Shown here: positions 1-64,000 of the stretch, piece after piece
How the letters are laid out: each line of letters begins with the position of its first letter
Position numbering within the stretch: the stretch's first letter is position 1
Assembly: GCA_963971425.1 (NCBI GenBank)
Contig: OZ020517.1
Span: forward strand, 21,896,462 to 21,960,461
Length of the DNA stretch: 64,000 nt
Direction: 5' to 3'
Source: Bryoerythrophyllum caledonicum
Lineage: Eukaryota > Streptophyta > Bryopsida > Pottiales > Pottiaceae
Program-made: the position numbers and the translations under genes
The notes under the pieces: model-generated
What the model saw: the letters and a program-made list of their open reading frames with translations, nothing else
The model's database searches: none
Told to the model about the DNA's origin: nothing

Positions 1-127
1 TTATAAAATCAAAAATAAAATAAATACTCGAACCTCAATACACCAACACACTAATAAAAAAGAAATAAAAAAACACCTAAAATATAAACATAAACCACAA
101 ACACCAAACTATCACACTAAACCCAAA

Positions 128-181
128 CACTATAAAATTCTAATACTACTAAGTGGAGACATAGAAACCAACCCCGGACCC
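128..181 (+). other. 2A-like ribosome-skipping peptide in LINE-A
   Basis: Frame 2 reads HYKILILLSGDIETNPGP, ending just before Met182. It matches the 2A core D-[VI]-E-x-N-P-G-P, preceded by a hydrophobic leucine-rich stretch as is usual. 2A peptides make the ribosome skip the Gly-Pro bond, separating the upstream product from the downstream one. Related sequences are known in trypanosome L1Tc and in several APE-type LINEs. The frame is open upstream to base 2 with no ATG, so an upstream peptide is implied outside the window. Confidence 0.82.
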
Positions 182-3100
182 ATGCCAAATATACTAAAAA
201 GACATCCCAAAACACATAAGAAAAATGCCAAAATATACTTCAACCCCATTACCATAAAATTACAACCAGAATATGGACAAATAGCAAAATCTTTTGCACC
301 TTTCCTAAAAAACACACATACATCACACCACATACATAACAATACACACCCAAACTTTGCCCAATACATACAACAAAAAAATACGCATCCACCACCTCAT
401 ATCCTATATGCCCTAGTAGTCACTACTCACCCACACTTAGATGAATGTAACCACCTCCTAAATCCACTAAATCATACCACAATCACATGGACCAACACAC
501 TTCTACAAACCTTACTAAACGTACAAAATCCACCAGAACGACTCATTCACATTCCACATCCATACTTAAAACTCCTTGAAAACAACCAAAATATTATAAA
601 CCATGAGAACTCAAGACATAAAAAACTATATGACTTCATACATAGTCAAACCACACCCCCGTCAAACAAAACAATAAAACTAAAATTTCCTTACCTCCCT
701 AACAACCTCATAAACGAATCACTAAAATGTCTAGACCCTATACCAGAATACACCTACCCTCCCCCACCTCTTCTCTACATCCCTCTACAAAATCAAAACA
801 TAAGATCAAACCAAGAAAATACATACATAATCACATGGAATGCCTCCTCACTAAACATTGCCCTCCCCAGCTTACAAACTTTGGTCACACACATAGACAC
901 ACCACCCGCCCTCATAGTTATACAAGAAACAAAATTAACTGCCAAAAAATCTACAAAATACATACAAAACATATTTCAAAACTATAAACTCATCTTTAAC
1001 AATACACATGCACTTACAAGATGCATTCAACAACAAAGACCATATACACCGGGCCGCGGTGACCTACTTACACTAATACACAAAAAATATGCCTTCCCGG
1101 GCAACATCAACAAAATCCCTACCCCAATGCACATATCACCATACATCCAAATAATCAAAATCACTAATCACCCACTTCAACCGTGGTTAATCTTTCACAT
1201 GTATATGCCATCCCATCCCGAAGATACTAGATTTATCTTAGACATACAAAACACTATCACATCCCAAGTCAACAATAATCCCAATCATACATACCTATTA
1301 TGTGGAGACTTCAATAGAGACATAGCGCTAATTGGCCGCCAAAATGGAAATCGTAACACCCCCCCTCAAAGCATCGATTACCAATGGCGTCGCTTCACAG
1401 AAAGCTTAAACTTTACCTACATCAATACTGATACACAATTCTCTAGACAAGGTGGCTATAATTATAGTGATTGGAGTCTAATAGACGGATTCTATATAAA
1501 TACAAACAACAATACACAATGCACCTCCACAACAGACAAAGATATTATTCTCAATTCAAACCATTCACCAGTACAACTACACATTCCAAATAACACATTA
1601 ATTAGTAGAACTCCTATAATCCTAAATAATGACACTATACGCATACTCAACCCCATTCCCAAAAACAGCATAGAAAATTCAACACAAAACTCTTCAAAGA
1701 AAACTCCGTACAAATAGACTCCCTCATAAACACTCTTGACAATAATAGCCAATTAACACAAGCACAATGGCAAGAAGCATGCCACACCCTAGATAAACTC
1801 ATCAATAAAATCTCTGATACACTAGAACAAACTTGTAAAGCATCCCCAATACCCCAAATGACAAACAAAACTTCTCAACAAAGCGGGTACTTACCCCGCA
1901 AACTTTCTAAAACTTGGAAACAACACCTAACCACATACCATACTATACGGAAAACCATTAGAATGGTAACAAACAACCCTCAATGGCGGAATCACCCCAT
2001 ATGCACTGAACTACTAACTCTACAACACACCCAAATCCCCACCCCGCCACCTCCGGACCTCCCCCATGTGACATGGATAAAAGATATAGCACTAATTGCA
2101 AAAAAAGCCAACATACAAGCCAGGAAAATAATCACAAAATACACCAAAGATAACATTAAAAAAACCATCTTTAAATATGGACAACTATACGAAATCAGCC
2201 CAAAAAAAATTAACAAAAAAGTCTTTAAAAACCTTAAATCTCCGCCTATGGACTGTATCAGAGATCAATATAATAATATTCTAACTAGCCCAGAAGATAT
2301 TGCGAATGAAATATTAAACCAACAAACAATAACCAACAGACCAACAGTACCAACATGCAATTACCAACCACAACATACAAACGAATGTACATGTACAGTA
2401 CGCCAATACCCATGGCATGACCTCGATGGATATACCCTTGACAAACGAGGTGAATCTGAAATTCCAATGCATAAATACCTTAACAGAGCCACTTATGACA
2501 CATGCCTCCAAAATCTTGGTAACAATAAAGCCCAGGTCCGGATCGTATACCAAACTCAATACTCAAAAACATGCCCCCAAGATTCCATAAGCTATTATTC
2601 CTATTCTTCTCCCACTCCTATAAACAAAAACAAATACCGGACTCATGGAAATCAAGTGCAACAATCTTACTATACAAAAAAGGCGACCCATCCATACTAC
2701 CCAACCATAGGCCAATCGCACTAGCTAACACAATATATAAACTCTTTACCAACACACTCACTTTTATACTATCCTCATATGGTGAAAAATTCAAAATCCT
2801 ACTTGATAGTCAAGAAGGATTTAGAGCCGAAAGAAGTACCGCTTGACAAATTCAAACTATAATAGCCGCACTAGAAGACGCAAAATTTACTAACCAAGAT
2901 ATATACATATTATACGTTGACTTCAAAAATGCCTTTGATTCAATAGATCATGCCCGACTACTAGCAATAATGACGGACCTTGGTTACCCAAAAGATGCAA
3001 CTACACTCGTAGAAAACATCTACTCCCAGTCATCCACTTACTACATTGGTGAACACTTTGGGAAAACAAAACCTATACCTATCCGAAGAGGAACTATATA

Positions 3101-3697
3101 AGGGGACACCCTTAGCCCATATCTATTCATTATATTTTTAGAACCACTACTCAGATGGCTAGAAAGAGGCAACAACGGATATACTTTTGGCACATCACAA
3201 ACCATAATAAACTCCGCCGCATACGCAGATGACCTAGCCACCATCACTAACAAAATCAAATCAATCCAAATACAACTCAATAAAATTGATAGATATTGTA
3301 AATGGGTTGGTATGGACGTAGGTGTCCCAAAATGTGTCGTTACCGGATGCCCAAACAAATCCAAACTGAACCCTACCACTTTCAAAGCCCTAATACAAGC
3401 CTCCAACATCAATTACCGCAACCAACCAATCCCTACACTACACCAAAATGAACCATACATATACCTAGGTACAAATCTTGTTCCCTCACTAAAATGGAAA
3501 ATCCAAATTCACACTACAACCACGAAACTCATCAAACAATGCAAAGAACTAACATGTCCGGCCACCATGAAACAAAAAATAAAAATGGTTAATACCATAC
3601 TACGCCCAGGTGTGGCATACAGTTTCTACGGTGTACCATACTCTATGCCAGCCATCAAAAAACTTGATCAAAATATAATCGCCATACAAAAAGCATA

Positions 3698-3710
3698 TGT
3701 GGATTTCCAA
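3698..3710. repeat. Target-site duplication of LINE-B, left copy
   Basis: TGTGGATTTCCAA here corresponds to TGTGGATTACCAA at 7480-7492. One mismatch in 13 flanks LINE-B. The same bases are continuous LINE-A coding sequence (a Cys-Gly-x-Pro codon run), so removing LINE-B plus one copy restores LINE-A continuity. Confidence 0.75.
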
Positions 3711-3964
3711 GAAGAAAGAATGCCGGCCTCCAAAGGAGTCGGCGTGAATAAAGTGTCTGTTCGTTCCACTACTAAGACCAAATCCACTGGTGAGATGGAA
3801 CTACATCCCCCTTTCAAGGGTAGACACTATGTAACAAGTAGCCAGAAACCACAAAACCAACCAAAAAGAGCATCTAGGGAGGAGGGAGAGAGAGAGGGGG
3901 AAAAGGAGGGAGAGAGGGGGGAAAAGGTGGTGAGGGGGTGTGTATACATGTTATGTTTTGAAAA
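3711..3964 (-). other. LINE-B 3' UTR with terminal stem-loop and TTC tail
   Basis: Read on the minus strand, it passes a pyrimidine-rich tract and a block shared with 11,040-11,190, then ACTTTATTCACGCCG. It ends in an imperfect hairpin (GCCGACTCC / GGAGGCCGGC) and ATTCTTTCTTCTT next to the target duplication. The same order is seen at the LINE-A 3' end. LINE reverse transcriptases commonly recognise such 3' hairpins. The hairpin here carries mismatches relative to LINE-A. Confidence 0.7.
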
Positions 3965-4815
3965 TAAAGTGTAGAGGAAAGTTTATGGGGGGTCTTGTGT
4001 ATTGCGGAGGGCTTGTCTATTTTGCGTTTATGTAGAAGAATGGACATAGCATGTTGTATGGCAATGATGTTAATGTTTGTGAAAGTATTTGTAATTGTAG
4101 CAGTAGGGATTTTAAAGGTATCTTCCACGGTTTTTATAGATGGTATAAAGGTAGTGGTACGGGCGCCAGCAATGATTACAATAAGGGGGTCCACTTTCCA
4201 TCCAAGGGATATGTCATCTATAAGGGGTTGGTATTTATTGATTTTGTTTTCGATTGTTTCTGGGGAGAATCTGTCATTATAGTATGTAAATTCGATGAAT
4301 TGGATGGTGTAATCTTGGTTTATGTGATCGGGTGGGGGGTCATTGTATGGTAGGCCTCTAACGCAGAGTATGTCCGGTTTGAGTCAAGCATTGCAGTGGC
4401 ATTGTTGAGTTTCACATGTACATGAAAGTAGCCATGGTGGGACTGTATTTTCTTGTGGGTTGTTATTAAAGGTGCCGGCATTCATGAGGATAAAACATCT
4501 TGATTTGTTATGGGAGGTGATTAGTTTGCGGATTTGCCATACAGCTTTGTTATGTCTTTTGATGATTAGGGAGTGTATGTGGTGGTTATGACATTTGAGT
4601 AAGACATGTAGCCATGTGTCGGGATCCGTGGATGTGCATATTGGGCATGTTATGGATGGGAATCTTTCCACTCCAAAAAAGAGTTGTTTTCGGGCGTTTC
4701 CCATGTATTGTCCGATACGGAATTTGATAAGGCATGTTATTTGTGAGTCGGTGATGATGGGGTTTTTCCAGAAGTTTGTAGAGAGTTCATTGTCTATGTT
4801 GTTGTTATTAGTCAA
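3965..4815 (-). pseudogene. LINE-B C-terminal segment with Cys/His motif
   Basis: Minus-strand coding sequence downstream of RNase H. It contains CLIKFRIGQYMGNARKQLFF, then CPICTSTDPDTWLHVLLKC, a CxxC..H..C arrangement found after RNase H in several LINE clades. A TGA at about 4384 interrupts the frame after CHCNA; LINE-A has an AGG arginine codon at the same site, consistent with CGA to TGA decay here. Coding similarity to LINE-A 10,590-10,975 then continues to HKRKIDKPSAIHKTPH, the last conserved residues. The function of this tail is not known. Confidence 0.75.
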
Positions 4816-4947
4816 CTTTTCTATATTAGAGAAGTTATCTGAGATTGTGTCTAGATTATTATATAGATCTTGTTTTTTGAGGTATTTGCTCAGGAATCTA
4901 ACCGGGCCTTTATCTGGGGTGTCTTCTTTGGAGGGCTAGTCTTCTTT

Positions 4948-6330
4948 TTAGAAGTAATATGGGGTGGCATGGGCATATTTGTGTGGATCTTTGGCATTTT
5001 TGTGTGATTTTTCTCGGCCCTCTTTTGCTAGTTTATCCGCTTGTTCGCTACCATCAATGTCGGCGTGGGCTCGGTCTTTGTGGATGGTTGTGATTTGTCT
5101 TCGTTTTAGTATCATTTGGACCATAGGTTTTAGTATGGTTTGGTCGGGGTGGCTATTGTGGACGGTGGAGTGTGTTATTTGGGTATTTAATAGATACAGT
5201 GCGTTAATGCAGTCTGTGAATATGTGCGCTGGCTCATTGTTGTATTTTGTTGTGATAATTTCCAATGTTTTGTGGATGGCCATGAGTTCAGCTCTGAGGA
5301 TATTTTGTAGTCCATGCAGTCGTTTGGCTAATTTGATTTCTTTTGTAGGGTTGTATATTCCATAACCGGATTTTTCCCTACGCCAGTTGCCCGGACTAAT
5401 CTGTCTTGGTGGTTTGAAGGAACCATCGGTATAGTAGCTATATGCGGGGTCAAATTTTGGTGAGGTGGTAGTTTGGTAGTCCGGGAGGGGTGGGGGTGAT
5501 GAGGTGTAATCTAGTGTGTTGTTGTTGTGATTTAGTTTTGACCATTTTTTGTTTTTGTTTACTGGTGTTGGTATAGGTGTTGGTGGGGCCATCTTTGTGT
5601 GTAGCCGGTTTATGTTAAGAGTTTTTGCTATGTAGGTGAGTTCGGCAAGTTGTTCTATAGTGCCAAGGGTTTGGTTTTGGTGATGGACGCATATTACTTG
5701 TAATATAGATGGTTTGATTCTGGGTTTTTTTTGCTCGGGTGGGATAGTAGGTTCTTCATATGTAATTGTGTCCGCTTCAAATATAGTAATGATATGGGAG
5801 TCTGCAAATGGGCTTGATTGTGGGTTAAAGTTTTGGTACCAATTTTTGTCTGGTGTGATAATAAGTGTAAATGTGTGTTGTGGGTCATATTTGGCAGCAA
5901 GACGAGCCCAGTGTAGTACTTGACATGTTTCCTCCTCATTATGGGGGTGAGCTATACCCTTACTGACCCATTTATAGTTAAAGGCTTTACCCAATGAACC
6001 AAATATTTTATCTCTTTCGAAGGGTGAGTAGAATTTTTTTAATTTGGTGGAGCATGTGACGGGGGAGGAGAAGTATGATTGTTCGATGTTAAAGGATGAG
6101 ATTAATGAGTCTAGAATAGGTGTGGGTATTGTGTATTGTGCACTTTTGAGGGGATTATTTTTTGGAATGTGATATTTATATCTTTGGTATAACCAAATTA
6201 ATTCGGTTTCGAATGGTTGGGTTGCTGGTTCAATGTTTGTAGGAGTTTGTAGTTTCAGGTTGTACTTGATTCCATAGCCATTGGAGTCTAGTAGTGGGAA
6301 TGGTGTGTAAATGTCGGCCATTTGCTTCAT
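4948..6330 (-). pseudogene. LINE-B linker and RNase H domain
   Basis: A 460-codon open stretch on the minus strand. The first 300 residues form a LINE-specific linker without a recognised domain. RNase HI follows: YYTDGSF (first Asp), LRAELMAIHKTLE (Glu), HIFTDCINALYLL (second Asp) and RAHADIDGSEQADKLAKEG (last His/Asp region). All four acidic positions appear present. RNase H removes the RNA template strand during retrotransposition; it is found in some LINE clades (I-like, some plant L1). The frame breaks near 4940 before the C-terminal segment. Confidence 0.85.
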
Positions 6331-6537
6331 ATAGATGGGCTTGATTTTTCTCTATTTTAATTGTGTTCGAGATTGTGATAATATCTTTCTCAGGGTTACA
6401 TTCCGTTGTATAGATGTTTAGGAGTGGGATGATTATAGGTGGAATGACGGATCTTGAGTCTTGTATTTGTTCTTGGAGGTGATGGGCTTGAATGATTTCC
6501 GAGTAGAATTTATTTTGGATTTGTTGATAATATTGTT

Positions 6538-7239
6538 TTAGTTTTTCGGTGTTATATGTGGAGGTATTACAATCGTGTCTGGGAAAGAGGTTTCTTTGAG
6601 GGAGCCATTTATTGAATGTATTGTTGTTGTGTTGCCATTGGCATAGGTATTTTGTATTCTATTGGTATCTATATGTTGTATATGTGCATGTCGTATGATG
6701 TTATTAATAGGATATGTGGTGGGATTTTTAGTGATGTATGTTGGGGGGCGGGGGTGGTATGGGTATAAGGAGTTGGGAGGATGGATTGGTGGTAGGATAG
6801 TTCTTGGGAGGGTGTTGTTGTTGATGGTGATGAATGGGTCTTGGAGTATGTAGGAGTATGGGTGTATGTTGCAAGAGATATCACATGTGGTGAGGCATGT
6901 TGGATGGCAAAATAGTTGTTTGGCAATATTTAGGGCGCTTTTGATTAGTTTGGATGGGGTGAAGTCGATGGTTTTGAAGTCCTCATTATTCATGATGTCT
7001 GTACCGTTTGGTAGAGTAATTTGTTTCAATTCGAAAATATTTTTTGAGAGGAGTTTTTGTAAAAGTTTTTGGGAGAGTTGGGTGTTGAGTGTGTTGTGGT
7101 TTTGTGTTTCTTGTCGCCATACTATTTCTAATGATGTTAAGTTAAAGAGGAAATTTGGAAGTGTGCTCTTAAGGTGAACTTTAGCTATGTGTTTTAATAG
7201 GAAGAGTGTACGGGTTATTGGTGATCTTATACAATCCAT
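6538..7239 (-). pseudogene. LINE-B post-RT linker
   Basis: A 233-codon minus-strand open stretch, Ile/Asn/Pro/Thr rich, homologous to LINE-A 7700-8410. Upstream at 7260-7445 the same element codes QLPHNLFGLEAFSLKNAYL, the conserved start of this region in its sister copy. No domain recognised. It joins the RT thumb to the RNase H half in the intact family ORF. Confidence 0.6.
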
Positions 7240-7479
7240 TTTTTTAATTCTAGGTATATTGTCGGCGCCACCGAATTGTGCAAGAACATAATGAGTTAAC
7301 CCATTTTATATTTTTCCGAGCCTACCTTTGTCATTTAGGGCGTTTTGTAATTGTTCCCCTATACACTGTAGAAAGGCGTTTTTGAGGGAGAAAGCTTCAA
7401 GTCCAAATAGGTTGTGTGGGAGTTGAGTTATTGCGTTTGACATGCATTTGGGCATACCACAAATGGTTTTCTGTATGGC

Positions 7480-9555
7480 TGTGGATTACCAAAATGTATG
7501 TCAAACGAAATAACACAACTTCCACATAACCTATTTGGACTTGAAGCTTTCTCCCTCAAAAACGCATATCTCCGATGTATAGGCGAACAACTACAAAATG
7601 CGTTAAACGATAAAGGTAGACTTGGAAAAATATATAATGGATTAACGCAATATATCCTTGCCCAATACGGTGGCGCCGAATACATACCCAGAATTTAAAA
7701 AAGTGACTGCATAAGACCACCAATCACACGAACATTCTTCTTATTAAAACACATAGCTAAATTCCACCTTAAAAGTACGCTCCCAAACTTCCTCATCAAT
7801 CCTACATCACTAGAAATACTGTGGCGCCAAGAAACACTAAACCACAATACACTTAATGCCCAACTCTCCCAAAAGCTTCTACAAAAACTCCTCTCAAAAA
7901 ATATTATCGAATTAACCCGAATTACTTTACCCAACGGCACACACATCATGAACAATGAGGACTTCAAAACCTACCACTTCACCCCATCCAAACTAATAAA
8001 AAGTGCCCTAAACGTTGCTAAACAACTATTTTGCCAGCCAACATGCCCCACTACATGTAATACTCCTTGTAACATACACATATACTCTCACATACTTAAA
8101 GATTCATTCACCACCCTCAACAATAACATATACCCAAGAAATATCCCCACAACAATCAATCCCCCTAACCCCCCACATACATACCATCCCCGTCCCCCAA
8201 CATACATCCCCAAAAACCCTACCACATACCCCATTAAGAACATCATACGCCATAAACACATCCAACACACAAACACAAATAACATACAAAATACCTACAC
8301 AAAATATTTATGCCAATGGCAACACAATAATAATACATACAATAAATGGCTTCCCCAAAGAGACCTTTTTCCACGACACGACACCAATACTTCCACACAT
8401 AACACTAAAAAATTAAAACAATACTACCAAAAAATTCAAAACAAAACATACTCAGATATCATCCTAGCCCACCACCCTCAAGAACAACTCTCAGACTCAA
8501 GAGCCGTAACACCACCCATAATTATCCCACTCTTAAACATCTACACAACAGAATGTAACCCCGAAAAAGATATCCTTACATCCTCGAACACAATTCAAAT
8601 AAATAACAACCAAGCACATCTATACAAAGAAAATGGCCGATATTTACACACCATCCCCGTTACTAGACTCCAATGGCTATGGAACCAATATAATACAAAG
8701 TTACAAATCCCAACAAACATCAAACCAACAACCCAATCCTTTGAAACCGAACTAATATGGCTATACCAAAGATATAAATACCGAATACAAAAAACAGACC
8801 CCCTAAAAAATGCGCAATACACAATACCCACTCCCACGTTAGACACACTAATCTCATCCTTCAACATCGAACAATCATACTTTTCTTCCCCGGTCACATG
8901 TTCTACCAAACTAAAAAAATTCTACTCACCGTATGAAAGAGACAAAATATTCGGATCCCTAGGTAAGGCCTTTGACTATAAATGGATTGGTAATGATATA
9001 GCTCACCCCCACAATGAGAAGGACATGGAACAAGCCATACATTGGGCTAGACTTGCCGCCAAACACGACCCAAATAACACAAATACAATCATCATCACAC
9101 CAAACAACAATTGGTATCAAAATAACAACCAACATTTAAACCCATTTCCAGATTCGCATATCATTGCATTATTTGAGGCAGACACAATACCATACGAAGA
9201 ACCTACTATTCCACCCGAGCTAAAAAAACCCCGCATTGAGCCATCTACAATACAAATACTATGCGTCCATCATCAAAATCAAACCCTAGGCTCTCTAGAA
9301 CAACTTGCAGAACTTACCTCCATAACAGACAATCTAGACATACACCAACTATACACAAAACAGGCCCCACCAACACCCATACAAACCCCCGTAAACAAAA
9401 GTAAAAACTGGTCAAAACTAAACTATGTCAACAACACATTAAACTACTCCGTCACACCTCCCCCTCTTCCAGACTACTCAACTCATACCACACCAAAGTT
9501 TAACCCCGCACACAGTTATTACATTGATGGCTTCTTAAACCACCAGAACAAATAA
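7480..9555 (+). pseudogene. LINE-A post-RT linker to start of RNase H
   Basis: LINE-A coding sequence resumes here after LINE-B. MSNEITQLPHNLFGLEAF begins at 7498, there is a stop at 7698, and a 535-codon stretch runs from 7948. Residues match LINE-B throughout. The end enters RNase H as YYIDGF, where LINE-B has YYTDGSF; the Asp is kept but the following Ser is changed and the frame shifts by 9540. The family polyprotein is therefore broken in both copies at different points, so each can correct the other in a consensus. Confidence 0.8.
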
Positions 9556-10975
9556 GCCCGGGCTCTTGGCGCAGAGAAAAAGATGGCTATGGCATATATA
9601 ATTCTACCAAAGAAATTAAACTAGCCAAAAGACTCCATGGCCTACAAAATATCCTTAGAGCAGAACTCATGGCCATTCACAAAACACTACAAATCACAAC
9701 ACAATACAAAAATGAACCTGCATATATATTCACCGATTGTATAAATGCACTTTGCCTACTAAACACTCAAATAACACACCCTACCCTTCACAATAGCCAC
9801 CCCGACCAAACCATATTAACATCAATGGTCCAAATGTTACAAAATCGTACACAAATCACAACCCTCCACAAAGTGAGAGCCCATGCCAACATTGACGGCA
9901 ACGAACAAGCAGACAAATTAGCAAAAGAAGGCCGAGAAAAAACACACAAAAATGCCAAAGACCCACACGAACATGCCCATGCTACTTCATACTACTTTCA
10001 AAAAGAAGACTGGCCTTCCAAAGAAGATATCCCCGACAAAGGCCCAATTAGATTTTTGGGCAAATATCTCAAAAAACAAGACCTTTACAACAACCTTGAC
10101 ACAATCTCAGAAAACATTCCTAACATAGAAAAATGGACTAACAATAACGACATAGACAATGAACTCTCTACAGACTTTTGGAAAAACCCCATCATCTCAG
10201 ACTCGCAAATAACATGCCTCATCAAATTCCGTACTGGTCAGTATATGGAAAACGCTCACAAACAACTCTTCTTTGGAATAGAAAGATTTCCATCCATAAC
10301 ATGCCCCATATGCCCCTCAACGGACCCCAACACATGGCTTCATGTTCTACTCAAATGCCAAAACCACCACATACACTCGCTAATTGTTAAAAGACATAAT
10401 AAAGCGGTATGGGAAGTCCGAAAACTAATCACCTCTTACAACAAATCGAGATGTTTTATACTAATGAACGCCGACACTTTTAATAACAATCCACAAGAGA
10501 ATACGGTCCCCCTTGGCTACTCCCATGCTCCTGTATGACTCAAAGATGTCATTGCAACGCTAGGCTCAAACCGGACATCCTTTGTGTTAGAGGTTTACCA
10601 TATAATGACCCACCACCCAATAACATCAACTAAGACTACACCATTCAATTCATTGAATTCACATATTGCAATGATAGATTTTCCCTGAAAAAAATCCAAA
10701 ATAAAATAAATAAATACCAACCCCTTATTGACGACATCATCGCCTTTGGATGGAATGTGGACCCCCTTATTGTAATCACATCCGGCGCTCATGCCACCAC
10801 CTTTACCCCATCTATGAAAACCCTAGAAGATACCTTCAAGATACCTATTGAAACAATTAAAACTACCTTTAAAAATATCAACACCATTGCTATCCAATAT
10901 GCCATGTCTATTCTTCTACATAAACGCAAAATTGAAAACAACCAAGCCCTCCCTAATACACAAGACCCCCCTTAA
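9556..10975 (+). pseudogene. LINE-A RNase H body and C-terminal Cys/His segment
   Basis: After the frameshift the frame reads ILRAELMAIHKTLQ, YIFTDCINALCLL and RAHANIDGNEQADKLAKEG, the RNase H core. CPICPSTDPNTWLHVLLKC follows, then a frame break near 10,510-10,540. The final coding residues (to 10,975) match the LINE-B C-terminus. Relative to LINE-B, Asp in HADIDG is Asn here (HANIDG), a position near the last catalytic residues. Non-functional copy. Confidence 0.8.
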
Positions 10976-11229
10976 AAACTTCGCCACCTTGACTCTTCCT
11001 TATTGGCTGATTGTGTGGTCTTTGCTACTTGCTTGGTTAGTTTTTAGGTCGTGGTTGGTTATTTGTTTGGTTGGTTTCTGGCTACGCGTTACATAGTGTC
11101 TACCCTCGAAAGGGGGGAGTAGTTCCAGCTCACTAATTCCCTGTCCGGTGGGCATGGTCTTGGTAGTGGAACAAACAGACACTTTATTCACGCCGGTTTC
11201 CTTCGGAAACCGGCGTTCTTCTTCTTCTT
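10976..11229 (+). other. LINE-A 3' UTR, perfect stem-loop and (TTC)n tail
   Basis: The sequence after the ORF matches the LINE-B 3' UTR. It ends in a perfect 10-bp stem, GCCGGTTTCC (11,192-11,201), loop TTC, GGAAACCGGC (11,205-11,214), then G(TTC)n to about 11,229, where LINE-C coding sequence resumes. Hairpin plus short microsatellite tail is a typical LINE 3' end; poly(A) is absent. Confidence 0.78.
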
Positions 11230-11710
11230 TTGTGTTTTGTGGGATATTTAATTGGATTGGTGAGTGGTTTGAGTTTAGAACGATTTTTGTTTGCGTTGTA
11301 CAAAAGTATTGTGCATGATTGAAGTTGTGCATGTAAAAGCCCTCTATTAAGCTAAGGTCTTTATAGTCATATCCACTTTGTCTCGAGTGTCTTGAGTCTG
11401 TAGTGTATATTTAAAATTTAGGTTATTGGTGAAGTTGCGCCATTGATGGTCAATGGGTTGTGGTGGGGAATAGCCGTCTCCGTGTTATCTCCCAGTTAGT
11501 GCAACGTCTCTATTAATATGGCCACATAGTAAATGTGCATGGTTTGGATGATTGTTGATTTGAGTAGTAATGGTATTTTTGATATCTGTGATGAATCTGA
11601 TGTCTTCTGAATGGGATGGCATGTAAATGTGAAGTATTAGCCATGGTCAAAGCGGTTGGTTGTTAATTTTTAGAATTTGTAGATAAGGCGATATGTGCAT
11701 TGGTGTGGGG
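11230..11710 (-). pseudogene. LINE-C endonuclease, distal part
   Basis: Minus-strand sequence homologous to LINE-A 1113-1597. It includes LNSNHSPIQLNIP (the catalytic His region of the AP endonuclease) and upstream endonuclease residues in degraded frames. It stops at 11,230 against the LINE-A tail. The rest of LINE-C (RT onward) would lie beyond the left window edge, because LINE-A is inserted here. At 11,711 it is interrupted by a solo-LTR-like element and resumes at 14,090. Confidence 0.7.
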
Positions 11711-14089
11711 TGTGAGCCGCAAAAACGGCTCACGGTGACGAATGGGCCACACATCGTGTCCAATAACTTTAACAAGTAGTGGAATGGGGTTAACCCATGG
11801 GTTAGCTCATGGTTTTTTTATTAAAATGGCTAAGTAGCCTTTCCATTCACTAATTCCTCAAATAGGAGCCATTTATTGGCAACCACGGATTTTATGAAGT
11901 TAACCAAAAAATGAATAGAAAGGGAAAAATAAAGAAAAAAATAGAAAAGGAAAAAAAGAAGGAAAACAATAGAAAAAAAAGGTAGAAATAGAAGTGGTGG
12001 AGACGAATTTACCTCCTACCGCATCGGGGACCGCAATTGGCCACGGTGAGGAAATCACGGGGAAAAAATTAGGAAAAAAATAAATGAATGACGGTGGGCA
12101 GAAGGAAAAAATGTGGAGGCTTAAAAAGCCCTTAAAAAAGGAGTTAAAAGGGTCCAAAAGCCTTGGCAAACTCCTCACCAATCACTAAGTAAAAGTAGAA
12201 ATTCCTCCAAGCAAAGGAAATTCGAGCTAAGTAGAGTAGTAGTTTTTTGTAACTTGAAGTTAGCCTTAATGGCTCACTTATTGGAGGTCATGCACGCACC
12301 ATGTGGCATGGAGTTAAAGTTAGATTTAGATATTCCTTGGTTAGTGGAACACCCACTTTTGTTAATGCAAGGGTGGCACGGAATTAGTAGTCATAGGGTT
12401 AATAGGCTTTGTAAGAAGGAAGTCATTAATGGAAGAAGGGCCAAAGGCGGTGGGGAACACCCATGGGAACAAAGGAAAGCAAGGCTGGGGGGGTTACCCC
12501 CTGGAGAGGGGGATTATTCAATATGTAGAAGGAATGTGCGAAGGTAGAGAACTGAGAGAGGGAGAGCCGGAAGCCCCGGCCACTGGAAGAGTGAATTAGG
12601 TTAGACACGAAGAGGAAGAACAACACGAGGAAGACACGATCACAGTGAAGAGGAAGAACAACACGAGGAAGACACGATCACGGTGAAGAGGAAGAACAGC
12701 ACGAGGAAGACGATCACGGTGAAGAGGAAGAACAACACGAGGAAGACACGATCACGGTGAAGAGGAAGAACAACACGAGGAAGACACGATCACGGTGAAG
12801 AGGAAGAACAACACGAGGAAGACACGATCACGGTGAAGAGGAAGAACAGCACGAGGAAGACACGATCACGGTGAAGAGGAAGAACAGCACGAGGAAGACG
12901 ATCACGGTGAAGAGGAAGAACAGCACGAGGAAGACACGATCACGGTGAAGAGGAAGAACAACACGAGGAAGACACGATCATGGTGAAGAGAAAGAACAGC
13001 ACGAGGAAGACACGATCACGGTGAAGAAGAAGAACAACACGAGGAAGACGATCACGGCGAAGAGGAAGAACAATACGAGGAAGAGGAAGAACAGCACGAG
13101 GAAGACGATCATGGCGAAGAGGAAGATCAGCACGAGGAAGAGGAAGAACAGCACGGCGAAGACACGATCACGGTGAAGAGGAAGAACAGCACAAGGAAGA
13201 CGATCACGGCGAAGAGGAAGAACAACACGAGGAAGACACGATCACGGCGAGCAGAGGGTGAATTGGAAGAATCAGGGAGCCTCTCTTCTCCCTCAATCAG
13301 CTCACCAATCCTTCATGCATGTAATCGAATGAACCCTAATTTTGTTAACTCCTACTGAGGTGCGGAAGCGCTGCCCAATTTTCACTAGAGTTAGGTTTTT
13401 TTTTTCTTAAGGGGACAACCGGTTTCTTTGCACAAATACAAGAAGATAACGCAGCTGAAGGTTAATGTAGGATAAGCCGGTTTAAAAAGAGAATCCTTGT
13501 GTGAATGTGCATGTTGTGCACGCGATGTATGATGTTTGGCCTTGAATAAACGATTAAGTTGAATGATGTACTGTTGGTCTCTGGCTTGGAGTCCTAGGGT
13601 CATTCAGATGGGTAATTGAAGACCGCCATTGCGTTAAGCACAAAAAAACAATAAGGAGTCAAAACAAACAAACATAATAAACGGAGTTGTAATCAATTAG
13701 AAAACGGAACGATAAACTCTGGGTAAGAAGGAGAAGCCTGTCTGCTGTCGGCTGCTTCCAGGGTCACACCTAAGCCTGGAATCGGTCATTAAGGGTCTAA
13801 TCAAGTTTGTAACGCCGAGTTGCACCCATAGAAGCTTTAAAATGTTGAATTTCGGGGCCCTAGAGCAAAACTTATGCTTGTTCAAAGGTGAGTCCAATTA
13901 AGAGTTGGATTGAGTCACCACACCATTAATCACCCACAAGGAGCTTAAGGTAAGCACAAAATGTATCACCATGCTTGTACGGGGCATGTATGAATGGGTT
14001 GAAGGTTGTTTGCACAAGGGACTAGACCCCGCATTAGGATCTTGTGTTCAAGATAAGCCACCCATTAGGGGCGGTTTATTTGGCTCACA
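11711..14089. mobile_element. Solo-LTR-like insertion with 5-bp target duplication
   Basis: A 2379-bp insertion begins TGTGAGCC and ends GGCTCACA, and is flanked by TGGGG on both sides (11,706-11,710 and 14,090-14,094). Comparison with LINE-A around 1113 shows LINE-C is continuous once the insertion and one TGGGG are removed. TG...CA ends, short inverted termini and a 5-bp duplication fit an LTR. As no second copy is seen inside, a solo LTR is the simplest reading. No integrase or RT is found. A TIR transposon with an unusual 5-bp duplication is the alternative. Confidence 0.65.
12600..13250. repeat. 38-bp tandem repeat array
   Basis: About 17 copies of a purine-rich unit (GAAGAGGAAGAACAACACGA, then GGAAGACACGATCACGGT). 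Some units are 3 bp shorter through loss of ACA, and end units are degenerate. As 38 is not a multiple of 3, the array does not keep one reading frame. It lies inside the solo-LTR-like insertion. Confidence 0.92.
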
Positions 14090-14118
14090 TGGGGATTTTG
14101 GCAATGTTGCCAGGGAAT

Positions 14119-14280
14119 GCGTAGGATTTATGTACTAGTTTGAGAAGGCCGCCACAACCGGGTGTGTATGGGTGGCATTGGTGGATAGAACGTGTGAGTG
14201 CGTAGGATTTATGTACTAGTTTGAGAAGGCCGCCACAGCCGGGTGTGTATGGGTGGCATTGGTGGATACAACGTGTGAGT
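14119..14280 (-). repeat. In-frame 81-bp tandem duplication in LINE-C
   Basis: Two near-identical 81-bp copies (14,119-14,199 and 14,200-14,280), differing at a few bases, duplicate 27 codons of the endonuclease. LINE-A has a single copy. A recent slippage or unequal exchange is likely. Confidence 0.9.
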
Positions 14281-15112
14281 GCGTGGATATTATTAAAGAT
14301 GAGTTTATAGTTAGGGAAGATTCGTTGTATATATTTAGTAGACTTTGTGGCTGTGAGTTTAGTTTCTTCGATGGTGATTGTGGCAGGAGGGGTGTTGTTA
14401 CATGTGGTGAGGTTTTGGATGCATGGGAGGGCAGTGTTGAGGAATGAAGCCTTCCATGTTAGAATGTATGTGACGTTGTCTATTGTGTTTGTGTTGAAAT
14501 TTAGGGGTGGGATGTGTAGGGGTGGTGGGGGTGGGTGTGAGTATTCTGGTATGGGCTCAAAGCATCTCAATGATTCTTTTATTATTTCATTGTAGAGGAA
14601 TGGGAAGTGTTGTTGTATTGTCTGTTGTGTTGGGTGCGGATTTTGATTATGAATGAATTCGTATAATTTTTTATGTATTGATTCTTTATGATGTATAATG
14701 TCTTGATTTTCTTCAATGAATTTTGTATAAGGGTGTTTTGTGTTTATGTGTCTATCGGGTCGATTGTGTAGGGTGGCTAGTTTGTTTAGAAGCATGCTCG
14801 TCCATTGTGTTACCTCAAGGTGTGGTGGTGATAGAAGACGGTTACATATTTTCTAGATAATGATGAATGGTAATTTTTAAAGCATATAGTGTATGTGATG
14901 GGGGGTGTTCTATGTTTTGTTGGATGTAATGGGCGATATGTGGGAATGCGATGTTATATGTGTTATGCAGTGTGTGCGAATTTTTTTAAAAGTGGTGCAA
15001 ATGTGTTTGAGATGTGTTGGTATTTGGGGTGGAGTTTTATGGTACTTGGAATAATGTACATTTTTGCTCCTTTTTTGTATGCCGTTGGGTGTGTTTTTAC
15101 TTGGTTGGGCAT

Positions 15113-15142
15113 GGGGCCGGGATTTTTTTCAATGTCTCCTCC
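15113..15142 (-). other. 2A-like peptide in LINE-C
   Basis: The minus strand reads GGDIEKNPGP directly before Met-Pro-Asn (ATG at 15,110-15,112). Compared with LINE-A the variable 2A residue is Lys instead of Thr, while all core residues are identical. Independent retention in a diverged copy supports selection on the motif in the active family. Confidence 0.82.
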
Positions 15143-15171
15143 AAGTAGAAGTATAAGTTCGTAGTGTTTGA

Positions 15172-15198
15172 GGTTGTTGTTGTTGTTGTTGTTGTTGT
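15172..15198. repeat. (GTT)n microsatellite
   Basis: A run of about nine GTT triplets at the junction of LINE-C with the gene relic. On the minus strand it reads as poly-Asn or poly-Thr depending on frame. Confidence 0.9.
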
Positions 15199-15209
15199 GA
15201 TAGAACAAT

Positions 15210-16250
15210 AGGACATAAATGATAAGGATGACATGTCGATGTTAGGGAAAAAGATAAGACCCAACAACAATAGGTCCTTCATTGCCACTATCACGTGTTG
15301 GAGTTGATTAGAAACCTTGCACCATGGCGCTTCAACACAATGACAGATGAGAGGTGCTTGGACGCCAAAAAAATAACGGGAAAATAGATTTAGAGCCAGG
15401 ACAAATGGAGGAGGTGCAGTATCTTCATATGGAGTTTGCGATTGCTCTTTAATCCAATCAAAAATGATCTTTAATTCCTTTTTTGTGTGCAAACAAGGCA
15501 AAGATATGACATTTGGGATGTGATCTTGACAGAGTTGGTCAAGCAATGGTGACCAATTCCACGCTTCCTTCTTCCCATCTAATAAAACAATCCATTCATG
15601 CTTCTTGAACTCATCATTAACAGAAGTTGTCCTTGAAGCATGCACTGTGTCCTTGGACTATCTCCATGTGTCCAAACGATCTTGGTAAGAGTAAATGATT
15701 TTGTGGTGGTGAAGAAACGCTTGCACCTCACAATCAATGTTGTCCTCGTCTTGTGTCTTGAACACGTTAACACATTTCTTCGCCGCTTCATACACTGCCA
15801 AAGGCAAGCCGTCCTATTTGCAAAGAACGTAGACAACGTGAAAGGGTTATCATATGAAAGTGGAATAAATAGCCTTAAAATGGATTAAAAATCCTATGAC
15901 TTAATAGTGTACATAAAAATTCAAGTATAAAAACAATCACATACCCTGATAGAAGGATCCAACGAGAAATCGCTCCGTGCTTTAAAAACTTTACAGCTAG
16001 GGTGACCGGTCCTCTGCAAATGCAACATTGCTTCTTTTTATTTCTCTAGGCTAGTGGGGCTCTGCAAATCAATGATGTCCCCAGTTTGCTCCACCAAAAT
16101 ACACAAGCCTGGAGCATGATCGTGCTTCATTGGTTTATCACCAACTCCAGCAATCTCGATCAGAGCCCTTGTCCACAACATGTGCATCACATCTGTCATA
16201 TCCACCGCCTTCTCTTTCCTCTTCACCTTGTCCTAGACATCTTCATTCCT
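15210..16250 (-). pseudogene. Multi-exon gene relic, 3' exons (function unknown)
   Basis: Minus-strand coding blocks with intron-like borders. One block ends KVFKARSDFSLDPSIR before a GTATGTG donor at about 15,945. The next begins after TTTGCAAATAG at about 15,828 with DGLPLAVYEAAKKCVNVF and runs through EWIVLLDGKKEAWNWSPLL and HIPNVISLPCLHTKKEL to about 15,210, where LINE-C cuts in. In-frame TAA (SLEK*KEAML) and TAG (DTWR*SKDTV) stops show decay. I do not recognise the protein. The 5' exons probably lie at 32.4-33.9 kb, separated by the nested elements. A transposon-derived or lineage-specific gene is possible. Confidence 0.4.
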
Positions 16251-16619
16251 GTGGGACTCCGTTCCCACATGGTGCCGGAAGTTAACCTTAAAATCCGGCA
16301 AAAACAAAAAAATTAGTTTAGTAGTTACGATAGTTTGTGCTAGAATACAACCTATAGTCAGCTTGTAAGAATAAAGACAGATAGACCCGGCTAAACACCC
16401 TAATCAAGCCTAAAACTACCAAAACGTAGAGCCGGAGTAGTTAACGAAATGCTGGGATAGTCTGTCATCCGGAACTGTCATCCAGAACTGTCATCCGAAG
16501 CTGTCACCGTCAGCTGTCATCATGAGCCGTACTAATGGTCGGACTACAAAAGGCCGTGGCACGAGGGGAAACTCTTTCTTTTCGTTTCTTCTTCGCGTGT
16601 TGAGGTTCCGCTCCAACGC

Positions 16620-16637
16620 TCGCTCTCTCTCTCTCCC

Positions 16638-16690
<53 letters not shown>
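16620..16690. repeat. CT dinucleotide tract
   Basis: About 70 bases of nearly pure (CT)n in the leader of copy A. Copy B has only a short pyrimidine-rich stretch at the matching place, so the tract expanded in copy A. Plant 5' leaders often contain such tracts. Confidence 0.9.
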
Positions 16691-16833
16691 TACTCTTGCG
16701 ATTTTCTAACTGCTGACCGTTAGGGTTTGCAGTTAGACGGTTAAAACGGACATGCGTCTGTTAGGGAGGGATTTTGTGAGGTTGCTGCGTGCAGGGACAA
16801 CATTGAGAGAACGTGAGGAAATAGGTAGGCCTC

Positions 16834-17951
16834 ATGAAGATGGTCCCTATGGCAAAGAAGAAGAGGACGGATAGGAATGGCCGCGGACGAAGAGACAAAG
16901 AACCGGCCGTTGCGCTCCCTCCCTTGACACGAGTTATTCCGGACATCCCAACAAACCCGGACGAGTACAATATGTTGAAGGAGAGCCGGAAGACGATGGA
17001 GTGCGAAGGCTTGCTCGAGGTAGCCTAGGGCATCCGGGAGGAGATCTACGTCAAGGAGCTTGTAGGCACTCCGGACCCGAAGTATGAGGGGTTGCTGCGA
17101 GCCCATCTGGAGCTCTGGGGAGTTTCGGAATGGACCGAGGCATACGACTTTCAAGCCGGCCGCACCAAGGTGGTGGTGGAACGGCGAGACGAGTTCCTGG
17201 TGGAGGAGTTCGGGGGACAGGCCGATCCGAATGATGGCTACAACATGCAAGACCTTCTGCACCAAGATGCCCAACTTGTGCTAGGATTTTTAAACCCTAT
17301 TTTTCATCCGGAAAAGCCGAGGCGGGTGGTGGCGAAGTGGGCATGTACTTTCCTCGGAGCACTCCGGGAGAAGATCCTCGTGGACTGGGGGACGCTCATG
17401 AGCGAGATGATCAACAGTCTCGTGGCCAACCTCCAGAAGGTGAAGAAATCGGCAACACCATTGGCCTCCTATGTGGTGCACATCTACTGTCAGCACCTCT
17501 ACTGTCAGCACCTCTACTGTCAGCACCTCTACTGTGAGCCTAGGAGTCAACCGGCAGAAGGACGCCATCAATAGGGTGCAGGAACTCCGGAGCAGAGAGA
17601 CCGACACGAAGGCATTGCACCTTCAAATCTCCGCCATGTACAAAGCCAACACGGGGATGGAGAAGAAAATAAAGCACTACCTTCAAGAGACAACAATGGC
17701 GGTGGTGGCCCAGAAACAGGCGGAGGCAAAGGCCAATGCTTCCGCAACTACTCTGATGGAGGTCCGGAAGGCACTGGAGTTTTCGGTTGACGTGGTCAAC
17801 CGGAGCTAACTCTTCACCAAACTGGTGGAGAAGGAGAAGAAGGTGACCAAGGCCAATATCATCCAGTTTCTCCTGGATCAAGCGGAGAACATGGGTTAGA
17901 CCTGGGAGCAGATGAAGTTGCTGGTCGACAAAATCACCCAAGTGCTTCTGG
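16834..17951 (+). pseudogene. Gag-like ORF, copy A N-terminal part
   Basis: The ATG at 16,834 matches the copy B start (MKMVPMAKKKRTDRNGRG against MKSVPMLKKKRTDRDGCG). Conserved blocks include DGYNMQDL, VLGFLNPIFH and RRVVAKWACTFLGALREK. A TAG at about 17,026 replaces a Trp codon of copy B. About 400 bp of the acidic linker is deleted, with a 15-bp unit (TCAGCACCTCTACTG) repeated about four times at the deletion point. Coding ends at 17,951 in the hAT target site and continues at 30,462. Function unknown; a capsid/Gag-like role is an inference from element structure. Confidence 0.6.
17944..17951. repeat. 8-bp target duplication of the hAT, left
   Basis: GCTTCTGG here and at 30,454-30,461. 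Removing the hAT and one copy joins the copy A frame as ...QVLL then EDLATP, matching the reading of copy B in this region. Confidence 0.85.
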
Positions 17952-18149
17952 CAGGGTTCTCTACATAGACGGACAGGGGCCCAAAGACAGCGGACGGACG
18001 GACAGTAGGACGGACGGACAAGACGGACAACACTTTTTGGCGGACAGTTGCGTGTAAAAAAAATTACAAACCCTAAATCTAATTTTCAACTTACCCCCTC
18101 GTAAAACACGTGTGCACGACACGTCAGACGGCATTCCACGTCACATCAA

Positions 18150-18510
18150 GGGGCAGGCGCGTGCCTTCGGACCGCGCGCGCAGCATTTGGGGCCGGGCGC
18201 GTACCAATCTGGACCGGGCGCGTTCATGTAGGGCCGGGCGCGTTCCAATTAGGGCCGGGCGCGTACGATTTAGGGCCAGGTGCGTGCATACAGGGCCGGG
18301 CGCATACCCCTAGGGGCCTCGCGAGTGCATTTCAGGGCCGGGCGCGTACGCGTCAGGGCCGGGCGCGTACCGTCAAGATCCGGCGCGTACCGTTAGGGGC
18401 CGGGCGTGCAGCGTCACCGGCCTGGCGCGTTCCATTGTAGGTCGCGCGCGCACCTGCCTATCGGGTGCGCCCGATTAGGGGCCGGGCGCGTGCGATCCAA
18501 CACTGCGTCT
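18150..18510. repeat. GC-rich subterminal array, left end of hAT
   Basis: About 15 degenerate units of GGGCCGGGCGCGTAC with variable 5-10-bp spacers. The reverse complement of this unit makes up the array at 29.77-30.29 kb. Together they form subterminal inverted arrays of the hAT. Confidence 0.88.
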
Positions 18511-18724
18511 GCCCCTCAAAAGGGCTGAGGTTTAGAGAATGTGAAAGAATTCAATTGTACCAGGGTGCTCTAACATTAAAATTATTTATTTCAATGTGGT
18601 GCTTTCATGAATGGGCACTCTCAACACCAAATACATAGTTTAAAACCGCGGTGCTATTGTACCATGCTATCACCACACCACTAAAGTCACTTTTAACTTG
18701 TAGTACCCTCATGTCCGTCATCTT

Positions 18725-20912
18725 TTAATCATCTGAGCTTGAGGATTCTTCATTGTGTTTTCGCTTTTGTTTTGATCGGCGAACACTTTGGGGAAGAGAA
18801 AGCCCGCGAAGCACCACCGTATTGTCGCCAGGTACCTCATCGCAATCCTCATCGTCTGCATCATCGCCCGATGATGAGAAGTTCTCCGCTGCATTTTCCA
18901 AGACTCGTGTCACGTACTCCTCAATCTCCGAGGCCAAGTTTTGTACTTGTAGCTCGGCTCCAGTAGTTGATGCGGCGTTCACAAGTCGTTTTACTCGGAT
19001 ATTCTTCCTTTTGTCTGTTACTCCATCCATGTTTTTGGAGCGGTTGCCTTTGGCCCCAATGACTCTCTCCGAGGTTCCACTTCGCGAAGGTCCCGTGAAG
19101 AAAGGGAGAGTACCATTGTTCTCGCCCCTCCGTGTCTCTAAATGGCTGCTTATAATAGAGGATCCAACCCTCGCGGAGGGAAGTTGTGGGATTAGTATTG
19201 CACGCTCCACACCACCATTTGGGCCGAGTGCGCTACGGTGGACGGGTGGCCGAACTATTGTTGAAGAGGTCTTTTTCTTTACACGTAAAAAAGTTCTTCC
19301 GATCGATGCGGTACTTTGATCACGGGGCCGCTGAAACAAATCTTGTAGTGGCATGTCTTCCTCTGAGTACGGTTCTATTGCTTGAGGCAAAACCGGAGAG
19401 CTTCTCACAACTTCAATGGACCCCGTGGTGGCCATTGGCTCATGGGATTCATTATTGTTTCCACCACTGCTCACTTCGTTTCCATCGTGAGGAAATGTAT
19501 CGTTCGCTGCAATGCCAATGCCATGACCGTCGAGTTCAGGGCCATCGCCACTAGAAGGGCCCGAGGTGCTAGAGCCGTTTGAGTTGGGAGACTGATTCTC
19601 CGAGATGTTGTCATCTCCATCAAGATTGCCCCCAATGCCGACCCATCTTCGTCTGCCCTAGCTTCTTGGGCACGGTCTTCACCCGATAATTCTACTATGG
19701 TATGGACTGCCGCTCCGTCGACATCATCAAACACAAAAGGATCCACTGGGTCACCATGGACGTTGTGAAAATGGTCATGTAGTGCATCTCCACCGTGCTC
19801 GTTGTTTGCAGAGTTGTCCCTAGGTGGGCTATGATCAAACACAGGGTTGTTGTCACCGGCAAGGTCTTCCCAATCGCCGCCCATCCAGTTATAACCCTCA
19901 TCATCCGACTCCAAACCCTCGTCCTCTGTGTTTGAAGGAAGTCCCCCATCCGGATCAGACTCCTCCGAATGCACATTCTCCTCATACCATCGAATCGGGT
20001 CTGGACGAGCACGTTCTCGGAGCAATCGACTATTCGTGTAGATGTAAACCAAATCTTCCGCTTTCTGCACTCCCAAGCGATTTCGGCTCTTACTATGCAC
20101 GAACGAATACATGCTCCAATTACGCTCACATGACGAGGCCGAGCAGGTTTGTGCTAGTATACGCTTCGCAATGATAGGCAATGATTGGCCGCCCACGCGG
20201 TTCCACCATTGGTGAGGCAAGAGGTTGCTGTTTTCAATTTCCCCAGCTTCCTCCGGTGAATATGGGCCTCGCAATTCTTCATACTCCGTGATTTCGAGCA
20301 TTACTGCCGAAAAAGACACTCCGAGTGGACCACAAAGCGTCATAACAACCTTGTTTAGGGCCCTTTTGGCCTCACCATTGTTTTGAATTTGCAAGTTATT
20401 GGCTAGATAAAGATTCAATAAAGCCCCTGCATAATGGAGATCTGTTGTCATCATCTCCCAACGCCGTAGGAATGATCCTTCAAGGCGAGTTGCAATTCCA
20501 TCAAGCATGTTGAATGGCGCATTGCGCAGCTTGAACACATGCTCCTTTAGCTTGTTCATGGTCACCCAAGCAATTCCCATTGCCGGAGTGTCACCATCAA
20601 AAGTCCGCAATGTCTTTAGTACTGGTGCCACTACAAATTCAAAGTTAGTGCACCGATGCCAGAAAGTCTCGTCTAGAACGGTGGCTCGCACCTGCGATAC
20701 CTTCCCATGGGCACGGTGCCCGTTTTGCCTATCGAAATGAGAGGATACATAGGATATCCATGCTAGGGCTATCACAACCATCTCCAGGGCATTCTTCACT
20801 TCCAATAGACGATGGATCATTATGTAATTGCATGCAAACCTTGTTGCTGCTGGCCACAATAGAGACAATTGTGGCGAAAATTGACGAAAAAGGGCCATGG
20901 TGTGGGGCTCCT
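18725..20912 (-). pseudogene. hAT transposase, C-terminal two-thirds
   Basis: From about 20,912 leftward the minus strand encodes EKEPHTMALFRQFSPQLS, a helical middle region, and the hAT C-terminal dimerisation block (LLPHQWWNRVGG, SCERNWSMYSFVHSKSRNRL, EDLVYIYTNSRLL). A long acidic Ser/Asp/Gly-rich extension ends ESSSSDD at 18,725. One frameshift near 19,625 moves the extension to another frame. The N-terminal part (BED finger, first catalytic Asp) is cut off by copy B at about 20,912 and was not found further right. hAT transposases excise and insert DNA in the nucleus; this one cannot be functional as it stands. Confidence 0.88.
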
Positions 20913-21426
20913 TTTCCACATGGTGCCGGAAGTTAACTTTAAATCCGGTTAAAACAAAAAAATTAGTTAAGTAGTTATGATAGTTTCCACTAGGATTCAT
21001 CCTATAGTCGTCAGAAAAGAATAATGACGGATGGATCGGGTTGCAAACCCTAATTAAGCCAAAATCTGTTAAAATCGGAGCCGGAGCAGTTACCGGATTT
21101 CCGGGGCAGACGGTTATTCGGAACCGTCGGCCGGAACCGTCGCCATCAACTGTCATCATGACTCCGTACTAACTGCCGGACTACTTAAGGATGGGGTTCG
21201 GGGGGAGAACTCTTTCTTCTCCATTCCTTCGTCGCGTGCAGGGTTTTCGTCTTCAGGCTTTCTTCCTCTCCCTCTTTCACTTCCTCGCTCCCGGTTTCTA
21301 ATCTCTGGCCGTTAGGGTTTGAAGCTTAGACGGCTAGAACGGATGTGTGTCCGTTAGGGAGTGCTTTTGTGAGGACGGTGCGTGCAGGGACTACCTTGAG
21401 AGACGGTGAGGATTTAGGAGGCCCTC

Positions 21427-23487
21427 ATGAAGTCTGTACCGATGCTTAAGAAGAAGAGGACGGATAGAGACGGGTGCGGCAAAAGAGATGAAGAGCCGGC
21501 CGTGGGACTTCCCCCTTTGGCCCGAGTCCTTCCGGACATCCCCGAGGACCTGGACGAATTTAACCTCTTGAAGTCGAGCCTGAAGACTATGGGGTGCGAG
21601 GGTTTGCTCGAAGTCCCCTGGGGTATGCGGGAGGAGATCTACGTCCAGGAACTTATCGGCGCTCCGGACAAGAAGTACCAGGGATTACTGAGAGCCCATC
21701 CGAAAAACTGGGGAGTTCCGGAATGGTCCCAGGCGTACGACTTCCGGGGCGGACGCACCAAAGTGGTGGAACGACGAGACAAATTCCTGGTAGACGAATT
21801 TGCGAGTCCGGCTGACCCAAAGGACGGCTACAACATGCAGGACCTTTGGCATCAGAACGCCCAGCTCGTGCTAGGGTTTTTAAACCCTATCTTCCATTCG
21901 GAAAATCCGAAGCGCGTGGTGGCGAAGTGGGCCTGCACCTTCCTCGGGGCACTCCGGAAGAAGATAGTAGTGGATTGGGGAACGCTTATGACGGACATGA
22001 TCAACCGTCTGGTAGCCAACCTCCAGAGGGTGAAGAAGACGGCAACCCCCTTGGCCTCCTATGTGGTGCACCTCTATGCGCACCACCAGCAGCTCACTAT
22101 GGCGGAAGTCCGGAAGTACGATATCGTCCTCAACTTCCAGAAGTACGGAGGGGACGAGTCTGAAGAGGAAGAATCCGGAGAGGGGGAGCCAACGCCGGAA
22201 GCAGCCACCACCAGCACTCCGGAGGGCCGGAAGGCCCCAAAGAGACCTCGGGGGAAGGAACCTGCGACGGAGAGTCCGGGCATCCGTAGCTCCTCTGCAT
22301 TATCCGGAGAAGACGAGTTTGGACCCTCAGAAGGGAGCAGCCGGAAGAGGAGAAAAGTAGACCGCGACGACTCCAAGGGTCAGCTCAAGCTGATGGATGA
22401 GCTCACCCGCGACATTGGCTCGCGGGTTGGGCTCCTCAAGGAGACCAACTACATCATCACCAACAACGTGGAGCAAATCTTCCGGAGTCTGGGCGTCGAA
22501 CGGCTGGAGGACGCCATTAACAGGGTGGAGGAACTCCGGAGCCGGGAGGTGGGCACGAAGGCGCTGCACACTGAGATCGCTTCTCTATACAAGGCAAGTA
22601 ACGATATGGAGAGGAAGATGAAGCAGTACCTAGCGGAGGCGGCTGTGGCGGTGACGGCCCGGAAACTGGCCGAGGAGAAGGCCAACGCTTCCGCAGCGGC
22701 TTTACTGGAAGTCCGGGCTTTCTTGGACATACCGGTCAACGTGGTCAACTGAAGCCGGCTCTTCACCAAGCTGGTGGAGAAGAAGGAGAAGGTCACCCGG
22801 GCCAACATCATCCGGTTCCTCCTTGACCAGGCTGACAAGATGGGAAGGACTTGGGAGCAGATGAAGGTGCTAGTCGACAACATTGTCGTCGAATTTCCGG
22901 AAGAACCTGCAGCACCTGGACCGGAAGGCACGCCGACCACAACTCGAACATCAGCCACTCCGGAACCACCGACCAAGACCACCCCGGCGCCAGGAACCTC
23001 CGCGAATCCGGAGTCCCTGGATACTCCGCCACGGACACCGACGGAGGGGATCGTGCCCCCTAATCCGAGTACCAGCGAGATCCTGAAGACGCTTTCGGAT
23101 CTCCTGTCGCCACCCACTATGCGGCTTCCAGATCCTCCGACATAGGGCGGCCTTCCAGCTCCTCCAAGGTCAGTGTCACGAAGGTTAGTATCCGGAGCCA
23201 GGAGTTCGTCCGGAAGCTACAGGGACTTGGTCCAAGAGACCGGGTCAGTTTCCGCGGCAGGTACCCCAGCACCTCCGCTTCCGGAAGGATCTCCGGCCCA
23301 GCCCCCTCCACCACCGGACGCCCGGACTCCAGTGGTGGCTGTTCCCTCACCAGCCGGCCCGTCCAACAGAAAGACCAACCTTTCACCGGCGGCTTCAAAA
23401 AAGGCAAAGGGTAAGGCGCGCGTTCCGGTGGAGATTTCCCACTCCCGCCGGAGTGGGAGAAATCGGGGTCCCGGTGCTCCTACTTAG
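21427..23487 (+). pseudogene. Gag-like protein of copy B (686 codons)
   Basis: A single frame starts at ATG 21,427 and ends after SRRSGRNRGPGAPT. A Lys/Arg-rich N-terminus is followed by a folded-looking region (residues about 30-215, with DGYNMQDLWH, VLGFLNPIFH and KWACTFLGALRKK). Next come an acidic Ser/Glu/Pro-rich linker with KRPRGKEP (about 240-315), a helical, probable coiled-coil region (about 320-440), a Pro-rich region, and a basic C-terminus. Two in-frame stops, TGA 22,750 (Arg in copy A) and TAG 23,143, break it. No zinc knuckle or protease motif. The layout resembles a Gag; no family is recognised with certainty. Confidence 0.6.
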
Positions 23488-24655
23488 GGTTAAACTAGGT
23501 TGTAAGGTTCTTTTTGTTTATCTGAGATCCAATCTGGGACTTTTCCGGATTTCTCGGATCTTTTAGATAAGATCTAGCGGATTTCCCGTAGTCATAGGTA
23601 GAAGGAAATCTGAATTTGGGGATTTCAAAGAGTACTTAGTAGGAGGTTTTGGGAAAACCTTCATCTTGTTCATTTCACTCGGAAATATACGTTACCTTTT
23701 TCACTAGATTTGCTACCTTGTGTTATTGTGGGACGTGTGAATCCTGTGAGTGACGGATCCATTCTTGAGGGTGTGGTTGTGTGAGGAACTCTTCCGGACT
23801 AGGGTAACTCACTCGTTCTGTCGGAGGGGGAAGTTATTGAGGGTAGTGTCAGGAGATCGCCCGGGAGAGCTGGAGAGAACTATTGCAGAGGTGTTCCTCG
23901 TAGTCCCCAGGGTCCGGAAGTAGCCAGGAGGAGAAGAGACGAACTGCAGAGGTGTCCCTGGTAATCTCTAGTTTACGGAGGAAACCGTGTTAAACTGGAT
24001 TCCGGTCAATACCGGAGTTCTCCCCTAAGATAGGAAAAAGCCTGATACCAATACCTAGATAAAATAACCATAGCGAACCGTGAGTCTCTGTTCCGAAGAT
24101 TTACAATCATACCCCCCCGGAATGCCGTTGTAGACGGATTAGTCTCTGTGTGACCGCATCCGGAAGGCCTTCCGGATGTCGTGAGAGCCGAGGTCCGGTA
24201 GCAGCAATCGAATTACCAGTTAGCATAGTAGGGAGAGTGTTGTTCGATCACTGTAAGTTCCGGACAGTGGGTGCCTAGCCACTTTAAGTCACAGGGCAAT
24301 GGGAAACCCAGCCACTTACACAAAACAGGGTTAGTGGACTTCGGCCACTCGTTTAAAAACTCCAGGAGACTCTCTGAGGAGGAACAGAGACTAATCAAAC
24401 TACCCTCCTGATTTCCGGAACCTATTCTCTGGAAACCATTGTATAAAATCCGGATCCGGACGGATCCGGATCTAACCTAAGTAATTAAGGACTATAGCTA
24501 ACTCGTAACCGAATTGCTTTGGTAAGCTTAGTAATCCGGAGTATTGGAAAGAAGAGATTTAGGTCTCTGTGGGAACGAAACCGGAGCGGTTACTTTGGGA
24601 ATCTCTTAGTGACGATTAGGAGCATTCCGGAGGAACTGTCTCTACGAACTGCAAC
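23488..24655 (+). other. Conserved 3' non-coding region of copy B
   Basis: About 1.17 kb without coding sequence but clearly similar to copy A (31,055-32,343). Both share the block CGGATTTCTCGGATCTTTTA, two CAGAGGTGTTCC-type blocks, a CTGATACC block and a perfect palindrome (24,157-24,178). Conservation of a long non-coding tail suggests an RNA function such as packaging or priming; this is inference. Confidence 0.5.
24157..24178. other. 22-bp perfect palindrome in copy B 3' region
   Basis: The centre is CCGGAAGGCCTTCCGG, extended by CAT/ATG on the two sides. Copy A has the same site at 31,848-31,869 with two changes that break the outer pairs. It could form a hairpin or be a binding site. 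Confidence 0.7.
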
Positions 24656-25160
24656 AGTGGTTCGAGAGTGGATGTCTGAACTGCAGCTTTGTTTCAGGTG
24701 AACCTAAAAGAATCGACCCTTATTTTCCTTTGGCACATGGGATAGGAGTGGAACTGGAGCGCTAGTCCACCGCCGGTGGACAAGCCTGTTCGGGGCAGTG
24801 GACGAGCATGTTTGAGGTGAAGGCGGCCTCTAGTGGACGACATGCGGGAGGAGCGTACCCGTGCCGAAATGTGGATCAGATGAAGCTCCACCGCCTTATT
24901 TTGGACTCGAAGTTGGCGCCTTGTTTCCTCGGCGCCGAGGAGCCCGCACAACCTCGCGTACGCACACTCTCCAACAACCTCGTCGCAACAGCCTCGCCGC
25001 ACACACCCCCGAGGACTACAACCCCGCATGCACACCGTCGACAGCGCTGTTGAAGTCGACACAACCCTTGGGCGCTATTGAAGTCGACGCAACACAGTCG
25101 CGTTGCCCTCGAGCTCTAGGATAGGTGTGCGCGCGCACACCTCTGTTCGGGATCTACGAG
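24656..25160. other. GC-rich spacer within the hAT
   Basis: Sequence between copy B and the telo-box-like cluster. Short open frames exist on both strands (for example 24,694-25,062) but have no recognisable motif and look like by-products of high GC. It may be hAT or captured host sequence. Confidence 0.4.
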
Positions 25161-25380
25161 AATGTCGCCGCTAGGGTTAGACTTCTTAGAGTTTCTGTTA
25201 TTGAGGTCGGCGGCTAGGGTTCGAGTGTAGGGTTGTGGAATCTAGGGTTTGTTGGTTCAACGGCTAGGGTTGGAGGTTGTGGCGGCTAAGATTTGGGGTG
25301 TTGTTCAACGGCTAGGGTTTGGAGGCTGTGAGTTATGTTGGTGGAATTTTCTGTATGGCTGCTAGGGTTAGCTTCGTGGG
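25160..25380 (+). repeat. Dispersed CGGCTAGGGTT motifs (telo-box-like)
   Basis: Six or so occurrences of GGCTAGGGTT and related TAGGGTT-containing words within 220 bases, at irregular spacing. TAGGGTT equals the plant telomere-type repeat and also the telo-box of plant promoters. It may be the 5' leader of a captured host gene, since an open frame with a hydrophobic start follows at 25,335 (MLVEFSVWLLGLASWAAV). Confidence 0.5.
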
Positions 25381-25544
25381 CTGCTGTGCATCTGCAGTCA
25401 CAGAGTTCAAGCAAGACACTTCGGGCTATCTCAGATATCAAATATGATGCTGAGTGTCTTTCTCATCATTTGTTGTTGTTGCGAAATGTCGTAGTACGTG
25501 TTGGCAACTATTCACATCTTAACACAAAGATACCCTTAAGGTAA
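25335..25544 (+). CDS. Short ORF with signal-like N-terminus, possible captured exon
   Basis: 69 codons. The first 20 residues are hydrophobic (VWLLGLASWAAV), resembling a signal peptide or membrane anchor; the rest is not recognised. It lies after the TAGGGTT cluster and before copy D. It could be the first exon of the gene whose kinase end is at 29,441-29,599, but nothing links them directly. Confidence 0.25.
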   Translation: MLVEFSVWLLGLASWAAVHLQSQSSSKTLRAISDIKYDAECLSHHLLLLRNVVVRVGNYSHLNTKIPLR

Positions 25545-25724
25545 TCGTTCCCATAGAGAATCACCGAGAACTACAACGACTAACAACTCATCTATATGTA
25601 CACCAGGTTATCTATATCACAATAATTACATCAAAAGAAGGAAAAGGGTTAGATTACAACGCTGGAACGTTTACCTACAACCACCATCCCGCTCTCCGTA
25701 CGAGTGCTTCCCCCGTGTAGGGAA

Positions 25725-25848
25725 CTACCTCGTCGGAAGGTAGGGACCTTCGGGTAGGGACCTACCTCGTCGGAAGGTAGGGACCTTCGGGTAGGGACCT
25801 ACCTTGTCGGAAGGTAGGGACCTTCGGGTAAGGACCTACCTCGACTTA
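25725..25848. repeat. 37-bp tandem repeat
   Basis: About 3.3 copies of CTACCTCGTCGGAAGGTAGG followed by GACCTTCGGGTAGGGAC. Within each unit GGTAGGGACC and its partial complements allow hairpins. It lies in the 3' non-coding part of copy D. Confidence 0.9.
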
Positions 25849-26883
25849 GTCCCAGTTAAGGGAGGGGGGATTATCTTTACAGCTATATACACTATAGACA
25901 TCCGGGGTACAGGAGTAACCGGATACAGATTATATCACGACGGATGGTAGTCCGTGGACTCGCAGAGATTTTAGTGTTTGACACAAGTAACAACTACTCT
26001 ACCTCCCATTCTCTCCTTCTAACTCTACTCACTCACTTGGATGGTTATGGTGTCACTGAGATCCCCCCGAAGGGGTGTTAGACCCGTGTTTCCGAGGTTG
26101 CGAACGGCGTAATGTAAGTGAGCAAGGGGCCTACCCGCCCACTATCCGTCCTCCTCTCAGTCTTCCTCTACTTCCGCTGCAGTTGGAGGTAGGATATTTC
26201 AGGGGATGATACAAGTCTTCACAACCGACACCAACCGGTACGCCGGAAGGTCACTCAAGACTCATTAGGACCCTTTTCACATCCGTCACTCCCTCCTCGT
26301 CCTCCTCTAGACACATACAATCTCACATGTTATTCCCATCCACCCCTACTAATCTACTTGATGGAACAAGGAAACAACTGTACGGTTAGAGTTGGAGTCA
26401 CGCCCCTACTAGCTATCTTCTCACCTCACCTGTTATTCCCATCCATCCCGACTAATCTACTTGATGGAACAAGGAAACAATGATTAGACAGTTAGTATAG
26501 ACTTGAAGAGTGGACTACTTGAAATGGTACTCACAGTCATGTATGCAATCCGAGCTCTCCAACCATCGAAGGTCTTCTCAGAGCGTAGGTTTAGAATTAA
26601 ACTGAAAGAAAATACACACATCAAGCAGTGAAGAGAGAGGCCACGGGACTCCTCTCTTATACCGCCAAGGACTCACACAAGAGTCCAAACTCCAAACGAT
26701 CCCTTCTAACTAAAAACGGTGACATTAACTACTCTTGGCGGCGGTGGCTGCCACTCCACACGACGTGCACCGTCAGAGGTCACTTATTACACAAAACCCA
26801 AGGCAAAACCAAGTCAAAACCCAAAAGTCAACGTGGGGCCTAGTCCGCGAATGAACAGTGACCTATCACCTAAGATTCTGACC

Positions 26884-28866
26884 CTACTTCCGGGCCAACT
26901 CCTCAAGTCTTCTCTTCTCTTCCCTCCTCTTCCGCTTCTTCGAACTCTTGCTGGAAGTCGGGTGTGCCATAGCCTTCGCGAGTGTCACAAGTGGTGATAA
27001 CAAATCCGCAGATGAAGAGGGTGCCGATCCGGCCATGGATGTCTTGGGCAAGGCCTCCATCGAAGTCAAGGAGGCATCCGGACCACTTGGGGTGAGTAGT
27101 GCGGAAGTCGTGCTTCGGTGGGACTCGGACCGGGTAGGAAGGGTCGGTACGAGGCTCGGAGTCCCCATGAAGGTCTCCTGTACAGAGGTGTGTCCCAACT
27201 TGACCTCAGCCCGTACTGGAAGGTGCAAGTAAGCCGAACTCTCACTCGTGGTCTTCCCAAACGGAGACATACCCTGCAAAGGAGTAACAGTCGGTGTTGC
27301 GCGAACGGGGTCTCCAAGGGAAAACTGTCGGAGGAGAGTTGCGCGCGAAGGCTCCATCGGAGCACCCAAGCTATCCTTCCTTCCACTTTGTACCTGCGTG
27401 GTGAGATCTGAAGGAGAAGGACAAACGGAAACGCCCACAGGGGAAATTCGAGAAGGAAGGACAGGACTATCGAGATCAATCACTTCCTTGCCCGACGGAA
27501 GTCCTTGGTCACCCTTCTCCGAATCCGCATCCGAACCCGAGTCACCATCCTTGTCCGAATCCTCCACAAATTGGGGTAGGATATGGGTGAGGTTGCTTAC
27601 CAACAACCTCATGTTGGCATATGCCTCCTCGATCTTCACGGTTTTCTCCATCATGAAAGCGATCACCTTCTTGCTGGAAATGTGGCCATCCCTCTCCAAC
27701 CTCGCGTCAAACATCTTCGCCTTCATCACTGCCTCCGCCGAGACGTGTAAGGCCTCCTCCACTTATTGCAACGCCGCGGTCGAGGCATTGGCTTGGAGGA
27801 GAGCCTCCTTGCAACTCCTTTCTGCCTACAACGCCCGGCTCTTCATCTTGGTCACCTCCAAAGTGAGTCGGTTCACCTTCTGTTCCATAAGGCGGAGGTC
27901 ACCAATTCCTCCCATCTTCTCTTTGGCCGCCGCAACCAGTCCTTGGTAAGAGGTATTGCCGAGAAGACTCCTCAACTGTCCCAAGGTTTTGTCCACATCA
28001 TCCACATACACTCGCAGAGCCTCTACCAACTCGGAGGCACGGTAAGACTTCCCTCCGAGTTGAGCCAATCCCGTAGCGGCTGCCCGGGCAGCAGCTCGAG
28101 TTCGGGTGGAAGGTGCTCCTCCATGGCTCGATCGTTGGCGCTTGGGAGGTGGGGGTGCTTCTCCCTCTGACTGTGATGAGCTACTCTCTCCTTCTGATCC
28201 GGGTTCGGACTCCGACTCCGTCCCCTCGAACTTCTTCATCATCAGTTGCGTGCCGTACGCCATGGCCTCCTCCGGGGTGGTCTACTTGAAGTGGTGATAG
28301 AGGTGGATGAGGTAAGGGCAAATGGGAGAGCGCCTTGTGCTATTGACGCTCTTCGTCAACCTCATCACTACCTCTTTCATGATAAGAGCCCAATTCACCA
28401 TTCGTTCTCCCAAATAAGCACCATACAAGGTGTTAGCCATAGTGATCGTGACTCGGGTGGGCTTCTCCGGGTGAAAGATGGGTACGAGGAAGGCGAACAC
28501 CCTCTTTGCCCGAGGATCTTGGCAATCTTGCAATGTATAGCCATTCTTGGCATCCTTGGTACCAAAGAGTCCCTTTGCGTATTCCTCCTTCTTCAAACTT
28601 GTGAAACCCGCCCCCTGTCGCGGGAAGTCGTACACCTCCTGCCATCTTCCCATGGTCCAACGATCCGGGCAAGCTCGGATGCTACTCCCCTCTGGCTTGG
28701 ATAGCGAGTCTTGTCGTAGCTCCTATACCGTAGAGTCCACACAAAAACTCCAGCAGAAGTCGAGGAGTGAGAGACAACTCATCCGAAGAAGGTCTTCCTT
28801 CAATTCGGTGAGTTCAAGTGGATCCCTCGGGATGGTGGGGGAGACATCCTTCGTTGTGGAGGTCAT
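26884..28866 (-). pseudogene. Gag-like protein of copy D (661 codons)
   Basis: One minus-strand frame starts at ATG 28,864-28,866 (MTSTTKDVSPTIPRDPLELT) and ends RREEKRRLEELARK. NGYTLQDCQDPRAKRVFAFL and VPIFHPEKPTRV align with DGYNMQDL and NPIFHSENPKRV of copy B. An acidic linker, PPPPKRQRSS, a helical region and a Ser/Pro-rich region follow. In-frame stops at about 28,717, 28,282 and 27,826 (TAG) and about 27,769 (TAA) interrupt it. The C-terminus is Lys/Arg-rich as in A and B, but not similar in sequence. Confidence 0.55.
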
Positions 28867-28971
28867 GGTGGTTATGGCTCTTGCTTACCTCACCGGGAGC
28901 TTCCTGCCCTTGTCCTCGTCTCTTCCTGCTGCTGGTCACTGTAGTGCTCGTCTTGTCCTTGCCCTCGGGCC

Positions 28972-29095
28972 TTCAATGAGCTCGGACCTACCCTTCACCT
29001 GTGAGCTCGGACCTCCCTCGCACAAGTGAGCTCGGACCTACCCTTCACCTATGAGCTCGGACCTCCCTCGTATAAGTGAGCTCGGACCTACCTCG
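28972..29095. repeat. GAGCTCGGACCT tandem repeat
   Basis: Five occurrences of GAGCTCGGACCT alternate with TACCCTTCACCT and CCCTCG stretches, about a 58-bp higher-order unit repeated twice, near the 5' end of copy D. Confidence 0.85.
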
Positions 29096-29240
29096 CCTCT
29101 CCTTGTGCTAGCTGGATGGTCCTCTCCTCCTGCTAGTCACCATGATGCTTGTCTTGGTGATCCTTGTCTTGGTCTTACTGCTGGTTATCGTGATGCTCGT
29201 CTTCGTGATCCTTGTCTCGCCCTTGCTGCTGGTCACTGTG

Positions 29241-29440
29241 NNNNNNNNNNNNNNNNNNNNNNNNNNNNNNNNNNNNNNNNNNNNNNNNNNNNNNNNNNNN
29301 NNNNNNNNNNNNNNNNNNNNNNNNNNNNNNNNNNNNNNNNNNNNNNNNNNNNNNNNNNNNNNNNNNNNNNNNNNNNNNNNNNNNNNNNNNNNNNNNNNNN
29401 NNNNNNNNNNNNNNNNNNNNNNNNNNNNNNNNNNNNNNNN
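29241..29440. other. Assembly gap (200 N)
   Basis: Exactly 200 unknown bases, so the gap length is probably a placeholder. Sequence on the left (CTGCTGGTCAC repeats) differs in character from the coding fragment on the right. The hAT interior may be misjoined here. Confidence 0.99.
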
Positions 29441-29599
29441 AAATCAACCGTCAACTACGCAGCTTTTCAAGTGAAGATCGAGAAATTACTGGAGCGAGAT
29501 CCCCTCAAACGTCCAACACTCTGCAAAGTGGTTGACGAGCTAATGGCTAAACCATTCAACTTTGAAGTTCCGGACGCTTGCTTCCGCTATGAGATATAG
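29441..29599 (+). CDS. Protein kinase C-terminal fragment (partial)
   Basis: Open from the gap edge to a TAG at 29,597. It reads KIEKLLERDPLKRPTLCKVV then DELMAKPFNFEVPDACFRYEI. The LL..DP..RPT...V..EL pattern matches kinase subdomain XI, where the Arg of RPT is invariant. The C-terminal tail is short. This is likely a host gene fragment inside the hAT, but the gap hides the rest; it may instead be a misjoin. A 150-base segment is too short to assign a kinase family. Confidence 0.5.
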   Translation, partial: KSTVNYAAFQVKIEKLLERDPLKRPTLCKVVDELMAKPFNFEVPDACFRYEI

Positions 29600-29769
29600 A
29601 TATTTTGACTTAGCGTATTGATAGTGAAGGTTTCAATTGTTGAACATTTTGCAATACGTACTAGCATTGTGATGTAACGGTGCTTTTTGCCCATCTCGTG
29701 ATAAATATAAGATTAACATTTTTCATACACATTGCGATATGAAGCTCATGCATGTTAAGAAGTGAGAGA

Positions 29770-30285
29770 GCGCGTGCGACCCCTAAATTCAATACCCATA
29801 CACGCGCGACCCCTAAATTCAATACCCATACACGCGCGACCCCAAAGGCCATGCGCCAGGCCCAGCCCCCTCCACGAACGCGCCCAGTCCTCCCCCACGA
29901 ACGCGCGCGACCTTGGCCGGACGCGCCAGCCCCTCCAACTATGCACCCGGCCCTCCACCGCGCGCGCTCGGACACTTGCGTTACGCGCGCAGTCCTCCCT
30001 GCACGCGCCCAGCCCCTCACAGTACGCGCCCGGTCCACCCCTGTACGCGCCCGGTCCTCCCCTGTATGCGCCCGGCCCCTCACAGTACGCGCCCGGTCCA
30101 CCCCTGTACGCGCCTGGCCCAACACGGTACGCGCCCGGTCCTCCGCTGTATGCGCCCGGCCCCTTCAGTGCGCGCCCAGCCCATCTCCGCACGCGCCCGG
30201 CCCCTTCAGTATGCGCCCGGCCCATCTCCGTACACGTCCGACCCCTTCACGCGCCCGCCCTCTATCCGCACGCGCGCGATCCTGT
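29770..30285. repeat. GC-rich subterminal array, right end of hAT
   Basis: About 22 degenerate units of GTACGCGCCCGGYCC with 6-9-base spacers, preceded by two copies of GCGCGACCCCTAAATTCAAT at the left edge. This is the reverse complement of the array at 18.15-18.51 kb. Open frames across it (Arg/Pro/Ala-rich) exist on both strands and are composition artefacts. Confidence 0.88.
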
Positions 30286-30453
30286 TGACGACGTGTCAAC
30301 CACGTAGTCGCCTTCGTGGCAGTGGGTAAATTGATTTACCTCGAGTCATGGTCAAACTAGGGTTGACCCTTAATCGGACGGACAGCAGCCTCTATCGGAC
30401 GGACATCCGAACGGACGGACACTACCGGACAGACGGACGGCCGAACAACCCTG

Positions 30454-30461
30454 GCTTCTGG
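30454..30461. repeat. 8-bp target duplication of the hAT, right
   Basis: GCTTCTGG, identical to 17,944-17,951, next to the terminal CCCTG of the hAT. Confidence 0.85.
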
Positions 30462-31054
30462 AAGACCTAGCAACACCAGGAACGGAGGGCGTCACGACCC
30501 TGGAACGGACCACGGCCCCTCCGGAACCACCACAGCCCAAGACAACTCCAGCTCCGGGTACCTCAGCGAATCCGGAGTCCCTGGCTAGTCCGTCACCTCG
30601 GACACCAGCGAAGGGTATCGTATCTCCCAACCCTAGTATGAGTGAGATATTGAAGAAGCTGCCGGATCTGTTGTCGCCACCAAACATGCGCCTGCCAGTC
30701 CCTCCGGCAGAAGGCGACCTCCCAACACCACCGAAGTCCGTGTCCCAGAGATTGGCGCCCGGACCAGGGAGTCCTTCCGGAAGCTACAGGGACTTGGTCC
30801 AGGAGACCAGGTCGGCTTCCGAGACGGAACCGCCAACACCTCTTGTTCCAGAAGGTTCACTGGAAGAGCCACCTCCACCGCCGGACTCCAGAACTCCGGT
30901 GGCTAGAGTTTCTCCAGCGGCCAGACCATCAACCCGGAAGACCAACCTTTCGCCGGCAACAGCAAAGAAGGTGAAGGACAAGCAGCGAGCTCCGATGGAG
31001 ATCTCTCCCTCCCGTAGGAGTGGGAGAAACCAAGGACCGGGTACACCAACTTAG
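30462..31054 (+). pseudogene. Gag-like ORF, copy A C-terminal part
   Basis: Continuation of copy A after the hAT. It reads TTPAPGTSANPESL, then KLPDLLSPPNMRLP, SGSYRDLVQETRS and finally SRRSGRNQGPGTPT before a TAG at 31,052. It aligns residue by residue with copy B 22,900-23,487 and is free of stops over about 190 codons. The Pro-rich region and basic tail are the best conserved part between copies A and B. Confidence 0.65.
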
Positions 31055-32343
31055 GTTAACTTAGAAGTAGTCTTTTTTTTGGGTTTAGATTCCGGATTAG
31101 CAGTGATTAACGATGGAGCCCCAAGTGCACCCAGTTGTTGATGGAATTGGCTACCCATGTTTGTACTTAGAATGGGAATTCCGGAGCCGGAGACTTTTCC
31201 GAGATTTTAGGATCTGAGATCCGATCTGGAACTTTTTCCGGATTTCTCGGATCTTTTAGATAAGATCTAGCGGATTTCCAGTAGATATGGTAGGAAGACT
31301 AAGTTTAGAGGAGGCTTAGTTAGTACTTAGTAGTGAGGTTTTGGAAAAACCTCTCATCTTGTTCTTCTCACCTTGAAATATACGTTACTCTTTTGTACTA
31401 AGACTTGCTCCCTGGTACTTCTGGTGTGGCGTGTAGAACTTTGTGAGCGACAGATCCATTCTTGTGTGTGTGATTGTGTAAGTATTCTTCCGGAGCTGAG
31501 AATATACTTGTTTTGCTAGAGGGAAACCGGTCAAGGTCTGTGTCAGGAGATCGTCTGAAAGAGCTAGAAGGCTATTGTAGAGGTGTTCCTGGTAGTCTCC
31601 AGGGTCCGGAAATAGCCAGGAGGGGAAGAGATGAACTGCAGAGATGTTCCTGGTAATCTCTAGGTCACGGAAGAATCCGTTTTAAACTGGATTCCGGTCA
31701 AGGCCGGAGTTTTCCCCCTAGATAGGAAAAAGCCTGATACGTAGGTCTAGACGGAGTACCCCCTTGCGAATGATAACCTTACTCCGGAGAATCGCAACCT
31801 TACTTACCGGAGTGTCGTTGTAGTCCGGACTTGTCTCTATGTGACCGCGTCCGGAAGGCCTTCCAGATGTCGTGAGAGTCTAAGTCTAGCAACAGCAGTC
31901 AATTCACTAGTTAGAAGAGTAGGGAGAGTGGTGTTCGGTCACTATAAGTTCCGGGCAGTGGGTGTCTAGCCAGTTATAGTCACAAGGCAGTGAAAAATCG
32001 AGCCACTTACACAAAACATGATCAATGGACTTCGGCCACTCGCTTATAAACTCCAGGAGGCTCTCTGAGGAGGAACAGAGACAAATCAAACTATCCTCCG
32101 GACTTCCGGAAATTACTTTCCGGGAACCGTTGTACAAAATCTGGACTCCGGAAGGATCCGGATTTGTAATACATAAGTAAAGAGTATAGCTAACCTTTGA
32201 ACGATTGTTGTGATAGTTTAGTAGTTGGGAGTATTTGGAAAAGAACATTAGGTCTCTGTAGGAACGAAACCGGAGCGGTTACTTTGGAAGCATTTAGTGA
32301 CGATTGGGTGCATTCCGGAGGAATATTGTCTCAACGAACTACA
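31055..32343 (+). other. 3' non-coding region of copy A
   Basis: Aligns with 23,488-24,655 over its length, with an extra block at about 31,100-31,200. It contains the decayed palindrome at 31,848-31,869. Similarity ends near CGAACTACA at about 32,343, after which minus-strand gene-relic sequence resumes. Confidence 0.55.
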
Positions 32344-32399
32344 AGAATTCCCCTTCTCTAAAACCATATTCTTTGGAATGAACGTGTCCTAGTTCTTCC

Positions 32400-33860
32400 T
32401 CTTCCCCATGGTTGTGTTATGAGTTGTTCCCTTGCCCTTCACCGTGTGTTGGACCTTCTCTTTGCCCCAGATCGTGTCCTGGACATTTCATTACCCCGGC
32501 CCGTATCCTGAGTCTTCTCTTTAGCCCTCCCCATGACCTAAACCTCTCCTTGCTCCTCTTTGTGCCATGAACCTTGACCATGCCCTTGACCGTGTCTTGG
32601 GATGGAGTTGGTGTTGTAAATCGGGTTTCAGGAGACAATGTAGAGGACATCCTTGGCGCCCTATTATCTCTTGTCACTGTTGTAGATGATTGCCCTAGCC
32701 TAGGGAGGTGATTCTTATCCCTTTCCATTCCTTGCAAGCTTCTCACTTCCAAATCCACCTTCTTTTGCTTTACTTCAACATTTGCATGTGTTGTTGTGGA
32801 CGTCCTGGTCCTTGTTTTTGGCGGGCTGACCATAGCTAAGTTGTCTTTGCTAGAGTCATTCGTACTCTCTTAGACAATAGTGTTCTCATCTACAGTGAGT
32901 AGAGAAGATTCCTCAATCTCCTATCCTCCACTTGACCCTCTACTTCGCCTTGGTACTAACAAATTTGAAAAAAACAAAGGCAATTTAATGATTGCCCTTG
33001 CTACCATTTAAAGGAAACATCTTTAAAGGATTCTTGCTAGCAGTGCCATACATAGTACAAAGATCCTTTACCATGTGCCATGCTAATTTTGACTTGTCAA
33101 CCATGTCTCTATTACAGTAGCGACAAAAGAAGGGAACTCGCCTAACCTTCTTCGTGATATTTGATGCAAATGGCTTTTTCTTCGTTCATCATAGTGCATT
33201 GACCTCAACCACCATCCAATCAAATTCTGACATGGTGTATGTCTCTCGCATCTTTGGTTCGTATGTCCAGATTGTGGTACAAACGATGACCTCCTCAAAT
33301 CCACCATGCTTGGCAGGCACGAGCAGCTTCAAAAGACAAGATGTTCACAAAGAAGCTGATTAATAGCAGCTTCAAAAGTCAATGACACGTTGAATCAAAG
33401 GTAAGTAATCTCAAAGTATAATAGGACACTGAAGAGTATGACAAGAGATGTAAAAAACTGGACAATAATCTCGAGGAAAGCATGTGAAAAAGTTTCTTCA
33501 CCTCAGGAACAACTCCAGGTGCGGTGGTATTCAAGATCTCTTGCCACTTGTCATCCAAGACACTGAGATCCAAAATGGTGGCTCTTTCCTTAAAAATCCA
33601 CCGCCTGCTTGAATGAAAGTTTGGACAAATCTGGATACTCTCCACCAGTGTCCTATACACATGACAAAAACATAACATTATTACGATATACACATGATCT
33701 AGAAGACATCTGATAGGTTGATGTGGAATGTGAAAACATAAGACATGTTGTGTGTAAAGAAACTCGTTTAGTAAAATATTGAAGTGGCAATTGGGAATTG
33801 AGAAAGTGGATGTCTCCTGGAAATAATGTATCCTAGTGCAATCCATGGACCGTCTTCTAC
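32400..33860 (-). pseudogene. Multi-exon gene relic, 5' exons (function unknown)
   Basis: Minus-strand coding-like blocks. One lies at about 33,506-33,656 after a TTTTGTCATGTGTATAG acceptor (TLVESIQICPNFHSSRRW ... DDKWQEILNTT, then GAG|GTGAAG). Another, at about 33,010-33,330, includes VPAKHGGFEEVIVCTTIWTY. Then KVRRVPFFCRYCNRDM and WHMVKDLC form a C-x2-C...H...C finger-like motif. A Lys/Arg/Gly-rich block with repeated ACACGGT-type words fills 32,400-32,870. Stops interrupt it. It probably continues at 16,250 on the other side of copy A. No family recognised. Confidence 0.35.
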
Positions 33861-36050
33861 AAATTGAAAACGTGCAAATAAATTAGGACAAAGTTTGATT
33901 GGTGAGAATATAATAGCAATATGTGTTATTATAATGAATTTAAATAACCAAGAAAACTGCATTTTCATAATGAAAGAGAAACTAATAAGCAGTATGATTA
34001 AGTGACCACCAAGTTGCTCTTATCCTCAAGCAACTATTTACAATGAGAGCATCTTTTAAACCCTCATTGCAACAAAGTCTTTAGTCACTAAATTTTTTTA
34101 ACGAATACTTAAGCATGGTATGTACATGAGGATGGCAGCCAAGACTTGGGTGGGACGCAACCAACAACCTTAAATTCCAAGCTCCCTTTGCGAACCCTAA
34201 ACCCTTCTATGTTAATTTTGCATCCTAGTTCCTAAACCCAAATATGTGCGTACTTGAGTACTTCAATGTCAATTTTAGAAATCATCTATGAATTTTGTGG
34301 GTACTAGGATTTAGGCATTTTTGTGATTCAAACAATAAACTCCTCTCGTTTTTTATTGCAATTTGGTGTTTTTTACAAACTTGGGAAAAAGGTATGTACT
34401 ACGTAGCATCTTTGAAGGAGCTCCACCTTTAAACAGTCTGAGCTTAGAAGAACTTCACAAACAAATAGGGCAATAGATAAGTATGTTAGCCTCAACGTTG
34501 AAACATTACACATACAACCTAAACCAAAGCAAGGACAAAGACTGCTACCTGCAAGTTGTGGGGACAACATTCTTGAACTAAAAACACAAAGATTCTAACA
34601 CAAGGTTGGCTGAGCTAGGGCAAGGGTTGGGTGAGCGAGGGCAAGGGCTGGGTACGCGAGGCCAGGGTACGCTGTCGTGGTAGAGAGTTTATGTTCCAAG
34701 AAAATACTGGATTTCTGGCTGCCATTTTTATTCAATCAATTTTTTTATAAGAGAAACTCCAAATATATATATAAAGATTGTCTTTTTCAAGAGACAATCA
34801 CTTCAATACACAAGTCCTTATAGGATAAAGAAATCCAACTATCAAAAAAAACTATATAATTTTACAAGCCTTAGAAAAGGAAACTAACCCAAATCCTAAG
34901 AGCTTGTATCTTTTAATCCAACCGTCTAAATAGATCCAAACTTTAGTAATAGAACTGATATACTATTAAAAACAGTTCCACAAAGCTTCAACCGTAGATA
35001 CCTGACAAATCTTGAGATATCACCGAAATACCTACAGCCTCTCTAAAACCTTGTTTACAAACACCCGTGCACCAAAATCTTCATCACTCCCAAGAAAATG
35101 CTCCAAACGCTACGAAACTTGAGATATAGCTTGACAAAGTAATAAACCACCTTCTTGCATAGTCTTAGCCAAAAATTCGTTCAGAAGCCAAAGATATGGC
35201 CAAAACCGTCACCAACATCAAAGTGATATACTTACAATCTTAGAAAATATTTGTGAGTTGTTCAGCTCCAAATATCTCCTGCATTAAAACTTCAAATCCT
35301 TCAATTCCTCCACGCAAAAGGTAGAACTTGAAAACACCTTTGCAGTCGCTTCTTCCGATCTCCAAAATCTTTCTTGAAACTCCCGGGATGCTCAAAAGAG
35401 TGGCACTAGGTTCTCAAATCGCCCCCTAACTTCAAACGCTCATAACTTCTTATTTCCAACTCCAAATCCTAAGTTTTTTGTCCCAAAACTATAGCCCACA
35501 ATCCCATCTATCCAATTCTGAACTTTTCTTCCTTCAAATCGGTCTTATAGTTACTCTTAACCGCCTAGCCGCCTCGGGCAGCCCCTTGAATCTTCATTGG
35601 TCATGAGAATTGGCGAATGGGATGAGGACTTTCATCCAAAGCCATCCGCCCTCCATCCCTCGCCACCTCCTTCTATCCCTTGTCACCTCCTCTTATCCTT
35701 CTATCCCCTTGTCACTTCCTCTTATCCTTCTATTCCCTTGTCATGTCATCTTATCCCTTAAATTATCTTTATCTTCTGAGTTTAAACATTTACATCTAAA
35801 CTCTTAACTTTTAGCCCAAATTTTTTCTTAAAGGCTTAACATCAAACATTTAAGTCTTAAATAATCTAAAGACTACAACTAATTTTAAAACGTACGAAGT
35901 GAGCTTCATATATCAACTTCCAAATTCATTTATCAACTATTCTAACATACTTCAAACTTATAAAGATATTACCAACCGTGATTGGTTTTTTACATATTTT
36001 AGCTAACCATAGTGCTACAAATGCTTTATATACTACTAGATAATATCTAC
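33861..36050. other. AT-rich intergenic DNA, no gene seen
   Basis: No conserved open frame. A GC-rich low-copy repeat (GGGCAAGGGTTGGGTGAGCG) is present at 34,600-34,680 and has a looser relative at 36,415-36,500. The rest looks like decayed non-coding DNA. Confidence 0.6.
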
Positions 36051-36054
36051 ACAC

Positions 36055-36330
36055 ATCGATCACAACTCAGTGGGCTGGCTGAGCGTTCCTCCACACTAAA
36101 CTGATTCAGAGTTCGAAACTTATAGATTGTCTGAACAGTTGATGTGGCGCGTGGTCCGGGGACTGTTGATACTTCAGCAGTGTGACAGCCGGTTGATGCT
36201 CTTGAACCTTGAGCTAGTGACAAGATGCAGGAATAATTACCAAGACGAGGCTCGCCCCGGTAAAATATGACCGTGTGGTTGAGGATGAATCCACTAGTCA
36301 TCTCTCCACTATTGGCCTAGACCATTCAAT
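36055..36330 (+). repeat. Possible tRNA-derived SINE
   Basis: AACTCAGTGGG at about 36,064 resembles a pol III A box (TRGCTCAGTGG), and GAGTTCGAAACTT at about 36,110 resembles a B box, at tRNA-like spacing. A non-coding body follows and the segment ends in a pyrimidine-rich stretch before AT-rich DNA. No target duplication was confirmed, so this is tentative. Confidence 0.35.
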
Positions 36331-36563
36331 ATCCCTTTTTTTCTATATTAATATATGTTTTCACATCATGTACTCATTTATTTCACGACAATGCGAGGCC
36401 AGGGATTACGGATGCAGGTGCTAGGTTGGTTGAGCGAGGGCCTGGGCTAGAGCAGAGAACGTGAGGGCTGGAGGGCGGGCTAGCTGATTGCGGGCTAGCA
36501 AATCATACGAGAAACAATCTTCTAGTCTTATACTTGTTTTATTGTTTTAATTCAGTGTACTAA

Positions 36564-37107
36564 GGGACGGTTTACACTATGGACCACAAGGATTGACCAA
36601 GTGAAATTATTTATTTTCATGGTCACGGCTCTTGGTCCAACGCCCTGACTACGAAAAATAAAAAATCATTTTTTGAATGTCTTGGTCACTTCTCATAGTG
36701 TAAAGTGGATTTAGACCGGGACAAGTATGGGCTGATTCTTTTAATTTATATCTAAATAGTGCAAATTTGGAGTTTACAATAACATGGAAAAAATAACGGA
36801 TAAAATAATTTAAACATAATAAGTAAATCAAACTTTAGCCAATCATTGATTTTCAGCCCAACGGCCCCTTTGATTTCCATTGAGTCGACCTCCTTGCCTC
36901 AACCCGACGAAAAACTTGTTGGACCAAGAAACATCATCCACTCGCCAGAAAATAGCATACTTAGGTACATGCAACCTCAAATTCCGTGGTCAATCTCCTT
37001 TTTTCAAGGTAGTGCAAAGTGAACTTGGATTGGAACAACTTCCTCAGCCAATCACAAATCTTAGAAGGCCGTGGTCAATCTATGTGGTCCATAGTGTAAA
37101 CTGCCCC
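36564..37107. mobile_element. Tourist-type MITE (PIF/Harbinger-like), 544 bp
   Basis: Terminal inverted repeats of about 37 bp (GGGACGGTTTACACTATGGA / TCCATAGTGTAAACTGCCCC), flanked by TAA on both sides (36,561-36,563 and 37,108-37,110). A 3-bp TAA duplication is typical of PIF/Harbinger-mobilised MITEs. No coding capacity. Confidence 0.82.
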
Positions 37108-37278
37108 TAACTTGACGTTAACCTCCTAGTTAGTTAGTCGGCACAAAAAGTTAGCCACACTATAAGGCTGATCAAGACCAATTAAATATGAGAGATAAAT
37201 AAAAGATGGTCAATCACTCTTTGGTTACCAGCTGAATTTCAAAGTTGAATATATAGATTACTACTCAAGATCATGTAA

Positions 37279-37628
37279 GGGCTGCTTTAGCCTACGGTGG
37301 AGAAGTGCATTGGTCGGTCAAGAAGTTTTGACCAAAACATGGTTATTTGAGGCAACCAGTGGAAGTTGTTCTTCTTTGGTGGTTTAATTTCTTATCCTGG
37401 GTTGAGGCTCGACAAGAAACTAAACCACCAAATAGGAACCTTTATAAAAAGTGTTGCCTTATGGGCGGCCATGTCATTTTTCATCCATGCTTGAAGTTCT
37501 CCACCGGACAAGTCTTGGCCGTAGTTTAGATCCAATCTGGTGAAAATCAAATTTTACTCTAATCATATTGCTCCATTTCCTTAGAATTCTTGACCGTTGA
37601 ACTTCTCCACCGTAGTCTAAAGCAGCCC
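37279..37628. mobile_element. Tourist-type MITE, 350 bp
   Basis: Inverted ends GGGCTGCTTTAGCCTACGGT / CTAAAGCAGCCC, about 28 bp with one mismatch, flanked by TAA duplications (37,276-37,278 and 37,629-37,631). Different terminal sequence from the neighbouring MITE but the same target preference. Confidence 0.82.
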
Positions 37629-38031
37629 TAAGTGTTTGTACTTTTAAAGATAGTCTTTAACAGTGTTAATCTGTATGTGTATACATCAATATTGTGTCGA
37701 TAAAAACAAACTGATCAAAGGAGTATAAAATCAATGGTACAATTACAATGGTTACCTTGAAGGGTTAGGCCCTAAGCAAACTCATCAGTATACTAAAGAT
37801 GGGGTCATTGTAAACATAGTTGATAAAAATATTCATAAGGAGTACAAACTTATGGCATTTATAAACAAATTACTGTCATTAACACTAATGACCATCTTTA
37901 GTGTAGTGCTCTCCATTCTTGAGGTCGTCCTCGGATTTGGACTCCTTTGAATTCGGACCAAACCCTGCAATAAAAATAAAAAAGAACAGATAAGTGCTAC
38001 TTACAAAAAACACAAAACATTATCCATTTAA

Positions 38032-38139
38032 GGATGATGGTTGTCTGTGGTCGCTGACAGAATCTACAAAGGTCGTAGATTTTTGACAGAATCTACAACA
38101 TTTATAGATTCTGTCAACAGCCAAAAACAACCATTGTCC
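38032..38139. mobile_element. Mini fold-back MITE with TTAA ends, 108 bp
   Basis: GGATGATGGTTGTCTGTGG at the left pairs with CCAAAAACAACCATTGTCC at the right, and a nested pair (TGACAGAATCTACA / TAGATTCTGTCA) extends the fold. TTAA lies on both sides (38,028-38,031 and 38,140-38,143), as for piggyBac-type insertion, though TTAA is a common word. Confidence 0.6.
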
Positions 38140-39262
38140 TTAAAGGGTTAAACTAGCTACTAGAACGAAACATAAGGCATGCAACTTTTCCTTAAGGAGG
38201 ATTTCTAAATGAGCTTAGCAATTCTATCAAGATACTCTTTACAACAGCTCTGATGGTTCTACTTGATATAGAGATTGGCTGCTATAAATGTTTTGGTCTA
38301 CAAATGTGCAAATGCACTTGGCAAGCCGACTATTAGAATGAAATTGAAGGAGGCTAATGGGAAGAAATATTTTAAATGTGCGTGAGTGAAAGGATGAGGA
38401 GTTGTATTGGAATTAATTATTGTTGCAATCATTCCAATTGACAAGCCGACAGGCCGTCCTGGCATTGGTTCTAGTCTTCTAGAATGTTGTATGATGTTGA
38501 AAGTGATGTTGTTACCTGTGACAAATGAGCAAGTGCAAATTATTACAAAGATGAAGGAAACAGCGGTAGCGACTAAGGTCTGTTTGCACTTTGTCACGGG
38601 ATATGGCGTCGAGGGCCTCTCCGTATTGTAGTTTTAGCGTAGATTAGTTTGCTACTATTCTATGTGTGTTTAGGGACAAACGGCAGCACACAACACTCAT
38701 CCATGGATGATTTTCATCCTCTTAGGGTTGTACGCGTGTACGTATAGCACACGTCCTTGACTTGACGTCTTTGTCAAGTCAAGCTTTGTGAGTGAGTTTA
38801 GAGAGAGTTAGTGATTGTCCTTGCTTGTAAGTGATGTTTATCATTAGTAACGACTTTGCATTCTCTATTACTCCTTGCACTCGTTGATTCTTCCTTTGTG
38901 AAGTGCGTGACGCTTGACCACTAGTTAGATTCACTACATTCTCACTTGACAAAGACCCTCCTACGTTTCTTGCAATAGTTCTCAAATTTGACATAGAGTG
39001 ATTTAAAAAAAATTATGGAAAATTTAGATTTTGTTGTAGAGCACGCCGAGACGGAGCCAACCCCACCAACGGCGCCCAAATAGATCGATTTTTGGAGAAG
39101 TTGTGGAGATTCGAAGTTGTGGAGCAAGAAGTTCTGGAGTTTCTGGAGTTTCAGCAGTTTCATCCAATTTGTGATTTCTCATCCAATGGCAACGTTTCAT
39201 CCGTTGTGCACAACTTCATCCATTGCGGTTTCATCCGGGGCAGTTTTCATTCGGGTATACAT
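38140..39262. other. Spacer and possible leader; no gene recognised
   Basis: A plus-strand open stretch at 38,407-38,631 (PIDKPTGRPGIGSSLLECCM) and one on the minus strand over the same bases have no recognisable motif. I found no long direct repeat matching the 3' end of the gypsy element near 47.1 kb, so a 5' LTR cannot be placed here. Confidence 0.4.
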
Positions 39263-39265
39263 TTG

Positions 39266-39549
39266 CACTACACTAAACATCGCATTTAGTGTCGTCTACA
39301 CTAAATACAAACCCTTACACTAAATGTAAGAATTACAATTAGTGTAATGACACAACATTACACTAAATGTGAAACATTACACTATATGTGAATGGCAGTA
39401 AAAATGGGTGTTTTTTTTTTACTTGTGCACAATTAATGCATGAAAAAGCTTGCCGCAACTAACACTAGTTGTGAACTTGTTCGCAAATAGTGTAGTAGGA
39501 TAATTACACTATTTGTGTGACTACACTTAATGCGATGTTTAGTGTAGTG
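39266..39549. mobile_element. CACTA-type MITE, 284 bp
   Basis: Begins CACTACACTAAACATCGCAT and ends TGCGATGTTTAGTGTAGTG, inverted repeats of about 36 bp. TTG is duplicated on both sides (39,263-39,265 and 39,550-39,552). The CACTA start and 3-bp duplication are the signature of CACTA (EnSpm) elements. ACACTAAATG words recur inside in both orientations. Confidence 0.87.
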
Positions 39550-40249
39550 TTGTAATTCATTCGGTGACCCTTTTTCCGTGCCGAATTCAAAGGCGTCACT
39601 TGGGGAGTGTCAAAACTTAGAGAGTTGCTAGAATTGAAATTCGCAAATGCTAACTTTTGCAAAAATAATTATTCTTCAATTCTCAGTGCATTTCTGGACT
39701 GCCAGGGGTAGTACAAGCTTGACAGAGAAGAATTTTTTTTAAAATTATAACTTTCGAAAAACCACAATTTTATATAGATTGGTTTAAAAAAAACAAGGTT
39801 TAGTATCAAACTTTGGAGGTAGTTTGCGAGAACACTTGCAAGTGATTTCTTTTTGTATTGCAGGTTTGCAACATGGGCCATCCATTGCAGGCGTGTGCCA
39901 GTGGCTCTAAGCCCCTGTCCATTCTATTTTTATGTTGTTGGGGGAAAAGATCCGGTTTTGATTTCTGGATCCTTGTGCGGTACCTCCCCCGTGTTGTGGG
40001 CTTGTTGCTGGTGTTTTCCGGTGGCCCCATTTCTTGTTGTACGAGATCGTGTTAAGTTACCGTAGGGGTGAAGTCGGGTCCATGGCCGGCAAGAACTTTT
40101 TATGTGGAGGGATGTGGTTGGACTTGTGCTAGTTGGAGGTGATGACCGGTGAACCACAAAGTTTGGTGGTTTTGCAGGTGCAGGTTGCTCTTTCGCACCC
40201 TTACCTTTTAGATAGTACCCGTAGATAGGTCCCGAGGAGGTTGTTTTTT

Positions 40250-42256
40250 ATGGTGAGTACACGGAGTCAGTATAACTGCTGTCCCTCACCAGACCACTCG
40301 AAGAGTGCTTCCATCACAGACTTTGGGCTAGGGTCGAATACCGGCATGGTTTTTGAGTCTGTTTCGGCGTTTGATACCAATCGTAGGCTTCTAGTCTGGG
40401 GCGTAGGCACGTTTGACGACATGGAGGACGATCTCCGTCATGTCGTGCAAGACAAATTCTTGGGACGAGCTGGGGGCATTTCTCTGCCCGATTGGCGGCC
40501 TCAATTCTAGACGTGGATGAAGGAGAAGCGCCAACAAACGCCGTTGTTTAACGACTGGTATGCGTTCGAGCTCTTGCTCCAACATTTGGAGTTGGAAGCC
40601 CTTTAGTCATACGGAAGGTAGACCATGCAGCACGACGCTCAATTGCGTCCCATTGAGGAGTAATGGCGCGAGCGTGTGGAGTTGGTAACTGCGCTCAAGG
40701 AGAGTGCGGTTGCTCATCTCTTGACTTCCATCGAGGAGCCCAAGGTCGAAGAGGATTTCCTCGGTGAGGACTCTAGGGGCAAGGGCATTGCGATTGTAGC
40801 CGAACGCTCTAGCATGGAGGCCATGTCACGTTTGGCTATGGCTACTCGTGCGGCATTAATGGCGGTTGGCAATCTGCCAACCTTCGATCCTTTGGCAAAA
40901 TTCATGGCGCATTTGGAAGTGGAGTACGAGGGATTCAAACTTGATCAGATGTAGCGCATACAAGATTTCCGCCTAAAGAAGGACGATATCCCACGCACCA
41001 TGTATACCCGATTGGCAGGATTGTCAGCGGAGGCCGGTGATGTCTTCACGAAGCGCCAACTTGTAAAGATCTTCATCTCCAAGCTGGACAAGCGGATGGT
41101 GGAGTTCATTAGTCCACATCTTCTTTTACAGTATCACGGCAACGCCACTTTGGCGCAAGCATTTGCTGCGGTGGAAGCGCTTGATAAAGCGTTGGACATG
41201 AGCAAAGCCACGGATTTGGTCACGTCACTGTTGGAGGCTCGCAAGCCAAAGAAGCTTGCTACTACTTCTGGTAGCTAGGCGGAGGCACAACCTGAGAAGG
41301 TTGTGCATTGTTGGACTTGTGGAGAGGAGGGTCACACCAAAGGGGACCCCAATTGCTCCAAGAAGAAGGGGGCAGGCACCGTGAAGGCCGAGTCCAAGAC
41401 CGAGGTGGCCAGGACTACAGAGAAGGATGAGGGCAAGGAGAAGAAGGCTCTGACATGTTCTCATTGTGGCAAGACTCGCCACAGTGATGAGAATTGTTTT
41501 GCTCATCACATGGAGAAGCGCCGAGGATCTTCGGTTGCTGAATCAGAGGTTGTGAAGAAACTCCAGACCGAAATGGCGGAGATGAGGAAGCAGATGAGCG
41601 TGATGGCTCCTTTGAGGCAAGTGGCGGACACACAACCTCTGGTGAGGGGTCAGAGCTCATCTTCAACCCTAGATCGCTATTTGTATGGCACTTCAGGGGA
41701 GGTGGTGGCAGCAGTTGCCACTCGTGCTCAGGCTAGCGCACAGGCGGTAGCACCTTCTCCCTTTGTGCCAGGGGTAAGTGGCCGTCCACGCCACACGGGA
41801 TTTCCGGACCACATTGGTCAGTCTCGATTATCTCTTTCGTTCAGCATCGCGGATGCGGCAACTTTTACTGCCGCCTCGACTCCGATCCCAATCCCACCAG
41901 TTTCTTCTTGTCGTGGAGATGCCGCACACCTTGGCGTATAAGGTGTTGCAGTTGCCGTTGTTTGTCAGTGTGGACTTTTGACAACGAATTTTCAACCATC
42001 CGGTGTATTCCATTTGGCGGGTAGTATGTTGGAGGGCAAGGTGCCCATGCCATCGTTGGAGGTGTCGCACATAGTGACGGCTCCACCCATCGAGAAGGAT
42101 TTGGTGGCAATGCGGGCCAAGTTGGCGGCGGAGGCCATTTCTGCATTTGACGCCAATGCCACTTCCACAATTATAGAGCAACCCTCCGGGAATGAGTCCT
42201 TGATCTCTGGAATGGGTTATTTGCTTGACATTGCGGCCCAGTCAACACGAGAGCGA
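40250..42256 (+). pseudogene. Gag with two zinc knuckles
   Basis: The ATG at 40,250 (MVSTRSQYN) opens the frame. The capsid-like middle (about 40,676-41,275) includes YTRLAGLSAEAGDVFTKRQL and VEFISPHLLLQYHG. Two CCHC knuckles follow: CWTCGEEGHTKGDPNC (41,309; CX2CX4HX6C, spacing slightly long) and CSHCGKTRHSDENC (41,456; canonical CX2CX4HX4C). A Gln/Ser/Ala-rich tail leads to the protease. Stops: TAG at 40,508, 40,604, 40,619, 40,952 and 41,276; TAA at 40,661 and 41,939; TGA at 42,257. Gag packages the RNA genome in virus-like particles. Confidence 0.82.
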
Positions 42257-42640
42257 TGAAGTGTGCGTCCATAGGTGGTACGCTTGGTAAACGATGACAT
42301 AATCATGGTGGTTGGTTACACAGACGGCAACCCCACCCGAGCTACCTCCCTACGTGTTATGTTGGACTCCGGAGCTCAGCTAGTGATTATTGGCAAGCAG
42401 CTAGCCTAGGATTTAGGTCTAGGTGTTTCAGACCTCGAGCCTTGCCCATTTACGATTGTTACATCCGTAGAGAGCACAGAGAAAGCCATGGGCTACACCC
42501 GACATCCGTTGTAGTTGATGTTCGGTGTGGAATTTGGTCCTTTGTTCTCTCACGTATCTCTCCAGTGCGCTATGACTAGCGCCACCAACTACGACATTTT
42601 GATGGGTCAGGACTCAACAGGCCCTTTATCCCCTCGGATT
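42257..42640 (+). pseudogene. Retropepsin-like aspartic protease
   Basis: Same frame as Gag. VMLDSGAQLVIIGKQLA carries the D-S-G-A active-site motif at about 42,365; YDILMGQD near 42,600 is the downstream conserved block. TAG stops at 42,272, 42,407 and 42,512 interrupt it, and the frame shifts by one near 42,615-42,645. It would release the mature proteins from the polyprotein. Confidence 0.75.
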
Positions 42641-43030
42641 TGGTGTGGATAATCGGACGAAGGAGGCTTGGATTAGGCCTGGGTGGTCTGCCGATGATGG
42701 CAGAAACGAGCTCATTCCGGTTGTCTTCGCAGCTAGCGTGGTGACTTCTACGGCAGATGCTATATTTGAATATAGTGCCTTGGCATCCGATTTGCCATGT
42801 GGTTTTTTGCTTTTGGAGGCGATATATTTTTTTATGTCGGGGGTAGCGGAATCACGTGAATATAGATCAATGGAGATCCTTGCACGTCATTGCAAGGATC
42901 CCCTTTCTCCATGGGGAACTCAGTTCGAGCTCACACGCCGCAGTCGGGAGATTGTAGAGGCTATTGATGCTCCCCACCTTTCAATAGACTCTTCCACTCC
43001 GTTGTTGGCTCGCACTGTCTAGTGGCAACC
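42641..43030 (+). pseudogene. Linker between protease and methyltransferase
   Basis: In frame 0 after the shift: VDNRTKEAWIRPGW, then YSALASDLPCGFLLLEAIYF and REIVEAIDAPHLSIDSS. About 125 codons without recognised domain. Similar linkers between protease and RT are common in gypsy elements; here it precedes the methyltransferase. Confidence 0.45.
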
Positions 43031-43039
43031 ACCGGATAG

Positions 43040-43990
43040 GGTATTACCCTTGTGGAGTTATTTGCCGGTATCGGCACGGGGCTCGCGTCTGTGTTGGAGG
43101 CCAGGCTCAAGGTACGATGGTATATCCAGGTGGATGGTGGCTTTGCAGCCAACCGTGCCGCTCACCATCACATTCAGCGTCTTCTGGCGTTGTATCCGGA
43201 GCAGTTACCACCTTCTTCGATTCAAGGGTATTTTGGCAAGTTGCCACGTGATGTGACGTTGATAAGTGAGGATGATCTCCGCCGGTTAGGTCACGTGGAC
43301 TTGGTGATTGCCGGATGCCCTTGCCAAGGCCATTCACGGGCGGGCAGTGGACGTGGCTTGGATGATCCACGGTCGGGTCTCTTTGAGGATTTGCTCAGGC
43401 TCATCCAGTGGTGGATTCCCACCAATCGACGCTAGCGGGGTACATTTTTTAGAATGTACCCCCATTGGGCGATACGCGGCAAAGGTGCGTGAAGATGGGA
43501 CATACATTCATCACCTTCTTGGTCCCCCACGTTTGTTGATGCCGCAACGTTGGACTCTTACGCTCATCAGCCACGTTGGATTTGGACCAACATGGCATCA
43601 TCGGCAATGATCACATCCGCACTTGCTCAAGTGCAACGGCCCGTGCGCCGTGAGGTTGATGACATCTTGGACGACCACCGTGCTTCCACGGGGGTTACCA
43701 AGGATGATAAGCCACCATTGGCCGTGGTCAACCGCGTTGATTTCACTCGGGGGTCGTTTCCTGCGTTGATGTGCTAACCAGGGTCTTTTGCCTTTAGGAC
43801 ACGCGATCCGAGCATGGTTTGGGATTCTACTTTCCAAACTTACAAGGAGCCTTATTCCAATGAGAGGGAGCGGGCGATGGGTTTTTTGGCGGGCACCACG
43901 GCCGCACCGGATCTCTCTGAGGGCCAACGTCGTTTGAGTGATCATCCATGCATGTTGGGGGCAGCGATGCCACATCTCATAGAGATCAAG
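43040..43990 (+). pseudogene. C5-cytosine DNA methyltransferase domain inside Pol
   Basis: Motif I reads TLVELFAGIGTGLASVL (about 43,046), where FxGxG binds S-adenosylmethionine. Motif IV reads VIAGCPCQGHSRAGSGRG (about 43,307) with the catalytic Cys intact. Motif VI (ENVPPLGD-like) appears at about 43,447, with TAG for Glu and frame breaks on both sides. VDAATLDSYAHQPRWIWTN (about 43,533) and NERERAMGF (about 43,857) match the late conserved region; a motif X-like block follows (LGAAMPHLI). About 300 codons, the size of a compact catalytic domain. It lies between protease and RT and is back in the Gag-Pol frame on both sides. It would methylate cytosine in DNA; motif VI loss makes this copy dead. 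Confidence 0.88.
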
Positions 43991-44260
43991 GAAGCGGAGT
44001 TGTTTTTTCGTCTGAAGAGGCATGCAGCTGAGGAGCTTCATACTTAGCGTGTCTTTACAGCTTTGGCCGAGGACTTTGGTCGAGAGGATGCCCGGGATAT
44101 CTTTTCCCAGTTTTATCATCACGACACGGGATTTTCTGTGGATCCTGTGAGTGAGGAGTCTGGGGGCATTAATGCCCTCTCTGCTACCAAGTAACAATCA
44201 TCGGGCGTGCCGGTACGTGGTGAGTCTTCTACGGTGGAGAAAGAGACTACGGAGTTTGAT
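43991..44260 (+). pseudogene. Linker between methyltransferase and RT
   Basis: Same frame as Gag: RVFTALAEDFGREDARDIFS, then YHHDTGFSVDPVSEES. Stops are TAG (about 44,045) and TAA (about 44,192). Unrecognised; acidic, likely a spacer between domains. Confidence 0.45.
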
Positions 44261-44945
44261 GATTGGCCTTTGGATTTGGGGCTACATCTTATCGGTGTCG
44301 AGACACGGAGGATACGAGCATTTATACGTTCGTATTGTAGTTGTTTTGCCTTTAGTCTCCATGATTTGGAGGGATTTAGAGGCAAGCCCATTCACATTCA
44401 GTTGGAGGACGACCACCGGATCTTCCAACGACCGTACAAGCTTAGTCTATCACAGAAAGTTGAGGTTCAGACTCGTTGTCAGGAGTTGTTGGCCCCCAGC
44501 TTGATTGAGCTCTCTAACGGCAAGTACCCTTGTACCACAGATGATGGATCGAGTGTTGACCGGTTTACCGTTTGGCCGATGCTACATTGATAATGTTATC
44601 ATTTTTAGTAGCAGCCCACAAGAGCATGTGAGGCGTCTTCAAGCGGTGTTTGAAAGGTTACGGCAGTAGGGATTGCGTTTGCACCATGGCAAGTGCAAGT
44701 TCTTCCACGACCGGTTGCCATATTTGGGACATATGATTGTTCCAGGGGGTCTTGGCTTGCAGCAGGCCAAGGTGGCTGCGTTGCACAAGATTCCTGCCCC
44801 AATCGAGGTGTCACGGCTTCGAGTTTTTCTTGGCTCGGCAAATTACTATCGCTGGTTTGTCAAGAATTTTAGCTTGATTGCCAAGCCGCTAACTATTCTC
44901 ACGGGGAAGGATCAGCCTTGGACTTGGGAACGGGAGCAGCAGTAG
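44261..44945 (+). pseudogene. Reverse transcriptase with internal deletion and YIDN active site
   Basis: The start of RT (GKPIHIQLEDDHRIFQRPYK, SLIELSNGKYPC) is present, but the fingers/palm part with motif A is deleted at about 44,540. The frame then jumps to MMDRVLTGLPFGRCYIDNVI. The canonical YxDD is YIDN here (GAT to AAT at the second Asp). KCKFFHDRLPYLGHMIVPGG and LRVFLGSANYYRWFVKNFS represent the thumb/connection. TAG at about 44,667 and 44,943 sit at probable Gln positions. It cannot polymerise DNA. Confidence 0.85.
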
Positions 44946-45230
44946 GGGTTTGCTACTTTGAAGCTGAAGCTCGGTTCAAGGCCTGTACTGCGGCGTCCAG
45001 ATGCTACACGACATTTTCACTTGCACACAGACTGGAGTGTTGTGGGATTGGGGGTTGTATTGACTCAGAAGGATGATGAGGGACGAGAGTACATTGTGGC
45101 GATCGCTTCTAGAAGCAACAACAATGTGGAGTCCAAGTATTCGTCCTATGGGGGGAGGCCTAGGCAGTGGTTTGGGCCATAGAGACTTTTTGTCACAGTC
45201 TCCTCTATGACAGAAAGTTGGTCCCGGGGT
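44946..45230 (+). pseudogene. RNase H domain, truncated
   Basis: Reads RPVLRRPDATRHFHLHTDWS, then GLGVVLTQKDDEGREYIVAI and ASRSNNNVESKYSSY, the gypsy RNase H with its first Asp. After a frame break it continues WAIETFCHSLLYDRKLV, but the usual TDHxPL block and its downstream residues are missing, so about 60-70 residues are deleted before the integrase linker. Confidence 0.8.
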
Positions 45231-46575
45231 GGCATATAGCAGCTTACCTCACGTTGATGCCTGGCTCCGCATTGACGTTGATTGATTTGGCAGCAGATGA
45301 CGAACCAGATAGAGCCCAAGTTGTTAGCGATGCGTGGGAAGACGGTCGAGTCTTGCATAAGCTACAACATGGGACACTTCCCCCAACTCTTCCTCCGATG
45401 GAGGGTGATAGAGTTGAGCACCGAATAGCAAGGTTCCGTTGGGAGAAAGGCCTTCTATTTTGGGTGTGGTCAAATGGGACTCGGCGCATAGTTCCAAGGC
45501 CAGAACAGAGGGCTTCGTTGATACGGCAAGTACACAAAAACCTAGGACATTTTGGTGTGCGACAAACTCATTCGATGTTGCGCAACCAGTGTTGGTGGAC
45601 CAGCATGTATCAGCAAGTTGCCATGTATGTTTCTCGGTGTGAAGTATGTGATCGGGTTAGATCCGGTTTCAACACCTTATCATCCGAGCTGCAGCCTTTG
45701 CCCATTATGAGGCTAGGATACCGATGGTCTTTGGACTTTGTTGGTCCACTTGTCGTGACTCCACGCGGACCCAAGTATGTCTTGGTGATGGTGGAGCATT
45801 TGAGCAAGTGGATTGAACTCATGGCTCTTCCGCTAAACTCTTCAGAGTTGCCGGCCATGGCATTCCTCGACCACGTGTTAGCTCATTTTGGAGCTCCAGC
45901 TAAGGTTTTGACTGACCAGGGACGTGAGTTCCTTGGGGCTTTTGAAGCTTTGTGTATCAAGGCTTTGATTGACCTTTGTACTACATCTCGGGATCACCCA
46001 GAAGCGGATGGTTTGGCGGAGCGTGTGGTTCAGACCATGAAGCGGGGCCTACGGAAGTATGGATTACTTCAGGGTGGCCACCGTGATTGGGCTCTGATGA
46101 TACCATGGATTGCCATGGAGTACCGGTTCAGTCGACAAGCTTCACTAGCTGCTTTTAGTCCGTATCAATTGTTGTACAGGCGGGAGCGAATTTTACCGAG
46201 TTCCGTTTGGGAAAACTTGGCTCCGGTTGTGGATTTGGACGATCCAAAGTTGTGGGCCCAATATCTACGGGATCAAGCAAAATTCTTCAAGCGGGCTATG
46301 CCCATGGCCATGGAGAACTTGTCCATCGCTCAACACCATGACACATTACAGTACACTGGTATTTGTAGCGGTGCCTACCGACCTCAGCTACGACGTTTTT
46401 CCACGGGGGATTACGTTTATCTACAACGTGAGGCACCCACGACGTTGGATGTCAAGGCTGGGCGCACCATTCTTCGCGTGAAGGATGTGTTGCCTAGTGG
46501 CATCTTGTTGTTGGAAGGCAAGGATGGCCGGGAGTGTCGGGAACACTCTAAGAATTGTGCCCTTTGTCATTAATC
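45231..46575 (+). pseudogene. Integrase (HHCC and DDE core)
   Basis: Part of an uninterrupted 468-codon frame (45,167-46,573). The zinc-binding region includes HKNLGHFGVRQTHSML and YVSRCEVC. The catalytic core shows RWSLDFVGPL (first Asp), KVLTDQGREFLGAFEAL (second Asp) and EADGLAERVVQTMKRGL (Glu), all intact. After the core comes RRFSTGDYVYLQREAP, the usual C-terminal DNA-binding type block. A TAA at 46,571 precedes the PHD finger in the same frame. It inserts cDNA into chromosomal DNA; this part is the best preserved of the element. Confidence 0.9.
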
Positions 46576-46627
46576 CATTGATGGCTCCGTTCATCCAGAG
46601 TTGGCGGTTGTGCCCGACGGCCTTCCG

Positions 46628-46765
46628 TGTTTTGTGTGTGGTGAGAAGAAGGGTGCGGCTCCCATGTTGCTTTGTGACCATTGCGAGCATGGTTGGCATA
46701 TGGCTTGCCTGACGCCGCCTCTTTCTACTCTACCGTCCGGGGATTGGACTTGACCTCGTCGTCAG
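46628..46765 (+). pseudogene. PHD finger fused to integrase C-terminus
   Basis: In the same frame as integrase: LPCFVCGEKKGAAPMLLCD, then HCEHGWHMACLTPPLS and LPSGDWT. The spacing C-x2-C-x12-C-x2-C-x4-H-x2-C fits the C4HC3 PHD signature and includes the conserved Trp before the last Cys pair. The seventh Cys codon is TGA (46,751) and the eighth reads Arg (CGT), so zinc binding is lost here. PHD fingers bind histone H3 tails (often K4 methylated or unmodified). Position after integrase suggests chromatin targeting of insertion, like chromodomains in chromoviruses; this is inference. Confidence 0.8.
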
Positions 46766-46799
46766 AGGGTCTTCGAGCCACGTTTCACCCGGTAAAACG

Positions 46800-47395
46800 A
46801 CTTGAATTCCTTGTGGACTTCTCACTATGAGGTGCGTTGCCATCCAGTTGAAGTTCCTGGTTTCGATTCAAGGATAAGCAACGTGGAGATTGACCAAGGG
46901 ATTGGCAACAAAGTTGTCTAAGGCGATTTAAGATGGGGCTCATATTGCACCCGGCCTACTCTCTCTTTGTTACTTCTCCATATGCTTATTGATTCGGCGA
47001 TGGGCGACATCTTCGACTGGATGCGTATAGTTGTTGCAACGACATCACCGTGGCGTTTAGTCGTGTTAGTGCTGTATGGTCCTAGCTGGATAGAGGGTCT
47101 TTTTATCCGCCAAGGGGGCACTTGAGGGTGTATTACGTATACTTGTTTTAGTGTATGTTTTTTGTTTATTTGATGTTGGTTAGGACTTTCGATCTGTTGT
47201 GGTTATCGATCTTTCTTTACATGACAACTTGGTGTTAGAGTGGTGTAATCAAATTGTATTTAAGAGGTGCAACTTTAGGATGGTCTCATTTGCTAACGCC
47301 ACTGTTAACACCAAGTGCATACATACCATAAGCATGTTGGGAACAAAACTCTCCGGCGCCATATTGCAATAGAAACTGAGGAGTGAAGTATAGCA
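46800..47395. other. Possible 3' end of gypsy element and spacer
   Basis: The plus frame persists weakly to about 46,915 (VPGFDSRISNVEIDQGIG) and then closes. AAGGGGGCACTTGAG at 47,110-47,125 could be a polypurine tract followed by TG, and TTGGTGTTAGAGTGG at 47,229 resembles a primer-binding-site-like word. No matching copy was found upstream of Gag, so the LTR is unproven. Confidence 0.35.
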
Positions 47396-47399
47396 CGGC

Positions 47400-48060
47400 G
47401 TTGATGCCACTAAACTGCACATTTAGGCAAGGTAACAAAATAGCTTCATCTTATCCACGTAAAACTTAGTGATCTTCATAATTTTTACTTTTTCTACTAA
47501 TAGATGTGGTGTAGACCTTCTTGTTGACCATTTGGATTCTCATTCAAAAAATATAAACTTTCCAAAAAAATAAAATAACATGAATTGGCAATTTTTAAAC
47601 TCCACTCTTTGCACAATTGTTTTGAATATGCTACATCACTTTTCTACCTCTAAACATTGGTGTACAATGGAATAGTATCATGCTTGACATAGTGGTAATA
47701 AATTTAGACCATGTGAAGTATAAATTTTGACACCATGTGAAGTCAAAGTCTATTGATCGACTCAACGCAAGGAAGAAAATGAACCGTTCTCTCTACTTCA
47801 AACACTATTATTAATCCCTCAATTGTGAGGTAAAAGTGAATGAAATCTTGTGAATATCTTACTTGATAAGTCTTAATTGAGATCCTACAATAAAAACTGC
47901 ATATGATAAGTTTTGTTTCCTTCCTTACTCACTATACTAGAATCACTAGTTTTGAAGTGTTTTTAGTGTGGCACTATCAAAGAAATTTAGAGGATAGCCT
48001 ATGTCTTTTATAAATTTTATTCAATAGGACTTTCAAATCATATAGTACCACTACAATTAA
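47400..48060. repeat. Interspersed AT-rich repeat, copy 1
   Basis: Aligns with 51,200-51,760 in direct orientation. Shared words include GATGTGGTGTAGACCTTCTT, GAATTGGCAATTTTT, TTCTACCTCTAAACATTGGT and GTACAA. Non-coding; a more diverged relative may lie at 52,900-53,250 (GATCTTTCAATTTGTGCAAT). Confidence 0.8.
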
Positions 48061-48186
48061 ATATAAATTTTAGTGTAGTGGTGTGAAACTACTTCCCCTC
48101 TTTAGGATAGACTGTTCTGTGTTGGTTGATAAAACCACATGGTTTGTGATCATGATAAGGTCAATGAACTTGGATCTCCCTATTTA

Positions 48187-48436
48187 CCCTGGTCAAGCGT
48201 TGCACCAAGCCTCAGCCTTAGGTGAGTCCATTTTTCTGGCCTTTTAACTCTTGGGACTCTAGAAGCTTCTTTTGGGAAAAAAAAATTGCCAAATTTGGGG
48301 CCTCCGGCTTCATTTACTCTCGGAGGACCCCCTTTGATCAAATAGGGCCCCCCTCCAACATAAAAATAGGGGCCGGTTTTGTCCCTACTCTCCCCACCCT
48401 TCCAATCCTGAGGCTTGGTGCAACGCTTGACCGGGG
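48187..48436. mobile_element. Tc1/mariner-type MITE, 250 bp
   Basis: Inverted ends of 29 bp (CCCTGGTCAAGCGTTGCACC / GGTGCAACGCTTGACCGGGG; 28 of 29 match over the full length), flanked by TA (48,185-48,186 and 48,437-48,438). TA duplication with no coding region suggests a Stowaway-like or other Tc1/mariner-mobilised MITE. Confidence 0.85.
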
Positions 48437-48439
48437 TAT

Positions 48440-49315
48440 TTTGGCAAATCTAATGAACTTATCATATGAGCATCGATAAACACCATGCAGTTTTGTTACT
48501 CCCAAACACTGTTCAATCATTCTTGGGTATGTCATGGTGGAATTGGTACAATCCCAGTTATTGGTTGTAACGTGAGCCTCTGTGACCCACATAAGTTTGC
48601 TGGAACAGGGTCAAATTGTCCCGTCTTCAGCAGTGCCAAAAAAGCGGGTACCAACTGCCATTATTGTACAAATGCCGCCAAAGGCTGCGTCTAACTCCAC
48701 AAATGTTGGATATTTTTCTCTGTCTCTCTCTGAAGGGTGCACTGATGTAGTACTGTACTTTGGAGGATACTATTTCCGTTGTGGTGGTCTTATCCTACAA
48801 ATGCACCTGGGTCTAAGGTTGGATAACCTATCACCACCACCAACCCAAGAACCAACAGTCTTATGTGGCCAAAACCACCAGCCGCCCATCCCATTTCCGA
48901 AATTTAAGGAAAGTCGGTTATGATTGGGTGTCAGTTTATAATTGGTTCGAAGCTCCCAGTTTTTAGTCTCTTGCAGAAGTGGTCATTAGCACAACTTACT
49001 GTGGAAGTAGAGAGTTTTGTATGTCGAGAATGGGTCATGGCTTACTATCCACTTTTAAAATTTGTAGCAATTTCAATATGAAGAAATAAATGGTCATGAC
49101 AATTGCAATATTCATGAAATCCTATTATGAATTCCCAAAAAGATTCTTACCAGGTATACAAATGCTATAAATAGGTAGGAAAGCTTAAGTTGGTGGTTAC
49201 AGGTCATCCAACCTTAATTCCTGATAGCATGTCCAACAGTTGCAAGGAATTCAGGCTTGAGGAATTATTCTTTGCCTCTGACGCCCCACTATTTTTTTTG
49301 GAAAGTTACTTTCAT
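48440..49315. other. AT-rich spacer, no gene seen
   Basis: A 113-codon open frame at 48,582-48,923 has no recognisable motif and no homologous copy in the window. Otherwise no repeats or motifs are apparent. Confidence 0.45.
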
Positions 49316-49318
49316 ATA

Positions 49319-50153
49319 CAATCTAACCTTGATAATATCACACCCTCCGTTTCACCCAAAAATGTGATATTATCAAGGTGTGAGAGTTTTGATAATATCA
49401 CGTTTGGCAATTTTAGGCAAAATGTGATATTATCACAAAGAAGGCCAAAAAAAAATTAAATCAAAATTAAATCAAAAAATTAAATTAAATTACAAACTGT
49501 CATACACTTGATTTTCCAACCTGAATCAATCACCATCAGATGTTATAAATCACAAAAATCAAATAAATGAATTAGTGAAATCTCATATGTGAGACTTAAC
49601 AAATTAGTAAATCCATTGAAACCTAACATATGATTTATCTCACCTCGTGTCGAATGGTCATTGAGAAATAACACGTGACAAGGTGTAACTCGTTCACATT
49701 ACACATAAAGTATCATCAATTAATCGCCATTCCAACAATGAACTTACACCCCAGCGACCTGTACTGTACTAAATCTGTAAAGAAACCAACCGCAAGCAAA
49801 CTCTTGTCCTCTCCCAAGTCTCAAAGCTTTTGGAGCTCAAAACCCTCGTTCTTCCTAGAACCCTCGTCTTTACCAAAATCTATGATTTACGCACATTTTT
49901 CATTCAGGAATCACCCCCAATCGTAGATACAGTAAAACATTCCGACGAGATATGCCATCATCCACACTTATTCATCCATCCATTTTTTATATTGTCACAC
50001 TTATACTACAAATTTTGAAAAAAAAAGTGATATTATCAAGGGTGATAGTGATATTGACAAGGTAGTTTTACAGTAAGAAAATTTATTTCAAGGTTTTGGG
50101 TGACAATATCAAGGTGTTATATTAACAAGTGTGATATTATCAAGGTTAGACTG
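49319..50153. mobile_element. Pogo/Tigger-like non-autonomous element, 835 bp
   Basis: Inverted ends CAATCTAACCTTGATAATAT / ATATTATCAAGGTTAGACTG with TA on both sides (49,317-49,318 and 50,154-50,155). The CAGTC-AACCTTGATAA form recalls pogo/Tigger ends. The near-palindrome GTGATATTATC / GATAATATCAC recurs at least eight times inside, in both orientations near both ends. No transposase here; a pogo-like transposase lies at the right edge of the window but I cannot show it is the source. Confidence 0.78.
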
Positions 50154-50159
50154 TAGTTA

Positions 50160-51195
50160 GCCTCCTCATAAGTTTGACTGTTGACACCCTCTATGAAATT
50201 AGCCGCAAAGTCCTTCTCACATGCCATATAACAAAGAGGAGGAGGTTTGTAGTCCACACACACTTAAAAAACCTCGTGTCTCCTTGGCTTGCTACAATTG
50301 TCTTTTTGCTCCTCGGACCATTTCAGGGAGCCACTAGCAATGCTCTTAGATCATCTTCAACTCATATCCTAAATGTGGGCCCTGAACCTTAGTAGAAAGG
50401 ATTGATTAGCAAGTCTAGATAAACCATGAGCCACATGAAGGTCATCGCAACTTAACTCCTAGCCTCAAAATTAGCCCCAACCTTGATTTGTGCACCCTAA
50501 ACTGCGCCACATGGCATCATTTTCTCTTTTCTAGCACAAAGACTAGTAAGAATCTTAAGCATTGAGCGATATGTAGTCTGACAAATAATAGAAGTTTGAA
50601 CCAAAAGTATGTCTAATAATGACTAGAGAGTCACTTAAAGGACTTCCAAAGATTTACAAATATGACCCGTGGGAGCCAGTATTTGGTGCGTCCTTAATAA
50701 TGAAGATATTGTTAACCAGGGTTTTTTTCTTGGCAAAAATTTGACGAGTAAGCATTGCTATCAAACGTAGGATTGGTAATAAACTAGAGGGAAGTTCTAT
50801 CAGTGGCCACGAGGGAATCTAGCGAACCAAAAAAAAACGTTGATGTTAACCTCTAAAGTCCCAAGAGTCCCCTTAGGGGACTCTAGAAGGTTTAGAAAGG
50901 TTTCTATGGTGTCACTTTATAACATTCTTTGAAATTTTTATTGTAGACGGACATTACTAAAAGCTTCATGTGAGTACAATTTTTACTCAACCCGACATTT
51001 AATGAGAAAGTTATGCCATCGTAAAGAAAAACATTGCAAGAGCGGGTACGTTGGGCAACTCCAAAAACTTTTGCTAGAACAATCTATCAAATGGGAGATT
51101 TTCAATAATAGCAAGTAAATTTTTATTTTTTTATATTGCCAATAAATAATTCTTGTCTTTAGTGGAAAATAACACATTGACCCAAGTCAAACATT
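50160..51195. other. AT-rich spacer, no gene seen
   Basis: Only short open frames without motifs. No repeats noticed beyond simple runs. Confidence 0.5.
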
Positions 51196-51199
51196 TTCA

Positions 51200-51760
51200 C
51201 ACATTGTCACACATTGTCGGGCAAGGTACCAAAAACCTCCTTCATTTCCACATAAAACTCAGAGCTCTTTACATTTTATTTTTTCTTCTTCAAGATGTGG
51301 TGTAAACCTTCTTGTTGGGTGTCTAGATTCTCATTCCAAAACATATTTAGTTCACAAATTAAATAAAATATGAATTGGCAATTTTTGAACCTCCATTCCT
51401 TGCACAATTGTTCTGAAAATGCTACACTCCTTCTCTACCTCTAAACATTGGTGTACAAGGAACTAATATCATGCTCAACATGATGGTATAAAATCTAGAC
51501 CTTGTGTAGTAAAAAAATTTGATACCAAGTGAAGTCTAAGTTTGTTGATCCACACACCGCATGGAAGAAAATGAATTGTTTTCTCTACTTCAAACACTAT
51601 AGTCTTTCAATCCGTGCGATCAAAGATTACGGAATTTTGTGAGTACACTACTTCATAAGTCTTCATTGAGAACCTATGGTTAAATGTAGAGATATAAAGT
51701 TTTCGTTCCCTCCACATTCATTGCACTAGAACAAGCAGTTTTGAAGTCTTTTTGTTGTGA
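51200..51760. repeat. Interspersed AT-rich repeat, copy 2
   Basis: Direct repeat of 47,400-48,060, roughly 75-80 percent alike by eye, with several indels. No inverted ends, poly(A) or coding capacity were found, so the type is unknown. Confidence 0.78.
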
Positions 51761-51764
51761 AAGT

Positions 51765-52508
51765 GCCTTGGAACTCTAGGGATTAAAGGTCTTATAGAGG
51801 CTGGGTAAGTGTTCTTACCTATCAATTTGCCCTCGTGGTAAGATTCAAGGTATGGATTGAAGATGCTCTTAGTTTCTTAGTTCCTACTACAAGAAGGCAT
51901 GGCCCCTTGTTCCCCCAGCAAGGAAATGGATGGAAATGGATGAAGGATCATCCCTCTCCCTTTTCCTCCAATGACCAAGTTTAGGGTTTATGAATCAAAA
52001 TTTAGGATTTGAGATTAGGATTTATTTATGATATTTAAAGTTCAGGGTTTGAATGGGGCTATAGAAACGAGCAGGAGAATGTGCAACGAAACGAAGAGAG
52101 ATGACCTCATCCATCTTTGTGCATCTCCTCCAAAAGAAACAAGGGGGTTGATCCTTCTTGCCTCAACTCATCCAATTTATACTTGATTATAGAATGAAAC
52201 AATATCGAAATGGTAGCAAGCCCATGTCAAGCTAACGACCGGAAAAAAGTAAAATGTACCAAGTACATGTACATAAAGGATGTCCATTGTAATTTATTAC
52301 TCTCAAAAATGTATGTTTTATCTAATCACTTGTTTGAAGTGGGCCTCTATAAAAGAATGAAGTTTTTTATTAACAATTTACTTTAAATTTTTTTGAAAAT
52401 CATGATAAATCTTTTTATATAACAAAAAATGGATTGAGCTTATCACTCAAAGTTGTAAGTGTAGTTGTCTTTGTTTGTAGAGAATACTATTACAAGTATG
52501 TTGCATGG
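51765..52508. other. AT-rich spacer, no gene seen
   Basis: No motif or open frame worth reporting. Confidence 0.5.
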
Positions 52509-52513
52509 TTTAA

Positions 52514-53302
52514 CCCCTAAAAGACCAAATGTCCCAAAATGGGCCTTTCAACCCTTTGAAGCTGATGAGCTTTTTTAGCTTGCAAAAATCTATGTCTTTT
52601 CTAGATCACACAAAACAACATTCACATAGAAGGTACATCTCATCACGACCCCCCCTTTACGGAAATTTTAAGTTCACTGAGTCAAAAAAGAAAAAAACTA
52701 TCAGCCTTTACATAAATAGACCCAATTTTTCAAATTTTCACTTTTTCTTTTATTTTTTTCTAAACTCAAGAAAACTCACAAAAGTTTGTACGTTTGGATT
52801 AAGGTTTTATAAAAATTTAGATCACAAAATAATGAACGGTATTTTAAGTGATTTTGGATCCTTTCCTATTGCACAATCAATTTGGATAAGAGCAACACCC
52901 TCAACATATCTAAAAATATTTTGGACAAGTACTTTACATCATTTGGATTGTGATGGTAAAGAGTGGGAACTCTGTATAGTTAAAAAAATTCATTTCATGA
53001 AAAAAATAGATAGTTGACCCTATAAAATTAGGGTGCAAAAAGACCATTTCTCTTGCCTTAAATGCTATGATCTTTCAATTTGTGCAATAAAAAAGAATAT
53101 TAAAAACCTTGATATATTTTTCTAGTAGTATATCACAAGATTATCCTTAGAAGTGGAATGAGATCATTATTTTTGAATGGATCTTTTAAAAAATAGTTTT
53201 GAAGTTCTTTTCCCTAAACATAGATGTGGTCTTTTGAGGCTTAACCCTTATAGAACTTTGACAATGCCACACCCAAAATCACCAAAAAAAAAAAAAAAAC
53301 AC

Positions 53303-53340
<38 letters not shown>

Positions 53341-53966
53341 TTTTTACATATCAAACCACAAGATCTTGCATTAGGATTATAGGAGAGTATATGGTAAGAT
53401 TTTTGGTTAGTTTGATCGCATGGACTAAAAGATATTAGACTTTGACCACCTTCTGTGATGGTTTTTTGCACTACGAACCACAATTTTGTAATTTCAAATG
53501 AACAAAGATCATGTTGGGCACATGTACAAAAAACTTTAGAGGTAGAAGAGGGTTACAAGGGGTCCCTAAAATCTTGCAATGCAACTCTGTGCAAAAGATA
53601 AAACAACACTAATAAATGTCGCACATAGCATATCTTTCTCATATTTTAGAAACCCAAAATTCCTCACACTACATACAAATATTTCCACTTCTTCTCCAAG
53701 AGGGAAAAAACTAATATAAAATGAAGCTAGAACTCTAATTTCTATTAAATTTAGAGTAATTTAAAGTTTTGAAGCACTATTTTTCATATGTCATTAAAAA
53801 ATATTTGTAACTTTTGAACCATAAGTCAAATCTCTTCATAAATTACATCATCATGAAGCTATTACAAGATTGCCCACTCAATAAAATATTAAAAAAGCCA
53901 AATTTTGGGATTATAAGACTCTATCTAAACTCAATCTCCCCCAAGACGAAAATTGTCTCTTAGGGG
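52514..53966. mobile_element. Possible piggyBac-type non-autonomous element, 1.45 kb
   Basis: The left end is TTAA followed by CCCCTAAAAGACC. The right end is TTGTCTCTTAGGGG followed by TTGA. The ends pair over 12 bp with one mismatch and start CCCCTAA exactly like the piggyBac element 400 bp downstream. The right flank is TTGA rather than TTAA, perhaps mutated. Interior AT-rich; the 162-codon frame at 52,529-53,017 has no homology signal and looks accidental. Confidence 0.5.
53285..53341. repeat. (CACATA)n microsatellite
   Basis: About nine ACACAT hexamers preceded by a run of 18 A. Confidence 0.95.
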
Positions 53967-54373
53967 TTGAACAATAATTTCGTCTACGTTTCATGCAATA
54001 TTATGAATTTCTAGTGTCTAAAGTCTATGTATTTTCTAAGTGAACTACAATTTGTGGAAACTTGAAGTGCATAAATGACAAATGACAAAACCATCCCACA
54101 TGAGAGTGCCAGAGCCAAAATAAAGATATAAGTTTGGGAAGTAGTCCACAACCAATTTATTAAGAAATGAGTTACATTTATTTCTTGAACTGCCGCAACA
54201 CGTTTTCTGTAGTAGGGTCACTTCGGAATGAGAATCTGACAAGAATTTCGAACACTTGGTTATGTGACTTTGTGGATACATGAAAGTCATAGTTGTGACT
54301 CACCATCTGCTAAATTTGGGACGTTCGAAAATGTCAATAGCTACAAATTCGGGATTTTTAGAGGCTGCCTTAA

Positions 54374-56878
54374 CCCCTAAACGTCTGGTGGGAACCGTAG
54401 TGCCAGCGACGTATGCAGTCGATACGGTGTTCACAAAGCGACCTACGTGAACTAGACAAGCAATCAGACCGTGCGGATTGAGAGAGGATCCTCGAGAGAT
54501 GGAAGCCTAAAGTTTTGGGCTCGATCCATCGTTTCTGAACCGCACAGTGATCGACTAGTGACTTCACGGCAGATCGTAGACCTCGACACCGAAGTACGCA
54601 GGGTGACCCGGTGAGGACGCAGGGTTCGATGACGTGTTTGCGTAGCTGGTTGTACCTTGCCACAACTGAGACGCAGGATGTGACACAGTGGAGCATGAGG
54701 GAACGGCCGGAGATGGCGGGACTCTGGGAATCTCCGAGAGCGGTAGCTTCTGCGCAATACTCTCTGCCCCACCTGGCAGTGCTGAATGCAGTGGATTCTC
54801 GCGGGAGGAGAGACTTGGCGGCAAAATCCCCACCGAGTCAGTCTACATGCGCAAGGAGGACTCAGCCAAGGATACTTTTGATACATTGCAAAATTGTATG
54901 TTATGTGTATTACAATCAATCGCAGTTCACATCTTTTCCACCTTGCACTCAAAAGGTATCACTGATCTATCTGAATTCAAAATATAATCCAGTGTTGCTG
55001 AAACTGAACCTGGAGGCTACACACTCAACCACCACAATCCTCTCAGTTGTTGCTGACCTCATGCGCAGCTCATAAACCCCTCAAAAAACATGAAAAAACA
55101 ACGATCTCTTTTGAAGATGAACTCGAAGCTTGAAGGCAGATGGATCCCTCTGTCCGGTAGAAGAACTCCAAAGGTGAACCACGCTACACCGAACTAACCG
55201 CCCTCCAAGTGCCTATCAATGACCACCGTACTTGTACCCCGCCCACCAAGGATTGAATGATTCCGAACCAGTTAAGCTCGACGGCGCCCTGCCAAGTACC
55301 CAGGCTGGGTGTGTACGGCCACGTAACACGCCCCGTCGCACATAAACTGCCCCGCACAACCACCACAAAACCCGCGAGTAACCTTTCTGCAGGCCACACA
55401 GGCACGGCAAGCTGAACAGTGGCCTTCAATCCGGTGGAATCCAGGGGGAGCCAGGCGACGGTGTCGTTCTCTCACGTGACCTCCGGGAAGGTACGGGCCA
55501 ATCAGGTGCATTGCAAGGGTGTAATGCCAGAACACCCTTGAGAAGATGGGCAACCCGGCGTTCTCACAGTCGGCACGGTAGAGCAGATATGAATTCAACA
55601 CCACAGAATCAAGTGTCCACAATAGCAGTCGATGCCACCACTTGTGCGTAGGCAGCTGAATAGTGTACTCCCCGCGTTGCTGGTCTACAACGTCGATCCC
55701 GTGCATGAAATCTTGATACTCCAACAAGATGGGGCTGGTGGGGAAATCCACACGGTCACGTCTTCCCGGAACTCACCGAGCGGCCATACACTTGGGGTCA
55801 CAAGGATTAGTTGCAGTGGACAGTAAGAAAACGGGCTTGGAATCGATCCAACACACAGCAGCAATTTTGCGTGACCTGTGCATTTTCACAACAACTGTGC
55901 CCCGGGGAGGCAACTGAGTCTTCGGAAAACCTGCTAGTGATGTAGGAAACCCACGGGATCCTTTCTTCACGGTGCCCGTTGCAAAGAACCCCCTCTGCAG
56001 CAAGGACATATGGAGCTTCACACCTGTGAAAAAATTGTCGGTGACGATCGTGTGTGCTCGGTGTTCGTATCCCTTCACAACTTGAAGAACCGCATCCTCT
56101 CCTACAAGGTCGCCCTCAACCACTCTATAGAGAGCAATCCCACAACTTGCCTTGCCAGAATGTGTGAGGCTCCACGATCCCTTGCCCACGAATATAACAA
56201 TTCTGCCTCGGGTTCTAATCCGGTTGGCGCAAGTGGAGGTACTCGCCCTGAAGACATCATGGTTGCACTACGAGGCACAACGTCGTAAACAACCCACTCG
56301 CAGATAACAAGCTCCAACTGCCTTCTCCCACTCGCCAGAATTATGAGCCAGGACAATGTGCACACAATTGAAGCCGCCAAATTTTACAAGACCACTCCGA
56401 CCACTACGTACATCGCCCCGCACAACCACCACAAATCATGAAATCCCTCTGTCCGGCATTCACCTCCACTCTCGCCACTCTCCTCCAACTGAACGCGATC
56501 ACTCTCAACGTTCATCACCCTAAACCCTAGGCTGCTAACGTTCGGCTTTGGCGCCAAGGGACAAATCGCCAACTCCCGCCTTTCGCAGATTCCGCCCTCC
56601 CGCGCCGGCCGTGTACACCCTGGCAACCCTTTGACCCGATGAACTTCCGGGCCCCTTTTCATGTACAGTGCTCTGCGATCCGTAGCTGCTTGGATATACA
56701 AAAGGCTGCAGCAGACAGCTCACTTGTCCAAATCGGGTGCTCTGTATATCATTAGAAAGCTTACCTTTCAAATACCATTTCCCTTTTGAACCTTGCAGCC
56801 TCCAGATCAGTGCAAGTCCCCCAAATACGCAGAAAACAGGTTGTATTTGCCACAGTGGCTGTTTCAGACGTTTAGGGG
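54374..56878 (-). mobile_element. piggyBac transposon relic with intact ends
   Basis: Perfect 14-bp inverted repeats CCCCTAAACGTCTG (54,374-54,387) and CAGACGTTTAGGGG (56,865-56,878), flanked by TTAA on both sides (54,370-54,373 and 56,879-56,882). TTAA targets are diagnostic of piggyBac. A degraded transposase lies inside on the minus strand. A block GCCCCGCACAACCACCACAA occurs at about 55,352 and 56,412, so part of the interior is duplicated. Confidence 0.92.
55272..56290 (-). pseudogene. piggyBac transposase fragment with Cys-rich C-terminus
   Basis: First frame (56,189-55,773): ASCGIALYRVVEGDLVGEDA, HTIVTDNFFTGVKLHMSLL (a catalytic Asp) and GFFATGTVKKGSRGFPTSL. After a frameshift near 55,760, the second frame (to 55,272) reads DFMHGIDVVDQQRGEYTIQL (last catalytic Asp), HKWWHRLLLWTLDSVVLNSY and the Cys-rich end CSACRACVACRK then GFCGGCAGQFMC. 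The N-terminal third with the first catalytic Asp was not found, so the protein is incomplete. Family function: precise cut-and-paste transposition at TTAA. Confidence 0.85.
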
Positions 56879-57148
56879 TTAACTTGATGTTAGTACAACA
56901 TGAATGCTTGCATAGACATCAAATGCAAACATGCCATCACAACAAAGAATTTTTCTTACTTGCAACTACAAAATGGATCCTTGGGTTCTAAGAATCATAG
57001 TGGATTTGAGTCCTAAAGTGTTTGTAGCAGAATTGAGTGTTGGTGGAGGTCGAAATTGTTGGGCTTGTGGTCTGTGCATTTATGTGTACATTGTGCAAGT
57101 TGTGGTTGTCTTTGCATGTTTGTTGTGCAATATTTCCATTTAAGGGAG

Positions 57149-58533
57149 ATGAAGACAAGGACTTTGAACAAGGAAGAAAGAGAGATCATCGTAGGAATGC
57201 GGAGTGCCGGAATGTCAACTTATTGTATTGCAAAGGAGTTGGAAACGAGTGAGTCAAGAGTCTTCATTGTCTTGAAGAACTATTGTGAGCGTGGTACATT
57301 GGTAGCGCGTAATCCCAGTGGAAGGGCTCAAAAGCTTTCAATTTGTGATAAGAGGGACCTTGCGCGCATTTTCACCCGAAATTGTCATCTATCTCTTGAA
57401 GGTATGATTGAGCAAATGAGGGTCAAGGTTTGCAAGCGCACATTGTTTACAATATCAAGACATTGGGTTTTGGCAATCGAGTTGCTACAAGGAGGCCATT
57501 TTTGAGCCGGAAACACGAAGCAGATAGAGTAGCATTTGCTAAGGCAGACAAGAGATGGACCGTATCAAATTGGCGCAATGTTATATGAACAGACGAGTCC
57601 TCGTTTGAAATTGGAAAGAGGTCCCAACAAGTCAAGGTTTGGCGTTGAGCATAGGAATGCTACTCATTGGATTGCATAGCCCCTACATTTAAGTCGGGCC
57701 GCACTTCCATCTTGATTTGGGGCGCCTTTAGTGGCTTTGATAAGTGCCCTATTGTTGTAATGGGTGAAAGTACACTAAGGTGGTATATTTATAGTGCTAC
57801 AAACGATTTTGGAAAGAGTCACAAACCTTCTATTGCTGCATAGTACCAATTTTGGGACCGATCTTGAAATTCTATTGATGGAATGTGATAATTGCCTTGA
57901 TTAAAAGTACGGGAACCCTAATAATGTTCAGTTCTAACTTTCGATTTGGCAAATGTAGGTATATCTTTCATTAGTACATACTTGTCACAAATATATGAAA
58001 TTTATCAAATATACTTATTATGAGAGTTCTAGAAAGTCAAATATTCAAAAAAATCGGGAGACATTCACGCTTCATTGTGTTCATACATTAGAGTTATTTG
58101 TAAAGGGAACCAGTCTTTTGTCCTCCTTTTTTCATGGAAATGAAAATCTAATCTATATTTGAGTGTAACCGCAAAATAATCTTGTGAAATAAATTCAGGA
58201 TTTGAGGGTTATATGGAGGTGTCCACAAATGGCACAAATGGCATAAATCTCCCCAAAACAAGTGGCTTTTATTTCCTACATGATAAGCGTGAGAATCTTA
58301 TGCTTATGGAAGACGGCGCCCTAGTGCATCGTAGTAAATATGCCAAGAGCTAGAGAGTGGCGCATGGGCTCTGTACAAAATGGTTGATACCACAAAACCA
58401 AGAAGAATTTATCGGATCCATTGAACGGGCATGGGAAGACATCTCTGAGGAAACAATTGAGATCCTCATTGCTAGCATGCCTAAACGTATGAGGGTTGTA
58501 ATTGATGCTAAAGGTGGTAGCATAGGATGGTAG
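57149..58533 (+). pseudogene. Tc1/mariner transposase relic
   Basis: The N-terminal helix-turn-helix region reads TLNKEEREIIVGMRSAGMST, then YCIAKELETSESRVF and NPSGRAQKLS. The catalytic part begins after a frame break: RKHEADRVAFAKADKRWTVS, then TDESSFEIGKRSQQVKVW (first Asp, with the preceding Trp codon now TGA), RTSILIWGAFSGFDKCPIV. The middle (about 57,790-58,200) is replaced by non-coding AT-rich DNA. It resumes SGFYFLHDK, LMLMEDGALVHRSKY (second Asp). The block with the third acidic residue (PDLNPIEN) is deleted. It ends ASMPKRMRVVIDAKGGS. Terminal repeats were not located. Confidence 0.85.
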
Positions 58534-58737
58534 GTAGTGTATTCTAAGATACTTTACTGTTGTATGGTTTTGCAAGTTTGTTGTAAAATTTTCTTCTTGC
58601 AATAAAGTAAACTTCATCACCTCTCCAATGCAATTTTCCATCCATGATATGGCCCAAAACCAAATCTGTAATGCCAAGTCCAAATTACATCTCCATGTCT
58701 GATTTTTGCCCTTGTGATACAATAAACGTAACTCATT

Positions 58738-60062
58738 TGTTGGGTACGGTACAATACAGTACCCTGCAACAAAGATATGGACAACATTTCCACACTAAAG
58801 TGCTATCAACTTTGACACCCTCCTCAGGGCTAAAAATTTGTCAATATACCATGAAAGTTTTGGCACAAGATCACTTTTATGTTGAAAACATGTGTGCCAA
58901 ATTTCAAGTTAAGAAGATGAATATACAAAAAGATATTCAAAATCTACCAAGATGTGTAGTTGTGAGCCATTCACAGCTGCCAACTTTGACACCCTTCCTA
59001 GGGCTAATTTTTTTAATTTACTGCAAAGTGTTTGGCACAAGATTATCTCTATGTTTATAACAAGTGTGCCAAATTCCAAGGCCAATATGGTGAATACAAA
59101 ACATGATATTCAAAATTGTTTCTCATAGCTACATATGTTGGTGGATTTTGAAGATGGTTTTATGTATTCATCTTTTGGTCTTGAACTTTGGCACACATGT
59201 TATCAACATAAAGGTGATCTTGTGCAAAAATTTCATGGTCAATTAACAATTTTTGAGACCTAGGGAGGGTGCCAAAGTTGGCAATAGTGAAATGGTTTCC
59301 TTGATTGTTTCTCAGAACTACACATGTTGGTAGATTTAGATTTTTTTCTTTTCTTTTGTGGATCTTTTGGACTTGAAATTAAGCACACGTATAATCAACA
59401 TAGAGATGGTTGCATGACCAAAATCTCATGGGAAAAAAAAAAAAAAAAAATCCTTGAGAGGGTGACAAAGTTGGCAGCAGTGAAATGTTTCTCACAACTA
59501 TACATGTTGGTAGATTTCAAAAATATTTTGATGTGTAGATATTTGGCCTTCAAATTTGGTGCACATGTGATCAACATAGAGATAGTCTCATGTCAAAAAT
59601 TTCATGGGCAAAATCAAAAAATTCAATTCTTGGGAGTGTGTCAAAGTTGGCCAGGAGTGAAATGTTTCTCACAACTACACATGTTGCTAGATTTTGAATT
59701 ATATTTATTTGTGTGGTTCTTTTGGACTTGAAACTTTACACACATGTAATCAACATAGAGATGGTCTCATGCTAAAAATTCCATGGGCAAAAATAATCTT
59801 TCAATCCTTGGGAACGTGTCAAAGTTGGCAACTGTGAAACTTTTTTCATAGCTACACATGTTGGCAAATTTTGAATATCTTTTTATTTATTCAGCTTTTG
59901 GTCTTGAAATTTGGCACACATGTTTTCAACATAAAAATGATCTTGTGCTAAAATTTCATGGTAAATCAACAATTTTTCAACCATTGGAAGGGTGTCAAAG
60001 TTGGCAGCACTGTAGCGTGGAAACGTAGTGTTCATACCTTTGTTGCCGGGTACTGTACTGAA
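58738..60062. repeat. Fold-back element made of about 185-bp tandem repeats
   Basis: Five direct units run about 59,110-60,010, each with the order ACACATGTTGGTAGATTTT, GGACTTGAAATTTGGCACAC, ATGTNATCAACATAGAGATG and GTGTCAAAGTTGGCAGCAGT. About two units in opposite orientation fill 58,780-59,060. The outer ends pair imperfectly (AATACAGTACCCTGCAACAA / TTGTTGCCGGGTACTGTACT). No coding. Best described as a fold-back (MITE-like) element with internal satellite; target duplication not resolved. Confidence 0.75.
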
Positions 60063-60069
60063 CCCCTGA

Positions 60070-61825
60070 TGAGAATTTGCGTGTACTGACAATAACCATG
60101 CATATTTCTTATCCAGATGGTAGGATCCACATTCACAAACTTTGATGGACACATTTTTCAACATCCATGTGTTTCCAAATCTTCAAATGTTTCAGTTCTC
60201 AATTTTTAATGGAGAATAACATCTGTAATAGTCATGCATTTCACATGGCTAGCTTCGTGGCCTAACTTAACTTCAAATTTAGAATTTCATGGGGGAGAAT
60301 TACAAGAGAAAGCAATTGGTCATGCAGACTGTATTGTGTTGAATTGACTGATTCATCATGGGACACATTGCCTAGGAATGGCGTTGAACAAACAAAGAGG
60401 ATTGTACAAGTAAAAGTGTGTTTGGTACCCACAAGTGGTACCTCAAGTGTACTCATAGTGTACAGCACCAATCTAAAAAGAATCACCTGTCTCTCCCAAC
60501 GTCGCACACGTTGAAATGAGCAACAATAATATCTCTTTCATATTTGTGCTTTTTTTTTTGTTTGGTGGATTGATTTGATTTTATATTCAAACATGCCACA
60601 CATTTTGTCCATTTTGATCATTTGTCATCCATGTACATATATTCCTTGATGAAAGTCGACAATAGAAAAAATAAAATCGGATATAAACTAGAGTTGAAAA
60701 TAGGATTTTCAAAATTCAAGAAAGCCATTTGACTCCATGTAGTGAGAAAATAAAGGGATTTGTTTCCAATTGTTGGTTGCAAATGGAGCAAGTTTGTTTT
60801 CCATGTGGTGCTCCATCTTTAGACAATAGTGGAAATCACTACCAAGAAATGTAGGGATTTTTGTACTTTTGTTACATGTATTTCTAAATGTAGTTAATAA
60901 GTATAAACCAATGTCGTTCTCAATGGGAAAAGGGCAATTCCCCCTGCTTTCATGTCCCGGCCTGAGTCTTTTCTATACGCAAGACCATGTCCCAACGCAA
61001 GACCATATCCGGGTTATGGACCTAGCTATCAGCCACTCCATGTGTATCTAACCGTTATGTTTTATATTGAGAGATTTGTAACAAAGAGTAATAGTGTATC
61101 TCACTATTGTGGATTCTTTTTAGGAAGGCCTCTCCACCTTTTTGTATACAATTGGTATAATAGTTTGAAAAGGTGAGGGACTACTTGGATGAGGAATAGG
61201 AATTTCATTGTGAGTTGTAAAATATAAGGCACAAATACCTTTTCTAAAATTTGGACTTAATGTTGGTTTACAATAGTTTTTTTAAAGATTTACAGGTGAA
61301 AAGTGGATATATCCCACTTTTCATTTGAATATGCCACTTCTTTCTTCTTGCCATTCTTGACGATTTTCATCCTCGTGTGTTTATTTTTGGATGAAAGAGA
61401 GGTATAGAAGAAAAAATATGATAAAATAGTGCCAAAATAGTGCCAAACTAGGACTATCACAAGGGAGAAAAAAAGCCAAGTCTACATTGCCAAAAAAAAA
61501 TTGCTGATGTAAGGTGAAATCATATGTAGTTTGGTAGTAGGGGCATCACTTATATAATGAATATCCAGTGTTTAGAAAAACAAGATTTGATTCTCTTAAT
61601 ACTACTTTACGTGTTTTTAGTTATCTTCAATAAACACACGACAAATATCCATAAATGATTTAGAAATTTTATTCAAAATTTGATTTTAGTGAATAATAAT
61701 TGGATGTACTGTACATCTACATAATGCAAAGCTCTCAGCACCCGCATGAATGCAACCTCCAAAGAAAAAACAAACACAAAATATCATTTAAAAAAAAAAC
61801 ATATCTATGAAAAGAAGAACCATGG
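60070..61825. other. AT-rich spacer, no gene seen
   Basis: Short open frames only. A small hairpin AAGTGGATATATCCCACTTT lies near 61,299. Nothing else supported. Confidence 0.5.
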
Positions 61826-61876
61826 TCTTTGAAGGAGGCTGGCATGAATAAAGTATATGTTCATTCCACCTCTATG
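61826..61876 (-). repeat. Orphan LINE 3'-end fragment
   Basis: The minus strand reads GTGGAATGAACATATACTTT, ATTCATGCCAGCCTCCTTC, matching the last 50 bases of the LINE-A/B 3' UTR up to the terminal stem, followed by TTCTTCTTTTC. An extremely 5'-truncated insertion of the same LINE family, or of a SINE sharing its tail. Confidence 0.5.
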
Positions 61877-61879
61877 TTC

Positions 61880-62640
61880 ATGTAGAGGTGTCTATGTTCA
61901 CATGGCATAAATCATATTCATGATTCAATAAAGTCAGTTATTCTTGTGTAGGTACTCTCACTTAGTACAGAATGCAGTGAGTTTTTCTCACTTCTAGCTC
62001 AATGGTGTAGTTCTTTTATCACTCAGTGAGCATGTAAAAAAAAAAATCAAAAAAATCAAAAATTATATTTTTGATGATTAATTTGATATTTCAAAGTCTT
62101 TTGAATTCAATTTATTTTTTTGAATCCATAACTTCATCTATTTCTAACTCACATGTAGGTTTTTTTTTGGTTTGGTGAGTGACAAGGGTGCTAAGGAGGA
62201 GGTACCCATACCCGACAAGTTAAGGCTATTGGCACAGTATCAGTAAGATTACAAGTTGGGAGAAATTTTTTGAAGGAAGGGAAATAAGGTTCATGAAGAC
62301 TGAGCATTTTTTGAATTTTTTTTTAGCAAAATTGGAATTACTACAAATTTTTAAGGTGAAAAGTTGGTCCGAATGGGTAACCAACATATAGCTTCACCAA
62401 TAACCAATAACATGAAGAGCAATTCTGGAACACAAGTCCACTAATACCCGTGATAGGAGATCATTAATTTCAGCTAAACCTACTCCCTGGAAATTGAAAA
62501 GAAGGGAACTAAAAACCTCTAAGCAGGAACCTTCATGCGAGCAAGGAGTGGCTCACAGCCTGTGCAGAGATAAACAAAAGGCCATGACCGCATGGACCGC
62601 ATGTCGTGCTGTACCACCCCAATTTTGGCTTGCATCACTC
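61880..62640. other. AT-rich spacer, no gene seen
   Basis: No conserved frame. The composition turns GC-rich at about 62,600 where the pogo-like element begins. Confidence 0.45.
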
Positions 62641-62713
62641 CGACTTCCAACCTGGCCGGCCTGTTCAAGGTGAGGCACCCAAGCCCGCGCTTTTCCTCCA
62701 ACGGCCCTCTGAC

Positions 62714-64000
62714 TCACTCTCGCTCTCCCGCTCGCTGCTCTCGCGCCTGGAGCTCTGAGACTGATGGTGATCCCCATTGTGGCACACGAAATGTAGGGTG
62801 GAAATTTTGCACAGGGGTTGGCTGTAGAATTGGTTGTGATGGGTGGGTTGGCATCGTCGATATCATTGGGCCACCAAATTGGTTGTGCAGGAGGCGTGCG
62901 TCCATGTAGAATTGTTGATGCATCTAGGGCGATGGTGGTGTAAAGGTCGCAAACTGATTGGGGATTCCACCTGGAGCGAAGGTGAAGTCCCTGCGCCACG
63001 GCTCCGACGCATGGCCGCTCTCCTCCCCAGCGCTCCCGCTTGTGTGCGCTTCCTCCGAGCTCCCGACTTGCTGGCCCTGTGCTGTCGCCGTTGCCCTCCC
63101 GCCGCGACGACGCGGGCCGACTCGCTCTGCAGCCAGCCTGGCTTTCTCTGCAGCTTTCATGGCGCGCGTCGCTGCGACCTGAGCAACGCGCTCAGTTCGC
63201 ATGCGCAGCGCCAGTTCCTTCTTGGCGTTTCTCTGCTCGCGCGCTGCAGCTGTTTCCAGCGCCCTCGCCTCCTTCTCGAGCGCCTTCCTACGCTTCGCGG
63301 CCTCTTTCTCCTCACGTACCCTCTCTTTCTCTTGTGCTGCTAAATCTTTTGCCTCTTTTTGTCTTTCAACTGCCGCTGCATACTCATCCGAGGTCAATAT
63401 CTTGGACTGTGTGAAATCCAGGATGGGATCGCGCCTTCGGGGATTTGCACGGGCAGCAATGGTGGGCAACGTCAGGAATCGAGTGATCGACTCGGGCTCC
63501 CCCTCATCGAGCTCCAGCCTCGCCAATTCGTTGGCGACTTCTTTGTCAGTGTGATCCGGCGCCACAAAAAAATGTGCCGCAGTTGAGTCGGGGACTTCGT
63601 CGAACTCTGCCTCCATCGACTGGGAGCTCGCAGCCTCTAACGGTACGTCGAAGTCTCCCGTCCTTTGCGGCCCTGACTGTGGTTGCTCCGTAGGACCTCC
63701 GCCCTCTGCCGTTTTCTCTCCGACTTGTGCAGTACCTGTCTCGTAGAATATTTCTGACGGTGTGAGATGTCTGTTCATGGCTGCAGGGTTGATGGGACAT
63801 ATACCTGTGCCGCGGAAGCCGCTCAGAATGTTGCTCGAGGTGAGAGCTTTTCGCAACCCCAGAGAAACCCACTGCGCTAGAGTAGTCTTGTTTGCTGGTT
63901 GAGACATGTTTCGAGATGTCCAATAATCTCGGTAGGCTCTGAAATGTAGCTTGAATGGCTTGAAGATACTAACGTCAAGTGGCTGCATGGCGTGCGATGT
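62714..64000 (-). pseudogene. Pogo/Jerky-like DDE transposase, C-terminal part (partial)
   Basis: Open at the right edge (SHAMQPLDVSIFKPFKLHF). The DDE_1 end is clear: QPLDVSIFKPF, YRDYWTSRNMSQ, KTTLAQWVSLGLRKALTSSN and GFRGTGICPINPAAMNR. After an acidic Glu/Pro region come DPILDFTQSKILTSDEYAAA and a long Ala/Glu/Lys/Arg helix (about 63,190-63,380) suited to coiled-coil formation, then Gly/Arg/Thr-rich RRRGGRATATAQ. A TAG at 62,924 interrupts the frame, which stays open to 62,714 with plausible protein (MHQQFYMDARLLHNQFGGP), so the stop may be a recent mutation. Catalytic Asp residues lie beyond the window. Confidence 0.85.

What the first reader, a model, noticed from the sequence alone, without database searches (positions are those of the whole stretch)
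40250..46800. Gypsy retrotransposon that combines a DNA methyltransferase and a PHD finger
The frame carries, in order, Gag zinc knuckles, LDSGAQ protease, a C5-methyltransferase (ELFAGIGTGL, AGCPCQGHSRAG, SYAHQPRWIWTN, ERERAMGF), RT, RNase H, integrase and a C4HC3 PHD finger. The methyltransferase sits between protease and RT; the PHD finger follows integrase; all lie in essentially the same frame. Methyltransferases in retrotransposons have been reported from dinoflagellates and charophytes (de Mendoza and colleagues, 2018, from memory). The additional histone-reading module in the same polyprotein is, as far as I know, not a described combination. One element would then carry both a methylation writer and a chromatin reader. 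Biological role is inferred.
Basis: partly seen in the sequence, partly recalled or inferred. Interest (0 to 1): 0.95.

Follow-up and report, generated by a model that had tools for sequence, protein, structure and literature searches.

The report
Gypsy element with methylation writer, histone-type finger
A broken jumping gene in this window belongs to a large family that carries both a DNA-methylating enzyme and a probable histone-reading finger, apparently joined across a leaky stop signal, which could help explain how such elements interact with their host's gene-silencing system.

Summary
The window holds one decayed copy (38592-47226, flanked by the 4-bp duplication ACTT) of a Ty3/Gypsy-type element: Gag, protease, DNMT3-type C5 methyltransferase, RT, RNase H, DDE integrase, C-terminal PHD finger. 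In the same genome 95 of the 106 scored methyltransferase copies have an integrase-end/PHD match downstream on the same strand within 20 kb, 89 within about 6 kb, 66 at one fixed spacing. Both domains also occur together in predicted proteins of Marchantia and Sphagnum and in one open frame (P0205). The combination is conserved, not chance.

(1) A conserved in-frame stop separates Gag-protease-methyltransferase from RT-integrase-PHD; the CARYYA readthrough hexamer follows it in 109 of 120 copies examined from three diverged subfamilies. (2) The ends are split direct repeats, A-coding-B-A-B, the layout described for KnitGypsy-Dnmt3 of Klebsormidium, yet 8 of 9 testable copies have perfect 4-bp duplications, fitting a DDE integrase.

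Best reading: the methyltransferase is made at Gag level, and the PHD rides on integrase as a chromatin tether, perhaps for H3 tails unmethylated at K4. Anatomy is shown; readthrough and both activities are inferred. A new variant of the known DNMT3-Gypsy retrotransposons.

The parts
38588..38591 (.). left copy of the 4-bp target duplication, ACTT
   Evidence: repeated at 47227-47230
38592..38955 (+). terminal repeat A1, begins TGTCACGGG
   Evidence: matches L001 7057-7426; A of about 362 nt in other copies
40250..41938 (+). Gag region (ATG at 40250), broken; two CCHC-like knuckles near 41309 and 41456
   Evidence: translation; zf-CCHC only 0.049, below cut-off
42275..42649 (+). aspartic protease region with LDSGAQ at about 42362-42379, broken by a stop
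   Evidence: PF13650 0.13; 7.8e-4 in L001
43040..44044 (+). DNMT3-type C5 methyltransferase; ELFAGIG near 43055, PCQ near 43319; broken by stops, a frame change and a partial deletion
44192..44200 (+). conserved stop TAA followed by CAATCA (fits the CARYYA readthrough hexamer)
   Evidence: TAG CAATCA in L001
44195..45182 (+). remains of RT and RNase H; RT core missing near 44540 relative to L001
45164..46570 (+). integrase: zinc-binding H2C2 domain, DDE core, C-terminal part
   Evidence: PF17921 1.1e-15, PF00665 2.9e-11
46628..46750 (+). C4HC3 PHD finger, truncated before its last zinc-ligand pair in this copy
   Evidence: PF00628 6.9e-10
47121..47226 (+). terminal repeat B1, ends ACATGACA; the A2-B2 tail seen in other copies is missing here
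47227..47230 (.). right copy of the 4-bp target duplication, ACTT

Best explanation
This is a dead copy of a recently active Ty3/Gypsy-type retrotransposon family that carries a DNMT3-type methyltransferase and a PHD finger as regular parts. Shown by sequence: the domain order; the fixed linkage; DNMT3 affinity by profile and predicted fold; conserved catalytic residues; an in-frame stop with the readthrough hexamer (UAG CARYYA) after the methyltransferase; split direct repeats A-coding-B-A-B; 4-bp target duplications. The PHD finger, in the place where chromoviruses carry a chromodomain, tethers integrase to nucleosomes, most likely H3 tails with unmethylated K4. The methyltransferase methylates CG in the element's own DNA during or just after integration, so that new copies enter in a silent-looking state.
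For: Linkage: 89 of 106 methyltransferase copies have the integrase-end/PHD segment downstream on the same strand within 20 kb, 66 within 20 nt of 2,754; six more pair with PF00628 hits, 95 of 106. Leaving out six pairs at 12.9-19.3 kb, which could belong to other copies, it is 89 of 106 within about 6 kb. 54 of 118 integrase relatives carry PF00628 (my count of the table). Both domains in single proteins: P0132, P0164, P0205. Writer: best profile matches are DNMT3A/B (2.2e-18), then a plant-type 'DNA methyltransferase' (4onj, 2.2e-9) and DRM2 (4.4e-8), then bacterial enzymes; predicted model pLDDT 86, the 50 PDB folds listed are DNMT3 chains, TM up to 0.83 by target length; the catalytic Cys and the Glu-Asn of motif VI are among the invariant columns of 35 aligned sequences. 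Constraint: dN/dS window against L001 0.19 and 0.37 (two methyltransferase pieces), 0.21 (integrase), 0.11 (PHD, 58 codons). Stop: stop plus CARYYA in 75 of 80, 18 of 20 and 16 of 20 copies of three subfamilies, with hexamers mainly CAATCA, CAACCA and CAACTA: between families essentially only the two pyrimidine positions change, while the encoded residue changes Ser/Pro/Leu; background in the window 4 of 2,949 stop triplets, the element's own among the four. CARYYA as readthrough signal: passages of PMC4132726. Ends: 8 of 9 copies with both ends found have perfect 4-bp duplications; A1 and A2 are 96.7-99.7% alike in nine pairs. PHD: by sequence the best PDB match is PHF12, followed by KDM5A/B, DPF2, UHRF1 and ATXR5; fold neighbours with good local fit include UHRF1, ATXR5, BAZ2A and BHC80, some solved with unmodified H3 tails by their titles.
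Against: No biochemical test. The KnitGypsy-Dnmt3 enzyme did not methylate DNA in yeast; the authors call that inconclusive because human DNMT3B also failed (PMC5890265 passage). CpG is not depleted in the window element (observed/expected 0.80, against 0.71 for the rest of the window), which gives no support to heavy self-methylation. C-to-T differences from L001 (direction not polarised) are higher at CG (126 of 882) and CHG (115 of 694) than at CHH (219 of 2,459), which host methylation alone would explain. Copies within a subfamily are not independent, so 109 of 120 amounts to about three states; 3 of 20 third-subfamily copies have CAACGA, outside the consensus. The window's own copy has TAA, which PMC4132726 found much less efficient than UAG or UGA with this hexamer. 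Some relatives have methyltransferase and RT in one frame without a stop (P0196, P0199, P0203). 11 of 106 methyltransferase copies have no listed PHD within 20 kb, though the PHD lists were capped at 150. PHD neighbours also include an H3K4me1 complex (EHD3) and acetyl-H3 readers, so K4 preference is a guess.
Confidence: 0.62

Rival explanations
1. The methyltransferase is a camouflage or counter-defence enzyme: it methylates cDNA so that the host does not sense or edit it as foreign, and it has no working link with the PHD finger.
For: de Mendoza et al. discuss this for DNMT retrotransposons (passages). Here the methyltransferase lies in the Gag-level product, which suits action on cDNA in particles, apart from the integrase-bound PHD.
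Against: Does not explain why the two modules stay together across diverged subfamilies; but co-inheritance alone cannot separate the readings.
Confidence: 0.3
2. The PHD finger is not a histone reader but a zinc-stabilised protein-contact module (for example for integrase multimerisation or as an adaptor).
For: PHD folds can have such roles (recalled). The two-domain model has pTM 0.47, so the placement of the finger against the integrase C-terminus is uncertain.
Against: Many of its closest sequence and fold relatives are H3-tail readers (roles partly recalled).
Confidence: 0.2
3. ORF2 is made by reinitiation, splicing or an internal start rather than by readthrough.
For: The stop is a real stop in nearly all copies examined; there are no expression data.
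Against: After the stop the frame stays open to the end of the 300-nt stretch in 58 of 59 first-family copies; the first in-frame ATG of ORF2 in L001 lies about 110 codons in (my reading); the hexamer looks constrained at the nucleotide level.
Confidence: 0.1
4. The methyltransferase or the PHD finger arrived as unrelated later insertions, or by assembly error, in this copy.
For: None found.
Against: Fixed spacing in a chromosome-scale assembly, an independent public contig, L001, and conserved proteins in other species.
Confidence: 0.01

Closest known systems
KnitGypsy-Dnmt3 of Klebsormidium nitens (de Mendoza et al. 2018, PMC5890265; abstract and passages seen)
   Same: Gypsy-type domains, DNMT3-type enzyme in the element, end repeats described as those of a DIRS element (A-coding-B-A-B). 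K. nitens also has integrase-PHD proteins related to this one (P0089, P0138).
   Different: There the enzyme is said to lie in the Pol polyprotein frame; here it ends Gag-protease-methyltransferase before a leaky stop. 'PHD' has 0 occurrences in the main text, and a leaky stop or target duplications did not appear in the passages seen (not searched for by name). No K. nitens methyltransferase came up, so direct kinship of the enzymes is untested.
SymbioDIRS-Dnmt3 and SymbioLINE-Dnmt of Symbiodinium (same paper, passages)
   Same: Retrotransposons with a cytosine methyltransferase; the DIRS form is DNMT3-type with A-coding-B-A-B repeats and was active on CG in yeast.
   Different: Tyrosine recombinase or LINE machinery, not a DDE integrase; independent origin according to the authors.
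Chromoviruses (Gypsy with a C-terminal chromodomain; recalled)
   Same: A chromatin-binding module at the integrase C-terminus. This genome has many chromodomain matches (150 scored of 1,242 candidates), not checked for being Gypsy.
   Different: PHD finger instead of chromodomain; extra DNMT3; split repeats.
Ginger1 DNA transposons (PMC2836005, passages seen)
   Same: Gypsy-like integrase/transposase with, in one family (Ginger1-9_HM), a PHD finger together with Ulp1.
   Different: DNA transposons, no methyltransferase mentioned in the passages seen.
Ngaro/PAT-type retrotransposons (split direct repeats; recalled)
   Same: A-coding-B-A-B ends.
   Different: They use a tyrosine recombinase and make no target duplication (recalled); here a DDE integrase and 4-bp duplications.

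Membership tests
Ty3/Gypsy LTR retrotransposons | RT-RNase H-DDE integrase order with H2C2 and rve | tested here: met
   L001; window, RT core missing. No RT tree was built
Ty3/Gypsy LTR retrotransposons | simple LTR-coding-LTR ends | tested here: not met
   A-coding-B-A-B, with 4-bp duplications as for a DDE integrase: Gypsy-like machinery with unusual ends
KnitGypsy-Dnmt3-like elements | DNMT3-type methyltransferase inside the element | tested here: met
KnitGypsy-Dnmt3-like elements | DIRS-like repeat layout with Gypsy domains | tested here: met
   compared with the wording of PMC5890265, not with its sequences
KnitGypsy-Dnmt3-like elements | sequence clade with the K. nitens enzyme | not tested
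   no K. nitens methyltransferase among the hits
DNMT3 methyltransferases | closest to DNMT3 by profile and fold, motifs in normal order (unlike DRM) | tested here: met
   no tree with host DNMT3s
DNMT3 methyltransferases | CG methylation activity | not testable with these tools
   needs expression
PHD fingers (PF00628) | C4HC3 ligands and score above the gathering cut-off | tested here: met
   39.2 bits, cut-off 24; last ligand pair lost in the window copy; 39.9 bits, whole model
PHD fingers (PF00628) | histone H3 tail binding | not testable with these tools
   only resemblance
Chromoviruses | C-terminal chromodomain | tested here: not met
   no Chromo family listed for the integrase end, PHD instead
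DIRS/Ngaro/PAT elements | tyrosine recombinase, no target duplication | tested here: not met
   DDE integrase, duplications in 8 of 9 copies
TMV-type leaky stop (UAG CARYYA) | hexamer after the stop and open frame beyond | tested here: met
TMV-type leaky stop (UAG CARYYA) | measured readthrough | not testable with these tools
   needs a reporter

The most novel reading that the evidence does not exclude
An old Gypsy lineage of green plants carries its own two-part silencing kit: a PHD finger that guides integrase to nucleosomes with unmethylated H3K4 and a DNMT3-type enzyme that methylates the DNA there, dosed against each other by a leaky stop. It would rebuild, in pieces on one mobile element, the read-and-write logic of host DNMT3 (ADD plus catalytic domain, recalled), on DIRS-like ends that a DDE integrase has taken over.
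Probability: 0.3. Interest if true: 0.9.

Novelty: new variant of a known kind. Interest (0 to 1): 0.74.

Why it matters
It makes testable why retrotransposons capture DNA methyltransferases. Here a writer and a probable chromatin reader stay linked in nearly all of 106 scored loci of one genome (2,403 first-look candidates), with young copies. The published view that the Klebsormidium acquisition was private to that lineage may need revision: methyltransferase relatives with element domains sit in Marchantia, Calypogeia, Sphagnum, Closterium and this genome. The pairing of split direct repeats with a DDE integrase also raises a question about how such elements replicate.

Tried and rejected
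Considered and rejected: chimeric assembly or later insertion; bacterial origin of the enzyme (HaeIII and HhaI were the best PDB hits for the single decayed piece, but the family profile and the fold favour DNMT3); the stop at 44192 as mere decay. DNMT1/CMT affinity: no chain so named among the 53 matches at E up to 0.01.

Led nowhere: viral-contig scans with P0001 and A2 gave no relative; with A1 only a short match at 34% identity, L002, in what looks like a bacterial or phage contig. No Rfam match (38000-48000) and no tRNA in the window. No repeat pair of 40 nt or more that could be LTRs was found in the window, later explained by the missing A2-B2. The methyltransferase tree holds 19 sequences (P0204 and P0207 dropped for short matches), has only a 167-residue DNMT3A piece as outgroup and no host DNMT3, so it cannot date or count acquisitions. 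In it P0181-P0183, P0188, P0173, P0178 and L001 group at 0.97, and P0196, P0199, P0201, P0203, P0205 and P0206 at 0.98; the node joining P0205, P0206 and P0203 has only 0.22. Methyltransferase and integrase identities correlate (Spearman 0.62 over 24 of 28 pairs from 8 elements; the pairs are not independent).

Literature: ten searches. Titles and abstract starts in their listings showed no Gypsy element with both domains; one search listed only 25 of 75 papers; subscription papers, figures and supplements were not searched. The Culex and pine papers mention PHD only as genes at or near insertions (passages).


Full report
What is in the window. Pfam on ten stop-free pieces finds DNA_methylase (2.2e-11), Integrase_H2C2 (1.1e-15), rve (2.9e-11) and PHD (6.9e-10). 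Knuckle and protease are visible by motif but below Pfam's cut-offs. No second copy lies in the window (tblastn of eight pieces).

Relatives. A protein search with the methyltransferase frame gave 54 relatives at 37-81% identity, from ENA, JGI, LGN and NCBI sources; one is labelled as from a bacterial MAG. A search with the integrase piece gave 118, of which I count 54 with PF00628; many of the others may simply end before that point, which I did not check. Named ones come from Klebsormidium nitens, Calypogeia fissa, Marchantia polymorpha, Riccia, Sphagnum, Closterium and Pseudoscourfieldia marina, plus one fish record (Menidia) without PHD. Marchantia P0132 and Sphagnum P0164 have protease, methyltransferase, integrase and PHD pieces in one predicted protein. 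P0205 has RT, RNase H, methyltransferase, integrase and PHD in one 1,440-aa frame, with the enzyme between RNase H and integrase. A third search, set to longer proteins, gave 36. P0173-P0178 (1,330-1,339 aa) are Gag-protease-methyltransferase frames that end at the place of the L001 stop (ALSAT plus K, Q or E); P0182, P0184-P0186 and P0188 (1,427-1,451 aa) end like the third subfamily before its stop.

An intact relative. One contig in a cyanobacterial bin (L001, CADCWO010000201.1, almost certainly mis-binned) matches the window element at 75-90% DNA identity in pieces. It has ORF1, Gag-protease-methyltransferase, and ORF2, RT-RNase H-integrase-PHD, in the same frame with one TAG between them. 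Its ends overlap by exactly 127 nt, so it is a circular or collapsed assembly.

The own genome. G000 has 437 Mb in 894 contigs; the window lies on C4. With the L001 methyltransferase, 106 of 2,403 first-look candidates were scored (82-95% identity); 64 have no inner stop and 12 of these lie in open frames of at least 1,300 aa. With the integrase end plus PHD, 150 of 2,206 were scored. 89 of 106 methyltransferase copies have that segment downstream on the same strand within 20 kb, 71 of them at 2,600-2,900 nt and 66 within 20 nt of 2,754; six more pair with PF00628 hits. Six of these 95 pairs are 12.9-19.3 kb apart and may join different copies; 89 of 106 lie within about 6 kb. Eleven copies have no listed partner, with PHD lists capped at 150. 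A second subfamily has a PHD pattern in 6 of 7 loci examined; the third in 5 of 5 loci that were chosen by their PHD hit, and 14 of 25 copies have a listed PHD within 20 kb (two pieces of one further locus were left out).

The leaky stop. I examined the first 80 of the 106 first-family copies, 20 second-subfamily copies chosen mainly for long frames, and 20 third-subfamily copies. First family: TAG or TAA followed by CAATCA in 75 of 80 (73 of 80 by a stricter pattern); one further copy has TTG before CAATCA. Second: TAG followed by CAACCA or CAGCCA in 18 of 20 (in 15 it is the first stop in frame). Third: CAACTA or CAACCA in 16 of 20, CAACGA in 3, none in 1. CARYYA is the hexamer reported as important for readthrough of the Tobacco Mosaic Virus stop (PMC4132726, passages). 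Between families essentially only the two pyrimidine positions vary, while the residue varies (Ser, Pro, Leu). Copies inside a family are not independent.

Ends. In ten first-family copies chosen for normal spacing and plus strand, the element starts TGTCACGGG (A, about 362 nt; two of the nine with A1 differ by one base there) and ends with B1 (107 nt)-GC-A2-B2 ending GACA. One of the ten lacked a recognisable A1 in the stretch fetched. Of the other nine, eight have perfect 4-bp duplications and one does not. The second and third subfamilies show a B repeat with the same GACA-GC-TGTC junction in 5 of 7 and 2 of 5 loci. The window copy has A1 and one B between ACTT duplications and lacks A2-B2, as recombination between the B repeats would leave it (inference).

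Enzyme and finger. The profile of 17 relatives ranks DNMT3A/B first, then 4onj and DRM2, then bacterial enzymes and DNMT2. The predicted fold matches DNMT3 chains best. The catalytic Cys and the motif VI Glu-Asn are invariant columns in 35 sequences. The PHD finger is closest to PHF12, KDM5A/B, DPF2, UHRF1 and ATXR5 by sequence, and its fold search gives UHRF1, ATXR5, BAZ2A and BHC80 among others (the top-ranked PHF1 and multi-domain matches have rmsd above 12). The two-domain model has pLDDT 81 but pTM 0.47. dN/dS between window and L001 is 0.11-0.57 across nine pieces; the window copy is decayed, which raises dN.

Signals of methylation. C-to-T differences from L001 are more frequent at CG and CHG than at CHH; CpG is not depleted. 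This fits a methylated copy but does not say who methylated it.

Compared with what is known. de Mendoza et al. describe a DNMT3 in a Gypsy element of K. nitens with DIRS-like repeats and call it an independent acquisition in that lineage (passages). The present family shares these features by description. Not found in the listings of the ten searches or in the passages seen: the PHD finger as a regular partner, the leaky stop, the 4-bp duplications on split repeats, and the wider host range. Membership by sequence with the K. nitens enzyme could not be tested.

Verdict. A real, conserved and recently active architecture (recent by A1-A2 identity and open frames, an inference); a new variant of a known kind. 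Its anatomy is well supported; its mechanism is a good hypothesis.

Noticed in passing
P0205, P0206: The methyltransferase sits directly before integrase (in P0205 between RNase H and integrase) instead of before RT, so the module has moved or was captured twice.
   Followed up: partly
P0196, P0199, P0203 (Closterium): Methyltransferase and RT lie in one open frame without the leaky stop.
   Followed up: partly
G000:C14:16016358-16017317 (L003): A single-frame C5 methyltransferase of 370 aa matching nearly the whole PF00145 model at 218 bits, unlike the element enzymes.
   Followed up: no
L160: Tail with several A-B units in tandem, like multimerised ends.
   Followed up: no
L105, L099: Two second-subfamily copies in which the leaky stop is replaced by a sense codon or deleted, giving one long frame.
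   Followed up: no
window 2-1714: Frame with a 2A-like motif (SGDIETNPGP; motif recalled), in an AT-rich repeat region.
   Followed up: no
window 3982-10976: A stretch of 7 kb that matches its own reverse complement at 81%, i.e. a large palindrome of repeat frames.
   Followed up: no
window 12609-13250: Tandem array with a period of about 38 bp.
   Followed up: no
window 55275-56267 (-) and 62927-64000 (-): Frames that look like piggyBac and pogo/Tigger-type transposases (recognised by eye, not tested).
   Followed up: no
own genome: Many chromodomain matches (150 scored of 1,242 candidates), several in frames of 1,193 or 1,378 aa, a possible comparison set for insertion-site preference; not checked for being Gypsy.
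   Followed up: no
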